Source: Oscillospiraceae bacterium
GTDB taxonomy: Bacteria; Bacillota; Clostridia; Oscillospirales; Acutalibacteraceae
Direction: 5' to 3'
Assembly: GCA_015066345.1 (NCBI GenBank)
Contig: SVOQ01000017.1
Span: 1-55,179 of the forward strand
Length of the DNA stretch: 55,179 nucleotides
Positions 1 to 55,179 of the stretch are shown piece after piece. The notes under the pieces were generated by a model, which did no database searches, was not told the origin of the DNA, and saw only the letters and a list, made by a program, of their open reading frames with translations. The position numbers and the translations under genes are program-made. How positions within the stretch are numbered: position 1 is the first letter of the stretch; every line of letters starts with the position of its first letter.

Positions 1-219
1 AAGGTTTATGATTTAAAAAATCCTAAGAAAAAGGCAGATGATGCAAAAGCACACAAGGACGTAGTTTTTGGTGTTGTGAAAAATGAAACAAAAGATGTTT
101 TGGAAACATTTATGAAGAAAAATAGTTATGCAATCAAAAACATTACACCGGATGAAAATTTATGGTTTTTGTTCCCTAATAGTTATAAGAAAGCAAAGAA
201 ATATGTTGATTTGGATTAA
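1..219 (+). CDS. C-terminal fragment of an unknown protein
   Basis: An open frame runs from the first base of the window to a TAA at 217-219, giving 72 codons without a start, so the gene begins outside the window. The piece is very lysine-rich and ends KKAKKYVDLD. I do not recognise a family. The codon use looks like real coding sequence and no frameshift is visible. A ribosome-site-like GGAGG follows the stop directly, with an ATG at 230, but that frame closes after 16 codons. The nearest terminator is at 391-430. Confidence 0.55.
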   Translation, partial: KVYDLKNPKKKADDAKAHKDVVFGVVKNETKDVLETFMKKNSYAIKNITPDENLWFLFPNSYKKAKKYVDLD

Positions 220-390
220 GGAGGCCTATATGCAAAAGAACATATTAAAAATAGGAACCAATCAGGGGACGGTTCTATGATTGAGCCGAAGACAGAGGGA
301 CTGAACGGGCTGGGCAAGCCACAGCCCCTACGGTGGTTGGTTGTTCTATACAACTAAATGTTTACCACAAAAAAGACAGAACTCAAAAAA
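220..390. other. Intergenic stretch with a short aborted frame and a GC-rich hairpin
   Basis: This stretch has no supportable gene. A GGAGG at 219-223 precedes an ATG at 230 whose frame stops after 16 codons, so it may be a decayed gene start. At 307-327 there is a small GC-rich hairpin with GGGCT and AGCCC arms. It resembles the short structured intergenic repeats common in Clostridia, but there is no second copy in the window to confirm that. Confidence 0.35.
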
Positions 391-430
391 ACATCGCAAC
401 AGTTTTTTTGCTGTTGCGGTGTTTTTTTTG
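391..430. terminator. Bidirectional rho-independent terminator
   Basis: A 12-bp stem pairs ACATCGCAACAG (391-402) with CTGTTGCGGTGT (411-422), with one G-T wobble. It is followed by eight T on the plus strand and preceded by an A run that becomes a T run on the minus strand. It can therefore end both the plus-strand unit and the minus-strand ceramidase-like gene, whose stop is at 432. Confidence 0.85.
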
Positions 431-431
431 T

Positions 432-1880
432 TTATTTATTAATATCGTTCAAAATATCCTTTACTACCTGAGCAATTACTTCGGCGGTTTTAGGTCCTAC
501 GGAATTTGTTTCCTCATAATGACGGCGGTTGTGTTTGTCGCGACCATTATCAACATAGGGTGATTTTTCATTTAACACAAAATCATTTGGCGGTAAAACG
601 TAGCCTAACTCATCATTTGCAAGACCGAAAACAAGTATATCCCTATCCCCTGTTATATCACAAAGAAGCTCGGGGTTAACCTCGGGACCTTTACCCGTGC
701 CTGATTCCTCGGCACTTAAAGCACCGCCAAAAACCAACTCGGGGAAAATCTCACAAGGCAGAAGTAAAATCTTCTTATCACCGATTTCGTAATAGGTTAT
801 TTCGGATTTTAACGTCCAGTATAACGGTGCATTTTTAGTTGCGAATTTTTCCGCGGTCATAATACCTATATCGCAAGCAATTGTAAGTACAGGATTTTCC
901 ACATCCGCATAAAATTCTTTTGTAGCAAAGTTAATTTGGGGTTCAAGTTTTACTTCATTATCAATTGAAATAGCGTAATCCGCAAGCTTATAACCAATAT
1001 CCCTTGTAGATTCAATTAATCTGAATTCTTTGCGTAAAATATCCTCATCGGGAATATCCATACTAATCATACCGCCAATGGCTCCGACGGTATAAAGAGT
1101 ATCCGCACCAACGGTCTTTTTAATTTTTTCGCGAAGATAGCAAGGAAAATCAGCACTGACGAGATGATTACAACCCTGAAGTGACTCGGAGTGAGAAGCG
1201 AAATTCAAAAGCCAGATTTCATTACCCTCACCGAAAGGTTTAAATCTGAAACGGGTCAATGTTTTTGAATAAACAATGGGGGTTCTTATATCCTCCTGCA
1301 TATCGGGAACTTCAATAGTACCAAGGTACAGATTTCCCTCTTTACGGCTTTCGTAAGCCTCAAAGGCGGCTTTTTTTACACCTTCAAAGAGGATTTCCAT
1401 AAATTTCGGGTCTTTTCCCGTAAAGGGTAATTTACCCCATATACCCATAGTATCAATACCCGCGTGGTTGTGGGTACTCATAACATCAATTTTTCTGCAA
1501 CCCGTTTTTTCGCAAAACCCCTTAAGTTTTTCGCGGATAATATTAACATCCTTATTAAGAAGCCCTACAACATCAAGAGAAATAAGCAAAACTCCCCCTC
1601 TTGAACTGTTATCGTCAATATAAACTGCGTGTGCATACTGAGGGTCAATTACGCCCCTTGCAGGGTTATTCTCTCCATAACCCGCAATATAATACTTTTT
1701 AGTTTCAATATCGTCGGGAAGTAAAATACTTTTACCGAAACCAACAGTAAAGCACTCGCCAACGGCACTATCAATAAAATCAACCTTAGTGTCTTCAAGA
1801 GGTTTTACCGCTTTACTTTTAAGGCTCATTTTACCGCGAGTTTTTACAATTGTAGTTAACAATGATGATACAAAGGACAT
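432..1880 (-). CDS. Neutral/alkaline ceramidase-like protein
   Basis: This 482-aa protein resembles the N-terminal catalytic domain of neutral/alkaline ceramidases, which hydrolyse the amide bond of ceramide. Supporting motifs are HNHAG (a zinc-ligand motif near residue 138), FASHSES, LVSADFP, and LPCEIFPEL near the C terminus. Two things argue against a classical ceramidase. There is no signal peptide, and the GDVSPN-type segment that carries the catalytic serine in characterised enzymes is not seen; the matching place reads GAIGGMIS. It is also shorter than secreted ceramidases of about 650-700 aa. A cytosolic amidase or hydrolase with another substrate is quite possible. The start ATG has an AGGGGG ribosome site. 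It is the last gene of a minus-strand operon, 10 nt after the metallopeptidase gene. Confidence 0.6.
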   Translation of the reverse strand: MSFVSSLLTTIVKTRGKMSLKSKAVKPLEDTKVDFIDSAVGECFTVGFGKSILLPDDIETKKYYIAGYGENNPARGVIDPQYAHAVYIDDNSSRGGVLLISLDVVGLLNKDVNIIREKLKGFCEKTGCRKIDVMSTHNHAGIDTMGIWGKLPFTGKDPKFMEILFEGVKKAAFEAYESRKEGNLYLGTIEVPDMQEDIRTPIVYSKTLTRFRFKPFGEGNEIWLLNFASHSESLQGCNHLVSADFPCYLREKIKKTVGADTLYTVGAIGGMISMDIPDEDILRKEFRLIESTRDIGYKLADYAISIDNEVKLEPQINFATKEFYADVENPVLTIACDIGIMTAEKFATKNAPLYWTLKSEITYYEIGDKKILLLPCEIFPELVFGGALSAEESGTGKGPEVNPELLCDITGDRDILVFGLANDELGYVLPPNDFVLNEKSPYVDNGRDKHNRRHYEETNSVGPKTAEVIAQVVKDILNDINK

Positions 1881-1890
1881 AGTAATCCCC

Positions 1891-2403
1891 CTATTTCAAT
1901 TTCATTCTCTCTTTATAATCGGGCATAAAACCCTCAATAAATTTATAAAAATCCTTACTGTGATTATGATGTTTAATATGGGCAAGTTCGTGAACAACTA
2001 CATAGTCGATAAACTCTTCCTCTTTATCCATAAGGTAAAGCGAAAAGTTCAATGAATTCTTTCCCGAGCAAGAGCCGTAACGTTTTTTGGCAGAATTAAT
2101 CTTAACCGCAGTAGGTTTCACACCCATAATTCCTGAATAATATTCAACTTTTTGAGGGATTATCAGTTTTGCTTTTTCTCTTAACAATTCAATCTCGGCA
2201 TCTGTATAAATCTTAGTATTTTTAGCCTTTTCTCTCTGTGAAATAATAGCCTTACATAGCCAATCTTTTTTGCTTTCTATAATTCTGTCAATTTCTTTTT
2301 GGGGCATTTTTAACGGCACTCTTACGGTAATTGAGCAATCAGCACCAACCTGTATTGCTACCGATTTTCGTTTAGAACGCACAAGGTTATATTCAACTTT
2401 CAT
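1891..2403 (-). CDS. YgjP/DUF45-type zinc metallopeptidase
   Basis: This 170-aa protein belongs to the YgjP/YhfN-like (DUF45, M48-related) putative metallopeptidases. The zinc motif is HELAHIKHHNHS, with a downstream acidic segment, and it is preceded by the KKRYGSCSGKNSLNFS segment typical of the family. It has no signal peptide or membrane span, so it is probably cytosolic. The cellular substrate is unknown for the family; in some bacteria members sit beside restriction systems, which is not the case here. It lies 1 nt after the MBL-fold gene and 10 nt before the ceramidase-like gene, so translation is probably coupled. Confidence 0.8.
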   Translation of the reverse strand: MKVEYNLVRSKRKSVAIQVGADCSITVRVPLKMPQKEIDRIIESKKDWLCKAIISQREKAKNTKIYTDAEIELLREKAKLIIPQKVEYYSGIMGVKPTAVKINSAKKRYGSCSGKNSLNFSLYLMDKEEEFIDYVVVHELAHIKHHNHSKDFYKFIEGFMPDYKERMKLK

Positions 2404-2404
2404 A

Positions 2405-3706
2405 TTAAAAACCGTTTTTATATTCTTCTAAAGGTTTACCGCCACGAGCAAGGTACTCTTTATATAATTTCTCTTTATATTCGGCGGTATAGGTATATGA
2501 CCACAAATCATTTACACCTTTAAAACTCTCAAAGGTTTCATCGGGATAAAGTTTCAAGTCTCCTTTTTTATAAGGCAAAGGAATTTCAACAGTACCGTTT
2601 GAAGCAATGTGATATTCATCCGCTAAATCAATGGCAAATTTATTTTCGGGATAACGGTCAAAATCCCCGTCAAACATAATCTGGGTAACAGGAAAAAGAA
2701 CTACCCTTGCGTTAACAAGTCGGTAAAAATTCTCAGTAGTACCGAAATGACCGTGATGTGCCGATTGAACTATATCTGATTTAAGGTAATCGGGATATCT
2801 TGCTTCAAGAATATAACTTTCCTCGTGACCTGCGTCACCGGGTATCAGAAGTTTAGTGCCATCAACAGTAAGCATAATAACAACCGAAGAATCGTTATAA
2901 TTTGAGTTATCGTTAGGAAAAACATCTTCGTGAGAACACAAGACGTCTACTTTTAGATTATCTAAATAAAATGTTTCACCCGTGTGTAAACGTATAACGG
3001 GTATCTCAGGGTGGTTATTTAATGCATCAAAAAACAACTTATAATATCCCCTGTGGGATTCCATCCAATCTCCGCCATCGCGGTGGTCCATGGACACGAA
3101 ATTAAAGTATAACGCATCTATAACCGTATCTTCACTATAAAAATTAAGAAAGCTTATAAACTGAGCTATATGGTCCTCGTGACCGTGTGAAAAAAACCAA
3201 CCTGCAATGTGTATTTTTTCATTCTGTGGTGTTCTTTCACGTAAGAATTTATGTATTCTTTCGCAGTCATTAATCGAATAAGTATGGGGACTGTCAATTA
3301 TAAAAAATGCACCTGAGGAAAGTTTAAGAATATAACACATACCGCAGTCTATAAGAGAATGGTCAACCTCAAACTGCCAGAAAGTACTGTCGTTTTTAAC
3401 ATTATAATTTTTAGGATTAAAAGGCGGAAAACTGCCTTTTTCATCTACAACAATTCGTATTGTTTTATCACAATCATAGTAACCAACACAAACTGCAATA
3501 TTGCCTTTTTTATAAAACTCGAAAAAATTATTTTCTATTTTATTTTTATTTACACAGTCAAAACCGATCTCATTAAGTTTTGAACAATAGGAAACGAAAT
3601 ACTCGAATTTTACATTTTTCAAAAGATATACTTCGCAACCATCCCCCGAAGGATAAATAAGTTTTTCTGCATCAATTGAAGGGATTTTATTTATTAAATC
3701 ACTCAT
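2405..3706 (-). CDS. Metallo-beta-lactamase-fold hydrolase
   Basis: This 433-aa protein has a metallo-beta-lactamase fold. FFSHGHEDHIAQF gives the HxHxDH metal motif. LLIPGDAGHEES supplies the bridging aspartate, and SAHHGHFGTT is a later ligand histidine in a ComEC/PhnP-like arrangement. The N-terminal 100 or so residues are not recognised. No signal peptide is present. I chose the ATG at 3706 (MSDLIN) because AAAGGATG sits 6 nt upstream of it, while the longer frame beginning at 3736 would overlap the alaX gene and lacks a ribosome site. Substrate is unknown. It is co-transcribed with alaX (4-nt gap). Confidence 0.75.
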   Translation of the reverse strand: MSDLINKIPSIDAEKLIYPSGDGCEVYLLKNVKFEYFVSYCSKLNEIGFDCVNKNKIENNFFEFYKKGNIAVCVGYYDCDKTIRIVVDEKGSFPPFNPKNYNVKNDSTFWQFEVDHSLIDCGMCYILKLSSGAFFIIDSPHTYSINDCERIHKFLRERTPQNEKIHIAGWFFSHGHEDHIAQFISFLNFYSEDTVIDALYFNFVSMDHRDGGDWMESHRGYYKLFFDALNNHPEIPVIRLHTGETFYLDNLKVDVLCSHEDVFPNDNSNYNDSSVVIMLTVDGTKLLIPGDAGHEESYILEARYPDYLKSDIVQSAHHGHFGTTENFYRLVNARVVLFPVTQIMFDGDFDRYPENKFAIDLADEYHIASNGTVEIPLPYKKGDLKLYPDETFESFKGVNDLWSYTYTAEYKEKLYKEYLARGGKPLEEYKNGF

Positions 3707-3710
3707 AATA

Positions 3711-4874
3711 TCATCCTTTAAAATCAACGTTCTCAATGAAATTTACAATGGCATCTTTCGTAGAATTGACTTTACCCTGAATCATTGTATCTCTACCGCC
3801 GCCCCTGCCATTAAGATTTACGTTAATCAGTTTAGCAACAGTTTTCATATCATACTTTAAACTACAAGCAATGTAAGAATAACCCGACTCATCATTCCCC
3901 GACAAAACAATGGAAAGTTCGGACTTTTCAGCACCGTAGTTTGCTATTTCACGCATCATATCCGCGTCGTAGCCATCGGTAATAAAATAGGAAATGTTAC
4001 TATGATATTTTAAATTCACTTTATCCCTTTGTGCAACGGACATCCTGAATTGATAAAAATCACGTTTTACGGAATCCGTTTCGTCAAGTAGCCGTTTAAC
4101 ATAATCGGCAACATTTTCTTGTTTAGCCGATAAAAGGTTTGAAATCTCATAAACATTTCTGTATTTTTCACGATAATCACAAAGGGCATCAAAACCCGAT
4201 TTCATAACTATACGCACACCACCACGATGACGCATAAAATCGAGAATTTTAATTACGCCAATTTCACCCGTAGACCTTACGTGAGGTGCACAACAAGCAC
4301 ATAAATCCGTGTTTTCAATTTCAACCAAACGTACATTCTCTGTTAAATCAAGTTTACTACGGTAATCGCAATTATCTAATTCATCAACACTCGGAAAAAA
4401 GCAGTTGATTTTATAATTGGCGTAAACTGCCTCATTGGCTCTATCCTCTACTAAATCCAATTGCTCACGGGTTAGTTCACCATTAAAATCAACGGTAACA
4501 CTACCTTCTTCCATATGAAAGCCAACGTTGTCGTAACCAAACATAGAATGAACAATTCCTGAAACAATATGTTCACCACTATGATTTTGCATACGTAAAA
4601 AGCGTTTTTCCCAATTAACTGAACAGGAAACTTTACTACCGACTTCTATACTCTTACTCGTATAGTGATAAATATTTCCATCAACTTCCTGAACATCATT
4701 AACTGCTATACCGTTAATAAAACCTTCGTCGCTTTTCTGACCTCCCCCCTCAGGAAAAAACGCGGTTTCATCAAGAATAATAGCATATGCGTTCTTTACC
4801 TCTTCGCAGGAAAGAACGATTGCATCAAATTTATTTATATACGCATCATTATAATAAAGTTTTTTGGTTACCAT
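3711..4874 (-). CDS. alaX: Alanyl-tRNA editing protein AlaX-L
   Basis: This protein hydrolyses mischarged Ser- or Gly-tRNA(Ala) in trans, like the editing domain of AlaRS. At 387 aa it is the long AlaX form: an N-terminal beta-barrel, the editing domain with HSGEH and CCAPH (zinc ligands H, H, C, H), and a C-terminal DHHA1 domain with the glycine-rich GRGGGRD segment. There is no aminoacylation domain, so it is not AlaRS itself. It follows the YhhN-like gene by 8 nt and precedes the MBL-fold gene by 4 nt. The operon partners do not suggest a shared pathway. Confidence 0.9.
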   Translation of the reverse strand: MVTKKLYYNDAYINKFDAIVLSCEEVKNAYAIILDETAFFPEGGGQKSDEGFINGIAVNDVQEVDGNIYHYTSKSIEVGSKVSCSVNWEKRFLRMQNHSGEHIVSGIVHSMFGYDNVGFHMEEGSVTVDFNGELTREQLDLVEDRANEAVYANYKINCFFPSVDELDNCDYRSKLDLTENVRLVEIENTDLCACCAPHVRSTGEIGVIKILDFMRHRGGVRIVMKSGFDALCDYREKYRNVYEISNLLSAKQENVADYVKRLLDETDSVKRDFYQFRMSVAQRDKVNLKYHSNISYFITDGYDADMMREIANYGAEKSELSIVLSGNDESGYSYIACSLKYDMKTVAKLINVNLNGRGGGRDTMIQGKVNSTKDAIVNFIENVDFKG

Positions 4875-4882
4875 AAATTACC

Positions 4883-5581
4883 TCAAATTAAAATAAGCGA
4901 AATAGCTATAAGAAATTGTGCCGCAAAATAAGTTGAGTGATTAAGTACAACAGCAAGACGACTGTTACGGTCCTTTTCGTTGATACTGAAATATGTACGT
5001 GACAAAATACCGTCAGAAACAAAGAACAAGAATATACCAACGGCAAAGACAATTGTATGTGCACAAGGCTTGGCAACTGCATAGGCGACAGCCATACCGA
5101 AAGCGGAATTAAGCACCGTTGTATAAAGCACAGTTATAAGTTTAAATTTTCCGTAATTGAGTTTTAGAACCTTTTCTGCACCGAGGGCAAAAAACACACC
5201 ACAAACAACACATAATGCAGTGAAGCCGAAAACATAGACATTAAAACCGTACGTATAGATTAATCCCGCAGAATAAAACAGGTGACCTATAAGAAAACTT
5301 ATAAAACCCGTATTAAGATATTTATCCGCATCGGCTTTATAAAGGTACTTTAAATCAAGCACAATATCCCCTATTAAACCGAAACAAGCACCGGTGACAG
5401 TTAACGCACCTAAATAATCGGGACAATCGGGGTTTCCGACAAAAGAAAAAAGTGCCGTGAAAATAAAACAAAGACTTGTAATACCTTTGATTATCACCAT
5501 ATTTAGTGTAACCTGAGGTTTACGAATAGAATTAAAAATAACCGCAACAACTAATCCAAAAAATAAAAAGAAATATTGCAC
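4883..5581 (-). CDS. YhhN/TMEM86-family membrane protein (lysoplasmalogenase-like)
   Basis: This 232-aa protein is hydrophobic, with about eight predicted membrane segments. It carries the YhhN/TMEM86 features: KGITSLCFI early, GDIVLDLKYL in the middle, and FVSDGILS near the end, where acidic residues in membranes form the presumed active site. Characterised eukaryotic and Legionella members hydrolyse the vinyl-ether bond of lysoplasmalogen. Clostridia make plasmalogens, so that role is plausible but unproven here. It starts at a GTG (5581) with GGGGGTG upstream and is the first gene of the five-gene operon. Confidence 0.75.
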   Translation of the reverse strand: MQYFFLFFGLVVAVIFNSIRKPQVTLNMVIIKGITSLCFIFTALFSFVGNPDCPDYLGALTVTGACFGLIGDIVLDLKYLYKADADKYLNTGFISFLIGHLFYSAGLIYTYGFNVYVFGFTALCVVCGVFFALGAEKVLKLNYGKFKLITVLYTTVLNSAFGMAVAYAVAKPCAHTIVFAVGIFLFFVSDGILSRTYFSINEKDRNSRLAVVLNHSTYFAAQFLIAISLILI

Positions 5582-5607
5582 AAAAACACCCCCATATTTC
5601 TAATTAA

Positions 5608-5636
5608 ATATTAACATAACCCCTGTTAAAAAGCAA
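5608..5636 (-). promoter_or_regulatory. Sigma-A-type promoter of the yhhN-alaX operon
   Basis: Read on the minus strand, TTGCTT (5636-5631) and TAATAT (5613-5608) are separated by exactly 17 nt. The -10 lies about 27 nt upstream of the GTG start. Confidence 0.6.
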
Positions 5637-5847
5637 TTAAGGTATTTGGAACGTTTTGCATAATTTTACACACTAATATTTGTTGAAAATAACTATCCAT
5701 TTACTCTTGATTTTTAAAAAAATACGTGATAACATATCTATAAAGTTAATACGCCAATAACTTTACGCAAATAACGAGAGCCGTTTTTCAAAAGACGGCT
5801 CTCGTTATTTATACATCAAAATTTGTGTAAATTGTATAATTTCAACG
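5637..5847. other. Intergenic region between divergent operons, with an isolated strong hairpin
   Basis: There is no open frame of note. A TTGATT at about 5707 and a TAACAT 17 nt later could be a plus-strand promoter, and the 14-bp hairpin at 5771-5808 would end such a transcript after roughly 65 nt. A second promoter-like TATAAT occurs at 5835-5840. Whether this makes a small RNA or only a leader cannot be told from sequence alone. Confidence 0.35.
5771..5810. terminator. Perfect 14-bp hairpin, terminator-like
   Basis: ATAACGAGAGCCGT (5771-5784) pairs perfectly with ACGGCTCTCGTTAT (5795-5808), and the TTTT and AAAA inside the loop can extend the stem. It is followed only by a short T tract. 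It lies between divergent operons, so it does not end either of them in the usual way. Confidence 0.6.
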
Positions 5848-5891
5848 CCATATTTTATCATCAGGAAAATGGGATAAAATATGGTTTTTTT
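5848..5891 (+). terminator. Terminator-like hairpin ahead of the iol operon (possible attenuator)
   Basis: CCATATTTTATC (5848-5859) pairs perfectly with GATAAAATATGG (5873-5884) and seven T follow. The stem is AT-rich but the form is that of an intrinsic terminator on the plus strand. It sits between a TATAAT-bearing region (5835) and the likely main promoter of the iol operon. It could stop upstream readthrough, act as an attenuator, or serve as a palindromic operator. Confidence 0.5.
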
Positions 5892-5892
5892 A

Positions 5893-5932
5893 TTGATTTA
5901 TAACACTGTATATTGTAAAATAATACTATAAT
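5893..5932 (+). promoter_or_regulatory. Promoter of the inositol operon
   Basis: TTGATT (5893-5898), a 17-nt spacer and TAAAAT (5916-5921) form a good sigma-A promoter. A TATAAT at 5927-5932 is an alternative -10 without a good -35. The transcript would begin around 5928 and reach the iolJ-like ATG at 5963 after an AGAGAGG ribosome site. Confidence 0.6.
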
Positions 5933-5962
5933 TGGATTAGTATTTCAGAGAGGCAGATCAGG

Positions 5963-6805
5963 ATGTCAATTGTAACTTTAAAAGAACTTTTAAACATTGC
6001 CGAAAACCGTGAAATTGCCGTTGGCGCATTCTCGGTAGGTAATATGGAAATGGTTCTTGGTGCAATAAAAGCAGCAGAGAAAACCAACACCCCCATCATA
6101 ATACAAATTGCCGAAGTCAGGCTAAAAACCTCTCCCCTTGAAGTTATAGGACCTATGATGGTGGCTGCCGCTAAAAACAGTACTGTTGATGTTTGTGTTC
6201 ACCTTGACCACGGACTTAATTACGAAACTGTTGAGAAGGCTCTTGAAATCGGTTTTTCGTCCGTTATGCTTGACGGTTCGTTATTATCTTTTGAGGATAA
6301 TATTAATCTTACCAAAAAAGTCGTTGAAAAAGCTCGTAAGTACGGTGCTTCCGTAGAAGCAGAACTTGGTGTCGTAGGTGGCAACGAAGGTGGCGGTAAA
6401 GCTCACGTCATTCAATGCACTGACCCCGAGGCGGCGAAAGAATTTTGTGAACGCACGGGCGTTGACGCTTTAGCCGTAGCAATAGGTAATGCTCACGGAC
6501 ATTATAAAACTCAACCCGAATTGAGATTAGATATTCTTAAGGAAATCGATAATGTCTGCTCAACTCCCCTTGTACTTCATGGTGGCACGGGTATCACCCC
6601 CGAAACTTTTCAGGAATGTATCAGAAACGGCATAAGAAAAATCAATATTGCTACCGCAAGTTTTGACGCAGTGGTAAACGCATCAAGAAAAACCCTTCAG
6701 GATGATAAATCCAACTACTTCACATTATCGTCAAACATAGCGGACGGTGTTTGTGAAAACATAGAAAACCACATAAAAATATTCAATATGCAAATTTTAA
6801 AATAA
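5963..6805 (+). CDS. iolJ: Class II aldolase, IolJ-type
   Basis: This 280-aa class II (zinc) aldolase belongs to the FbaA/GatY/KbaY family. By context it cleaves 2-deoxy-5-keto-gluconate 6-phosphate into DHAP and malonate semialdehyde. HLDHG near residue 80 carries the catalytic aspartate and a zinc histidine. GNAHGHY near 174 and LHGGTG near 205 carry the other zinc histidines and the phosphate loop. The length fits the family (280-290 aa). Glycolytic FBA or tagatose-bisphosphate aldolase are sequence-level alternatives; the iolC gene 12 nt downstream decides for IolJ. It is the first gene of the operon. Confidence 0.85.
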   Translation: MSIVTLKELLNIAENREIAVGAFSVGNMEMVLGAIKAAEKTNTPIIIQIAEVRLKTSPLEVIGPMMVAAAKNSTVDVCVHLDHGLNYETVEKALEIGFSSVMLDGSLLSFEDNINLTKKVVEKARKYGASVEAELGVVGGNEGGGKAHVIQCTDPEAAKEFCERTGVDALAVAIGNAHGHYKTQPELRLDILKEIDNVCSTPLVLHGGTGITPETFQECIRNGIRKINIATASFDAVVNASRKTLQDDKSNYFTLSSNIADGVCENIENHIKIFNMQILK

Positions 6806-6817
6806 GGAGACTTATTT

Positions 6818-7834
6818 ATGAAATACATAGAATTTGACAACAACAAAGAATTTGACTTAATTCTCTTAGGCCGTGTGGCAGTTGACTTTAACCCCGTCGA
6901 TTACTACTGTCCCTTATCAGAAAGTACCACTTTCAAAAGATACCTTGGCGGCTCACCCGCCAATATCGCCGTAGGTCTTTCAAGACTTGGCAAAAAGTGC
7001 GGTTTCTTTGCAAGAGCTTCTGATGATGAATTAGGCACATTCGTAGAAAACTTCTTCAAAAATGAGGGTATCGATTGTTCCCACATCACCCGTTGTAAAA
7101 ATGGTGAAAAAATCGGTCTTACTTTCACAGAAATCCGCTCTGAAACAGAAAGCTCCATTCTTATGTACAGAAACGAAGCGGCGGACCTTAAATTATCCGT
7201 TGAGGATATTGATGAAGATTACATCAATAAAGCAAAAGCACTTCTTATATCAGGTACTGCTCTTTGTGAAAGCCCCTCAAGAGAGGCTGCATTAAAAGCA
7301 ACAATGATTGCTAAGAAAAATAACATTCCCGTTATTTTCGATATTGACTACCGTGCATACAACTGGAAAAATGCCGACGAAATCGCTATTTACTATTCAA
7401 CGGTTGCCTCAAAAGCGGATATTATTTTAGGTTCACGTGAGGAATTCGACCTTACAGAAAAACTTATCGGTCTTGATGGCACTGACGAATCATCCGCTAA
7501 ATACTGGCACTCAAACGGTGCAAAAATCGTCATTGTAAAACACGGCAAAGAAGGTTCTACCGCATACACAAATGACGGTGAATCCTATAAAATCAAACCC
7601 TTCCCCGTAAAACTTCTCAAATCCTTCGGTGGTGGCGACGGTTACGCTTCCGCATTCCTCTATGGTCTTTTTGAAGGATGGGATATTATGGACTGTCTCG
7701 AATTCGGTTCTGCGTCTGCTGCAATGCTTGTTGCAAGTCACGCCTGTTCACAGGATATGCCCTCTGCCGACGCCGTAAAAGAATTCATCAAGAAAGAAAA
7801 AGAAGAATACGGAGAAATGATTGCGAGAGGTTAA
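6818..7834 (+). CDS. iolC: 5-dehydro-2-deoxygluconokinase
   Basis: This 338-aa PfkB-family sugar kinase phosphorylates 2-deoxy-5-keto-gluconate, giving the substrate of the IolJ aldolase. GGSPANIAVGLSRLG near residue 44 is the first PfkB signature. The second, near residue 270, reads GGGDGYASAF and contains the catalytic-base aspartate; the usual GAGD is GGGD here, which keeps the anion-hole glycine. IolC is specifically suggested by the DGYASAF stretch and by the operon. An AAGGAG ribosome site precedes the ATG, and it lies 12 nt after iolJ. Confidence 0.88.
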   Translation: MKYIEFDNNKEFDLILLGRVAVDFNPVDYYCPLSESTTFKRYLGGSPANIAVGLSRLGKKCGFFARASDDELGTFVENFFKNEGIDCSHITRCKNGEKIGLTFTEIRSETESSILMYRNEAADLKLSVEDIDEDYINKAKALLISGTALCESPSREAALKATMIAKKNNIPVIFDIDYRAYNWKNADEIAIYYSTVASKADIILGSREEFDLTEKLIGLDGTDESSAKYWHSNGAKIVIVKHGKEGSTAYTNDGESYKIKPFPVKLLKSFGGGDGYASAFLYGLFEGWDIMDCLEFGSASAAMLVASHACSQDMPSADAVKEFIKKEKEEYGEMIARG

Positions 7835-7837
7835 TTT

Positions 7838-8563
7838 ATGAAGAAATCTTTTGATGCTACTAAAAAAAGCAAAAAAGGTTTACTCAGGAGATTTATTTCA
7901 ACTGCATTTATTATATTACTCGTTGCGGCTTCTATACCTGTAATATTGAATGTCTATGTAGTATGGTACTCATCCCGTTACATACTTACGCCCGAAGAAT
8001 ACGCAAATAAAAATGTTGACTGCGTTATGGTCATGGGTGCGGGTGTCTGGGAAGATGGTCCGTCCCATATGTTGGAAGAAAGACTTAATCGCGGAATTGA
8101 AGTTTATAATTCATCGGCAACCGACAGGTTGCTTATGAGTGGCGACCACGGCAGAACCGAATATGACGAAGTAAACGTTATGAAGAGTTTCGCCATTGAT
8201 AGCGGTGCAGTTCCCGACGAAGTTTTTATGGACCACGCAGGTTTCTCAACTTACGAATCCATGTACCGTGCAAGAGATGTTTTTGAAGTCGATTCCCTTA
8301 TAATCGTTACTCAGAAATATCATCTTTACAGAGCAATCTACGACGCCCGAAAATTAGGTCTTGAGGCGTATGGCGTTGCGGCAGACGGTCAGTATAACTA
8401 CGGCATTTATACAACCACATACAATAATTTCCGCGAATCCCTTGCGAGATGCAAAGATATTATTTGGTGTATCGCTAAACCCGAACCTACATACTTAGGT
8501 GAGGTTATTCCCATAAGTGCAAGTGGTAATCTTACAGATGACGAAAATACCGCTCAGTATTAA
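7838..8563 (+). CDS. SanA/YdcF-like (DUF218) membrane protein
   Basis: This 241-aa protein has one N-terminal membrane helix (about residues 18-43) followed by a DUF218/SanA domain: VDCVMVMGAGV, then LLMSGDHGR, then FSTYESMYRAR and VTQKYHLYRA. In E. coli, SanA and ElyC relatives affect envelope permeability or cell-wall precursor handling. The biochemical activity is not settled. The domain probably faces outside. It starts 3 nt after iolC and is followed by iolB, so it is embedded in the inositol operon, where such a gene is not usually seen. A role in inositol use is only inferred from position. Confidence 0.8.
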   Translation: MKKSFDATKKSKKGLLRRFISTAFIILLVAASIPVILNVYVVWYSSRYILTPEEYANKNVDCVMVMGAGVWEDGPSHMLEERLNRGIEVYNSSATDRLLMSGDHGRTEYDEVNVMKSFAIDSGAVPDEVFMDHAGFSTYESMYRARDVFEVDSLIIVTQKYHLYRAIYDARKLGLEAYGVAADGQYNYGIYTTTYNNFRESLARCKDIIWCIAKPEPTYLGEVIPISASGNLTDDENTAQY

Positions 8564-8579
8564 GAAAGGAAAATTACAA

Positions 8580-9347
8580 ATGTTTGAAAAACTTTCTTTT
8601 AACGAAAACAACGAACAGATACTTTGTGAAATTAACGGTAAGCACTCCGATATGCTTATGAACATTAAAGTTAAGCATTTCGAAGCAGATGATACCTTTT
8701 CACTTTTTGATAATGATTGCGAAACTGCTTTCCTTATTCTTTACGGTGATGTTGATATCTCATGGAATGGCGAAACAAGGAATATGACAAGGGAAACACC
8801 CTTTGTAAAAGCATCTTACTGTTTACACGTACCTAAAGAAACAGAGGTTTCAATTAAGGCTAATAAAGAATCCCGTATTCTCATTCAACAGACGGATAAT
8901 GATATTATTTTTACACCTGTTTTTTACACACCCGATATGATTCTTTATCAACATTTCGGCAAGGACCAATGGGAAGGTACAGGTTACAGAATTGTATCCA
9001 CTGTTTTCGACCCTGATAATGCTCCCTACTCAAATATGGTTTTGGGCGAAGTTTATAACCAACCCGGTCGTTGGTCAAGCTATCCTCCCCACCACCATCC
9101 CCAACCCGAGGTTTACTATTATCAATTTGATAAACCCCAGGGCTTCGGAGCCGCTTTTGTAGGTGACAATGTTTTCAAAAGCGTTCAGGGAAGTGCGGTA
9201 TATATTACCGACGGTAACGACCACCAACAGGTTGTTGCCCCCGGTTATGAAATGTGTTATATCTGGATGATTCGTCACTTACCCGATGACCCTTGGTATA
9301 AAACGACACGTTTCGTTTCCGACGAACATCAATGGCTCACAAAATAA
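8580..9347 (+). CDS. iolB: 5-deoxy-glucuronate isomerase
   Basis: This 255-aa cupin-type isomerase converts 5-deoxy-D-glucuronate to 2-deoxy-5-keto-gluconate in inositol breakdown. The metal site is clear in PPHHHPQPEVYYY near residue 170, with a further histidine in DGNDHQQV. The start at 8580 is preceded by AAGAAAGGA; an open frame extends further upstream into the SanA-like gene but without a ribosome site. The family length is about 265-275, so this is slightly short but complete. It sits between the SanA-like gene and iolD. Confidence 0.9.
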   Translation: MFEKLSFNENNEQILCEINGKHSDMLMNIKVKHFEADDTFSLFDNDCETAFLILYGDVDISWNGETRNMTRETPFVKASYCLHVPKETEVSIKANKESRILIQQTDNDIIFTPVFYTPDMILYQHFGKDQWEGTGYRIVSTVFDPDNAPYSNMVLGEVYNQPGRWSSYPPHHHPQPEVYYYQFDKPQGFGAAFVGDNVFKSVQGSAVYITDGNDHQQVVAPGYEMCYIWMIRHLPDDPWYKTTRFVSDEHQWLTK

Positions 9348-9380
9348 ACAAAAACAAATTATTTCTTAGGAGTGATATAA

Positions 9381-11294
9381 ATGCCAATTATGACAATGGG
9401 TCAGGCTCTTGTTAAATTCCTTGACAATCAGTATGTATCCTTTGACGGCAAAGAAACCAAATTCGTTGACGGTATTTTTACCGTTTTCGGTCACGGTATT
9501 GTTTGCGGTCTCGGTCAGGCACTTGACGAGGACAAAGGTGCTCTCAGAGTTTATCAAGGTAAAAACGAACAAGGTATGGCACACGTTGCCGCAAGTTTTG
9601 CAAAGCAACATAACCGCCGTAAAATTATTGCCTGTTCTTCTTCAATAGGTCCCGGTGCTGCCAATATGATTACCGCGGCTGCTACGGCAACGGTTAACAA
9701 TGTTCCCCTCTTGTTATTCCCCGCGGACACATTCGCTTGTAGGCAACCCGACCCCGTATTACAACAGTTTGAGCAACCCTACTCTTTATCAGTAACGACT
9801 AACGATGCTTATAAACCCGTTTGCAGATATTGGGACAGAATCGTAAGACCCGAACAACTTATGTCTGCTATGCTCAACGCTATGCGTGTGCTTACAGATA
9901 CCGCAAACACAGGTGCCGTTTGTATTGCTCTTTGTCAGGATGTTGAGGGTGAAAGTTACGATTACCCCGACGAATTCTTCAAAAAGAGAGTTCACAAAAT
10001 CACAAGAATTGCTCCTGCAGAAGATGAAATCACAGAGATTGCCGAGATTTTAAAATCCGCTAAAAAGCCCCTTGTTATTGCAGGCGGCGGTGTAAGATAC
10101 TCAGAGTGCGGTGATACTTTACAGAAATTCTGCGAAAAACATAATATCCCATTTGCAGAAACTCAGAACGGTAAATCCGCCGTACTTTCATCACACAGGT
10201 TAAACCTTGGCGGTGTTGGTGTTACGGGTAACCTTTCTGCTAACTTAATAGCAAAAGATGCGGATGTTATTATTGGTGTCGGTACTCGTTTCTCGGACTT
10301 CACAACTGCATCAAAATCTTTGTTTAAAGATGATGCTAAGTTCGTTACAATTAACACCGACAGGTTTGATGCTTATAAATTAGGTGCAACCAAAGTTGTT
10401 TGTGACGCTAAATTAGGTATCAAAGCTCTCGACGAAGTTATCGGTGATTACAAGACCTGTTACGCAAACGAAATCGCAGATGCAAAGCAGGCTTGGGCAG
10501 AGGAAATGGCTAAGCTTTCTTCATATACATATTCCGATGACTTTGAACCCATTATCAAAGCAAGATACGAAAAAACCATTCCCGAATTTGTTGAAAAAAC
10601 AGGCGGTAAAATCACCCAGACTGCCGCTCTTGCACTTATCAGAGAAAAAATCGATGATGATGCAATTGCCGTTGCCGCCGCAGGTTCACTCCCCGGTTGT
10701 ATGCAGAGAATGTGGACAACGGACAGTCTCTATTCTTATAATATGGAATACGGCTACTCCTGTATGGGTTATGAAATTGCAGGTGCTCTCGGTTCAAAAC
10801 TCGCAGAACCCGAAAAGGAAGTTTATGCTTTCTGCGGTGACGGTAGTTACCTTATGCTCCATAGCGAACTTGTAACCGCTATTCAGGAAAACAAAAAAAT
10901 CAACGTTCTTCTTTTTGATAACTCAGGTTTCGGTTGCATCAATAACCTTCAGATGTCAAACGGTATCGGCAACCTTGCAACTGAGTTCAGAAAACGTGAC
11001 GAAAACGGTGACCTTTTAGGTGATATTTTCACAATTGATTTTGCGAAATGTGCATCAGGTTACGGCGTTAAGACATACACTGCAACTACTCTCGAAGAAC
11101 TCGAAGCAGCACTTGAAGACAGCAAAAAACAAACTGTTTCAACACTTATTGATATTAAAGTTCTTCCCAAATCAATGACCGATGGCTACGGTGCATGGTG
11201 GCACGTTGGCATTGCATCAACTTCAGCTAAAGAAAGCGTTAACACCGCTTTCCAAAATAAAGAAGAAAATCTTAGAAAAGCGAGGAAATTCTAA
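9381..11294 (+). CDS. iolD: 3D-trihydroxycyclohexane-1,2-dione hydrolase, ThDP-dependent
   Basis: This 637-aa thiamine-diphosphate enzyme opens the ring of 3D-(3,5/4)-trihydroxycyclohexane-1,2-dione to 5-deoxy-glucuronate. It has the three-domain acetolactate-synthase-like layout. The catalytic glutamate is in GKNEQGMAH (near residue 62), a central Rossmann-like domain follows ([12 protein letters not shown]), and the C-terminal ThDP motif begins GDGSYLM near residue 486 and ends LLFDNSGFG. The length matches IolD. An AGGAGTGA ribosome site precedes the ATG. The stop overlaps the next start by one base, so translation is coupled with iolE. Confidence 0.93.
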
Positions 11295-12187
11295 TGCTTG
11301 ATAAAAACAAAGTAAAACTCGGTATTGCACCTATTGCCTGGACAAATGATGATATGCCCGACCTTGGTGCTCAAAACACATTCGAACAGTGCATTTCTGA
11401 AATGGCTCTTGCAGGCTTCACAGGATGCGAAGTAGGTAACAAATACCCCAAAGACACAAAGGTTCTTAAAAAGGCTCTTGACCTTCGCGGTATGCAGATT
11501 TGTAACGCTTGGTTCTCAACCTTCCTTACAACAAAACCCTACGAGGAAACTGAAAAAGACTTTATTGAGCATATTACTTTCCTTAAGGAAATGGGTGCAA
11601 AGGTTGTAGGTGTCTCCGAGCAGGGCCACTCAATTCAGGGTACAGACCTTTCAATTTTTGACGACAAGTACGTTATGAACGACGAAGAATGGGATATGCT
11701 TTGCACAGGTCTTAACAAATTAGGCAAAGTTGCAAAGGATATGGGTATTACCCTTACATTCCATCATCATATGGGTACTGTTGTACAGACTGAAGCTGAA
11801 ATTGACAGACTTATGGAAAATACAGACCCCGAACTTTTCAATCTTCTTTTTGACTCAGGTCACCTTGCATATTGCGGTGAAGATTATATGAGCGTTCTCA
11901 AGAAGTATATTAAACGCATTAAACACGTTCATCTTAAAGATATCCGCCCCGATGTTATTGCAGATGTTAAAGCTAATAAAGAAAGCTTCCTTCAGGGCGT
12001 AAGAAAAGGTACATTCACAGTTCCCGGTGACGGTGTAATTGATTTCGCACCTATTTTTGAAGTTCTTTCTGAAAATGATTACGAGGGTTATGTTCTTGTT
12101 GAAGCAGAGCAAGACCCCGCAATTGCAAACCCCTTTGAATATGCTCTCAAAGCAAGAAAATACATTGCTGAAAAAGCAGGTTTATAA
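11294..12187 (+). CDS. iolE: myo-inosose-2 dehydratase
   Basis: This 297-aa TIM-barrel enzyme of the xylose-isomerase-like family dehydrates 2-keto-myo-inositol (inosose) to the diketone used by IolD. The features are [24 protein letters not shown] and VEAEQDPA, which supply the metal-binding Glu, Asp, His and Glu. The length (about 297) is standard. The start overlaps the iolD stop (TAATG). Confidence 0.92.
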
Positions 12188-12204
12188 TTAACGAGGTGAA
12201 ACTA

Positions 12205-13716
12205 ATGTCAGCAGAAAAAATCAAATATTTTTGTAACGGTCAATACATTGAATCTAAAACTGATGTATGGTATGACCTCCACAACCCCAGTACAGGCGAA
12301 GTAACAGGCTATGCCCCCTGTTGCACTAACGAAGAAGTGCTTGAGGCAGTTGAAGCTGCAAAAGCCGCTTACCCCTCATGGAGTGCAACACCCGCTATCA
12401 AACGTTCTCAGATTCTTTATAACGTTCGTAATCTTCTTGTTGAACATATGGAAGAACTTACAACTCTCGTTGCAGAAGAAAACGGTAAAGTATGGTCCGA
12501 GGCAGAGGGTGATGTACTTAAAGCAAAAGAAGGCACAGAACTCGCTATTCAGGTTACTTCACTTATGATGGGTGAAAGCCTTATGGACGCTTCAAAAGGC
12601 TTTGACACCGTTTTATATCGTGAATCAATGGGTGTTTTCGCAGGTATTGTTCCCGTAAACTTCCCCGCTATGATTCCCTTCGGTTGGATGGTTCCCGTTT
12701 GTGTTGCTTGTGGTAATACAATCGTTCTTAAAGCCGCATCATTAACACCCAGAACCGCTCTCAGAATTGCCGAACTCTACAAAGAGGCGGGTATGCCCGA
12801 CGGTGTTGTTAATATTGTTACTTGCTCAAGAAACGAGATTAATACTCTTCTTGACCACCCCGACATTAAAGGTATCACCTTCGTTGGTTCAACACCCGTT
12901 GGTAAACTTATTTACGAAAGAGCCGCAAAAGCCGGTAAACGTGTTCAGGCTCTTTGTCAGGCTAAAAACCACGCACTTGTTCTCGAGGATACACCTATCG
13001 AAAGAACAGTTGCAGGTATTATCAACTCTGCTTACGGTTGTGCAGGTCAACGTTGTATGGCTCTTTCCTGTTGCGTAGTTCAGGAATCCATTGCCGATAA
13101 ATTCGTTGCAGAGCTTAAGAAACAGGCTATGCAGATTAAAGTAGGTAAATCAGTTGATAAAACTTCAAAACTCGGACCTATTACATACAAAAAGCATTAC
13201 GAGGAAGTTATTGCAGATATCGAAAAAGGTGTTAAGGAAGGTGCAACACTTGTTCTTGACGGTAGAAGCCCCGAACTTCCCGATGAAATCAAAAACGGTT
13301 ACTTTGTAGGACCTACAATTTTCGACAACGTAACTGAGGATATGACTATCGGCAGAGATGAAGTTTTCGGTCCTGTACTTTGCATCAAACGTGTTAAAGA
13401 CTTCCACGAGGGTCTTGCAGTTATGAACGCTAACCCCTATGCAAACGGTTCGGTTATTTTCACACAGAACGGTCACTATGCCCGTGAATTCACACGTCAC
13501 ACCCACGGCGGTATGGTTGGTGTTAACGTTGGTATTCCTGTACCCATCGGATTCTTCCCCTTCTCAGGTCATAAAGATTCATTCTTCGGTGACCTCCACT
13601 GTCTCGGTAAAGATTCTTACAGATTCTTTACAGAAAGCAAATGTATTACAACACGTTGGTTCGATGAAGACGAAATCAAGAAAACAGAAGTTTCCACTTG
13701 GGACGGTACTATCTGA
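12205..13716 (+). CDS. iolA: (Methyl)malonate-semialdehyde dehydrogenase, CoA-acylating
   Basis: This 503-aa aldehyde dehydrogenase is of the MmsA/IolA type. It turns malonate semialdehyde into acetyl-CoA with CO2 release, the last step of the B. subtilis route. The catalytic cysteine is in GQRCMALS near residue 283. FAGIVPVNFPAMIPFGWM and FVGSTPVGK are typical NAD- and substrate-site segments. The start at 12205 has CGAGGTGA upstream; an in-frame GTG at 12196 is part of that ribosome site. Many anaerobes reduce malonate semialdehyde instead, so its presence argues for an oxidative branch. Confidence 0.92.
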   Translation: MSAEKIKYFCNGQYIESKTDVWYDLHNPSTGEVTGYAPCCTNEEVLEAVEAAKAAYPSWSATPAIKRSQILYNVRNLLVEHMEELTTLVAEENGKVWSEAEGDVLKAKEGTELAIQVTSLMMGESLMDASKGFDTVLYRESMGVFAGIVPVNFPAMIPFGWMVPVCVACGNTIVLKAASLTPRTALRIAELYKEAGMPDGVVNIVTCSRNEINTLLDHPDIKGITFVGSTPVGKLIYERAAKAGKRVQALCQAKNHALVLEDTPIERTVAGIINSAYGCAGQRCMALSCCVVQESIADKFVAELKKQAMQIKVGKSVDKTSKLGPITYKKHYEEVIADIEKGVKEGATLVLDGRSPELPDEIKNGYFVGPTIFDNVTEDMTIGRDEVFGPVLCIKRVKDFHEGLAVMNANPYANGSVIFTQNGHYAREFTRHTHGGMVGVNVGIPVPIGFFPFSGHKDSFFGDLHCLGKDSYRFFTESKCITTRWFDEDEIKKTEVSTWDGTI

Positions 13717-13745
13717 TTATTTCACTTTGAAAGGATATAATAATT

Positions 13746-14753
13746 ATGCTTAATATTGGTATTATCGGCGCAGGCCGTATCGGTAAGGTTCACCTTGAAT
13801 CAATTTCTTACCACGTTAAAAATGCAGTTGTAACGGCAATTGCAGACCCTTTCATGAATGACGAAACAAAGGCATTCTGCGAAGGTTTCGGCGTTGAAAA
13901 AATCTACACTGATTACAAAAAAATCATTGAAGACGAAACAATTGATGCAGTTCTTGTTTGCTCTTCTACCGACACCCACGCTCCTATTTCTATTGAAGCA
14001 ATTGAAGCTGGTAAACACGTATTCTGCGAAAAACCCCTTGCAAACACTGTGGAGAAAATTCTTGAAATTGCGGAAGCACTCAAGGCTCATCCCGAAGTAA
14101 AATTCCAGGTTGGCTTTAATCGTCGTTTTGACCATAACTTTGCTGCTGTAAGAAAAGCTTATGATGAAGGTAAAATTGGTGATGCACAAATTCTTAAAAT
14201 CACTTCACGTGACCCTCAGGCACCACCGGTTGGCTACTGTGCAGCAAGTATTTTCCTTGATATGACAATTCACGATTTCGATATGGCTTGTTTCCTTACA
14301 AACAGCGATGTTGAAGAACTCTATGTATACGCTGATGCTCTTATCAATCCCGGTATCCGTGAATATGGTGATTTTGATACAGCTATCATTTCAATGAAAA
14401 TGGAAAATGGTGCTCTTGCAGTTATCGATAATTCACGTCAGGCTATGTACGGCTACGACCAGAGAGCAGAACTTTTCGGTTCAAAGGGTATGGTTGCAAC
14501 CGCTAACGACACTCTTTCAACAGCTGTTATTGCAGACGCAAACGGTGTTACAGGCGAAAAGCCCCTCTATTTCTTCCTTGAGAGATATATGGGCTCATTC
14601 TCTGAAGAAGTAAGACAGTTTGTTGACTGCTGTATAAATGATAAAGAAACGCCCGTTGGTATTCATGCCGGTCTTCAGTCAGTTAAGATTGCTCTTGCTG
14701 CTGAAAAATCCGCTAACGAACACAGACCCGTTAAACTTTCAGAAATCAACTAA
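13746..14753 (+). CDS. iolG: Inositol 2-dehydrogenase
   Basis: This 335-aa Gfo/Idh/MocA-family oxidoreductase catalyses the first step, myo-inositol to 2-keto-myo-inositol with NAD. The Rossmann motif GIIGAGRIGKVH is at the N terminus, the EKP motif is in CEKPLA near residue 94, and MTIHDFDMA carries the catalytic Asp and His. The length is standard. Its ribosome site is GAAAGGATA. It could act on scyllo- or chiro-inositol as well; substrate range cannot be read from sequence. It is the last classical iol gene; the next gene begins 15 nt later. Confidence 0.92.
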   Translation: MLNIGIIGAGRIGKVHLESISYHVKNAVVTAIADPFMNDETKAFCEGFGVEKIYTDYKKIIEDETIDAVLVCSSTDTHAPISIEAIEAGKHVFCEKPLANTVEKILEIAEALKAHPEVKFQVGFNRRFDHNFAAVRKAYDEGKIGDAQILKITSRDPQAPPVGYCAASIFLDMTIHDFDMACFLTNSDVEELYVYADALINPGIREYGDFDTAIISMKMENGALAVIDNSRQAMYGYDQRAELFGSKGMVATANDTLSTAVIADANGVTGEKPLYFFLERYMGSFSEEVRQFVDCCINDKETPVGIHAGLQSVKIALAAEKSANEHRPVKLSEIN

Positions 14754-14768
14754 AGAGGTCTTTTATTA

Positions 14769-16337
14769 ATGACTGAAAAACACTATGATATTATAGTTAT
14801 TGGTGCAGGTTGCGGCGGTTTAACCGCCGCAACATGTGCTGCAAAAGAAGGAAAAAAGGTTTTATTACTTGAACGCCACAATGCCCCGGGCGGTTTTTCC
14901 TCCAGTTTTGTCAGGGGCAGATTTGAATTTGATGTTTCTTTACACGAGCTCTGCAGATTTTCTAATGAAGCAGGGCTTGGTGAATTACGTGTCATTTTCG
15001 ATTCATTAGGAATCAGTGACAAAATACAATGGACAACCATTCCCGAGGCTTTCAGATTAATAAGCAGATCATACGATGGTTCAAAAATTGATGCTACAAT
15101 GCCTTTCGGTGTTGAAAACTTTATTGAGACAATGGAACAGTATGTACCCGGTAGCAAAGAGTCTATGACAAAGCTCTTTAAATTGGGTGATGAAATTGAA
15201 GAAGCTATTGATTACTTTGCCGCAAACGAAATTAAACCGAGTTTCAAATCAATTCGAAATATTATGAAGAAATACGGTAATTTCGTAAAAACTGCCCCCT
15301 ACTCTGTTAATGAAGTTCTTGATGCTTTAAAAGTTCCCAAAAAAGCACAGGAAATTTTCAATGCCTATTGGTTATATCTCGGGGTTGATTGCGACAGATT
15401 GAGTTTTACTCACTATATAGTAATGGTAAACTCATATATTCGTCTTGGTGCATTTATCCCCACTTTACGCAGCCACGCTATGAGTATGGCTTTAGCCGGT
15501 GTTATTGAAGATAACAATGGTGAAATCCGCTATAATTCACACGTTTCCCGTATTTTATTCAGAGACGGACACGCTTGTGGTGTTATATTAAAAAACGGTG
15601 AAAGAATCAACTGTAATCACATTATCTGCAACTGTTCTCCCACCACCGTTTACTCTAAAATGATGAAAAAGAGTGATGTACCCGTATCGGCACTCAAAAG
15701 GACCAATGCCCGTACTTTTGGTGCAAGAGGTGCTTGTGTTTACTTGGGACTTAACCGTTCTCCCGAGGAATTAGGAATTAAGAATTACTCATATTTCATT
15801 ACAAACACCGCGGACTCCGCATCGCAATTTTCACTTATGAAATCGATAGATACAAACTCCGCTCAGGCGACAGTTTGTTTAAATATAGCTAATCCCGACT
15901 GTTCCCCTGCAGGAACGACAATTTTGTGTATTACTACACTTTATACTGATAATTGTTGGGCAGACGTAACCCCCGAGGGTTATTTCGACGAAAAAGACTT
16001 ACTTGCCGCCCGACTTATTTCAAAATTTGAGGACGCAACAGGCATCACCATTCACAAATATATTGAAGAAATTGAGGTTGCAACACCCGCTACCTTCGCA
16101 AGATATACTAATACTCCCCAAGGCGTAATCTACGGTTATCTCGGTGATGATTGGGATAGTGTCGTACCAAGATTTATGACAGAAGCAATTGATTGCGACA
16201 CCCCAGGTCTGCGTTTTTGCGGTGGTTGGGGAACTCAACTTTCAGGGGTTAATTCCGCAGTTGCCTCAGGCAGAAATGCTGCATACGCAACTCTTTATGA
16301 CATAGCCGAAGAAAGGAGCGACAACAATGAAGAATAA
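14769..16337 (+). CDS. CrtI/retinol-saturase-like FAD-dependent oxidoreductase
   Basis: This 522-aa flavoprotein opens with a dinucleotide-binding motif (VIGAGCGGLTAA, residues 10-21) followed by LLERHNAPGG. It ends with the second FAD motif of the phytoene desaturase family, CGGWGTQLSGVNSAVASGRNAA-type, near residue 495. Relatives desaturate or saturate long hydrophobic chains (carotenoids, retinol) or oxidise amines. No carotenoid biosynthesis genes are present here, so the substrate is open. The gene follows iolG by 15 nt with GAGGTC upstream. Its 3' end overlaps the next gene by 11 nt, so the two proteins are probably made in step and may form an electron-transfer pair. Confidence 0.8.
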   Translation: MTEKHYDIIVIGAGCGGLTAATCAAKEGKKVLLLERHNAPGGFSSSFVRGRFEFDVSLHELCRFSNEAGLGELRVIFDSLGISDKIQWTTIPEAFRLISRSYDGSKIDATMPFGVENFIETMEQYVPGSKESMTKLFKLGDEIEEAIDYFAANEIKPSFKSIRNIMKKYGNFVKTAPYSVNEVLDALKVPKKAQEIFNAYWLYLGVDCDRLSFTHYIVMVNSYIRLGAFIPTLRSHAMSMALAGVIEDNNGEIRYNSHVSRILFRDGHACGVILKNGERINCNHIICNCSPTTVYSKMMKKSDVPVSALKRTNARTFGARGACVYLGLNRSPEELGIKNYSYFITNTADSASQFSLMKSIDTNSAQATVCLNIANPDCSPAGTTILCITTLYTDNCWADVTPEGYFDEKDLLAARLISKFEDATGITIHKYIEEIEVATPATFARYTNTPQGVIYGYLGDDWDSVVPRFMTEAIDCDTPGLRFCGGWGTQLSGVNSAVASGRNAAYATLYDIAEERSDNNEE

Positions 16338-17529
16338 AATCAAAGTACGCTCCACCCTTAAAGATATAAGGAACTTCACCAATATTCCCGAATTACGTAA
16401 AGGGGTTATTCAAGAAGCTCCCGAAACACCCGTTAACGGTAATTTCGCGGTCAATTCCATCGCCAACTTTTTGCACCCTTCCACACAGTATCTTAAAGTT
16501 AAGCAAGTAGCGGAAATTAACCGTTATACGAGGGCTTATATTCTCGAACCCGATACTGCACACGGTACGGCTAAATTAGCCTATTTCAGACCGGGTCAAT
16601 GGATAAGCGTTACTTTACAAATAGGTAATGCAATTGTTACAAGACCATATACCCTTTGTGCGTCACCCTTACGCTCGGTTGATGATGAATATATGATTAT
16701 AGTTGATAAAAAGCCCGATGGCTTTGCATCACATTATATATTCAACAATTGGCGAAAAGGTACTGAAATAACAGCATCGGCACCTTGCGGTAATTTTTAT
16801 TACCAACCCTTAAGAGATTCAAAAAATGTTGTAGGTGTATGCGATAACCATGGTTTTTCAGGCTTTTTATCAATGGCAGAGGCAATTGCCGATAAAAGTC
16901 TTAATATGGATTTAACCTTGATTTATTACGCAAGAAAACAAAATGAGGCTATTATGTCCCAAAGGTTTGATGAATTATCCGAAAAAGCCTCTAATTTCAG
17001 AATCATTTATGTTTTCAGTGATGAACACGTTTTCAAATGTGAGCGAGGTTTTGTTACAAAAAGCCTTATAGAAAAATATGCCCCTTTTACAAAATACAGT
17101 TTATTTGTCAGCGGTTCAAATACTTTATACAACCGCCTTATACCCCAAATAAGCGAATTAAAATTAGAAAACAAGTATATCCGTTTTGGTTTAAACGGAC
17201 AGATTATTAACCCCGAAGCCCTTCCTGATTTTCCTCAGGATGCCATCGGTAAAACTTTCTTATGTAAGGTTATAAAGGATGGCGAATTGCTCTCAACCGT
17301 TCCTTGTAGTTCGACAGAATCCTTGCTTGTGGCTTTAGAACGTGAGGGTATTAAAGCACCTTCCCTTTGCCGTTCGGGCGAATGCGGATTTTGCCGTGCA
17401 AAACTTCTTAAAGGTAATGTTTTCATCCCTAAGGGTGTTGACAACAGAAGACTTGCGGACTCAAGCCACGGTATTATTCACCCCTGTTGTTCATATCCGA
17501 TGAGCGATATGACCCTCGTAATTAATTAA
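16327..17529 (+). CDS. Flavodoxin/ferredoxin reductase-like protein with C-terminal 2Fe-2S domain
   Basis: This 400-aa protein has an FNR-type FAD domain (RPYTLCAS near residue 107), a nucleotide-binding-like domain, and a plant-type ferredoxin domain. The ferredoxin carries CRSGECGFC and a last cysteine in HPCCSYP (C-x4-C-x2-C-x29 or so-C). The first 70 residues are not recognised. The usual nicotinamide loop GGxGxTP is replaced by GVCDNHGFSGFLSM, so NAD(P)H use is uncertain. It probably passes electrons to or from the flavoprotein encoded just upstream. Its ribosome site GAAAGGAG lies inside the upstream gene. Confidence 0.8.
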   Translation: MKNKIKVRSTLKDIRNFTNIPELRKGVIQEAPETPVNGNFAVNSIANFLHPSTQYLKVKQVAEINRYTRAYILEPDTAHGTAKLAYFRPGQWISVTLQIGNAIVTRPYTLCASPLRSVDDEYMIIVDKKPDGFASHYIFNNWRKGTEITASAPCGNFYYQPLRDSKNVVGVCDNHGFSGFLSMAEAIADKSLNMDLTLIYYARKQNEAIMSQRFDELSEKASNFRIIYVFSDEHVFKCERGFVTKSLIEKYAPFTKYSLFVSGSNTLYNRLIPQISELKLENKYIRFGLNGQIINPEALPDFPQDAIGKTFLCKVIKDGELLSTVPCSSTESLLVALEREGIKAPSLCRSGECGFCRAKLLKGNVFIPKGVDNRRLADSSHGIIHPCCSYPMSDMTLVIN

Positions 17530-17544
17530 AACACGGAGTAATTT

Positions 17545-19236
17545 ATGATTGATATAAAAGGACAAATTCTTGCCGCATTCGGCGGTATGTTAGGCGTATG
17601 CGAACACATAAAACTTAACATTTATTCACGCAGAGCCAACAAAATGCAGAAAACTTGCGTCAAACGTCTTATGCGTAAAAATAAATCTACGGTTTACGGT
17701 AAACTTAATAACTTTAAAGATGTTAAGTCCATTGAAGATTACCAACGTATAGTCCCCCTCTCCACCTATGCTGATTATGATGAATACGTCTGGAGGATGG
17801 CAAACGGCGAAAAAGGGCTTATTACAAATATGTTTGTACGCCGTTTCACCGAATCTTCAGGTAGTACAGGTAAGCAAAAACTCGTTCCCCTCTCCTATTG
17901 GGCAGAGTGGGTTTGTCAGTGTTTCAGTTTCAGTGCACCCGTTGGTTGTGCGGTAAAATGGTTTATGAAAAAAGGCAGACCGATTCCGCCCCAAAAGGGA
18001 CTTTTAACTGCAGAAACAGGCAGACGCAAAGTTAAGGGTGGTACAATAAGTTGCCTATCATCAATACCCCTTCTTAACCTTCGTCCCCTTGTTCCATTCT
18101 TCGCAACATCGCCCAAGGAAGTTCTTTTTCCTGAGCAAGGTGCGGATATGGATATGCATTATCTTAAACTCCGTTTTGCTTTACCTAACCGAAAAACAAG
18201 CTACTTAGGTACAGTATTCATTACAACCCTCGAGTCAATGTTCTTTTATATGGAAGAAAACTGGGAAATGCTATGTGATGATATTGAAAAGGGTATTATC
18301 AACGACAGTATTAAAATGCCCGAGGAACTCAGGAAGAAATACAATAAAAAACTCAGACCCAATCCCAAAAGAGCCGAGGAGTTACGTCGTGAATTCCGTA
18401 AGGGATTTGACGAATCACCTATTATTCCGAGAATCTGGCCTAAGGTTGAGTGGATGTACGGTATGGGTACGGGTTCCCTCGCCTTTTATGCTAAAAAATT
18501 AAGACGTTATATTGGCGAGGATATGCCCATTCACTACTTGGGTTACACCGCAACTGAAGCATTTATGGCAGTTCCCATTGAACTGAACTCTTTCGAATAT
18601 GTAATGCTTCCGCAGAACGGTTTTTATGAGTTCAGACCCATTGACTGCGACAGTTACGATAATCTTCTTACTATAAAAGACCTTGAAGTCGGCAAAGAAT
18701 ATGAAATAATACTTACTAATATGAGCGGTTTTTACCGTTATCGTATTGAAGATGTTATTAAAGTTACGGGCTTTTATCACCAATGCCCCAAAATCACATT
18801 CTGTTATCGACTTAACCAAATTGCAAATATAAGTGGTGAAAAGGTAAGCTCCCTTGCTTTTGACGAAATCGTTGCTAACCTTTCTGAAAAGATGGATGAT
18901 TTATATATAGGTTACAGTATTTATCCCGACAGAAGCACCTCACCCGGTCATTACATACTATTAGTTGAAACCGCAGAACCCATAAGCGACGAAAAGAAAG
19001 CAAAGTACAACGAAGCATTTGAAGAAATGCTTTGTAAGGGTAACGTAAGTGTTGAGCCACTTATAAAAAGCGGTGCGTTAGGTCACTGCGAGGTTAAATT
19101 CCTGAAACACGGTACATACGACGATTACCGTGAAGTATTACGAAAAAGAGGAGCAAACCTTAATCAGGTAAAACCCATTAAAGTTATTGACAATGACGAA
19201 AAAAGAGATTTCTTCTTTTCGCATATCCAAGGGTGA
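17545..19236 (+). CDS. GH3-family acyl-adenylating protein
   Basis: This 563-aa protein belongs to the GH3 family, known from plant auxin/jasmonate amido synthetases that adenylate a carboxylic acid and join it to an amino acid. The ATP motif TESSGSTGKQK lies near residue 105, YTATEAFMAVP near 330, and the family hallmark SGFYRYRIEDVI with DLEVGKEYEIIL near 385-400. Bacterial members have no settled substrate. There is no carrier-protein domain. It sits 15 nt after the ferredoxin-reductase-like gene. The context suggests activation of a carboxylic acid, later handled by the condensation-like protein encoded next (4 nt gap). Confidence 0.85.
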   Translation: MIDIKGQILAAFGGMLGVCEHIKLNIYSRRANKMQKTCVKRLMRKNKSTVYGKLNNFKDVKSIEDYQRIVPLSTYADYDEYVWRMANGEKGLITNMFVRRFTESSGSTGKQKLVPLSYWAEWVCQCFSFSAPVGCAVKWFMKKGRPIPPQKGLLTAETGRRKVKGGTISCLSSIPLLNLRPLVPFFATSPKEVLFPEQGADMDMHYLKLRFALPNRKTSYLGTVFITTLESMFFYMEENWEMLCDDIEKGIINDSIKMPEELRKKYNKKLRPNPKRAEELRREFRKGFDESPIIPRIWPKVEWMYGMGTGSLAFYAKKLRRYIGEDMPIHYLGYTATEAFMAVPIELNSFEYVMLPQNGFYEFRPIDCDSYDNLLTIKDLEVGKEYEIILTNMSGFYRYRIEDVIKVTGFYHQCPKITFCYRLNQIANISGEKVSSLAFDEIVANLSEKMDDLYIGYSIYPDRSTSPGHYILLVETAEPISDEKKAKYNEAFEEMLCKGNVSVEPLIKSGALGHCEVKFLKHGTYDDYREVLRKRGANLNQVKPIKVIDNDEKRDFFFSHIQG

Positions 19237-19240
19237 AAAT

Positions 19241-20620
19241 ATGTCTTATATTAATAAAGAAGGTGAAATTATTTCCCTTAAAAACAAGGGTTTAACTGAC
19301 GAAAAAGTCATTAAGGACCTGATTTGTCGCAAAGAAAAAAATCCCGAACTTTACAACTCAAAAATCCCTTGTGAAATGTACGATAAAGTCAACCTGATGT
19401 GCCGTAATTATATGGACAGAATGGCACGTTTTGAAGTTGATTATGATTTTATAATTGACGAAGTTGCTTTTAAAAACACGGCAATATGTTGCCTTGAATG
19501 TGCACCATTTATGCACTCAAAGGTTATTAACAGTCCCCTATCACCATATTGGAAAGTTTGTGACTACCATATAGACCAGATGGTTACATTCGAAGAAGTT
19601 GAGGATGTAGAAAAAGCAAGAATGGAGTTTTTCTCAAAAGAAATTCCCCTTTCAAGCAACATTCAAATGAATATCGGAGTTTTTATAAACAACTCTAAAT
19701 CCTATGTCTGCTTTATATGGAATCATATGTGTTTCGATGGTGGTGGATACAAAGCATTCTGGAGTGATTTTTGTAAAAACTACTCCGACTATGTTCTTTA
19801 CGGTATATCCCCCGTTAACTTTTCAAGCGGTTCAAGAAAGTATACCGAAATTTATAAGGATATGGATAAGGACTTTGCTAAGAAAGCAAAAAAACAATTC
19901 GCCAACATTTCACCTAAAGATAAACACATCCTTCCCTTTGAAGACACAAAAAAGGAAGACAGTGTTATTATTGTACATCGCGAGGTAAGTGCAGAGAAGT
20001 TTTCGAAAGCCGTTGATTATGCAAAGAGCGTTGGTGCAACAGTCAATGATATTATAGTTGCCGCTTATATTGATGCTTTTGGCAAGGTTTCGGGAATAAA
20101 TGAAAACGAATCCATAAACGTTTCCTGTGCTACCGATTTAAGACGTCACTTAAAAGACACAAAAAGTATCGGGTATACAAACCACGTTTCCTTTGCTCAT
20201 TGTTACTTAGAACATAAGGGCTCGGATTTTAAAGATACTCTGAATAAAGTTTCTTTGAAAACCAAGGAAATAAAAAAAGACCCCTATATGGGTCTGCATG
20301 GGTTACCGTTACTTAATATAGCCTACAAATCAATGGTGTACCTACAAGCAGAAACGGTTGTCAAACTATTTTATAATAACCCTACCCTTTCTGTAAGTAA
20401 CGTTGGTAAAATTGATACAGTTGCTTTCTCCTTAGCCAATAACCCTCCGTTTTCCGCTTTTGTTGCGGGAGCGGCTAAGAATAAGCCTTGCGCAGTAATG
20501 ACGGCGTTGACCATTAACGGTAGATTAAAAGCCTCCATGTGCTTAAGAGGTAACGAAAAAGATAAAGAATTATTAGAGAGGTTTTTCACCGAATTTAAAA
20601 ATTCAATAGAAAGCATTTAA
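19241..20620 (+). CDS. Condensation-domain/alcohol acyltransferase-like protein
   Basis: This 459-aa protein resembles the CoA-dependent acyltransferase superfamily (NRPS condensation, alcohol acetyltransferase, wax-ester synthase). The active-site HxxxDG is present as HMCFDG at residue 162, and the C-terminal half has SVSNVGKID, like the conserved asparagine-glycine segment of these enzymes. It would catalyse ester or amide bond formation from an activated acyl group. No thiolation domain is nearby. I chose the ATG at 19241 with AAGGGTG upstream; a longer frame overlaps the GH3 gene. It is the last gene before the terminator at 20623. Confidence 0.75.
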   Translation: MSYINKEGEIISLKNKGLTDEKVIKDLICRKEKNPELYNSKIPCEMYDKVNLMCRNYMDRMARFEVDYDFIIDEVAFKNTAICCLECAPFMHSKVINSPLSPYWKVCDYHIDQMVTFEEVEDVEKARMEFFSKEIPLSSNIQMNIGVFINNSKSYVCFIWNHMCFDGGGYKAFWSDFCKNYSDYVLYGISPVNFSSGSRKYTEIYKDMDKDFAKKAKKQFANISPKDKHILPFEDTKKEDSVIIVHREVSAEKFSKAVDYAKSVGATVNDIIVAAYIDAFGKVSGINENESINVSCATDLRRHLKDTKSIGYTNHVSFAHCYLEHKGSDFKDTLNKVSLKTKEIKKDPYMGLHGLPLLNIAYKSMVYLQAETVVKLFYNNPTLSVSNVGKIDTVAFSLANNPPFSAFVAGAAKNKPCAVMTALTINGRLKASMCLRGNEKDKELLERFFTEFKNSIESI

Positions 20621-20622
20621 AA

Positions 20623-20662
20623 ACAGGTCAGTAAGATTAAACTTACTGACCTGTAATTTTTA
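20623..20662. terminator. Bidirectional terminator between iol operon and pyrH operon
   Basis: A perfect 13-bp stem pairs ACAGGTCAGTAAG (20623-20635) with CTTACTGACCTGT (20642-20654), followed by AATTTTTA on the plus strand and giving GTTTTTAAA on the minus strand. It ends both convergent operons. Confidence 0.9.
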
Positions 20663-22150
20663 TTAATCCTTTGTAAGAGCACGGATGTATCGCTTAAAGA
20701 ATGCAACACCTGATTCCAATGTATCAATAGGAATTCTTTCGTTTGTACCGTGAGTTGTTAAGAGAAGCTCCGTAGTCATAAGATAGGGTGAATAACGATA
20801 AATATTATCGCAAACATCCTCATACTGACGTGCATCAGTACCACCCATTACAAGATAAGGAGCAACTATAACCTTGGGGTCCATAGATTTACAGATGTTT
20901 GAAATAACATTAAATGCTCTTGAGTCTGTGGGCGAAATCTTAGAGGGATTTTTACCGCTGAGAAGTTTAACCTCTGCCTTGGGTCCTGCGTACTTTTTAA
21001 TATGAGCCTCAACATCTTCCACTGTCTGACCGGGCATAATGCGGAAGTTTGCAACTACTGATGCCTTCTGAGGAAGAACATTGGGTGCAGGGCTACCGTT
21101 GGACATTGTAATTGCGGTAGTAGTTCTCATCATAGATGCAACGGGAGGAATTTCGGTACATACTCTTTTAATAAGAGGTTTAAGAATGGGGAAATTACTC
21201 ATTACGCATCTTACGGGATAAGTTGTACTCTTACCTAATTCGTTGAAAAGTGATGAAAGTTGGGGTGTAAGTTCGGCTTTGAACTGATGATTTTCAAGGT
21301 TACATACAATCTTTGAAAGTTCACCAATAGCACTGTGTTTGGGAGGTTGTGATGAATGACCGCCCTTTGCATTTACGGAAATCTCAAAGTCAACGTGACC
21401 TTTTTCGGCGATACCGATACCTGCAAGATGGCCATCAATAACTTTATCAACCTTTACGGAAAGAATCGCACCGCCCTCATCAATAACACTGTCGAGTTTG
21501 ATACCGTGTTCCTTGAACCACATCATCATACTATGAGCGCCACACTGTTCACCCTCAGCCATAACTTCCTCGTTATGACCGAAGCAAAGGTAAATGTCAC
21601 GTTCGGGAACATAACCTTCAGCAAGAAGGGTTTCAACGGCTTCCATAATACCAATAAGTTGGTTTTTGATATCGATAGCACCTCTGCCCCAGATATAACC
21701 GTCGGCTACTTCACCGCCAAAGGGAGCGTGAGTCCAGTCACCCTCAGTACCGGGAGTAACGGGAACTACGTCCTGATGGGCAAGTAAAGCAATGGGTTCT
21801 TTTTCGGGATGAGCGCTCTTCCAATGATACATAAGAGAGCGTGTTGAAATAATCTGTAAATCAAGTTTCTCGTGAACAAGAGGATATGCCTCTTTTAAGA
21901 ACGCATGAAACTCATCAAAAACAGACCAATCTACAAGGCTTTCATCCACATTGGCAATAGTGGGATACTGAATTGCCTTTGAAAGGTTATTAATAAACCT
22001 CTCAACATCAACTTCCTCGGGAGGGAGTTTGTCTACCTCTGCAACAGGTTTAGCCTTGTATGTTGTAGCGGCTCTTACCATACTTACGCCGATACCTGCG
22101 GCGGCTATGGCACCTGTACCTGCTAAAATATACTTAGTTGCCTTTTTCAT
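20663..22150 (-). CDS. Membrane-anchored M20-family metallopeptidase (PM20D1/CPG2-like)
   Basis: This 495-aa protein has one N-terminal hydrophobic segment (about residues 7-27) and a full M20 dizinc domain. LLAHQDVVPV near residue 121 and GRGAIDIKNQ give the first metal ligands, GHNEEVMAE has the catalytic glutamates, and GGTDARQYE and the final TTHGTNERI complete the site. The layout, with a long lid domain, resembles carboxypeptidase PM20D1, which makes and cleaves N-acyl amino acids in animals. A plain exported or anchored dipeptidase is equally possible. It is the last gene of the pyrH operon, 27 nt after polC, and faces the GH3/acyltransferase genes tail to tail. Confidence 0.85.
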   Translation of the reverse strand: MKKATKYILAGTGAIAAAGIGVSMVRAATTYKAKPVAEVDKLPPEEVDVERFINNLSKAIQYPTIANVDESLVDWSVFDEFHAFLKEAYPLVHEKLDLQIISTRSLMYHWKSAHPEKEPIALLAHQDVVPVTPGTEGDWTHAPFGGEVADGYIWGRGAIDIKNQLIGIMEAVETLLAEGYVPERDIYLCFGHNEEVMAEGEQCGAHSMMMWFKEHGIKLDSVIDEGGAILSVKVDKVIDGHLAGIGIAEKGHVDFEISVNAKGGHSSQPPKHSAIGELSKIVCNLENHQFKAELTPQLSSLFNELGKSTTYPVRCVMSNFPILKPLIKRVCTEIPPVASMMRTTTAITMSNGSPAPNVLPQKASVVANFRIMPGQTVEDVEAHIKKYAGPKAEVKLLSGKNPSKISPTDSRAFNVISNICKSMDPKVIVAPYLVMGGTDARQYEDVCDNIYRYSPYLMTTELLLTTHGTNERIPIDTLESGVAFFKRYIRALTKD

Positions 22151-22177
22151 AATATCAACTCCTGTTTTTATAAAAGA

Positions 22178-25100
22178 TTAAAACAACGACATCTGGTCAC
22201 TGTCGGGAAGAGCACCGAAAGCACCGCAATTCTTTAACACTGCTATTGTTGAACTGCCTGCACCTGAACGCACCTCAAAATCCTCAATTGATGAAAATTC
22301 GGGGCCACCGTCATTTCTGGCATTTGCAAGTTGAGCCGCAGCGTTTTCACCAACACCCGCAAGGGATGCGAAAGGCATACGGATTTTTCCATCCTCGGGT
22401 ACATATGAACTTGCGGTTGATTTGTAAACATCAATGGGCAAGAACTCTATACCGCGTACCATTGCCTCGTAAACAATCATCATAATTGTTTCTTTACTCT
22501 TTTCGGCGGCGGATGCCTCTTTACCTTTGGCTTTTATCATCTGCAATAATGATTTAACCGCATTCTTACCCTTTGACATTGCCTCAGCATCTACATCATC
22601 ACCACGAACGGTAAGATATGCACAGTAATATTCAAGGGGTTTATAAATTTTGAACCAAGCAAGTCTTAAGGATGCAATAATATATGCGGCGGCGTGTGCC
22701 TTGGGGAACATATACTGAATCTTTTTACAAGAATCAATATACCACTCGGGAACACCGTGTTCACGCATCATTGCCTCTTGTTCAGGCTTCAACTGTTTGT
22801 TCTTTTTACGTACGTCTTCCATAATATCAAAGGCGTGTTTAGGATCGAGACCCTTATGGAGAAGATAAACCATAATACTGTCACGAGTACCGATAACCTC
22901 TGAAATTGTACATATACCCTCTTTAATAAGGTCCTGAGCATTTCCGAGCCACACGGCAGTACCGTGGGAAAGACCCGCAATCTGAATAAGGTCGGCAAAG
23001 GTCTGAGGTCTTGCTTCAAGAAGCATTCCCTTAGTAAAGTCAGTACCCATTTCGGGAATTGAAAGTGTACCTGTGGGCCAACCTAATTCCTCCTCAGTTA
23101 CACCTAAGGGTTCGGGAGAAGTACATATCTCGTAAAGTTTACGGTCACTGATGTCGATATCAAGAACATCAATACCTGTTAAGTCGGTCAAATGCTTATA
23201 AATCGTAGGAACATCATGACCGAGTTCGTCGAGCTTTAACAATGTATCGTGCATTGAGTTAAAGTCAAAGTGGGTTGTGATGATATCTTTTGTTGTATCA
23301 TCCGCAGGTCTTTGAACAGGGGTAAAATCCTCAACCTCGTATGTATTGGGAACAACAACCATACCACCCGGGTGCTGACCCGTTGTTCTCTTAACGCCCG
23401 TACAACCAATGGTGAGACGGTCAATTTCCGCCTTGGTCATTGTAAGACCGCGTTCATCCATATATTTCTTAACAAAGCCGTATGCGGTTTTATCCGCAAC
23501 ACCCGAAATAGTACCGGCTTTAAAAACGTATGCTTTACCGAATAATTCTTCAGTATACTTATGGGATTGAGCCTGATACTCACCCGCAAAGTTAAGGTCA
23601 ATATCGGGTGATTTATCACCAAAGAAACCAAGGAATGTTTCAAAAGGAATTTCGTGACCGTCACGTACTAACGGAGTACCGCAATGGGGACAATTTTTAG
23701 GCGGTAAGTCAAATCCCGAACCGACTTCGTTATGAATAAAGAATTCGGAGTAACGGCACTCGGGACAACGGTAGTGAGGTTGCAAGGGGTTAACCTCGGA
23801 AATACCCGCCATAATTGCAACGAATGACGAACCTACCGAACCTCTCGAGCCTACGTAATAACCGCACTCCTCGGAGTGTTTAACAAGGAGTCGCGCAATC
23901 ATATAAAGACCCGCGAAACCGTTTTCGATAATGGATTTAAGTTCCTTTTCAAGTCTTTGGGCAACGATTTCAGGTACAGGGTCACCGTACCATTCCTTTG
24001 CTCTATCCCAACAGTGCTTAGTTAAATCTTCCTCAGCACCGGGGATTATGGGGTTGAAAGTACCGTCAGGTATGGGCAAGATACCCGGTTCAACCATATC
24101 GGCAATAATGTTGGTATTAGTAATAACAACCTCTTTAGCCGTGTCTTCACCAAGGTAACTGAATTCCTCAAGCATTTCTGCGGTGGTTTTAAGGTACAAG
24201 GGCGGTTGATAGTCCGCATCCTTAAAGCCCTGACCCGCCTGAAGAATTGCTCTGAATTTGGCGTCCTCTTTTTTAAGGAAATGAACGTCACCCGTGGCAA
24301 CGGTCTTTTTACCCAATTCATCACCGAGGTTAATAATAGCACGGTTAATTGCCTTAATATCATCAAATGAATTAATATCCGCGTAAAGTTCCCTCATAGC
24401 CTCACGCATAGTTTCTTTTCTTAACATATACTCGTTGTTTCCAACGGGTTGTATCTCAAGATAATCATAGAAAGATGCGATTTCAACCAATTTTTCGTGG
24501 CTCTCTTTTTTAACGAATGCTTCAAAAAGTTCGCCCTCGGAACAAGCGCTGCCTATAATAAGTCCTTCACGCATTTCGTGAATAAGACTCTTGGGCATAC
24601 GGGGTTTACCACGGAAGTAATCAAGGTTGGAACGGGAGATAAGTTTGTAAAGATTCTTAAGACCAACTTTATTTTTAACAAGTAAGATACAATGATAATA
24701 AGAATCAAGTAAAATTTCTTCTTTAGATTTCTTTGAACCGTCACTGTTAATATCATTAACAAGGTACGCTTCACAACCGTAGATAATCTTAAAATCACTG
24801 CCACGTGCCGTATTACAGGCCTCAGGAAAAGCTTGTACGCAACCGTGGTCGGTAATGGCAATTGCCTTATGTCCCCACTTCATAGCGGTTTTAACGATGG
24901 TTTTTGCACATGTCATTGCGTCCATTGCGGACATATTGGTATGAAGATGGAGTTCAACTCGCTTCTCCTCTGCCTCGTCAACCGGGTCAACCTTTGTAAC
25001 GGTTGAAACGGAGGTAGGTTTAATAATATAGTCTTTTTTATACTCGTCATAAAGAAGCGGTCCACGGACAATTACCGTAACACCATCTTTAATTTTACTG

Positions 25101-25909
25101 TCAAGGTACTCAAGTTGTTCTTTCAAATCAAAGAATTTACATCCAAATGAGCCTGTATTATCGGTAATGTTAAACTCAATAATTGAACGCTTACCGTCTT
25201 TGGTTTCGCGTTTTTCGTATTTAAATACATCACCCCATACAAGTATTTCACCATCATCAAATGAAATCTCGCTCATAGGAGTGGGTTTTGCGTATTTAAA
25301 CTGACCGAAAATTGCCTGAACAGTATTGAAATCAAGGGGTACACCCTCAAAATTCGGGTTAACCTCAGGGGGTTTCACAGGTTGATTTGACCTGTCGATT
25401 TCACGTTGTTTTTTTAAAAAATCCTCTTCGCTACTGTTTTCGCCCTCGAAAACAACAGTAATTTTTCTTTCAAAATGCTGTAATATATAGTCTTCAAGGA
25501 ATTTATCTGCTTTGGCATTTTCGCATATATCCCTACCGTGTTTTAAAAACTTAACGGTAAAAACATCATCAACAAAAGTTGTTTCTATCTGGTCTAAAAA
25601 GCCATTGGTCTGAGGAACACTCTTTTTAACAACCCTTAAAAGCATCGGGAAACACTCGTATTTAAGTGCTTCGGGAGGTAAAACATAATCAAACTCCACT
25701 CGTTTAAGAGAAAGGGAATTTTTAACCTCCCCTGCCACGGCTTTAAGGCACATAATATTATCAAAAATATCAATATGCAATAAAGCGGACAAGGATTGAT
25801 CCTCTTTATTAATATGTAAATCGGTGAACAAGGTGTTTTTCAACATATTACGATATTTGTCAGAAGATATGTATTCACCGAATATTTCAAGGAAATTGTA
25901 CAATTTCAT
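22178..25909 (-). CDS. polC: DNA polymerase III PolC-type alpha subunit without exonuclease domain
   Basis: This 1243-aa protein is the Gram-positive replicative polymerase. It has an N-terminal domain, an OB fold (about 215-310), a PHP domain beginning VELHLHTNMS near residue 316, zinc-binding CPEC and CPHC, catalytic PDIDLNF near residue 766, TTGQHPGG, and a C-terminal clamp-binding QMSLF. In B. subtilis (1437 aa) a DnaQ-like 3'-5' exonuclease is inserted in the PHP domain after the GMEANLVDD-like segment. Here YGCEAYLVND (about 375) is followed after roughly 20 residues by the second half of PHP (YYHCILLVKN), and no DxE exonuclease motif is present. The PHP metal ligands look complete. It overlaps ispG by 4 nt. 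Confidence 0.95.
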   Translation of the reverse strand: MKLYNFLEIFGEYISSDKYRNMLKNTLFTDLHINKEDQSLSALLHIDIFDNIMCLKAVAGEVKNSLSLKRVEFDYVLPPEALKYECFPMLLRVVKKSVPQTNGFLDQIETTFVDDVFTVKFLKHGRDICENAKADKFLEDYILQHFERKITVVFEGENSSEEDFLKKQREIDRSNQPVKPPEVNPNFEGVPLDFNTVQAIFGQFKYAKPTPMSEISFDDGEILVWGDVFKYEKRETKDGKRSIIEFNITDNTGSFGCKFFDLKEQLEYLDSKIKDGVTVIVRGPLLYDEYKKDYIIKPTSVSTVTKVDPVDEAEEKRVELHLHTNMSAMDAMTCAKTIVKTAMKWGHKAIAITDHGCVQAFPEACNTARGSDFKIIYGCEAYLVNDINSDGSKKSKEEILLDSYYHCILLVKNKVGLKNLYKLISRSNLDYFRGKPRMPKSLIHEMREGLIIGSACSEGELFEAFVKKESHEKLVEIASFYDYLEIQPVGNNEYMLRKETMREAMRELYADINSFDDIKAINRAIINLGDELGKKTVATGDVHFLKKEDAKFRAILQAGQGFKDADYQPPLYLKTTAEMLEEFSYLGEDTAKEVVITNTNIIADMVEPGILPIPDGTFNPIIPGAEEDLTKHCWDRAKEWYGDPVPEIVAQRLEKELKSIIENGFAGLYMIARLLVKHSEECGYYVGSRGSVGSSFVAIMAGISEVNPLQPHYRCPECRYSEFFIHNEVGSGFDLPPKNCPHCGTPLVRDGHEIPFETFLGFFGDKSPDIDLNFAGEYQAQSHKYTEELFGKAYVFKAGTISGVADKTAYGFVKKYMDERGLTMTKAEIDRLTIGCTGVKRTTGQHPGGMVVVPNTYEVEDFTPVQRPADDTTKDIITTHFDFNSMHDTLLKLDELGHDVPTIYKHLTDLTGIDVLDIDISDRKLYEICTSPEPLGVTEEELGWPTGTLSIPEMGTDFTKGMLLEARPQTFADLIQIAGLSHGTAVWLGNAQDLIKEGICTISEVIGTRDSIMVYLLHKGLDPKHAFDIMEDVRKKNKQLKPEQEAMMREHGVPEWYIDSCKKIQYMFPKAHAAAYIIASLRLAWFKIYKPLEYYCAYLTVRGDDVDAEAMSKGKNAVKSLLQMIKAKGKEASAAEKSKETIMMIVYEAMVRGIEFLPIDVYKSTASSYVPEDGKIRMPFASLAGVGENAAAQLANARNDGGPEFSSIEDFEVRSGAGSSTIAVLKNCGAFGALPDSDQMSLF

Positions 25910-26955
25910 ATTTTATCTAATTCGTCAAGTAATTCTTTGACAATGTCCTCTTCGGACACCTTTCTTAAAATTTCGCCCTTTTTGAAAAGGACAGCACATC
26001 CGTCGCCACCCGCAATACCGATATCCGCTTCTCTTGCTTCACCGGGTCCGTTAACTACGCAACCCATAACGGCAATTTTAACGGGCTTTTTAATATTCTT
26101 TACTGCATCTTCAACCTGTGCCGCTAAAGATACAAGGTCAATTTTAGTTCTGCCACAAGTAGGACAGGCAACAATCTGAGGAGTTTCAACACGAAGATTA
26201 ACCGCATTGAGAATATTTCTTGCGGCATAAATCTCTTTAACGGGTGAATCGGTAATAGAAACTCGCATAGTATCACCGATACCCTTAAGAAGTAATGAAC
26301 CGATACCGATAGATGATTTTACCAAAGAACTTCTTTCAGTTCCCGCTTCAGTAACACCTAAATGTAAAGGATAGTCGCAACGCTCTGCAACAAGGGAATA
26401 CGCATTTACCATATTCTCAACGTCGGATGATTTAATAGAAATAACGGTGTCATAGAAACCGCAATCTTCAAGAAGTTTAACGTGTCTGAAGGCACTTTCA
26501 ACCATTGCTTCGGGTGTTGCACCACCGAATTTTTCAAGTAAATCTTTCTCAACTGAGCCTGAGTTTACACCGATACGGATAGGAACGCTCTTTAAAGCAC
26601 AAGCATCCGCAACGGCGGCTACACGCTCCGCAGAGCCGATATTACCGGGATTGATACGGATTTTATCCACACCTGCCTGAAGGCTTTCAAGAGCAAGTCT
26701 GTAATCGAAATGAATATCGGCAACAAGGGGTACTTTTGACTGCTCCTTAAGTTTACCGAGAACTTTAACCGCATCCATATCGGGAACTGCCATACGCACA
26801 ATTTCACAACCTGCATCCTCCAAGGCTTTAAGTTGTGCTAAATTGCCCTCGAAATCCGATGCGGGAGCATTTAACATTGACTGGATAGCAATGGGAGCAT
26901 CGCCACCGATTTTAATATTACCTACTTTAACTTGTCTTGAAATACGTCTAATCAT
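25906..26955 (-). CDS. ispG: 4-hydroxy-3-methylbut-2-enyl diphosphate synthase
   Basis: This 349-aa iron-sulfur enzyme carries out the penultimate step of the MEP isoprenoid pathway. The N-terminal TIM barrel begins with VGNIKIGGDAPIAIQSML. The 4Fe-4S ligands are in ACPTCGRTKIDL (near 262-266) and GCVVNGPGEA (near 295). Length is normal for bacterial IspG. GGTGA precedes the ATG. It lies 12 nt after rseP and overlaps polC by ATGA. With dxr and uppS in the same operon, it links isoprenoid precursor supply to cell-wall lipid carrier synthesis. Confidence 0.95.
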   Translation of the reverse strand: MIRRISRQVKVGNIKIGGDAPIAIQSMLNAPASDFEGNLAQLKALEDAGCEIVRMAVPDMDAVKVLGKLKEQSKVPLVADIHFDYRLALESLQAGVDKIRINPGNIGSAERVAAVADACALKSVPIRIGVNSGSVEKDLLEKFGGATPEAMVESAFRHVKLLEDCGFYDTVISIKSSDVENMVNAYSLVAERCDYPLHLGVTEAGTERSSLVKSSIGIGSLLLKGIGDTMRVSITDSPVKEIYAARNILNAVNLRVETPQIVACPTCGRTKIDLVSLAAQVEDAVKNIKKPVKIAVMGCVVNGPGEAREADIGIAGGDGCAVLFKKGEILRKVSEEDIVKELLDELDKI

Positions 26956-26967
26956 AATTAATCACCG

Positions 26968-28044
26968 CTAAAATAAAAATATAACATCTTTTATAGATAT
27001 AACTGCCATAAATAACAATAAAATCACAATTCCCACTGTGTGAACAATACCTTCACGCTTTGGCGGAATGGGCTTTCTTCGTATCATTTCAATGAATATA
27101 AAGAATAATCGTCCGCCGTCAAGAGCGGGAATCGGTAAGAGATTGAAAACACCCACATTAATTGTAATCATTGATAAAAACGAAAGTGCTGTCAGGATTT
27201 TATCACCGATATTCTCTGCCTGTGATGTAGTTTCGGCTATGGCAGAAATCGTACCTATCGGTCCCGAAATTTCTCTCATACCGTATTTACCCGTAACTAT
27301 ATCAACAAGGCTTAGTCTTACCATCTGGACTATTGATGCAGAATCAAGAACGGAATTTATAATTACATTCTTGACATTGGGTTTTTCACCGACAATCTGA
27401 AAATCCTGTTGAATGTACTGCTTACCTTCAAACTCAAATTGCTTGAATTCTACATCTTTAAGTTCAATTTTTTCACCGTCACGAATAACGGTAAAATCAA
27501 TTTTATTATCAACATCACGAACCAGGTTAAAAGAAATACCCATATATGAGTAAATTCTTGTATCATTGATTTTAACAATTTCGTCACCGGCTCTGAGTCC
27601 CCCTGCCTCGCTTACGGCACCGGGCATAAAACCGTAGATAGTTCTTGTGCCGACAGCACCGCTGAATGTAAGGCAAATAGCAACAACAAGTACGCCTAAA
27701 AGAAGATTTAATATTGCACCTGCGGCTACAATAATAAAACGTTGCCACGCAGGTTTCTTACCGAAAGCCCTTTCGTTGTCGCTTTCTTCGTCCTCACCCT
27801 CCATACTTACAAAACCACCAATGGGTAAAAGACGTATGGCATAAAGGGTTTCGCCTATTTGTTTTTTTATGAGTTTGGGGCCCATACCCAATGAAAACTC
27901 GTTAACCTTAACTTTAAAAAGTTTCGCAAAGAAGAAATGTCCGAACTCGTGAATGCCGATTATTGCACCAAAAAGGAGCACGGCTAACAAATAGGGCCAG
28001 ACATTTGACCAGATAACGCCAATATCGAGATTGATAAAAAACAC
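26968..28044 (-). CDS. rseP: Site-2 intramembrane zinc protease RseP/RasP
   Basis: This 358-aa membrane protease cleaves transmembrane anti-sigma factors and remnant signal peptides. HEFGH near residue 32 gives the zinc motif, a PDZ domain lies at about 115-200, and NLLPIPALDGGRL supplies the third ligand. There are about four membrane segments. The only early start is a GTG at 28044, which is itself part of the GGAGGTG ribosome site; see findings. It sits between dxr and ispG, the common Firmicutes order. The membrane anti-sigma-like protein at 34389 is a possible client, which is speculation. Confidence 0.93.
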   Translation of the reverse strand: MFFINLDIGVIWSNVWPYLLAVLLFGAIIGIHEFGHFFFAKLFKVKVNEFSLGMGPKLIKKQIGETLYAIRLLPIGGFVSMEGEDEESDNERAFGKKPAWQRFIIVAAGAILNLLLGVLVVAICLTFSGAVGTRTIYGFMPGAVSEAGGLRAGDEIVKINDTRIYSYMGISFNLVRDVDNKIDFTVIRDGEKIELKDVEFKQFEFEGKQYIQQDFQIVGEKPNVKNVIINSVLDSASIVQMVRLSLVDIVTGKYGMREISGPIGTISAIAETTSQAENIGDKILTALSFLSMITINVGVFNLLPIPALDGGRLFFIFIEMIRRKPIPPKREGIVHTVGIVILLLFMAVISIKDVIFLF

Positions 28045-28051
28045 CTCCGAA

Positions 28052-29200
28052 TTAAATAGATGCTAATTCGCGTACTTTTTCACGCATAAGGATATCCGTA
28101 TCAAGGACATCCTGTAATGTATAGTCGGGTTTATCGGGGGCATATTCTGCCGCCTTAGAGATAAACTCGGGAATCTGAAGGAAGGAAATTTTACCCTGTC
28201 TGAAAAGAAGGTTTGCTTCCTCGTTAGCACAGTTAACCGCCGCAGGAATAAGTCCGCCTTTTTTAATAGCGTTACGACAAATATCCATACAGGGGAAATT
28301 TTCATAATCGGGTTTGTAGAAAGAGAGATTACCTACCTCCCACAAATCCAACTGTTTTTCAGGTGACGGGAAACGGTCGGGATATGTTATTGCAAACTGA
28401 ATGGGTAAACGCATATCGGGGTGACCCAACTGAGCAATAACGGAGTTGTCATCATACTCAATAAGAGAGTGAACAATGCTCTCACGATGGACAACTATAT
28501 CAATCATATCGGGGCTTACATCAAATAACCATACTGCCTCAATAAGTTCAAGCCCTTTATTGAACATTGTTGCACTATCGATTGTTATTTTCTGACCCAT
28601 ACTCCAGCTTGGGTGCTTAAGTGCATCCGCAAGTGTAACCTTTTCAAGCTCTGCACGGGTTTTACCGAAGAAAGGACCACCCGAAGCCGTCAGAATAATT
28701 CTCTTTAATGCAGAGTTACGGGGAGCACCTAAAAGGCACTGGAAAATAGCCGAATGTTCACTGTCAACAGGTAACAAGGGCACATTATTTTTCTTAGCTG
28801 CATCCGTTACAAGTTTACCACCTGCTACAAGAGTTTCTTTGTTGGCAAGAGCAATAATTTTACCCGCATTTACTGCATCAAGAGTGGGTTTGAGACCCGC
28901 CATACCTACAACCGAGTTAAGGGTTATTTCGCCCTCTGCCTCAGCACCGCAAAACGAAACGCCCTCAAGACCGCTATAAACTTTTACGGGCAAATCCGCA
29001 ACTCTTACCTTAAGGTCCGCGGCGGCTTTCTCGTCAACAAGCGCCGCATAAGCGGGTTTAAACTCACGAATTTGTTTTTCAATAATATCAACATTTGAAA
29101 ATGCCGCGAGGGATTCAATTTTATATCCCCTTGCTCTTGCAACGTCAAGTGTCTGAACACCGATTGAACCGGTTGAACCTAATAAATTTATCTTTTTCAT
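28052..29200 (-). CDS. dxr: 1-deoxy-D-xylulose 5-phosphate reductoisomerase
   Basis: This 382-aa NADPH-dependent enzyme converts DXP to 2-C-methyl-D-erythritol 4-phosphate, the committed MEP-pathway step. NLLGSTGSIGVQTLDV is the NADPH motif. ALANKETLVAGG, LLPVDSEHSAIFQCL and TASGGPFF are family hallmarks, with metal ligands in the DSEHSA segment. Length is standard. It follows cdsA by 10 nt and precedes rseP by 7 nt in the conserved Firmicutes order. Confidence 0.96.
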   Translation of the reverse strand: MKKINLLGSTGSIGVQTLDVARARGYKIESLAAFSNVDIIEKQIREFKPAYAALVDEKAAADLKVRVADLPVKVYSGLEGVSFCGAEAEGEITLNSVVGMAGLKPTLDAVNAGKIIALANKETLVAGGKLVTDAAKKNNVPLLPVDSEHSAIFQCLLGAPRNSALKRIILTASGGPFFGKTRAELEKVTLADALKHPSWSMGQKITIDSATMFNKGLELIEAVWLFDVSPDMIDIVVHRESIVHSLIEYDDNSVIAQLGHPDMRLPIQFAITYPDRFPSPEKQLDLWEVGNLSFYKPDYENFPCMDICRNAIKKGGLIPAAVNCANEEANLLFRQGKISFLQIPEFISKAAEYAPDKPDYTLQDVLDTDILMREKVRELASI

Positions 29201-29210
29201 AATTTATCAC

Positions 29211-30047
29211 TCAAAACTTATTTACTATGTAGATTGCCGAATATAAAACCGGCATAACGAACAATGCACTGTCGAATCTATCCATAATTCCGCCGTGACC
29301 CGGTAAAAGTTTACCGAAGTCTTTAATACCGAAATTACGTTTAACTGTAGATGCGGCAAGGTCACCAAACATACTTACAACAGAAAGAATTACGCTTAAA
29401 ACAATTACAACGATGTATGAGAAACCTGCTCCGCCGTCGAAGAACTTTTTGAAAACAAAAAGAAGTAAGACATTTAATAACACGGCACCAACAACACCGC
29501 CAATAGCACCCTCAACGGATTTTTTGGGACTGATTTTAGGGCAAAGTTTGTGTTTACCGAATTTACTACCTACAAAGTAAGCGAATATGTCGGTCATCCA
29601 CGAGGCGAAGAAAGCAAATATAAGCAAATATATACCGTCAATCTGCTTATAACCCTTAATGTAATTCTCAATATCTCTGAAAATTATCATTACAGAAAAA
29701 GCATACGGGATACAAACAGAAGCAAATATTGACATTACCGCGTGAATAAATTTGGTTTTTTCGTACTGAAGCAACATCATTATAAGTATTGCTACAACGT
29801 AAATACCACCCATAACCGCAAAGGGAATCTTAATTCCGAAGTGGTACAAAAACGGAATAACCGCCGCAAGAGTCATACTTGCCGCCATAATAAAATAATT
29901 TTTAAGACCGACTGCTTTCTCAATTTCCCACACCGCTATTACAGACAGTAACGCGATAAACACAGGGAAAACAAGAGTATTCATCAAAAGCATTGCACCA
30001 ATAAATATTATTGCAAACAAAGCCCCTGTTATTACTCTTTGTTTCAT
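29211..30047 (-). CDS. cdsA: Phosphatidate cytidylyltransferase
   Basis: This 278-aa integral membrane enzyme makes CDP-diacylglycerol for phospholipid synthesis. It has about seven membrane segments and the C-terminal CdsA signature around [21 protein letters not shown]-type sequence, with the D-x2-PGHGG-x2-DR core. [12 protein letters not shown] is the mid-protein acidic segment. I chose the ATG at 30047, which has AAAGGGTG upstream; a longer frame starts at 30083 but lacks a ribosome site and runs into a hairpin. Confidence 0.94.
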
Positions 30048-30080
30048 AAAAACACCCTTTCGAATATTACTGTAAAAAGC

Positions 30081-30119
30081 CATTAAAATCCGAAAGCTTT
30101 CGCAGACGGATTTTTAATG
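30081..30119. repeat. Intra-operon inverted repeat between uppS and cdsA
   Basis: CATTAAAA-TCCG (30081-30092) pairs with CGGATTTTTAATG (30107-30119) with one bulge, and a GAAAGCTTTC palindrome lies inside. On the minus strand it follows the uppS stop and no T tract follows. It may tune cdsA expression or protect the upstream transcript. Confidence 0.5.
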
Positions 30120-30126
30120 AAGAATA

Positions 30127-30858
30127 TTATACACCACCGAAACGGCGATTTCGTTTTTGATAGTCAAAGAGAATTTCGTTTACGTCTTCTTCTGTAAAAT
30201 CAGGCCAGAGAACATCCGAAAACCAGAACTCAGAATATGCCGATTGCCACGTAAGGAAATTTGATAAACGAAACTCGCCACTGGGACGAACTATTATATC
30301 CGGGTCAGGTTGACCGGCGGTATAAATATAGTTATCTACCGTTTCCTGGGAAATATCGTCAACTGACAATTCACCGTCTTTGACTTTCTGAGCAATTTCT
30401 TTAACAGCGTGAGTAATCTCGGCTCTGCCACCATAATTCAAAGCAATATTTACGGTAACGTGGGAATACTTAGCCGTCGTTTTTTCGGCACGTTCAATTA
30501 ATCTTAAAAGGTCTTTGGGAAGCCCTTCTCTTTCGCCGATAAATTTAAGACGCATCTGCTTAATGTCATTTTCTGCGGTACGCTCGTCACCCTCAAGAAG
30601 ATACTCTTTAAAAAGCTTCATAAGAGCTGAAACTTCTTTTTGGGGACGTGACCAGTTCTCCGTTGAAAAGGCATAAAACGTCATATGCTTAATACCCACA
30701 TCGGCACAATACTCGCAGATTTTACGGAAGGTTTTGGCACCTTCTTTATGACCTGCGCTTCGTTCAAGTCCACGCATTTTAGCCCATCTGCCGTTACCGT
30801 CCATTATGAAACCGATGTGTTGCGGTAAAACTTCAAATTGAGGAATATTATCGTACAT
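30127..30858 (-). CDS. uppS: Undecaprenyl diphosphate synthase (cis-prenyltransferase)
   Basis: This 243-aa enzyme builds the C55 lipid carrier for peptidoglycan by adding isopentenyl units to farnesyl diphosphate. HIGFIMDGNGRWAK contains the magnesium-binding aspartate. FYAFSTENW, ALNYGGRAEI and RPSGEFRLSNFLTWQ with SAYSEF are the conserved cis-prenyltransferase regions. Length is typical (about 245 aa). It follows frr by 2 nt, so translation is likely coupled. Confidence 0.96.
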   Translation of the reverse strand: MYDNIPQFEVLPQHIGFIMDGNGRWAKMRGLERSAGHKEGAKTFRKICEYCADVGIKHMTFYAFSTENWSRPQKEVSALMKLFKEYLLEGDERTAENDIKQMRLKFIGEREGLPKDLLRLIERAEKTTAKYSHVTVNIALNYGGRAEITHAVKEIAQKVKDGELSVDDISQETVDNYIYTAGQPDPDIIVRPSGEFRLSNFLTWQSAYSEFWFSDVLWPDFTEEDVNEILFDYQKRNRRFGGV

Positions 30859-30860
30859 AA

Positions 30861-31415
30861 TTATATTTCCATTATCTCTTTAGTTTTTGCAGCCGCAATT
30901 TCATCAACCTTTTTGATGAATTCGTCTGTAATTTTCTGGATTTCTTCTTCACCGTATTTCTGGTCATCCTCGGTGATTTCAGAATTCTTTTTCATTGTTT
31001 TGATTTTTTCGATACAGTCACGTCTTATCTGACGAATAGCAACCTTTGCTTCCTCACCTAAAGATGCAACATCTTTTGAAAGCTGTTTTCTGCGTTCCTC
31101 TGTAAGTGCGGGGAAAACAAGACGGATAATTCTACCGTCGTTTGAAGGATTAAGACCTAAATCAGAAGCAAGAATTGCTTTTTCGATAAGGCTTAATGCG
31201 GACATATCCCAAGGTTGAATAGCAAGTACACGTGCTTCGGGAACTGAAATAGCAGCCATCTGATTAATGGGTGTGGGGCAACCGTAGTAGTCGACCTGAA
31301 TTCTGTCAAGAACTGCTGCGTTAGCTCTACCCGCTCTGATTGAGTTGTACTCGTATTTAAGAGAATTGATTGATTTCTCCATTTTTTCTTTTGCTCTGTT
31401 GAATACTGAATCCAT
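30861..31415 (-). CDS. frr: Ribosome recycling factor
   Basis: This 184-aa protein splits post-termination ribosomes together with EF-G. It has the RRF two-domain pattern: the RAGRANAAVLDRI stretch, the YYGCPTPINQMA hinge region, and the C-terminal three-helix bundle ending IQKITDEFIKKVDEIAAAK. I chose the ATG at 31415 (MDSVFN) with GGAGGT 7 nt upstream; an earlier in-frame ATG at 31430 is part of that ribosome site. It lies 18 nt after pyrH, the standard gene order. Confidence 0.95.
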   Translation of the reverse strand: MDSVFNRAKEKMEKSINSLKYEYNSIRAGRANAAVLDRIQVDYYGCPTPINQMAAISVPEARVLAIQPWDMSALSLIEKAILASDLGLNPSNDGRIIRLVFPALTEERRKQLSKDVASLGEEAKVAIRQIRRDCIEKIKTMKKNSEITEDDQKYGEEEIQKITDEFIKKVDEIAAAKTKEIMEI

Positions 31416-31433
31416 AAAATTTACCTCCATTAA

Positions 31434-32138
31434 TTAAGAAACTACCGTTCCGGCATTCTCACCGCAAACAGCTCTGTTGATATTTTCCGTATCGTTAAGA
31501 TTAAATACAAGAATCGGAATTTTGTTTTCACGACAAATTGCAGCCGCCGCAGTATCCATTACCGCAAGATTTCTTGCAAGAAGTTCGTCGTGAGAAATTT
31601 TATCAAATTTAACGGCATCGCTGAATTTATTGGGGTCCTTATCATAAACACCGTCAACATTTGTAGCCTTAAAATATACGTCCGCATTAATCTGAGCAGC
31701 TCTGAGAGCGGCACCTGAGTCAGTTGAGAAGAAGGGGTTACCGGTACCACCTGCAAAAATAACTACTCTGCCCTTTTCGAGATGTCTTACCGCTTCATCT
31801 CTTACGAATGTTTCAACAACACCCACAATCTGAACGGCGGACATTACACGGGCATCAACGCCAACATCAAGGAAACCTTGTTGTAAAGCCAATGAATTCA
31901 TAACTGTTGCCAACATACCGATACTGTCGGCTCTTGTTCTGTCCATATCGCCACTTGAACGGCCACGCCAGAAGTTACCGCCACCAACTACGATACCGAC
32001 CTGAACACCTTTATCTGTAACCTTTTTAACTGCATTGCAGACCTCGTTGATAATATTGAAATCAAAACCGTGACCTGCTTCACCGGCGAGTACCTCACCG
32101 CTGAGTTTTAAAAGCAGTCTTTTATAAACGGGTTCCAT
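31434..32138 (-). CDS. pyrH: UMP kinase
   Basis: This 234-aa amino-acid-kinase-family enzyme phosphorylates UMP to UDP. LLLKLSGEVLAG, VGGGNFWRGR and FAGGTGNPFFSTDSGAALRA are the ATP, UMP and glycine-rich segments. DGVYDKDP near the end is also typical. Length is standard. It is the first gene of a nine-gene minus-strand operon reaching the M20 peptidase. GAAAGGGG precedes the ATG. Confidence 0.96.
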   Translation of the reverse strand: MEPVYKRLLLKLSGEVLAGEAGHGFDFNIINEVCNAVKKVTDKGVQVGIVVGGGNFWRGRSSGDMDRTRADSIGMLATVMNSLALQQGFLDVGVDARVMSAVQIVGVVETFVRDEAVRHLEKGRVVIFAGGTGNPFFSTDSGAALRAAQINADVYFKATNVDGVYDKDPNKFSDAVKFDKISHDELLARNLAVMDTAAAAICRENKIPILVFNLNDTENINRAVCGENAGTVVS

Positions 32139-32188
32139 AAAATAAATCCCCTTTCACCGTAAATAACGGCATAATTTTTTACTATATT

Positions 32189-32217
32189 ATTTTACAATAA
32201 ATGCTAACTCTTGTAAA
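32189..32217 (-). promoter_or_regulatory. Sigma-A promoter of the pyrH-polC operon
   Basis: On the minus strand TTTACA (32217-32212) and TAAAAT (32194-32189) are 17 nt apart, about 50 nt upstream of the pyrH start. Confidence 0.65.
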
Positions 32218-32272
32218 TAGTTAAATAACTAAAATTAACCCATTATTTATATTTAATTTATACAACAAATAA

Positions 32273-32297
32273 TGCCGACGGATTTATTCCGTCGGCA
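32273..32297 (-). terminator. spo0A terminator
   Basis: TGCCGACGGA (32273-32282) pairs with TCCGTCGGCA (32288-32297) around a 5-nt loop. On the minus strand it begins 8 nt after the spo0A stop and is followed by ATTATTTGTTG, a modest T-rich tract. Confidence 0.8.
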
Positions 32298-32304
32298 AAC
32301 TATT

Positions 32305-33069
32305 TCAAGAGACTCGTCTTTTAAGCCTTATTTTATCAGAAATCATAGCAACAAATTCGGAGTTAGTGGGTTTACCACGTTGACTTTGTATTGTATAGCC
32401 GAAGTAAGAGTTCAAAACCTCTACATCGCCTCTGTCCCAAGCGACTTCTATTGCATGACGAATTGCTCTTTCAACACGTGATGATGTACTTTTAAAATTC
32501 TTAGCCACGGTAGGATAAAGAATTTTAGTAACCGAATTTAACATATCGGGATTTTCAACCGTAAGGCGAATTGCCTCTCTCACATACTGATACCCTTTAA
32601 TATGAGCGGGAACACCAATCTGATGAAGAATTTCGGTAATAACAACCGTTAAATCCTCCTGGGCTTCGTAATGGGCAGTAATACCTACACCCTTCCAACT
32701 GGAAATCTGTATAATACGTTCCGCCATCATCTGAGGGTCAATCGGTTTAAGGAAATAATAATCCACACCGCATTTAGTAATTTCCCTTTCAAAATTCGGA
32801 TTATCAATACCCGACATTACGATTATTAACGGTCTTTTTACAGGGTCCTTCATATTGATACGTGATATAACGCCCATCGCATCAATATGTTGTAAAAAAG
32901 CATCCATAATAATAACTTCGGGATGGTATTCTTCATATAATTTTAAAAGTTCCGCCCCGTTCTTTGCACACATCCTCACATCCATTTTATTGCTGCGAAG
33001 AACTGTTGCAAGCTTAAGAGTAGCATCATCCTTTTCATCAGTCAATAAAACAGATAAGTTGCTAACCAT
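32305..33069 (-). CDS. spo0A: Sporulation master regulator Spo0A
   Basis: This 254-aa response regulator turns on sporulation when phosphorylated. The receiver domain has the acidic pocket TDEKDD (10-15), the phospho-acceptor Asp56 in IIMDAF and the switch lysine in FLKPID. The DNA-binding domain (about 145-254) carries the near-invariant SSRVERAIRHAIEVAW recognition helix and KPTNSEFVAM. In most Clostridia spoIVB lies directly upstream; here about 4.9 kb separates them. Its promoter is at 33100-33128 and two Spo0A-box matches lie upstream at 33219-33237. Confidence 0.97.
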   Translation of the reverse strand: MVSNLSVLLTDEKDDATLKLATVLRSNKMDVRMCAKNGAELLKLYEEYHPEVIIMDAFLQHIDAMGVISRINMKDPVKRPLIIVMSGIDNPNFEREITKCGVDYYFLKPIDPQMMAERIIQISSWKGVGITAHYEAQEDLTVVITEILHQIGVPAHIKGYQYVREAIRLTVENPDMLNSVTKILYPTVAKNFKSTSSRVERAIRHAIEVAWDRGDVEVLNSYFGYTIQSQRGKPTNSEFVAMISDKIRLKRRVS

Positions 33070-33099
33070 TCCGTAAACACCTCCTAAAAAAGTAAGACA

Positions 33100-33128
33100 A
33101 TTGTATCATTTTTAGTGCCATGTATCAA
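33100..33128 (-). promoter_or_regulatory. Vegetative promoter of spo0A
   Basis: On the minus strand TTGATA (33128-33123) and TACAAT (33105-33100) are 17 nt apart. The leader is short, with AGGAGGTG just before the ATG. I did not find a convincing sigma-H promoter further upstream. Confidence 0.65.
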
Positions 33129-33218
33129 GGCACATCAACAAATATCGTGACTTTAAACAAATCCCGGAATTTTTGAATATTTGTAAAAAGTCGTAAAAGT
33201 TTGTAACTTGTCCCAAAA

Positions 33219-33237
33219 TGTCGAAACCTTTGTCGAA
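33219..33237. promoter_or_regulatory. Tandem Spo0A boxes
   Basis: Two exact copies of the 0A box TGTCGAA start at 33219 and 33231 in the same orientation, 12 nt apart. They lie about 90-115 nt upstream of the spo0A -35 element, in the spo0A / sigma-factor intergenic region. This fits autoregulation, or action on the divergent side. Confidence 0.6.
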
Positions 33238-33630
33238 TCTGACACTTGGCAAAAGTAAAATTTAAAAGATTATTTGATTTTTTTATAATTTATTTGCCGT
33301 TTGCTATATTTAACCGGTCACCCTTTCCGAATGTTTTTTTAAGTAACCATTTATCCTAATTATTAAAGCTGAATACCCCCCTACTACCGTAAATTTGGTT
33401 ACATATTTATATGACCGTTTTTTCAAAACACTACATAATTTTTTTGAATTTTGTTAAATTTTACAAAAATTATACAAATTCGTAGTTTTTGTTGATAAAA
33501 CAACACAAATAGCAGAGGTTATAAAATAACAATTGCCTGTTTTAAATGATAATTCAAATTATTTACTACCTGTTTTATGGGGACAAAACATATAATAAAG
33601 ACTTATAAATCAACCAAAATTGCCCTTTTG
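33238..33630. other. AT-rich intergenic region, spo0A to ECF sigma gene
   Basis: The gap between spo0A and the sigma gene is 636 nt in all. This middle part is very AT-rich and shows no open frame with a ribosome site and no strong hairpin. The ends of the gap hold the annotated 0A boxes and promoters. Confidence 0.5.
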
Positions 33631-33672
33631 TTCGACAAATTGATTGATTTAACGACAAAAAAGTGATATCAT
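33631..33672 (+). promoter_or_regulatory. Promoter of the sigma-factor cassette with a Spo0A box
   Basis: TTGATT (33644-33649), 17 nt, TATCAT (33667-33672) form a sigma-A-like promoter. A Spo0A box in reverse orientation (TTCGACA, 33631-33637) lies 6 nt upstream of the -35, and a near-match AACGACA lies in the spacer at 33651-33657. That placement suits direct control by Spo0A. Confidence 0.55.
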
Positions 33673-33705
33673 CGTACAGTACACTTACAAAAGGAGGCGA
33701 TATAT

Positions 33706-34272
33706 ATGATAGATAAAGAAACCGCTAAGAAAATAGCAAACGAATATTACAGCGAGATACATTCATATTGCCTCTCTTACGCCCACTGCACCGAAGGTGA
33801 AGCGGACGATATAACGCAGGAGGTATTCCTGACGCTCCAGAAAAAAGCAGACACATTTAAAGATATCAATGTACGCGCGTGGCTTTTCAAAACGGCTAAA
33901 AATAAAACAAGGGAATATTTCAGAAAGCAAAACAAGGCAGAGAAATTAGTTCCGCTGAATCCCGACGCATTACCCACGGACGATATGTACGTTTACATTG
34001 ACAAATACTTTGAAGACGCTGATTACGTTTCGGACGAATACATAGAAAAGTGCAAGGAGCTTATACTAAAATCACTTAACAAAAAGGAAATCGAGCTTTA
34101 CACCAAGGTATTTGTAGAAAAGAAGAAATACAAACAAGTAGCCGAGGAAATGAACATAAGCGAAAAGAACGTAACAGTAAGGGTATCAAGACTCAGACAG
34201 AAGATAAAAACCTTAGTAAGATTGTCATTGAGCGTAGTCGGTCAGGTAGTAATAAAGCTGTTTTTTATGTAA
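33706..34272 (+). CDS. ECF-type RNA polymerase sigma factor
   Basis: This 188-aa sigma-70-family protein has region 2 at about 15-75 (CTEGEADDITQEVFLTLQ, then RAWLFKTAKNKTREYFRK) and region 4 at about 125-172 (YKQVAEEMNISEKNVTVRVSRLRQKIK), with no region 3. It would direct RNA polymerase to a small regulon. It is followed by a membrane protein that looks like its anti-sigma factor and by a secreted protein. AAGGAGG precedes the ATG. Target promoters cannot be named from this window. Confidence 0.88.
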   Translation: MIDKETAKKIANEYYSEIHSYCLSYAHCTEGEADDITQEVFLTLQKKADTFKDINVRAWLFKTAKNKTREYFRKQNKAEKLVPLNPDALPTDDMYVYIDKYFEDADYVSDEYIEKCKELILKSLNKKEIELYTKVFVEKKKYKQVAEEMNISEKNVTVRVSRLRQKIKTLVRLSLSVVGQVVIKLFFM

Positions 34273-34326
34273 AAATTGACTTTTTTCAAATTTTTTTAAA
34301 AAAATTTAAAATTTTTTTGTAGTATT

Positions 34327-34353
34327 TTCAATATATTGTCATTATATATTGAA
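34327..34353. repeat. Inverted repeat ahead of the anti-sigma-like gene
   Basis: TTCAATATA (34327-34335) pairs with TATATTGAA (34345-34353) across a 9-nt loop. It lies between the sigma gene and the next gene, just before two ribosome-site-like AAAGGAG sequences. It could be an operator or a leader hairpin. Confidence 0.45.
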
Positions 34354-34388
34354 AGGAGGAAAAACTTTTCGGGAAAGGAGCGTTTTTT

Positions 34389-35198
34389 ATGGATACCAAT
34401 TATCAGGACAAAGACAGAGTAATTGAATATTTATCCGTTATACGTGATGCGGAAGTTAACAAACCGCCACAGGAATCGGATGAAGAATTAATCGAAGCCT
34501 GCGTCGGACTATTGCTGTATTTACAGGATAAAAACGCAGAGCTTACACCCGAACAAATCAGCGAAGCGGTAGAAAAGATACCGTTCGTTGATACAGAAAA
34601 AGTAGTAAAACTAAAAAACAAAAATAAAAAAGTCAACAAATTTAAATTACTTCTGATTGCTGCGATTATACCCATTATATTAACAATATTGACCCTTATG
34701 GCTATGGCGGATATAGATTGGTCCTATTCAAAAATCTTAAAAGAGTTGTTTGACGGTGTGGACAAGACACCTATTGGTGAGATAATTCATAAATTTGATA
34801 ACGAAACTGGTAAAATCAACAGATATTTATATACAACACCTAGTGAATTTGCCAACGAATATGATATAAATATTTTAGTTCCTTCTAACGACTTCAAAGA
34901 AGAAAAACTAATAAGCATTTCATATTTAAGATACCCAACCGGTGATGAAATAGAATTCCGCTTTGAAAATGAACATTTAAGTTACACCATTTATATGGGC
35001 AATAACTTAGAAGCTGAATTAGACAATGTACCAACCACACAAGCCACAATAAACAACTTAGACTGTTACATTGTCGACCTGAGCGATATAGGGCTTTATC
35101 AAGTATATTTCAACCACAACGGATACACATATTGTTTCAATCATAGCGATTTAGATGAAATGATTAATTTGATTGAAAATATGGAGGAAATAAAATGA
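34389..35198 (+). CDS. Single-pass membrane protein, probable anti-sigma factor
   Basis: This 269-aa protein has a cytosolic N-terminal segment of about 85 residues, a lysine-rich stretch (VVKLKNKNKKVNKFK), one membrane helix (about 90-110, LLLIAAIIPIILTILTLMA) and an outer domain of about 160 residues. The outer part ends in a DUF4367-like pattern (TYCFNHSDLDEMINLIENM), a domain often found in membrane proteins encoded beside ECF sigma factors. No ZAS zinc motif is visible, so the anti-sigma role rests on topology and neighbourhood. It overlaps the following gene by 4 nt (ATGA). Confidence 0.65.
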   Translation: MDTNYQDKDRVIEYLSVIRDAEVNKPPQESDEELIEACVGLLLYLQDKNAELTPEQISEAVEKIPFVDTEKVVKLKNKNKKVNKFKLLLIAAIIPIILTILTLMAMADIDWSYSKILKELFDGVDKTPIGEIIHKFDNETGKINRYLYTTPSEFANEYDINILVPSNDFKEEKLISISYLRYPTGDEIEFRFENEHLSYTIYMGNNLEAELDNVPTTQATINNLDCYIVDLSDIGLYQVYFNHNGYTYCFNHSDLDEMINLIENMEEIK

Positions 35199-35599
35199 AA
35201 ACCAAGAAGCTTTTAGCTATGGCTTTAGCCCTTAGTACCCTTTTGACTATATTTATAATGCCCGTAGGTGCTACGGAAGAACAAACGAACGAAGATATTG
35301 AAATCGTTATTTTAAACGAAGATATTTCTGAGGAAGCAAAAGCAAAAATATACGCTTACTACTCGGACCCCGACCACAATCACGAAAATACCGAAGACGG
35401 TGCTACAACCTACGGTTTAATCTGTACCGTTATTGGTCATAAAATAGACACATCAACAGTATACACCATAAATCACAAAGCACGTGCTACCGCACCCAGA
35501 TGTCTCAGAAAAACTTACTTACATGAGGTTTGTACAAGATGTGACGATTACGAAACCTCTACACTTACATCAACTAAATACATCAACTGCTGTGCATAA
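35195..35599 (+). CDS. Small secreted Cys/His-containing protein
   Basis: This 134-aa protein has a clear signal peptide (MKTKKLLAMALALSTLLTIF, cleavage probably after PVGA). The mature part of about 107 residues is acidic at first (EDIEIVILNEDISEEAKAK), then has a HNHE segment and cysteines in LICTVIGHK, APRCLRK, EVCTRCDDYE and a terminal NCCA. I do not recognise a family; the CxxC plus HxH residues could bind metal or form disulfides. It is translationally coupled to the anti-sigma-like gene. Confidence 0.7.
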   Translation: MKTKKLLAMALALSTLLTIFIMPVGATEEQTNEDIEIVILNEDISEEAKAKIYAYYSDPDHNHENTEDGATTYGLICTVIGHKIDTSTVYTINHKARATAPRCLRKTYLHEVCTRCDDYETSTLTSTKYINCCA

Positions 35600-35603
35600 A
35601 TAA

Positions 35604-35639
35604 CTTTTAAACATCTTCAAAACGAGGGTTGTTTAAAAG
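35604..35639. repeat. Inverted repeat downstream of the sigma cassette
   Basis: CTTTTAAACA (35604-35613) pairs perfectly with TGTTTAAAAG (35630-35639) around a 16-nt loop, 5 nt after the stop codon of the secreted protein. There is no T tract, so it is unlikely to be the main terminator. Confidence 0.5.
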
Positions 35640-35671
35640 CAAGCAAAGAATAGTAGTGACGTAAATAATGC

Positions 35672-35718
35672 AAATCACCCCACCCGCAACATCCCGTTGC
35701 AGATGGGGTGATTTCATA
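35672..35718 (+). terminator. Terminator of the sigma cassette
   Basis: AAATCACCCCA (35672-35682) pairs with TGGGGTGATTT (35704-35714), and an inner GCAAC/GTTGC stem (35686-35700) makes a long branched hairpin. The T tract is short. Confidence 0.7.
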
Positions 35719-35728
35719 TTTCGTTAAC

Positions 35729-35793
35729 GCGAAGCCCAGCCGTCCTGCCGCTTGCGGGAGGAAGGGGGACCACCGACAGGTGGTGGAAGGTCC
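35729..35793. repeat. GC-rich structured repeat, left arm of a 65-bp inverted repeat
   Basis: These 65 bases are the reverse complement of 36252-36316 with a single mismatch (A against C in the loop of the CCACC hairpin). The unit begins GCGAAGCCCAGCCGTCC and ends GGTGGTGGAAGGTCC. It is much more GC-rich than its surroundings. Its last base overlaps the stop codon of the enclosed DUF559 gene. Confidence 0.9.
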
Positions 35794-36200
35794 TAAACAT
35801 CGTCAGGAAAATTTACCTTCACACCCAAAACTTGAGCTTTTTCTTCACAATGTGTAGTTATATCATATACAACTGTTCCAAAATCTTTTTTTATATCTAT
35901 ATTATCAAATCGGATTACGCTTAATCCTAAATCCTCAAGAAATTGTGTTCTTTTTGTATCGTATAAAGAATTTGCTATATCGTAATGTTGTACACCGTCA
36001 ATCTCAATTACTATTTTCAATTTAGGGCAATAAAAATCAACAATATAATTACCAATTATCTTTTGACGGTGGAATCTTGGGGTTATCTTATTCAGAAAGT
36101 CGTACCAAATCGTCTTTTCTTCATTGGTCATATTTTTTCGTAAATTCTTGGCGTGTTGATCTAAAGTTGAATTTACGGGGATTATAATTTTCTTTTTCAT
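35793..36200 (-). CDS. DUF559 endonuclease-like protein
   Basis: This 135-aa protein is of the DUF559 family, which has a Vsr/PD-(D/E)XK-like nuclease fold. The core is FHRQKIIGNYIVDFYCPKL, then IVIEIDGVQHYD and a C-terminal QFLEDLGLSVIRFDNIDI. These supply the D, E-x-D and following residues expected of the nuclease site. No DNA target is known for the family. The start at 36200 has GGGAGGT upstream; that site lies in a degenerate repeat copy (36189-36210). The gene is framed by a 65-bp inverted repeat, so it may travel as a unit. Confidence 0.8.
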   Translation of the reverse strand: MKKKIIIPVNSTLDQHAKNLRKNMTNEEKTIWYDFLNKITPRFHRQKIIGNYIVDFYCPKLKIVIEIDGVQHYDIANSLYDTKRTQFLEDLGLSVIRFDNIDIKKDFGTVVYDITTHCEEKAQVLGVKVNFPDDV

Positions 36201-36251
36201 GGGACCTCCCACGCTGTGGTGTCACAAGTATTTATTGAAACCAATTTTCAG

Positions 36252-36316
36252 GGACCTTCCACCACCTGGCGGTGGTCCCCCTTCCTCCCGCAAGCGGCAG
36301 GACGGCTGGGCTTCGC
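36252..36316. repeat. GC-rich structured repeat, right arm of the inverted repeat
   Basis: This is the inverted partner of 35729-35793 (64 of 65 bases). It can fold into two hairpins: CCACCACC-TGGC-GGTGGT, and CCTCCCGC-AA-GCGGCAGG. It ends CTGGGCTTCGC followed by a T run. Confidence 0.9.
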
Positions 36317-36365
36317 TTTTTTACATTTTTTCTTCTAAAATAGTGATGGGTAACTGAACAGAGAA

Positions 36366-36437
36366 GGACCTCCCACCACCTGACGGTGGTCCCCCTCCCT
36401 TTTTTGCTGAAGCAAAAATGGGATGATAGGCTATCGC
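36366..36437. repeat. Third, diverged copy of the structured repeat
   Basis: The first 27 or so bases (GGACCTCCCACCACCTGACG and on) match the right arm closely, including the CCACC/GGTGG hairpin. The second hairpin is present but built from other bases (CCCTTTTTTGCT pairing with AGCAAAAATGGG), and the copy ends GGCTATCGC, like GGGCTTCGC in the others. It lies 2 nt from the xylB stop. Confidence 0.75.
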
Positions 36438-36438
36438 T

Positions 36439-37917
36439 TTATTTTATACTTTTAAAAACATCCTTTAATGAGGGATAAATCTGTTTAAACTTTTCGTATC
36501 TGTCGTTGTATCTTTCAACTATTTCGGGGGTGGGTTCCACTGTACCTTTAATGCTTACGAACTTATTGGTGCATTTGGTTACATCGTCGTACACACCGTC
36601 ACCAACCATAGCGAGAACGGCACCGCCGAAACCGGGACCCTCCTCGGCGGAGGGAATATCAATAGGAATATTAAGAACATTCGCCATAATTTTACGCCAA
36701 AGGGGTGACTTTGCACCACCGCCACAGAGGGTACTACGGGAAATATTGACCCCCGCTTCTTTGGCTATTTCAAAATTATCACGAACTGCAAAGGCTACGC
36801 CCTCAAGAACCGCCTGAACGATGTCCGAACGCTTGGTATCAAGACGCATACCAATGAGTACACCGCGTGCATCCGTATCGTTTATGGGGCTACGCTCACC
36901 CATTAAATACGGAAGAAAATACACGTCGTTTTTACCTAAATTTTCGTCGGTTATGTCGCTCTGCTCCGCGGCAAAATCGTCAGTTTTTAAAATATCCTCG
37001 CAAAGCCATTTGTTACAGGATGCGGCAGAAAGAATGCAGCCCATAATGTGGTAATCACCGTTTGCGTGGCAGAAAGAATGAATTGCATTATTACTGAGAG
37101 CCGCGTAATCTTTACTCGAAACGAAGAAAGTACCCGATGTACCGAGGGAAATATTACATTTACCGTCAACAACCGTACCCGTACCGATTGCTGCGGCGGC
37201 GTTATCCCCTGCACCGGCTACAACGGTAATATCACCGGTTAAACCTAACTCCTTGAGAATTTCGGGAAGAACATTACCCGTTTTATGGTAGCTTTCAAAA
37301 AGTTTCGGAAGTTGACATTCATTAATACCGCAGATTCCGAGCATTTCCTTTGACCACTTTTTATTCTTAACATCAAGTAAAAGCATACCCGAGGCATCGG
37401 AATAATCGATAGAATGAACACCTGTAAGGCGATAATTCAAATAGTCTTTGGGTAACATTATTTTTGAGATTTTACTGAAGTTTTCCGGCTCATTATCCCT
37501 GACCCACATTATTTTAGGTGCGGTAAAACCCGCAAAAGCAATATTACCCGTAAGTTCAGCTAATTTTTCTTTGCCGATAACTTCATTTAAATACTCGGTT
37601 TCTTTGAATGTTCTGCCGTCATTCCAAAGAATCGCAGGGCGGATAACATTATCATTTTCATCGAGTATAACAAGTCCGTGCATCTGACCGCCGACACCGA
37701 TACCGCGAACCAAAGAAACATCAATGTTTTCGGTTAAATCTTTTACTCCGTCAACAAGTGCCGTCCACCAATCCTCGGGATTCTGTTCGCTCCAAGCGGG
37801 GTTTGGAAAACTTACATCATAGGTTTTTGAAACTGAATTTACAATATTACCATCAGTATCAACAAGCAATAATTTCAAAGCGGATGTACCTAAATCCGCA
37901 CCAATATAATAGTTCAT
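36439..37917 (-). CDS. xylB: Xylulokinase
   Basis: This 492-aa FGGY-family kinase phosphorylates D-xylulose to enter the pentose phosphate route. YIGADLGTSALKLLL and GIGVGGQMHGLVILD are N-terminal signatures; the MHGLV form is typical of XylB. LLLDVKNKKWS, GAGDNAAAAIGTG and CGGGAKSPLWRKIMANVL complete the pattern. Length is typical. It has its own promoter and ribosome site (AGGAGG), and lies between the repeat cluster and spoIVB. No xylose isomerase is in view; araD at 44.5 kb is the other pentose gene. Confidence 0.93.
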   Translation of the reverse strand: MNYYIGADLGTSALKLLLVDTDGNIVNSVSKTYDVSFPNPAWSEQNPEDWWTALVDGVKDLTENIDVSLVRGIGVGGQMHGLVILDENDNVIRPAILWNDGRTFKETEYLNEVIGKEKLAELTGNIAFAGFTAPKIMWVRDNEPENFSKISKIMLPKDYLNYRLTGVHSIDYSDASGMLLLDVKNKKWSKEMLGICGINECQLPKLFESYHKTGNVLPEILKELGLTGDITVVAGAGDNAAAAIGTGTVVDGKCNISLGTSGTFFVSSKDYAALSNNAIHSFCHANGDYHIMGCILSAASCNKWLCEDILKTDDFAAEQSDITDENLGKNDVYFLPYLMGERSPINDTDARGVLIGMRLDTKRSDIVQAVLEGVAFAVRDNFEIAKEAGVNISRSTLCGGGAKSPLWRKIMANVLNIPIDIPSAEEGPGFGGAVLAMVGDGVYDDVTKCTNKFVSIKGTVEPTPEIVERYNDRYEKFKQIYPSLKDVFKSIK

Positions 37918-37946
37918 AATAAACCTCCTGAAAGGAATATAAAACC

Positions 37947-37975
37947 ATTATAGAATATGTTTTTCTATATTGCAA
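37947..37975 (-). promoter_or_regulatory. Promoter of xylB
   Basis: On the minus strand TTGCAA (37975-37970) and TATAAT (37952-37947) are 17 nt apart, immediately after the spoIVB stop codon. Confidence 0.7.
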
Positions 37976-37976
37976 G

Positions 37977-39122
37977 TTAATCCGATACTCTTTCAAGAGT
38001 TTCGCACATAGTACTTGCAAATATGCCGTAACCGCCCGTTGGGTCATTCAAGAAAACGTGTGTCACTGCACCTATTATTTTATTGTTTTGCACTATGGGT
38101 GAACCGCTCATTCCCTGTATTATACCGCCCGTTTTTTCAATCAAAACCTTATCACGGACTTTAAGAATTAAGTTTTTATTTTCTTCGGAATTTTTATCAA
38201 TAGAGATAATTTCAACTTCAAATTCAGTAAGAATGCCGTTTTCAACCGTTGTATAAACCGTTGCTTTACCTGTTTTTACTTCGTCGGGAGTGGCTATTTC
38301 ATACAGTTGACCCTCAGAAACGTCATCAAATTTACCGTACACACCCAAATTACCGTTATAAATAACTTCACCCGTATCCTCTTGCTCAAGAACGCCCCAT
38401 ATTTCGCCCGTAGTAGCGCTGCTACCCTTTTGTATTCCCGTAATATTCACATTAGTACATTCACCCTGGGATATTGGCAAAACTTCTTTAGTATCAATAT
38501 CGCAGACTGCATGTCCCAGGGACGCGAAGGAGCCGTCGGTTCTGCAAAAGGTAACTGTACCAATCCCCGCGGAGCTGTCCCTTATCCAAAGACCCGCTTT
38601 ATATTTACTTTCACTTACGGAGAAAGCACCTTTAAAGGTAATATTTAACATTTCATTACCGCGTAAAACCTCAAACTGTAAATCTTCCCCCTGACTTTTC
38701 TCAATAAAACGTGAAACCTCATAATTTGTATTTACTTTTTCACCGTTTATGGTTTTTATAATATCCCCCGTTTTAAGTCCCGCTACGGCGGCGGGGTTAA
38801 CCTCACCCGTGGATGTATCAACCGATTCCGTACCCACAACAATTACACCGTCGGCATATAATTTAAGACCCACGGGATATCCCCCAAGATAAACCTTTTC
38901 ATATTGATTTTCGGTTATTTCCCTTGGCTCTGCTCCGCCTTTTTCCCGATTAATCGCCTCTAAAAAATCCTCACTGATTTTTTGAATACGACCCGTAACA
39001 CCCGACAGTTTAACATCCGCCAAGGCGGTATTTTGAAAACTTTGAGCCGAAAAAACACCAAACAACAAAGCACCGCATAAAATTATTGAAAAAAGGGATA
39101 AAAATGCCTTTTTAAATTTCAA
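37977..39122 (-). CDS. spoIVB: SpoIVB peptidase (S55), sporulation signalling protease
   Basis: This protein of about 381 aa is made in the forespore and cleaves SpoIVFA to trigger sigma-K processing. It has an N-terminal membrane anchor (FLSLFSIILCGALLFGVF), a PDZ domain (about 115-185, GLKTGDIIKTINGEKV), and the S55 serine peptidase with catalytic Ser in GMSGSPIV and His in SLGHAVCD. The annotated frame can begin at GTG 39143, but GCGGAGGTG lies inside it. A TTG at 39122, 8 nt after GGAGG, is the better start. spoIVB normally sits next to spo0A. Confidence 0.93.
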   Translation of the reverse strand: MKFKKAFLSLFSIILCGALLFGVFSAQSFQNTALADVKLSGVTGRIQKISEDFLEAINREKGGAEPREITENQYEKVYLGGYPVGLKLYADGVIVVGTESVDTSTGEVNPAAVAGLKTGDIIKTINGEKVNTNYEVSRFIEKSQGEDLQFEVLRGNEMLNITFKGAFSVSESKYKAGLWIRDSSAGIGTVTFCRTDGSFASLGHAVCDIDTKEVLPISQGECTNVNITGIQKGSSATTGEIWGVLEQEDTGEVIYNGNLGVYGKFDDVSEGQLYEIATPDEVKTGKATVYTTVENGILTEFEVEIISIDKNSEENKNLILKVRDKVLIEKTGGIIQGMSGSPIVQNNKIIGAVTHVFLNDPTGGYGIFASTMCETLERVSD

Positions 39123-39200
39123 TTTCAACACCTCCGCACTCACAGATTTAATTTGTGCAAAGATGAAAAAATTAAAATTGTTAATTTAAGCAAAAATAAA

Positions 39201-39225
39201 ACCATCCCCGAAAATCGAGGATGGT
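39201..39225 (-). terminator. pfkA terminator
   Basis: ACCATCC-CCGA pairs with TCGAGGATGGT around an AAA loop. On the minus strand it is followed by TTTATTTTTG, and it lies 17 nt after the pfkA stop. Confidence 0.8.
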
Positions 39226-39242
39226 AAAATTTTAAAATTCAA

Positions 39243-40211
39243 TCAGATAGAAATTTCGTTAGCGATACGGTAAAGCTCGGGGTCAATTGATTTTTTCATA
39301 TTGAGAGCCTCGATAATATCGTAGTCAACGATTTTGTCGTTCTTAACAACAACTACTCTGTTACCGATATCTTCTTTAAGTAACTGAACTGCGTAGAAGC
39401 CCATCTGACTGGCAAGAACTCTGTCGCGAACTGAGGGTGAACCACCGCGCTGAACGTGACCAAGAACAGTTGCACGGCTTTCAACACCTGTTTTCTGTTC
39501 AATATACTTAGCAAGAGAGTTAACTTCAATACCCTTAACGCCTTCAGCAACAACGATAACGAAATGTTCCTTACCTGTTTTCTGAGTACGTTTCATACGC
39601 TCGATTATGTATGAGTCAATATCATAATCGATTTCGGGAATAAGAATACAAGTAGCACCAACTGCAATACCCGCGTTAAGAGCAAGGTAACCCGCATTTC
39701 TACCCATAACCTCAACGATTGAGCATCTGTCGTGTGACTCGGTAGTGTCACGGATTCTGTCAACCATATCCATAACTGTGTTCAAAGCGGTATCGTAACC
39801 GATTGTATAGTCACAGGATGCGATATCGTTGTCAATAGTACCGGGAATACCGATACAGGGAATACCCTTAAGTGTAAGAGCACGAGCACCCTTGAATGTA
39901 CCGTCACCACCGATGGTAACAATACCGTCAAGACCGAATTCTTTACATACTTCAACAGCTTTATCCTGTACTTCGGATTCTGCAAACTCAGTGCAACGAG
40001 CAGAGTAAAGCATTGTACCGCCACGATGGATAATGTCGGACACAGAACGAAGATTCATTTCGAACATATCGCCCTCAATAAGACCTTTATAACCGCGACG
40101 AATACCCATAACGCGCATTCCGCTTTCGCAACCGCTTCTGACAACTGCACGGATGGCAGCATTCATACCGGGAGCATCCCCGCCGCTTGTAAGAACACCA
40201 ATAGTTTTCAA
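39243..40211 (-). CDS. pfkA: ATP-dependent 6-phosphofructokinase
   Basis: This 322-aa enzyme phosphorylates fructose 6-phosphate in glycolysis. IGVLTSGGDAPGMNAAIR and TIGGDGTFKGA are the ATP-site motifs; the GGDGT form marks ATP rather than PPi use. PGTIDNDI has the catalytic aspartate and GHVQRGGSP the substrate loop. I chose a TTG start at 40211 because GGAGGT lies 7 nt upstream and this gives the usual N terminus (M)KTIGVLTS; the ATG at 40226 overlaps the ribosome site. It is transcribed from its own promoter. Confidence 0.95.
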   Translation of the reverse strand: MKTIGVLTSGGDAPGMNAAIRAVVRSGCESGMRVMGIRRGYKGLIEGDMFEMNLRSVSDIIHRGGTMLYSARCTEFAESEVQDKAVEVCKEFGLDGIVTIGGDGTFKGARALTLKGIPCIGIPGTIDNDIASCDYTIGYDTALNTVMDMVDRIRDTTESHDRCSIVEVMGRNAGYLALNAGIAVGATCILIPEIDYDIDSYIIERMKRTQKTGKEHFVIVVAEGVKGIEVNSLAKYIEQKTGVESRATVLGHVQRGGSPSVRDRVLASQMGFYAVQLLKEDIGNRVVVVKNDKIVDYDIIEALNMKKSIDPELYRIANEISI

Positions 40212-40257
40212 TTTCAGTACCTCCATAACACATAATGTGTAATATCAAATCTTAGGG

Positions 40258-40286
40258 ATTATACCACACATTATTTAAATAAACAA
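40258..40286 (-). promoter_or_regulatory. Promoter of pfkA
   Basis: On the minus strand TTGTTT (40286-40281) and TATAAT (40263-40258) are 17 nt apart. Two palindromes flank it: TGACAA-AAA-TTGTCA at 40294-40308 upstream, and ACACAT-A-ATGTGT at 40228-40240 in the leader. Either could be an operator. Confidence 0.6.
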
Positions 40287-40310
40287 GTCCAAATGACAAA
40301 AATTGTCATA

Positions 40311-43300
40311 TCACTGTCTTAAAACAACATTATTTTCGCCGATTTTGATTTTAAGCTCCTTAATCATCGGGTCATTAACACTTGTTAAATAATCATTTCC
40401 CAAAAACTCGTATTGTTTTGTATCTTCATAGTACAAATAAACAGGTGTTTTACCCTCGAAAATTGACACGAGATTTTTAACTGAATTTATCAGATTTTCG
40501 TTTTTGTCAGGAAATCTTAAAAACAAGCCTTTACGTTGTTTTGATGAAGTTTTTTCTGCATTTTCGGGTGAAATACCAAGTTCTTTTAAGGACTTAGGTG
40601 CAACGGTAATCTTTTCCGCAAGGAGTTTAATTTCTTCATCCTTTACTGATAATTTACCGTCAACTAAAACTATATTACCAACCGTAATCACACCCGAAAA
40701 TTCCGTAAGCACCTTTGGAAATACTATCATTTCCAACTCGCCGTACAAGTCCTCAACACTGCAGAAAGCCATAATTTCATCACGTTTTGTGACTTTCTTT
40801 TTTGAAGAGTTTATGATGCCTACAAACTGAACCTTTCGATTATCAATAAGGCTTTCCTTACCGCTTTCAAGGTAATCGTAAAGGTCGGCGGTTTTAGGGC
40901 ATTTAAGACCTTCGCTCACTCCCCTGTATTCTTCAAGGGGATGTCCCGAAAAGTATAATCCCGCAACTTCTTTTTCAAAATTGAGAAGTTCATTTTGGGG
41001 TAATTCGTCACATTTGGAGAAAACAGGCTCGGATGAATAATCTTCACCGCCAAAAACGGAGAACATATCCAACTGACCACCGGCATACATTGCACTCTCT
41101 TTAGCGGCACTTTCAATAGCTAAATCAAGATTACGCAGCATTTCACACCTGTTCATACCAAGGCCGTCAAGAGCACCCGCTTTAATAAGGCACTCAAGGG
41201 CTCGTCGGTTAAGTTCCGTACCGCTTACACGTTTACAGAAATCCCAATAAGACTTAAATTTACCGTTTTCTTTTCGTTCTTTTTCAATTTTATCAATTAA
41301 GGCTCTGCCGAGATTTTTAATACCCAAAAGCGGGAAAACAATATCATCACCAACAACCGAAAATCTGTTACCGCTTCGGTTTACGTGGGGTGAAAGAACA
41401 TTAATGGATAATCTTGCACATTCATTTATATATATTACGGTTTTGGTAACGTCACCTATAACACTTGTGAGAAGTGCCGCCATAAAGGCTTTGGGATACT
41501 TAACTTTAAGGTATGCCGTCTGATACGCAACAAGACCGTAAGCCGCAGTGTGGCTCTTATTAAAGCCGTATGATGCAAAGGATATCATATCCGAAAAAAC
41601 ATCATCCGCAGTCTTTTGGTCAATTCCCCTGCGTACCGCACCCTCAATTATACAATTACCGTTTTCGTCATTTAAACCGTGAATAAAAATTGTACGCTCA
41701 CTTTCCATTACGTCGCGTTTCTTTTTACTCATAGCACGTCTTACAACGTCCGCTCTGCCGTATGAGTACCCTGCAAGGGTTCTGAAAACCTGCATTACCT
41801 GTTCCTGATAAACCATACAACCGTTAGTTTCATCAAGAATATCTTTAAGTAGCGGTGTTCTGTAAGAAATATGATTTTTGTTTTTTCTGTTGTCAAGATA
41901 CGTATCAATAAAATACATAGGACCCGGACGGTAAAGTGCGATAGCTGCCGCAATATCCGAAAAACGCTCGGGTTTCATATTCACTATGAGGTTTGTCATA
42001 CCTGCGGATTCGCACTGGAACACACCAACGGTATTACCCTTGGACATTTCAGTGAACACCCCGTCATAATCAAGGGGTATTTTTGAAATATCAAAGTTGG
42101 GTTCGGTCTTTTTTACTTCCTCAACCGCATCATTAATAACGGTCAGCGTACGTAAGCCGAGGAAGTCCATTTTTAGAAGTCCCAATTGCTCAATTTCGGT
42201 CATTGTAAACTGAGTAACAGTCTGATCACCATTCTTAGCAAGAGGAACGTAAGAACTGACTTCATCTCGGGTAATAACAACACCTGCCGCGTGGGTTGAT
42301 GCGTGTCGGGGCATACCCTCAAGACGGGACGCGGTGTCAATAACTCTTTTTATATTTTCATCCGAATCGTAGAGATTTTTAAGGTCATTGTTTTTTGACA
42401 ATGCATCATTTATATCTTTAAACTCACGGGAAAGTTGTTTTGCTACAATATCACCCGTACTATACGGAAAACCAAGGGCACGAGCCACGTCGCGTACCGC
42501 CGCTTTTGCCTGTAATGTACCGAAAGTTACTATCTGAGCAACTCTGTCGGAGCCGTATTTTTCAGTAACATAATCAATCACTTCGCCCCTACGCTCGTAA
42601 CAGAAGTCAATATCAATATCGGGCATACTTACCCTTTCAGGGTTAAGAAAACGCTCGAAGAGTAATTTATTCTGTATCGGGTCAATACCCGTAATTCCAA
42701 GTGCATAAGCAGCAAGAGACCCTGCCGCGGAGCCTCGACCGGGTCCCACGGGAATATTCTTACTCTTAGCAAAGCGAATGAAATCGGCAACAATAAGGAA
42801 ATAATCATCAAATCCCATTTCATTGATTACCGACAACTCGTAATCAAGTCTTTTTCTGTATTTTTCGGGTATTTCACCCATTAATTTTTCAAGACCCTTA
42901 ACACATTCGTTTCTAAGGTATGTTTTATGGTCATCGGTAGGTATATCAAAAAGAGGAAGTTTTGTAACACCGAATTCAAAGTCAAAATTGCATTGTTCGG
43001 CAATTATATTTGTATTGGCAATTGCCTCGGGGTAATCCCTGAAAGCCTCCGCCATTTCGTCGCCGCTTTTAAGATAAAATTCATCATTAGTGAATTCAAG
43101 TGCATTTTCTTCACCAACAACCTTGTTGGTCTGAATGGCTATAAGAACACGTTGAATATCCGCATCACTTTTATAACAATAGTGAACGTCATTGGTAGCA
43201 ACTATGGGAATATTATGTTTTCGGCTGATATTAACAACACCCTCGAGGACTTCTTTCTCCTCTATCATACCGTGGTTTTGTACTTCAAGGTAATAATTAC

Positions 43301-43805
43301 CCTCACCGAATACATTTTTGTACCATACAGCGGCGGATTCTGCCTCTTCAGGATTTCTTTGAACAATTTTCTGTGCAACCTCACCGAACAAGCAACCCGA
43401 CAACGCAATAAGGCCCTCGTGATATTCCTCTAACAAATCTCTGTCAACACGGGGTTTGGTATAAAAACCATCCACCCAAGCAGATGAAACGAGTTTTAAA
43501 AGATTTTTATATCCTGTTTCATTTTTACACAAAAGAATGAGATGATATCTTGTGCTATCGACACCGTGGACTTTATCGTACCTTGAACGAGGGGCAACAT
43601 ACACCTCGCAACCGATTATAGGTTTGATTCCCTCGGCTTTACAGGCTTTGTAAAAAGCCACCGCACCGTACAAAACACCGTGGTCAGTAACCGCAAGGCT
43701 TGTCTGACCCAAATTTTTGGCAAGAGAAACTACCTCCCCAATGCGACAAGCACCATCGAGAAGGCTATATTCACTATGAAGATGTAAATGCGTAAAATCT
43801 GTCAT
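40311..43805 (-). CDS. dnaE: DNA polymerase III DnaE-type alpha subunit
   Basis: This 1164-aa C-family polymerase has an N-terminal PHP domain with intact metal ligands (HLHLHSEYSLLDGA, VTDHG), a catalytic core with PDIDIDF near residue 393, tandem HhH/C-terminal regions, an internal clamp-binding GQLDMF near residue 907, and an OB fold after about 1000 (VQFVGIINSSKKKVTKR). The length and the internal clamp motif resemble the long DnaE1 form of E. coli. With PolC also encoded here, it probably shares replication or extends primers, as DnaE does in B. subtilis. It is 5 nt from araD. Confidence 0.94.
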   Translation of the reverse strand: MTDFTHLHLHSEYSLLDGACRIGEVVSLAKNLGQTSLAVTDHGVLYGAVAFYKACKAEGIKPIIGCEVYVAPRSRYDKVHGVDSTRYHLILLCKNETGYKNLLKLVSSAWVDGFYTKPRVDRDLLEEYHEGLIALSGCLFGEVAQKIVQRNPEEAESAAVWYKNVFGEGNYYLEVQNHGMIEEKEVLEGVVNISRKHNIPIVATNDVHYCYKSDADIQRVLIAIQTNKVVGEENALEFTNDEFYLKSGDEMAEAFRDYPEAIANTNIIAEQCNFDFEFGVTKLPLFDIPTDDHKTYLRNECVKGLEKLMGEIPEKYRKRLDYELSVINEMGFDDYFLIVADFIRFAKSKNIPVGPGRGSAAGSLAAYALGITGIDPIQNKLLFERFLNPERVSMPDIDIDFCYERRGEVIDYVTEKYGSDRVAQIVTFGTLQAKAAVRDVARALGFPYSTGDIVAKQLSREFKDINDALSKNNDLKNLYDSDENIKRVIDTASRLEGMPRHASTHAAGVVITRDEVSSYVPLAKNGDQTVTQFTMTEIEQLGLLKMDFLGLRTLTVINDAVEEVKKTEPNFDISKIPLDYDGVFTEMSKGNTVGVFQCESAGMTNLIVNMKPERFSDIAAAIALYRPGPMYFIDTYLDNRKNKNHISYRTPLLKDILDETNGCMVYQEQVMQVFRTLAGYSYGRADVVRRAMSKKKRDVMESERTIFIHGLNDENGNCIIEGAVRRGIDQKTADDVFSDMISFASYGFNKSHTAAYGLVAYQTAYLKVKYPKAFMAALLTSVIGDVTKTVIYINECARLSINVLSPHVNRSGNRFSVVGDDIVFPLLGIKNLGRALIDKIEKERKENGKFKSYWDFCKRVSGTELNRRALECLIKAGALDGLGMNRCEMLRNLDLAIESAAKESAMYAGGQLDMFSVFGGEDYSSEPVFSKCDELPQNELLNFEKEVAGLYFSGHPLEEYRGVSEGLKCPKTADLYDYLESGKESLIDNRKVQFVGIINSSKKKVTKRDEIMAFCSVEDLYGELEMIVFPKVLTEFSGVITVGNIVLVDGKLSVKDEEIKLLAEKITVAPKSLKELGISPENAEKTSSKQRKGLFLRFPDKNENLINSVKNLVSIFEGKTPVYLYYEDTKQYEFLGNDYLTSVNDPMIKELKIKIGENNVVLRQ

Positions 43806-43810
43806 TTTAA

Positions 43811-44509
43811 TTATTTTTGCCCGTAATAAGCATCCTTACCGTGTTTTCTGAAATAATGTTTATCCGAAAGATATTTATCAATATCCTTAGTATCGCGTTT
43901 TATAAGTTCCGTTTTAAGAGCCATTTCCGCTACAATTTCAAGCACCGCCGCATTATGCACCGCATCACTTGCATTTTTACCGAAAGCAAAGGGAGCGTGG
44001 GAACGAACAAGCACCGCGGGTGTTGACTGAACATCAAGAGACTTAGCATCAAAATGCTCCACTATTACTTTACCCGTGTTAAGTTCGTACTCGGTTTTAA
44101 CCTCTTCTTCGGTTAATGCCCTTGTACAAGGTACGGCAGTATATGAAAAATCCGCGTGGGTTGTACCGTAAGCGGGAATACATCTACCTGCTTGAGCAAA
44201 GGCAGACGCATTTACGGAATGGGTGTGAACAACACCGCCAAGTTCCGCAAATTCTTTATATAAAACGTAATGAGTGGGTGTATCGGAGGAGGGGTTGTAG
44301 TCACCCTCAACGACACTACCGTCACTTAAAGAAACAACAACAATCTTTTCAGGTGTAAGCTCGGAATAAGGCACACCCGAGGGTTTAATTGCGAAAACAC
44401 CCTTTTCACGGTCAACCTGAGAAACATTGCCCCAGGTAAAAGGTGCAAGACCCAAAGAATGAAGTTCGATATTGGCTTCGCAAACTATTTTTTTCAATTC
44501 AGTGTACAT
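43811..44509 (-). CDS. araD: L-ribulose-5-phosphate 4-epimerase
   Basis: This 232-aa class II aldolase-family enzyme makes D-xylulose 5-phosphate from L-ribulose 5-phosphate. LAPFTWGNVSQVDRE, AIKPSGVPY, GVVHTHSVNASAFAQ (zinc histidines), GTTHADF and RSHAPFAFG (third histidine) are the family pattern. Length is standard. UlaF/SgbE-type 4-epimerases are close relatives. The start has AGAGGTGA upstream. Downstream dnaE follows at 5 nt and may share its transcript. Confidence 0.92.
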   Translation of the reverse strand: MYTELKKIVCEANIELHSLGLAPFTWGNVSQVDREKGVFAIKPSGVPYSELTPEKIVVVSLSDGSVVEGDYNPSSDTPTHYVLYKEFAELGGVVHTHSVNASAFAQAGRCIPAYGTTHADFSYTAVPCTRALTEEEVKTEYELNTGKVIVEHFDAKSLDVQSTPAVLVRSHAPFAFGKNASDAVHNAAVLEIVAEMALKTELIKRDTKDIDKYLSDKHYFRKHGKDAYYGQK

Positions 44510-44534
44510 AAAATCACCTCTTAAATCTATCTAA

Positions 44535-44563
44535 ATTATATTATTCTATCAGTAATTTGTCAA
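44535..44563 (-). promoter_or_regulatory. Promoter of araD
   Basis: On the minus strand TTGACA (44563-44558) and TATAAT (44540-44535) are separated by 17 nt; both boxes match consensus exactly. Confidence 0.8.
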
Positions 44564-44598
44564 TCTTGTTAATTTGTTGTTAAATTAGTAAAAATATG

Positions 44599-44627
44599 GT
44601 GACAAGATGATTATTATATGTTATATT
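44599..44627 (+). promoter_or_regulatory. Promoter of the DUF4474 lipoprotein gene
   Basis: GTGACA (44599-44604) and TATATT (44622-44627) are 17 nt apart, about 30 nt before the ATG. Confidence 0.55.
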
Positions 44628-44656
44628 TATTGTGTATATTAAGGAGTGATTTTTTA

Positions 44657-45649
44657 ATGAAAAGATATGCAAGACCTATTTCGTCTATTGCACTACTTCT
44701 CGTAATTGTTATTTGTTTTTCAGGTTGCGGAATTGTTGACTTCACAAGGTCTATTTTCCACAAAGAAAACACCGATGTTAACGTAAATCTTGGTGATACA
44801 CAGGTTAATAACAACGTTACAAACAATAATCAGAATGTTACAGGTACACTTGACGTTACCCCTCCCTCAACTCAGGCACATACACACACACCCGTAACGA
44901 ATAATAACTCTAACAATGGTGGTTCAAACAACACTACAAGACCCAATAATAACACTCAGCAGAATACTCAAAACAACACAACAACTGCTCCCGTTGTAAC
45001 TGAGCCTATAACTGACGAAGAAATAGAGGAATTAAGCGTTAAAGAGCTTCAGGATTTGCTCTTTGCAACCAAGGACCCCAATACTGCGGGTAAAATTCTA
45101 CAGATTGCAGGTTTCGAATATGATGAAGAGCAGGGAATCTATTATTCACAGATGAATCCCCTTCAAAGAAAATTCGGTTTCAACCGTGTTTATGATATGG
45201 CAGCCCCCCTTGCCGGTATGATTTACTCCACAAAGCGTATTGAATTTGAATACGACGGTCGCGAATGGATGGTTCAGATCTGGAAAGGTCAGTACGGTAT
45301 TACTTCAGGTGCTGAAATCGGTCTTTACAACAGAGACCCCGAAAGAAACTTCCAGTATGACTGTGCCGATGACGAAGATTTAATCGAAATGCAGTTTGAT
45401 TTCTATAATCAGGATGAATTAGTCTTCTCAAGAGGCCCCGAAAAACACTGGTGGCTTACAGGATTCAAGGTTTTCCACGCAGGTGTGCCCATACTTATTG
45501 ACCTTGATATGACTTTGACATTCACAGATAAACAGATGGCTCAGGCTTTTGTAAATAGCCTTAAAAAGTCAATTACATCCGACTTTTCATCCTTAATGGA
45601 CCCCATTACTTATAGAAAAGAAGGTTCAACTGTATATATTCATTGGTAA
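44657..45649 (+). CDS. DUF4474-domain lipoprotein
   Basis: This 330-aa protein has a lipoprotein signal ending CFSGC (modified Cys near residue 25). A low-complexity linker of about 90 residues follows, rich in Asn and Thr, and then a C-terminal domain of about 200 residues matching DUF4474 (RIEFEYDGREWMVQIWKGQYG, and AEIGLYNRDP). It should be anchored on the outer face of the membrane. The function of DUF4474 is not known. I chose the ATG at 44657 because AAGGAGTGA precedes it. The phosphoesterase gene follows at 11 nt. Confidence 0.8.
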   Translation: MKRYARPISSIALLLVIVICFSGCGIVDFTRSIFHKENTDVNVNLGDTQVNNNVTNNNQNVTGTLDVTPPSTQAHTHTPVTNNNSNNGGSNNTTRPNNNTQQNTQNNTTTAPVVTEPITDEEIEELSVKELQDLLFATKDPNTAGKILQIAGFEYDEEQGIYYSQMNPLQRKFGFNRVYDMAAPLAGMIYSTKRIEFEYDGREWMVQIWKGQYGITSGAEIGLYNRDPERNFQYDCADDEDLIEMQFDFYNQDELVFSRGPEKHWWLTGFKVFHAGVPILIDLDMTLTFTDKQMAQAFVNSLKKSITSDFSSLMDPITYRKEGSTVYIHW

Positions 45650-45660
45650 GGAATGATTAA

Positions 45661-47082
45661 ATGAGTAAATTTGCAGTAATTGCCGACCCACATTATTATT
45701 CCGAAACATTGGGTGTTACCGGTAAGGCATACGAAAGACGTCAGGCTTCGGACCAGAAAATGCTCGCTAAAAGTAAAGGTACTGTTACCGCCGCTTTTGC
45801 TGAAATCATTAAATCAGACGCAGAATTTCTTTTAATTGCAGGTGACCTTTCCAACGACGGTGAGCGTTGCTCACACGAGGAAATGCGTGAACTCCTTGAG
45901 GAATTTAAAAAGCACAAACCCGTTTACGTTATAACCGCTACCCACGACTGGTGTTGCGACGGTAACCCAAGACGTTTTGAGGGTGACGAAGTTTTTAACG
46001 ATGTTGATACCATCCCCCCTGAAGAATTGCACGAGTTTTACCGTGACTATGGCTTGAGCGAGGCTCTTTCGGAATTCCACACACATCAGGACAAGGTTTC
46101 TTACGTAGTAAGACCTTGCGAGGGTTTAACTGTGTTCTGTCTTGATGATGACCAGAATGGTGAGGGCGGTTCAGGATATTCGGACGAGCATTTTGAATGG
46201 ATAACCGAGCAGACATACGAAGCAAAAAAACGCGGTGACGTAGTTGTAGGTATGCAACACCATCATTTACATTTAACGGAATTTGACCGTGTAATAAACG
46301 GCAGAGGTTCAGTTGAATACAGAGAAAGACTTTGCAAAAAATTTGCAGACATCGGTTTTTCACTTATGTTTACGGGTCATTCCCATATGCAACACATAAG
46401 AAAAATCGAATCAGACAAAGGTAATCCCTTTTATGAAGTTAACGTTGGTTCAATAAGCGGATACCCCGCCCCCATTGTATACTGTGACGCAACACAGAGC
46501 GGTGTTGACCTTAAAACAGAACACCTTAAATCATTTACATATAATGGTGAGGAATACACTAACGATTATCTTAAAGAACACGCAACGGCTATGTTCACAA
46601 AAGTTTTTGCCGCGGCACGTGAAAATGAAAAAGAAAGATTTTCGGCTCTCGTTGCTTGTCTTGGTATTAACGAGAAAAAAGCAAATAAAATATGGATTAT
46701 TGCCAAACCGCTTTTAAGATGGGTTGATAAACTCACAGTTAGGAAAACCGCAAGAATACTTAATTTCATTTCTTTCGGCAAGGCTATTGATAAACAAGCC
46801 GCTAAAGAAATCGGGGGTGTTAAAGTTACTGATATGATTTTTTCAACATTCCACTCAATTCTTGACGGTTCACTCGTCAAGCACGAGGAGGGCTCCGCTT
46901 ATTATACGGTATTCACTCAGGCACTTTCATTCCCCTTAAGACTTATTAAAAAACTTCATATAAAAAAAGAAAGTCTTATTCGCACTCTTACCCATTTAAA
47001 AAATGCCGCACCCGAGCTTATGACGGGCGGTCCCTTAGATAACAACAATTATTTCATACCGTTTTACGATACCTTAATATGA
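45661..47082 (+). CDS. Calcineurin-like metallophosphoesterase
   Basis: This 473-aa protein has the metallophosphoesterase core in order: VIADPHYY (DxH), LLIAGDLSNDGE (GDxxNxxG-like), TATHDW (in place of the common GNHD), GMQHHHL and FTGHSHMQ (GHxH). No signal peptide or membrane span is seen, so it is probably cytosolic. The substrate cannot be told; the family includes nucleotidases, phosphodiesterases and protein phosphatases. The C-terminal 150 residues are not recognised. It is co-transcribed with the DUF4474 lipoprotein gene. Confidence 0.85.
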   Translation: MSKFAVIADPHYYSETLGVTGKAYERRQASDQKMLAKSKGTVTAAFAEIIKSDAEFLLIAGDLSNDGERCSHEEMRELLEEFKKHKPVYVITATHDWCCDGNPRRFEGDEVFNDVDTIPPEELHEFYRDYGLSEALSEFHTHQDKVSYVVRPCEGLTVFCLDDDQNGEGGSGYSDEHFEWITEQTYEAKKRGDVVVGMQHHHLHLTEFDRVINGRGSVEYRERLCKKFADIGFSLMFTGHSHMQHIRKIESDKGNPFYEVNVGSISGYPAPIVYCDATQSGVDLKTEHLKSFTYNGEEYTNDYLKEHATAMFTKVFAAARENEKERFSALVACLGINEKKANKIWIIAKPLLRWVDKLTVRKTARILNFISFGKAIDKQAAKEIGGVKVTDMIFSTFHSILDGSLVKHEEGSAYYTVFTQALSFPLRLIKKLHIKKESLIRTLTHLKNAAPELMTGGPLDNNNYFIPFYDTLI

Positions 47083-47083
47083 G

Positions 47084-47120
47084 AAAACATCCATCCGATT
47101 TTCGGATGGATGTTTTTATT
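47084..47120. terminator. Terminator between metallophosphoesterase gene and lysA
   Basis: AAAACATCCATCCGA (47084-47098) pairs perfectly with TCGGATGGATGTTTT (47102-47116). The plus strand ends with a T run, and the A run at the other end gives T on the minus strand, so it works in both directions. Confidence 0.9.
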
Positions 47121-48414
47121 ACATATCGTTTTTAATTAAGTCCTCAAAGGTTTCGCCTTTAACGGCTATATAATCCTCGTTTCCGTTTACCATAATAACG
47201 GGTAATTTGGGGATTCGGTTATAATTTGATGCCATAGAGTAGTTATAAGCACCCGTAGTAAGCACTGCTATAATATCCCCTCTCGCGACACTCTCGGGGA
47301 GTTTTATCTTGGGTTGAATTATATCGCCACTCTCACAAAAACGTCCTACAAGGTCACACGGGAAGTCGCAGGGCTCATTAGCCTTATGAGCGGCAATAAC
47401 GGTGTATTCGGACTCATAAAGAGCATATCTCGGGTTATCGCCCATACCACCGTCAATAGCAATATAGTTCTTGTAACCCTCAATTCGTTTAACATTGCCC
47501 ACTTTATAAAGTGTGATACCCGCATCCGCAACAATGCTTCTACCAGGTTCCATACTGATAGCAGGTTCTTTAAGATTAAGGTCTGCACAGAGTTTTTTCA
47601 CGTACTCTGCAACCTGTCTTATATTATCCTCAATATCAATTTCGGGGTCGTTTTCGGTGTATCTCACGCCGTAGCCACCACCTAAATCAAGTTCACGTGC
47701 CTCATAACCCGTTTCGGCTTTAACTTCGGCTATAAATTCAAGCATAATTTTAGCCGAACGAACAAAAACATCGGAGTCGAAAAGTTGTGAACCAACATGA
47801 CAATGGAATCCCGCAAGGTCAATATTATCCATTCCGAGTGCAACTTTGGTAATTTCCATAGCCGCACCTGTTTCAATGGGAAAACCGAACTTCGAGTCAA
47901 CTTTACCCGTATTTACTGCCTCGTATGTATGGGTATCAATACCGGGAGTTACGCGGAAAATAATTTTTTGTTTAAAACCACGTTCACCTGCAAAATTATT
48001 GATTGCAGTAAGTTCCTCAAGGTTATCAACCGCAAAGCAACCTACACCGTTATCCATTGCGAAGTTAATATCAAAATCGTTTTTACTGTTTGAATGAAAA
48101 CAAACCTTTGACATATCAAATCCGGCACTTTTAGCGGTGTAAATCTCACCGGGAGAAACTACGTCAACGCACATACCCTCGGACTGCATAATACTATAAA
48201 TCTTTTTAAAACAACAAGCCTTACTTGCGTAAAAAGCACGGGCATTATCACCGAAGTATTTTTTCATTGAAACAGTATATTTACGGCAATTATTACGTAT
48301 GGTCTGTTCGTCCATTACGTAAATGGGTGTGCCGTATTTTTCAGCTAATTCAACAGTACTTCTGCCACCGAAATATAATATATTATCTTTTATCTGGAGA
48401 TTACTACAAATCAT
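47119..48414 (-). CDS. lysA: Diaminopimelate decarboxylase
   Basis: This 431-aa PLP enzyme makes L-lysine from meso-diaminopimelate. AFYASKACCF has the PLP lysine, HCHVGSQLFD and LGGGYGVRY bind the cofactor, and EPGRSIVADAG and GRFCESGDII bind the substrate. Length is standard. Its start overlaps the dapA stop (ATGA), so it is under the same lysine riboswitch. Together dapA and lysA bracket the first committed and last steps of lysine synthesis. Confidence 0.95.
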   Translation of the reverse strand: MICSNLQIKDNILYFGGRSTVELAEKYGTPIYVMDEQTIRNNCRKYTVSMKKYFGDNARAFYASKACCFKKIYSIMQSEGMCVDVVSPGEIYTAKSAGFDMSKVCFHSNSKNDFDINFAMDNGVGCFAVDNLEELTAINNFAGERGFKQKIIFRVTPGIDTHTYEAVNTGKVDSKFGFPIETGAAMEITKVALGMDNIDLAGFHCHVGSQLFDSDVFVRSAKIMLEFIAEVKAETGYEARELDLGGGYGVRYTENDPEIDIEDNIRQVAEYVKKLCADLNLKEPAISMEPGRSIVADAGITLYKVGNVKRIEGYKNYIAIDGGMGDNPRYALYESEYTVIAAHKANEPCDFPCDLVGRFCESGDIIQPKIKLPESVARGDIIAVLTTGAYNYSMASNYNRIPKLPVIMVNGNEDYIAVKGETFEDLIKNDM

Positions 48415-49298
48415 ACATCAAGACCCTGTTCTCTCATAAGCTCACGCATTTTTGCCTCGTTTTCAGGTTCCATTGTTGTAAGAGGAAGTCTTACATAATT
48501 TTCACCAAAGCCAATTGCGGCTACTGCAGCTTTTGCGGGAATTGGGTTAACTTCGCAGAAAAGTGAATTAATAAGAGGAAGAAGTTCAAGTTGTAATTCA
48601 CGGCTACCCTCTAAATCACCTGCAAAGAATTTATCACAGATTTCAACAGTCTTTTTAGGAAGAATGTTTGAAACAACCGAGATAACACCTTTACCGCCCA
48701 ATGAAAGAAGGGGTACAATCTGGTCATCGTTACCTGAATAAATATCGAAATTACCCTTTGTAAGTGCAGCGATTTCGGCAATCTGAGAAATATTACCACT
48801 TGCCTCTTTAATACCTACAATATTAGGATGCTCCGCAAGAACGGCACAGGAAGCAGGTGTTAAATTGCAACCTGTTCTTGAGGGAACGTTATAGAGAATA
48901 CAAGGCTTTGTAGACGCATCTGCAATAGCCTTGAAAGACTCAATAAGACCGCGTTGAGTTGCTTTATTGTAGTAGGGTGTAACAAGAAGCATTGCGTCGC
49001 AACCAACCTCACAAGCAAACTTAGTAAGGGCAATTGCGTAGGCTGTATCGTTTGAACCTGTACCCGCAATAATCGGTACTCTGCCGTTTGTTTTTTCAAC
49101 AGAGAAACGAAGAACCTCTTTATGTTCCTCATCAGTAAGGGTTGAGCCCTCACCTGTTGTACCGGCAATAACAAGGGCGTTTACACCCTCTTCAATCTGC
49201 CATTCGATAAGTCTTTCAAATGCTTCGTAATCAACACCATTTTCATTCAAAGGTGTTACGAGGGCGGTACCTACGCCCTGGAATACTGTGTTTTTCAT
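48411..49298 (-). CDS. dapA: 4-hydroxy-tetrahydrodipicolinate synthase
   Basis: This 295-aa aldolase condenses pyruvate with aspartate semialdehyde. GTTGEGSTLTDEEH, TPYYNKATQRGL (with the tyrosine), YNVPSRTGCNL and GIKEASGNIS (Schiff-base lysine) are all present. I chose the ATG at 49298 because GGAGTG lies upstream; the open frame continues upstream only because the riboswitch leader happens to lack stops. The product also feeds dipicolinate for spores. The gene is controlled by the lysine riboswitch at 49383-49540. Confidence 0.96.
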   Translation of the reverse strand: MKNTVFQGVGTALVTPLNENGVDYEAFERLIEWQIEEGVNALVIAGTTGEGSTLTDEEHKEVLRFSVEKTNGRVPIIAGTGSNDTAYAIALTKFACEVGCDAMLLVTPYYNKATQRGLIESFKAIADASTKPCILYNVPSRTGCNLTPASCAVLAEHPNIVGIKEASGNISQIAEIAALTKGNFDIYSGNDDQIVPLLSLGGKGVISVVSNILPKKTVEICDKFFAGDLEGSRELQLELLPLINSLFCEVNPIPAKAAVAAIGFGENYVRLPLTTMEPENEAKMRELMREQGLDV

Positions 49299-49312
49299 AA
49301 ATTTCACTCCAT

Positions 49313-49342
49313 AAAAAATAATAGTTGCCGAAAAGCAACTAT
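49313..49342 (-). terminator. Riboswitch-controlled terminator of dapA-lysA
   Basis: On the minus strand ATAGTTGC pairs with GCAACTAT and is followed by TATTTTTTAT. The first arm can instead pair with the 3' strand of the aptamer's closing helix (GCTATC), giving an anti-terminator. Confidence 0.8.
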
Positions 49343-49382
49343 CTACACATATAAATACCCCAAAGGTATTCAAGGTATGTAA

Positions 49383-49540
49383 GATAGCTCTCCGCCATAA
49401 GGCGACAGCAACACAGATATTATTCCCTGTTGCCAGTACGAAACTTTGCCATGAATCGTCTTCGGCACCTGCTCCTTTCACCGTAACAGTCCTGGCAGAC
49501 CTACACGCCACGGATACTCATAGCAAAATGCACCTCTATC
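49383..49540 (-). ncRNA. Lysine riboswitch (L box)
   Basis: The transcript opens GATAGAGGTGC, has AAGGAGCAGGTGCCGAAG in the middle and closes GGAGAGCTATC. The closing helix is formed by GATAG and CTATC. These are the conserved elements of the lysine-sensing L box, including the GGTGCCGAAG core. Lysine binding should stabilise the closing helix and allow the terminator at 49313-49342. Placement before dapA-lysA fits. A T-box was considered and does not fit, as no TGGNACCGCG element is present. Confidence 0.92.
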
Positions 49541-49550
49541 GGTTGTTATA

Positions 49551-49579
49551 AATATAACACACCCCAACACTATTGTCAA
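49551..49579 (-). promoter_or_regulatory. Promoter of dapA-lysA
   Basis: On the minus strand TTGACA (49579-49574) and TATATT (49556-49551) are 17 nt apart, placing the start of transcription just before the riboswitch. Confidence 0.8.
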
Positions 49580-49636
49580 CCATAAAAAGGCACAAAGAAA
49601 CCACACCTAAACAACATTTTATTATATAAAAAATAA

Positions 49637-49669
49637 ATAATTCCTCTCTTTTTTAAAGAAAGGAATTAT
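49637..49669 (-). terminator. Terminator after the fabG-like gene
   Basis: ATAATTCCT (49637-49645) pairs with AGGAATTAT (49661-49669) and part of the loop also pairs. On the minus strand a T-rich tract follows (TTTATTTTTTAT). It lies 10 nt after the stop. Confidence 0.65.
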
Positions 49670-49678
49670 CATAATAAA

Positions 49679-50416
49679 TCAAATAACAAATCCACCGTTT
49701 ACGGACAAAACCTGACCGGTTATAAAACGAGCCTTTTCACTCACCAAGAAAGACACGGCAGATGCAATATCCTCCGTTTTTCCTAAGACTCCCATAGGAG
49801 TTTCATCCGCAAGGCCTTTTTTATCTTCATCAGAAAATTGTGACATCATATCAGTAAGCACAACCCCCGGTGAAACCGCATTTACAGTTACACCAGAAAG
49901 TCCCACTTCTTTAGCAAGTGCCTTTGTAAGTCCTATTAACCCCGCTTTAGACGCGGAATAATGAACTTCCATAGATGCACCTACCTCACCCCACATTGAG
50001 GCGATATTTACAATAGAGCCGTATTTCTGATTTATCATATAAGGTAAAGCCCGACGGCAACAATTGAAGGCTCCCGTAAGGTTTACTCCAATCATTTTTT
50101 GCCACATTTCATCAGTAATGTCAGTAAAAAGTACCTGTTGGGCAATACCCGAATTATTAACTAAAATGTCAACTCCACCAAAATATTTTTCGATTTCGTC
50201 GAACATTGTATTAACTTGTTTCGAATCGGAAACATCAGCTTTAAAAACCTCGATATCTGTATATGCCGACAGTTTTTCTTTTAAAGAAAGTGCTTCCTTT
50301 TCCGATGAGTTATAATTAAGGGCAATGTTGTAGCCATCCTTAGATAATTGAACACAAATGGCTTCGCCTATGCCCTTTGCCCCACCTGTAACGAGGGCTG
50401 TTTTTTTACTATCCAT
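49679..50416 (-). CDS. FabG-like short-chain dehydrogenase/reductase
   Basis: This 245-aa SDR has the NADP motif TGGAKGIGEAI, the NNSG motif (usually NNAG), and the catalytic Ser-Tyr-Lys as NIASMWGE and YSASKAG. It ends with SVNGGFVI. It is closest in pattern to 3-oxoacyl-ACP reductase FabG, but the absence of other fatty-acid genes leaves the substrate open. The gene follows a lipoprotein gene by 3 nt. Confidence 0.85.
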   Translation of the reverse strand: MDSKKTALVTGGAKGIGEAICVQLSKDGYNIALNYNSSEKEALSLKEKLSAYTDIEVFKADVSDSKQVNTMFDEIEKYFGGVDILVNNSGIAQQVLFTDITDEMWQKMIGVNLTGAFNCCRRALPYMINQKYGSIVNIASMWGEVGASMEVHYSASKAGLIGLTKALAKEVGLSGVTVNAVSPGVVLTDMMSQFSDEDKKGLADETPMGVLGKTEDIASAVSFLVSEKARFITGQVLSVNGGFVI

Positions 50417-50419
50417 ATC

Positions 50420-51352
50420 TTACGCTTTTGTTGTATCTACGATTCCCGCAAAATCAGAAACATTCTCTTCGTCAAGGGTCTTTCTTGTATAATCCGCGGG
50501 AGGAGCAAACACACTGGAAGGTACAACTGCAGAAACTCTATCGTAATAAATCACGCCACCATCGGCGGATACTGTCTTAATAATCGTACCACCAAGGTAA
50601 TATGATTTGGCACCGGTTTCATAGACATAAACGTCGTAAACAACTCCGTCCTCTGCCTGATTCATTGTCTTGACTATTTTTGCATCACTATCAAATGCAC
50701 TACCCGAGAACATAGCGAGCATTTCTTCGTCATCGGTATTCTCTTTAAGAAATTCCTTTGTAACTTCGAGATACATTTTATCGTTAGCAGAAAGAATATA
50801 AACCTTATCCTCAAGGAAAATCATACCAATCTGATTTCCGTTATATTCGGTGTACATAGCCATTTTTTCGCCACTACGTGCTAATTTAAAGGGAACTACC
50901 GAAGAGTCGGATTCTTCTCTGCCGATAATCATATACTGTGTTGAATTGAGAATCTGAGAATCATCGAGAACTGCAGGAAGTTCCTCAGATTCACTTGTAG
51001 TACCGTCATTTTTATCGGTTTTATCTTTTGAGTCATTAGCCTTTGTAGTAGTTACAATTGGATTACCGCCATTATTAAGACCCTGTTGTATACGGTCAGC
51101 GGATACACCCCTGGGTGCAGTAGTGGATGTATTAACTTGTTCGTAGAAGTTTTCGCCTTCTTTTAATTCATCATCGGAAATTGTAATAGATTCGGTAGCG
51201 ATGATATTACCTGATTCATCTGTAATTTCAATAATCGCGGTGTGAGACTGAGTAGAGTCAGCATCAGCATTAAAAGAAAGTTCGCAACCACTGAGCACAA
51301 AAACCAATGATGCTAACGAAATTGCTATAATTGATAAAATAATTTTTTTCAT
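50420..51352 (-). CDS. Lipoprotein of unknown function
   Basis: This 310-aa protein starts MKKIILSIIAIS and has the lipobox LVFVLSGC (Cys near residue 23). A Ser/Thr/Asp/Lys-rich linker at about 90-130 is followed by a domain of about 180 residues with beta-rich character (YMIIGREESDSS, QIGMIFLEDKVYILS). I do not recognise the family; LolA/LppX-like lipoprotein folds are a weak possibility. The ATG at 51352 has GGAGGG upstream; the longer frame lacks this. It probably forms a two-gene unit with the FabG-like gene. Confidence 0.75.
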   Translation of the reverse strand: MKKIILSIIAISLASLVFVLSGCELSFNADADSTQSHTAIIEITDESGNIIATESITISDDELKEGENFYEQVNTSTTAPRGVSADRIQQGLNNGGNPIVTTTKANDSKDKTDKNDGTTSESEELPAVLDDSQILNSTQYMIIGREESDSSVVPFKLARSGEKMAMYTEYNGNQIGMIFLEDKVYILSANDKMYLEVTKEFLKENTDDEEMLAMFSGSAFDSDAKIVKTMNQAEDGVVYDVYVYETGAKSYYLGGTIIKTVSADGGVIYYDRVSAVVPSSVFAPPADYTRKTLDEENVSDFAGIVDTTKA

Positions 51353-51381
51353 AAAACCCTCCGACTGAAAAGTACACATTG

Positions 51382-51410
51382 ATTTTATCATAATAAAACT
51401 AAAAAAACAA
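51382..51410 (-). promoter_or_regulatory. Promoter of the lipoprotein-fabG unit
   Basis: On the minus strand TTGTTT (51410-51405) and TAAAAT (51387-51382) are 17 nt apart, about 30 nt before the lipoprotein ATG. Confidence 0.5.
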
Positions 51411-51466
51411 CAAAACACAGTAAACCGTAATTAAAAGTTTACAAACAATTAAATAATAAGTAACTT

Positions 51467-52009
51467 TTACTTGGTTTTCTTTTGATTTTTAAGCATTTCC
51501 TTTATATGCTTAAAGGTATAGTCCTCACCTTTTTGAGCAAGTTCCGTTAAAAGAGTTTCGAGTAAATCCGAGGTTTTAGGGTGAATTACTCTTCTTCCTT
51601 TAGCCCTCATAAAATACTCAAGAGGAAATTGGTCGGTATATTTATCACCATTATAGATTTTACTTGCTGCTACACGGTCGCAAAACATTTCAGCAACATA
51701 ACGTAAAGGCATTTCAACAGGTTCAACCTTTTTGGTTTTAATATTGTAATCGGTCCAATATTCAAAATGATGTTTGTTACGACCTTTATGGTGAATCCAC
51801 GCAAGAGAATAACCTTTATCCTCTCTTTCACCCTCGTTAGGGCTACGTGTACCGATATAGTAATGTGCACCGGGCAAAAATTCCGCGGGAGAATATTTGG
51901 ATAAATCGTGCCTTAATCCCTGACACAATATCCCCGCTTTTGCACAATGCTTTATAACCGCATGGCGGTGCTTTGTAATTGTTTTAAAATGTTTAAAAGG
52001 ATGTCCCAT
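51467..52009 (-). CDS. DUF5662-family protein
   Basis: This 180-aa protein carries HDLSKYSPAEF near residue 34 and HHKGRNKHHFEYW near residue 73, which together look like an HD-type metal site, plus a C-terminal LLETLLTELAQ helix. It matches the DUF5662 family, for which no activity is established. No signal peptide. It begins 3 nt after the fucosidase stop and is the last gene of the nrdR unit. Confidence 0.7.
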   Translation of the reverse strand: MGHPFKHFKTITKHRHAVIKHCAKAGILCQGLRHDLSKYSPAEFLPGAHYYIGTRSPNEGEREDKGYSLAWIHHKGRNKHHFEYWTDYNIKTKKVEPVEMPLRYVAEMFCDRVAASKIYNGDKYTDQFPLEYFMRAKGRRVIHPKTSDLLETLLTELAQKGEDYTFKHIKEMLKNQKKTK

Positions 52010-52012
52010 AAC

Positions 52013-53319
52013 TTAACTCAACTTAAACACATAAAGATGCTCACAAGCAACATCTTCGGGTGCGCAAATATCGGCTTTAAGGCCCAATTTACCATCACGG
52101 TCAATAAGTTCTACCTTAGCATCACTACCGAGTAATGTTACGTTGTACTTATCAGAATAATCAATTTCTGCAAAAAGAGTTTCCTTTGAAGGGAAAGTGT
52201 TTGTAATCGCGTAAATATTACCGTCGCGTTGGGTGTAATATACGCCCTCATCCGCTTTTTTAGAATAAACTTCGCTTTCGTAAATAGCTTCTCCGTTTAC
52301 CTCAAGCCATTTACCCATTCCTAAAAGACGCTCCTCCATAAGGGGCGGAATTGTACCGTCACCATCAGGGCCAATATTAAGAAGGAAGTTACCACCCTTG
52401 GAAACAAGGTCACAAAGTGTATTGAGAAGTTCTTTAACTGAAAGATAGTTTTCACAGCCCTCCTCCTTATTAATACCAAAGGAGCGACCAATACCGCGAC
52501 ACCCTCAAAGGGTCTGTCAAGTTCAACATCTTCAATGCGTCTTTCTGTACCGAGATAAACGTCAATAATGCCGTACTCGGTAGTAAAGTTACCGCCTTTT
52601 CTACCGCGGGTTTCCTTACCCCAACGGTCATTAGGAACGATAAAATCTTTTACTGATGACTCGTTATAAAGCCACTGCAAGAACTCAGTTGAATGCCATA
52701 CGTCACTTGTATGTTCCCATTCACCGTCTGTAAAAAGAGTATTGGGTTGATATTTTTCAACAAGTTCTTTAAGCATGGGATGAAGATGCTCGAGAGCATA
52801 TTTTTCAGGGTCTTCGAGATAGTAAGGATGCCACCATTCGTATACTGAATGATAAACACCGAAACGTACACCAGTACCCTCCATAGCATTTTTAAGTTCC
52901 ATAAGAAAGTCACGCTTAGGTGCACATTCTACTGAATTAAGACCGGGTGCATACTTTGTTTCAAAAAGACAATATCCGTCGTGATGCTTAGAAACAAAGT
53001 TTATATATTTAGCACCTGAGCGTTTGAAAAGTTCCGCCCATTTATTAGCATCAAAACGATGACCGGTAAATTCATTTACGAAATCATAGTAAGGTCTTGA
53101 ATTGTAATGTTCTTTATGAAAAGCCTTATACTTTTCCTGTGCTTCGGTCTGACAGTTTTCCATATTACAAGAATAACCGTACCACTCTGCATAATCCTTT
53201 ATAGGAGCGTAAGCCGGAATACTATAAAGACCCCAATGAATAAAAATACCGAATTTAGCTTTGCCAAACCATTCGGGTACCTTACGGGAATTTAAAGATT
53301 CCCAATTATTTTCGTACAT
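52013..53319 (-). pseudogene. GH29 alpha-L-fucosidase, frameshifted
   Basis: The first 273 or so codons encode a clear GH29 enzyme: VPEWFGKAKFGIFIHWGLYS at the N terminus, SKHHDGYCLF, and FTDGEWEH with the nucleophile aspartate. Near position 52500, after DRPFEG, one base is missing. The expected continuation CRGIGRSFGINKEEGCENYL is in the neighbouring frame and runs on through GGNFLLNIGPDGDG to a stop at 52013. Both halves are otherwise intact, so this is either a recent lesion or a sequence error. With the base restored the protein is about 435 aa, probably cytosolic as there is no signal peptide. GAGGTA precedes the ATG at 53319. Confidence 0.85.
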
Positions 53320-53323
53320 AATT

Positions 53324-54142
53324 TTACCTCTTTTCGTATAACTCAACACCAAAATGAACTGTAACCTGAAGTTCATTGAGGTTCATCAATTTTTGTGTTT
53401 CTTCCCTACCTGTTTTGTAATAATACGGTGTCATTCTGAAAAGATTCATAATGTCATCATTACAGGTAAGATTTATTTTATATTTCAACTCTTTAACCGA
53501 AACAAGTTTAAATAAATCATCATCACGTTTTTCGGGTTTATTTTTATACGGAACATCGTACAAAGCACATTTAAGTTCCCATAAATGGTACTCCAAGGGG
53601 ACGGCTTTAATGAGAATTCCGTCATCTTTCAAAACCCTTGAAAACTCACTATAAGCAGATGGAGCAAAGACATTTAACATACAATCCACACTACAATCCG
53701 CATAAGGCAAGCTAAAGGCACTTGCTACGGCAAAACTACTGTTTTTAAGGCTTTTGGAGGCATATTTCAAAGCATCTTTGGAAATATCAATACCCGAAAT
53801 AGCATATTCGTCCAAAGCCGACACCGCACCGGTATAATATCCCTCACCGCAACCGATATCCGCAATATTCCCACCGGAATTAACATTGTCTGAAACAGTT
53901 TCGCACAAAGCTCTTTGCAACGGCTCATAAAAACCCTTTTCAAGAAACTCACGACGGGCACGAACCATAAGTTTATCGTCACCGTGACGTTTCAGGGAAG
54001 ATTGTTGCGACATTAAAAGATTAACATAACCATCTTTTGAAATATCAAAGCTATGGCGATTGGGACAAACGTAGCTTTTGTCTATTAAATTTAATTGTTC
54101 TTTACAAACGGGACAAATAAAACAAGACATATTACAAACCAT
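53324..54142 (-). CDS. rlmA: RlmA-type 23S rRNA (guanine-N1)-methyltransferase
   Basis: This 272-aa protein has an N-terminal zinc ribbon (CPVC with CPNRHSFD) and an SAM-dependent methyltransferase domain (NIADIGCGEGYYTG near residue 93). MLNVFAPSAYSEFSRVL is the RlmA segment. It should methylate G745/G748-type sites in 23S rRNA hairpin 35; in other species this affects macrolide or mycinamicin sensitivity. Either ATG 54142 or ATG 54130 could be the start; neither has a strong ribosome site. It follows nrdR across a short hairpin. Confidence 0.85.
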   Translation of the reverse strand: MVCNMSCFICPVCKEQLNLIDKSYVCPNRHSFDISKDGYVNLLMSQQSSLKRHGDDKLMVRARREFLEKGFYEPLQRALCETVSDNVNSGGNIADIGCGEGYYTGAVSALDEYAISGIDISKDALKYASKSLKNSSFAVASAFSLPYADCSVDCMLNVFAPSAYSEFSRVLKDDGILIKAVPLEYHLWELKCALYDVPYKNKPEKRDDDLFKLVSVKELKYKINLTCNDDIMNLFRMTPYYYKTGREETQKLMNLNELQVTVHFGVELYEKR

Positions 54143-54167
54143 TTAAGGCTGCCAATGGCAGCCTTAA
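54143..54167. repeat. Hairpin between nrdR and rlmA
   Basis: TTAAGGCTGCC (54143-54153) and GGCAGCCTTAA (54157-54167) form an 11-bp perfect stem with a 3-nt loop, directly between the nrdR stop and the rlmA-like start. There is no T tract on the minus strand, so it may only partly terminate. Confidence 0.6.
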
Positions 54168-54168
54168 T

Positions 54169-54633
54169 TTATTCCTCAATAAGAAGTTTTTTGAGTTCGC
54201 TCATAAAGGTGTTAATATCCTTAAACTGACGATAAACTGACGCAAAACGAACATACGCAACTTCATCAATATCTTTAAGTTTATCCATAACACACTCACC
54301 AATTTTAACAGAGGTAACTTCTCTGTCGAGGGAGTTCTGAAGTTCGGCTTCAATTTCGTCAATAGCCTTTTCTATAACATCCACGGAAACAGGACGTTTT
54401 TCACAGGCACGCATCATACCGTTGAATAATTTGTCGCGGTCGAAAACCTCACGGGATTTATCTTTCTTGACAACAACGATAGGTACACTTTCGATAATTT
54501 CATATGTAGTAAAACGCTTACCGCAACTCATACACTCTCTACGACGGCGAATACGCTCACCCTCGTCGGTAGGTCTTGAGTCGATAACTTTACTTTCTTC
54601 GAAACTGCAGAAAGGACATTTCATAAAGGGCAC
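54169..54633 (-). CDS. nrdR: Transcriptional repressor NrdR
   Basis: This 154-aa repressor senses dNTP/ATP and controls ribonucleotide reductase genes. The zinc ribbon is CPFC with [15 protein letters not shown], and the ATP-cone follows ([17 protein letters not shown], then [15 protein letters not shown]). Length is standard. No ribonucleotide reductase gene is in the window. It is the first gene of a minus-strand unit and has its own promoter. Confidence 0.96.
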
Positions 54634-54657
54634 CCCTCTTTAATAATATACAAATTC

Positions 54658-54686
54658 ATTATAACAAACATAAATTTTCAATTCAA
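54658..54686 (-). promoter_or_regulatory. Promoter of nrdR
   Basis: On the minus strand TTGAAT (54686-54681) and TATAAT (54663-54658) are 17 nt apart, about 25 nt before the ATG. Confidence 0.7.
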
Positions 54687-54720
54687 GTTATTTTTACATT
54701 TTATATGGTTTCATTTACCA

Positions 54721-54749
54721 TTGAAACTATATATTCAGTATTGTATCAT
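54721..54749 (+). promoter_or_regulatory. Promoter of the small membrane protein gene
   Basis: TTGAAA (54721-54726) and TATCAT (54744-54749) are 17 nt apart, 15 nt before the ATG. The -35 lies in an imperfect palindrome (GGTTTCA at 54707-54713 against TGAAACT). Confidence 0.55.
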
Positions 54750-54764
54750 TAATACGGTGATAAA

Positions 54765-55037
54765 ATGACAGAAAAAATAAAAGAGGTGCGTACATTTTAC
54801 CAATGCTTAGGTGGTTACACACGTCTTATAATAAGAATTACATTTATAAGTGTTTTTACGCTTATTGCAATTGCAGTTTACACGTACACCGCAACAAGCA
54901 ACCCCTTTCATTATGAATTTTTAAGTATATGCGATGAGTTGCTAAACGTTGCTAAAAGCGTTGCAGTTGTGGGGTTTGTGGGGACATTGGCAGTTTTTCG
55001 TTTTGAAAAGATTAGTGAAAAAAATTCAAATGAATAA
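54765..55037 (+). CDS. Small two-helix membrane protein
   Basis: This 90-aa protein has two hydrophobic segments, about residues 21-42 (LIIRITFISVFTLIAIAVYTY) and 63-78 (SVAVVGFVGTLAVF). It has a basic N terminus and a short charged tail. I do not recognise a family. CGGTGA lies 5 nt before the ATG and a promoter is visible upstream, so it is probably a real gene. It is divergent from nrdR. Confidence 0.6.
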   Translation: MTEKIKEVRTFYQCLGGYTRLIIRITFISVFTLIAIAVYTYTATSNPFHYEFLSICDELLNVAKSVAVVGFVGTLAVFRFEKISEKNSNE

Positions 55038-55070
55038 TGAATGATGAATATTGAATAATGAATAATACAA
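55028..55070. repeat. AT-rich short repeat (GAATAATGAAT type)
   Basis: Several near-copies of TGAATAATGAA run in tandem straight after the stop codon. On the opposite strand the repeat translates as IHYSIFIIHYSF, a common false ORF. Confidence 0.6.
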
Positions 55071-55077
55071 TAAACAT

Positions 55078-55101
55078 CCACCCGCCAAGCGGGTGGTTTT
55101 T
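55078..55101 (+). terminator. Terminator of the small membrane protein gene
   Basis: CCACCCGC pairs with GCGGGTGG around a short loop and is followed by five T. Confidence 0.85.
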
Positions 55102-55179
55102 CATATGCGGGCATAGCCCTATGTTCTTCGCGTATGCGTAAACGCATAAGTACGGTCTGCCAGTTGCGTAAGATTGTTA

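Follow-up and report, generated by a model that had tools for sequence, protein, structure and literature searches.

Two separable gene pairs, crtI-fnr and gh3-AT, behind an inositol operon of an uncultured gut Clostridia genome

Background

GH3 enzymes, which include the plant acyl acid amido synthetases JAR1 and GH3.12, are amide-forming ligases that make amides without a second enzyme. For the CrtI-type flavoprotein of the present locus, the close known systems are the carotenoid enzymes CrtI, CrtD and CrtISO and, presumably, retinol saturase. In Singulisphaera acidiphila, OlsH and OlsI together make ornithine lipid, OlsI being an alpha/beta-hydrolase, according to the portions of the source drawn on here (PMC12493201). 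Similarly, the sections consulted of a second report describe OaaA-OaaACP-OaaC as a fatty acid amide system of Coprococcus eutactus (PMC13142362). Literature searches covering titles and the openings of abstracts returned no tie of GH3 genes to iol genes and no description of a CrtI-ferredoxin reductase pair in Clostridia.

Organization of the locus

The window, by which we mean the whole analysed stretch of 55,179 nucleotides, belongs to an uncultured gut Clostridia genome. The features relevant to this analysis are as follows.

5963..14753, + strand: iol operon consisting of an iolJ-like aldolase gene, iolC, a SanA-like gene, iolB, iolD, iolE, iolA/mmsA and iolG (open reading frames, family searches)
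7838..8563, + strand: SanA/DUF218-like gene within the iol operon (PF02698 above cut-off; PRK10834 below cut-off)
13746-14753, + strand: iolG (open reading frame and NCBIfam)
14769..16337, + strand: crtI, CrtI-type FAD protein, 522 aa (module 1)
16327..17529, + strand: fnr, FAD/NAD(P)H reductase with a C-terminal plant-type 2Fe-2S domain, 400 aa (module 1)
17545..19236, + strand: gh3, by family a GH3 acyl-adenylating amido synthetase, 563 aa (module 2)
19241..20620, + strand: AT, NHxxxDG acyltransferase of predicted condensation/PapA fold, 459 aa (module 2)
20623..20654, no strand: 13 bp hairpin between converging genes, a likely terminator (sequence)
20663..25909, - strand: M20 peptidase and DNA polymerase III gene (open reading frames; polymerase named from sequence)

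The four genes crtI, fnr, gh3 and AT follow iolG on the + strand, with 15 nt between iolG and crtI, an 11-nt overlap of crtI and fnr, 15 nt between fnr and gh3 and 4 nt between gh3 and AT. The operon layout given in a preliminary description of this DNA (four genes after iolG, gaps of 4-15 nt and an overlap) is thereby borne out by the open reading frames. The order iol-crtI-fnr-gh3-AT was also found in two other species, and because it recurs there the layout is not a product of chance. The start of AT is the ATG at 19241, with AAGGGTG just upstream, while the longest open reading frame begins at a TTG at 19187. The U-rich tail of the hairpin at 20623-20654 is stronger on the - strand.

Within the iol operon, NCBIfam cut-offs were passed by iolD (922 bits; cut-off 715), iolG (428; 355) and, with the MMSDH model, iolA/mmsA (544; 448.5). 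The iolB model is the sole match of its gene, at 87 bits and below the cut-off of 205, and iolC and iolE were assigned from gene order and sequence, with no family search behind these names. The SanA/DUF218-like gene in the operon is absent from the preliminary description. A search of the whole window against Rfam at gathering cut-offs found no riboswitch for the operon, the lone match being a lysine riboswitch far off at 49377-49546, and a promoter scan was uninformative, with 40 sites against 40.4 expected.

The four proteins and their closest relatives

Family searches, motifs and the predicted fold of AT uphold the identities first proposed for the four genes, namely a CrtI-like flavoprotein, a 2Fe-2S reductase, a GH3 enzyme and an HxxxDG acyltransferase. 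We know of no role for any of the four products in inositol catabolism, in agreement with the preliminary description.

The gh3 product, the sole GH3 match in its genome assembly, contains three GH3 Pfam domains (237.5, 87.4 and 58 bits; cut-off 23.6 each) and resembles plant amido synthetases. The ATP motifs of GH3 enzymes (SSGS/T, YxATE-like and YRYxxxD) are recognisable in 14 of 14 sequences, with small changes in the distant ones. Domain make-up and ATP motifs are shared with JAR1 and GH3.12; however, the window protein is distant from these. Its only NCBIfam match is OlsH (NF052613), at 65.2 bits against a cut-off of 620. As with OlsH and OlsI in the cited portions of their description, a bacterial GH3 enzyme and a second acyl-transfer enzyme share one operon in the window, and more distant Clostridia GH3 genes adjoin an alpha/beta-hydrolase-like protein, as OlsI is (PMC12493201). 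The partner in the window differs in having a predicted condensation fold and being no alpha/beta-hydrolase, such a neighbour occurring only with GH3 proteins 42-48% identical.

Searches of the window AT against Pfam and NCBIfam at E 0.001 gave no match, and sequence matching to the PDB gave one at chance level only. The fold predicted for it finds matches among NRPS condensation-type domains, PapA5 and TRI3/TRI101, with 8-13% identity in the 50 structural matches listed. The NHxxxDG motif, which reads NHMCFDG in the window, is invariant in 13 of 13 AT sequences, and an AT relative without GH3 pairing passes the Pfam Condensation model PF00668 (36.2 versus 30.6 bits). By predicted fold and HxxxDG motif, AT belongs to the condensation / CoA-dependent acyltransferase superfamily, sharing both traits with PapA5, the trichothecene acetyltransferases and NRPS condensation domains despite its low identity to them. 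Homologues of AT without an adjacent GH3 adjoin a membrane protein (20 of the 23 strong AT places away from GH3 were read), and these include second copies in two genomes of the same genus (G010, G020). Thus, the acceptor of AT need not be a GH3 product.

The likeness to OaaA-OaaACP-OaaC, as far as the sections consulted describe that system, lies in the gut Clostridia host and the free-standing condensation-fold acyl transfer (PMC13142362). In addition, an AMP-ligase, a condensation protein and a PP-binding carrier protein stand directly before gh3-AT in loci L173 and L175. In contrast, the window has GH3 instead of the AMP-ligase and NHxxxDG instead of (D/H)HxxxDS, the motif given for that class in the same sections (PMC13142362), and a search of 22 genus genomes, the window's own included, gave nothing for the L173 condensation protein at E 1e-15. 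Membership of AT in the OaaC-type fatty acid amide enzymes was rejected on the NHMCFDG motif and on this absence from the genus.

By family searches the crtI product is a CrtI/amino-oxidase flavoprotein; its predicted structure is nearest to 4rep, and among solved structures desaturases and oxidases are the closest to it. None of the CrtI, CrtD and CrtISO NCBIfam models scored above cut-off (best 103.7 bits; cut-off 586.9). Fold and FAD domain are those of the carotenoid enzymes, but the protein lies under all curated cut-offs and has a constant 2Fe-2S reductase partner. The latter, the fnr product, combines FAD_binding_6, NAD_binding_1 and Fer2 domains with a CX4CX2C...C motif.

Distribution within the genus

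Comparison of 22 genomes of the genus reveals that the four genes are two two-gene units, each conserved as a pair across species, with no fixed link between the two (in the neighbourhoods, BLAST matches below 50-60 bits and CrtI profile matches below 150 bits were left unlabelled). The fnr gene lies directly after crtI in all 18 genomes having this crtI, one fnr being cut by a contig end. In similar fashion, AT lies directly after gh3 in 17 of 18 genomes, the eighteenth being cut by a contig end (17 of 17 readable). The full set of four occurs joined in 3 of 18 species (G000, G008 and G018); these form one clade in the CrtI tree with support of 1.0, and their GH3 and CrtI are 85-93% identical to the window proteins.

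In the other 15 of the 18 species having gh3-AT, this pair is not joined to iol-crtI-fnr, although in four of the 15 (G005, G010, G013, G015) a contig ends just before gh3, within about 350 bases; of these, G010 and G013 have crtI-fnr at another site, and G005 and G015 yielded no such crtI. Elsewhere gh3-AT adjoins M20-dnaE in six species and his genes in four, and the M20 peptidase and DNA polymerase III gene 3' of the window AT are neighbours that gh3-AT retains in other species. In G014 both blocks, iol-crtI-fnr and gh3-AT, share a contig and a strand, with about 21 kb between them. One further genome (G021) has AT and no GH3 match, its contig ending about 125 bases before AT and leaving the place of gh3 unreadable. 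The crtI-fnr pair is iol-linked in 13 of 18 genomes and lies beside sanA in five species in which no iolD was found, which form one clade in the CrtI tree. The preliminary description had named occurrence mostly away from iol genes as telling against its proposal; by that criterion, both the separation of gh3-AT in 15 of 18 species and the persistence of crtI-fnr in five species with no iolD found count against it. The two pairs arrived behind the iol operon in separate steps: crtI-fnr did so early in the genus, gh3-AT within a single clade of three species.

Distribution outside the genus

The named gh3 loci come from the best 80 of 143 relatives. They do not give independent counts, since several of L151-L188 belong to the G genomes, and L189/L235 (G269), L156/L253 (G119) and L175/L254 (G176) are apparently the same contigs. 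Among these best 80 of 143, AT directly follows gh3 in 30 of the 32 loci whose GH3 is 67% or more identical, contig ends cutting off the remaining two, and is beside gh3 in none of the 48 with GH3 below 64% identity. In 22 of the 41 loci of this same set with GH3 42-48% identical, the direct neighbour of gh3 encodes an alpha/beta-hydrolase-like protein that is exported and bears a GxCxG elbow; such exported proteins gave 3-5 matches in each of four genus genomes searched. L151 and L152 are two of the three species with all four genes joined. The 78 other named loci (best 80 of 143) include one with iolG (58%) about 6 kb off (L217) and one with a 35% aldolase (L200).

For crtI, 18 loci were hand-picked from 46 CrtI-bearing genomes outside the genus, mainly GH3 carriers. 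In 17 of these fnr follows crtI, two with a weak fnr match only, and an iol gene is near crtI in one (iolA on the opposite strand, L252). In one other genus, gh3 is preceded at a distance of 5.8 kb by crtI-fnr on the same strand, and an open reading frame on the opposite strand separates the two (L235, same contig as L189). In G036, likewise of a genus other than that of the window, AT and its membrane-protein partner are followed after 134 nt by an iolJ-like aldolase (52%) and iolC (67%) on the same strand, and in G270, of the same genus as G036, aldolase and iolC lie on the strand opposite to AT at a distance of about 3.7 kb (loci L266 and L269).

Co-occurrence across the family

Co-occurrence was counted in 300 related genomes of one family, with shared ancestry not removed from the counts. 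In this set GH3 occurs with iolD in 30 genomes (8.1 expected), CrtI in 32 (10.7 expected) and AT in 25 (6.4 expected, from the 30 genomes with strong AT matches), or 27 against 7.9 when seven weak-AT genomes are included (37 total). A rhamnose-isomerase control, RhaA, accompanies GH3 in 29 of 38 genomes (16.2 expected), CrtI in 33 of 50 (21.3), AT in 16 (12.8) and iolD in 44 of 64 (27.3). The iolD association of GH3, AT and CrtI is stronger than that of the control; however, because RhaA is also associated, part of the signal reflects genome content or niche. GH3 and CrtI occur together in 11 of 135 genera against 3.1 expected; genus-level counts lessen the effect of kinship and do not remove it, and we do not accept co-occurrence as proof of an inositol link. 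Five of the 38 GH3-positive genomes (G074, G167, G238, G256, G258) have a divergent GH3 and are without CrtI or iolD over thresholds and without the exported hydrolase. The GH3-negative comparison set consisted of 42 genomes taken first by number, hence non-random, with at most 18 candidates scored per genome.

Functional interpretation

We give a probability of about 0.5 to two separate functions, in which crtI-fnr would reduce a hydrophobic C=C bond and gh3-AT would make a doubly acylated amino-lipid, the chemistry being deduced from protein families. Fnr would take electrons from NAD(P)H and hand them, by way of FAD and the 2Fe-2S centre, to the CrtI-like flavoprotein. Given the anaerobic hosts, this flavoprotein would most likely saturate a C=C bond of a hydrophobic polyene or isoprenoid-type substrate, the reducing direction being one that we infer. 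GH3 would use ATP to activate a fatty acid or another hydrophobic acid as its adenylate and couple it to an amino acid or amine, and AT may then move an acyl group from CoA or a carrier thioester onto this N-acyl product. Such a sequence would mimic OlsH followed by OlsI, with an unrelated second enzyme. The integrity of each pair and their independence of one another, the kept motifs of GH3 and AT, the likeness of GH3 to plant amido synthetases and OlsH and, by analogy, the hydrolase-like neighbours of more distant gh3 genes and the proteins preceding gh3-AT in L173 and L175 favor this reading. The position in the operon would co-express the pairs with inositol use.

The preliminary description had instead envisaged that the four enzymes together could alter a hydrophobic acid and attach it to an alcohol or amine, perhaps with an inositol compound as donor or acceptor. 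Cast as a single inositol-linked pathway, with an alcohol or amine derived from inositol and the operon as the functional unit, this is the least likely of the accounts weighed here. The single strand and short gaps, the four-gene order in three species, the iolD co-occurrence far over expectation with its weaker RhaA control, the AT-aldolase-iolC neighbourhood of G036 with the same two genes near AT in G270, and the two blocks on one contig and strand in G014 all speak for it, but gh3-AT is joined to iol-crtI-fnr in three species only, crtI-fnr survives the loss of iol in a clade of five, an iol gene is near one of the 18 crtI loci read outside the genus, and of the 78 other named gh3 loci (best 80 of 143 relatives) one has an iolG and one a 35% aldolase in its neighbourhood. 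Moreover, GH3 forms amides and inositol is not an amine, and shared ancestry is still within the counts. Because the two halves separate, a single four-gene pathway is ruled out as the main reading. Alternatively, GH3 could pass its acyl-adenylate to a carrier or act directly, with AT as an amide-forming condensation enzyme yielding N-acyl amines that signal to the host. The predicted fold of AT and the proteins preceding gh3-AT in L173 and L175 favor such a scheme, although a second amide former would be redundant, since GH3 enzymes make amides alone. OaaC makes fatty acid amides, as stated in the consulted sections (PMC13142362), but with the AT motif differing from that class and the L173 condensation protein unmatched in the 22 genus genomes, we regard this scheme as unlikely.

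It is quite unlikely that the pairs are chance neighbours, gh3-AT having come to lie after fnr by one local rearrangement that is of no functional or regulatory significance. The joining in a single clade and the other neighbours of both units elsewhere agree with this, whereas the order kept in three species with GH3 and CrtI 85-93% identical to those of the window, the excess of genera with both GH3 and CrtI, and the crtI-fnr pair upstream of gh3 in L235 argue against it. The iolD co-occurrence and the G036 neighbourhood exceed a pure accident of position, and we count them against our preferred reading of two separate functions. Also counted against it are the low OlsH score of GH3, the AT homologues lacking an adjacent GH3, the 48 named loci with GH3 below 64% identity and no AT beside it, and the desaturases and oxidases nearest to CrtI among solved structures. 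In a broader scheme, which we consider very doubtful, herbivore-gut Clostridia would inherit GH3, AT, CrtI-Fnr and the exported GxCxG hydrolase-like proteins together as a single lipid programme linked to the use of inositol. GH3 and AT would then make the doubly acylated amino-lipid, CrtI-Fnr would saturate either its chain or a partner lipid, the exported enzymes would work on it extracellularly, and carbon or an inducing signal would come from the breakdown of inositol.

The proposed inositol link thus fares unevenly, the co-occurrence of GH3, CrtI and AT with iolD and the AT-aldolase-iolC order in G036 speaking for it and the separation of the halves against it. The crtI-fnr pair does not require inositol as a partner and, judged by position, neither does gh3-AT, and the link may be an indirect one of niche, regulation or metabolism. 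Related genomes dissolve a seeming multi-step operon into older units. The gh3-AT pair is small and testable, and a GH3 enzyme in constant pairing with a condensation-fold acyltransferase would constitute a further genetic route to acylated amino-lipids in uncultured gut Clostridia, beside the OlsBA, OlsF and OlsH/OlsI routes already known.

Organization of the locus and gene identities

The genes crtI, fnr, gh3 and AT are found on contig C23 of a 2.33-Mb assembly (~98% complete). Their coordinates and gaps confirm the earlier description of all four as lying directly behind the inositol catabolism (iol) genes on the same strand.

Features of the window near the iol genes
5963-14753, + strand: iol catabolism genes, identified by family models where tested
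7838-8563, + strand: SanA/DUF218-like gene (sanA), among the iol genes
14769-16337, + strand (that of iol): crtI, ORF, 15 nt after the iol genes
16327-17529, + strand (that of iol): fnr, ORF, gap to crtI -11 nt
17545-19236, + strand (that of iol): gh3, ORF, gap to fnr 15 nt
19241-20620, + strand (that of iol): AT, ORF, gap to gh3 4 nt
20623-20654: 13-bp hairpin between AT and a converging M20 peptidase gene, ending the gene run

The family models for iolD, iolG and iolA pass curated cut-offs, and that for iolB matches below threshold. A lysine riboswitch (RF00168, 77 bits) is also present at 49377-49546 (-).

Pfam and NCBIfam place CrtI in the FAD amino-oxidase/phytoene-desaturase family, with scores below the cut-offs of all 25 NCBIfam models among the matches listed; its predicted structure (pLDDT 86.9) is nearest to the gamma-carotenoid desaturase 4rep (TM 0.76 on query). 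Fnr possesses FAD and NAD domains and a C-terminal 2Fe-2S domain with cysteines ordered CX4CX2C...C, and resembles the reductases of aromatic oxygenases. GH3, the sole GH3 match in the assembly, is plant JAR1-like by sequence search and contains all three GH3 domains; its ATP motifs can be recognised in each of the 14 rows of an alignment. AT has no Pfam or NCBIfam match and a PDB sequence match at chance level only. Its predicted structure (pLDDT 86.5) matches NRPS condensation, epimerisation and cyclisation domains, PapA5 and TRI3/TRI101; the NHxxxDG motif is invariant in 13 of 13 AT rows, and an AT homologue exceeds the Pfam Condensation cut-off.

Two conserved gene pairs

The preliminary description read the four genes as one redox, adenylation and acyl-transfer module tied to inositol. 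The genomic distribution reveals instead two separate conserved pairs, seen joined within the genus in G000 (the window's own assembly), G008 and G018. Among 22 genus genomes, the window's own included, a crtI orthologue is found in 18, always with fnr directly after it. In 12 of these crtI is directly behind iolG, and a thirteenth case is probable in G013, where a second contig has fragments of iolD and of crtI with the expected spacing. Outside the genus, fnr is beside crtI in 17 of 18 loci picked from 46 CrtI-bearing genomes, mainly GH3-bearing, two of the 17 showing a weak fnr match only. The window's genome contains a second crtI-fnr pair (C26:42116-44821; 45% and 38% identical to that of the window), and in two loci (L243 in G103, L244 in G217) crtI and a divergent short fnr lie amid large proteins that resemble, as judged by eye, B12-binding radical SAM enzymes.

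The gh3 gene is likewise present in 18 of the 22 genus genomes and is followed by AT in 17, the eighteenth (G016) stopping at a contig end. In G000, G008 and G018, which form one clade of the CrtI tree (support 1.0), fnr directly precedes gh3; of the other 15 genomes, four (G005, G010, G013, G015) have a contig break just before gh3. In G014 a single contig carries both blocks on the same strand, separated by ~21 kb. M20 and dnaE follow gh3-AT, as in the window, in six further genus genomes, and in G001, G002, G012 and G019 the pair lies amid clp-like and his genes (neighbours named from sequence). Because gh3-AT-M20-dnaE is kept elsewhere without fnr before it, the window arrangement is most simply attributed to a rearrangement that placed this old block behind an old iol-crtI-fnr block.

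The best 80 of 143 GH3 relatives belong to Clostridia assembled without culture, and for many of them the assembly titles point to the gut of ruminants, deer or horses. In 32 of these 80 loci GH3 is at least 67% identical, and AT comes directly after it in 30, the other two ending at a contig edge; none of the 7 loci at 60-63% or the 41 at 42-48% has AT beside GH3. In six of those at 60-63% (L179, L183, L185, L186, L187, L220; neighbours named by eye) GH3 is followed instead by a permease-type membrane protein and a PLP-dependent decarboxylase-like protein, which could be an amine source; the seventh, L184, has neither neighbour.

Strong AT places not beside GH3 also occur in other genera. In all 20 of the 23 that were read (L255-L274), AT follows a ~270-aa membrane protein (e.g. 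L255:4481-6564), and G010 and G020 carry this arrangement as a second AT copy. A short motif of the membrane protein recurs as an N-terminal extension of the GH3-paired AT, with profile matches in both directions (up to 28 bits, small target set). Most simply read, an older membrane protein-AT pair was the source of the GH3-paired AT, which retained a stub of its former partner.

Possible function and related systems

The family-level gene identities, the two pairs and their arrangements in related genomes are established. Most likely, Fnr would supply CrtI with electrons to reduce a C=C bond, and GH3 would use ATP to convert a hydrophobic acid to an N-acyl amino acid or amine, which AT would then acylate. 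However, AT also occurs without GH3 beside it, so that it may accept something other than a GH3 product; this weakens the two-step model.

An exported alpha/beta-hydrolase-like gene is directly beside gh3 in 22 of the 41 loci at 42-48% identity. This recalls the ornithine lipid enzymes OlsH and OlsI, described as a GH3 enzyme forming N-acyl-ornithine and an alpha/beta-hydrolase adding a second acyl group (PMC12493201). The exported family retains the Cys of a GxCxG elbow in 27 of 29 members, and its profile matches lipases and, weakly, LCAT (3 of 11). It is present in 33 of 38 GH3-positive versus 7 of 42 GH3-negative genomes searched, the latter not randomly drawn, and gives three to five matches per genome in four genus genomes searched. 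Matches occur in 40 of 80 genomes searched, G000 included (five, best C46:14841-16367), with at least 18 in the richest.

Directly before gh3-AT, loci L173 and L175 carry an AMP-ligase, a condensation protein and a carrier protein of 70 aa, a set resembling the fatty acid amide system OaaA-OaaACP-OaaC (PMC13142362); a search of the 22 genus genomes with the L173 condensation protein gave no match (E 1e-15). The enzyme families themselves are already known; the titles and abstract openings listed from an open-licence library, and the passages of the two papers cited here, gave no description of a fixed pair of GH3 and condensation-fold acyltransferase, or of the exported hydrolase-like neighbour of GH3.

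Association with inositol catabolism

Among 300 genomes of the family (135 genera), CrtI is found in 50, GH3 in 38, AT in 37 (30 strong) and iolD over cut-off in 64.

Genomes with both genes, observed and expected
GH3 and CrtI: 27, 6.3
GH3 and iolD: 30, 8.1
CrtI and iolD: 32, 10.7
AT (strong) and iolD: 25, 6.4
GH3 and CrtI, genus level: 11, 3.1
GH3 and iolD, genus level: 12, 3.3

The control gene, rhamnose isomerase (128 of 300 genomes), is more weakly associated with GH3 (29 versus 16.2 expected) and not significantly with AT (16 versus 12.8). Because shared ancestry and niche remain in these counts, co-occurrence with iolD is a lead to an inositol link, not proof.

The other main result in favour of this link comes from G036, where a membrane protein, AT, an iolJ-like aldolase (52%) and iolC (67%) share one strand (L266:3645-7697), with 134 nt between AT and the aldolase. 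In G270, of the same genus, the aldolase and iolC lie ~3.7 kb from AT on the opposite strand (L269); no iol genes were found near AT in the other 18 stretches read (35% identity, 60% coverage). Among the 18 crtI loci read outside the genus, one (L252, in G333) has an iolA (64%) adjoining crtI-fnr on the opposite strand.

Against a strict link, iolD was not found in five crtI-bearing genus genomes (G001, G002, G012, G016, G019; 80-97% complete). In these sanA, crtI and fnr are adjacent, beside the same YhhN-family gene. In the genus, both the YhhN-family (lysoplasmalogenase-like) gene, at 4883-5581 (-) in the window, and the SanA-like gene accompany crtI-fnr, also without iol; this company may reflect a connection with lipids or the envelope. 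Since the CrtI tree groups these five in a single clade (support 1.0) lying among iol-linked members, the simplest history is that iol was lost and sanA-crtI-fnr retained. This retention is evidence for a benefit of crtI-fnr that does not depend on inositol catabolism.
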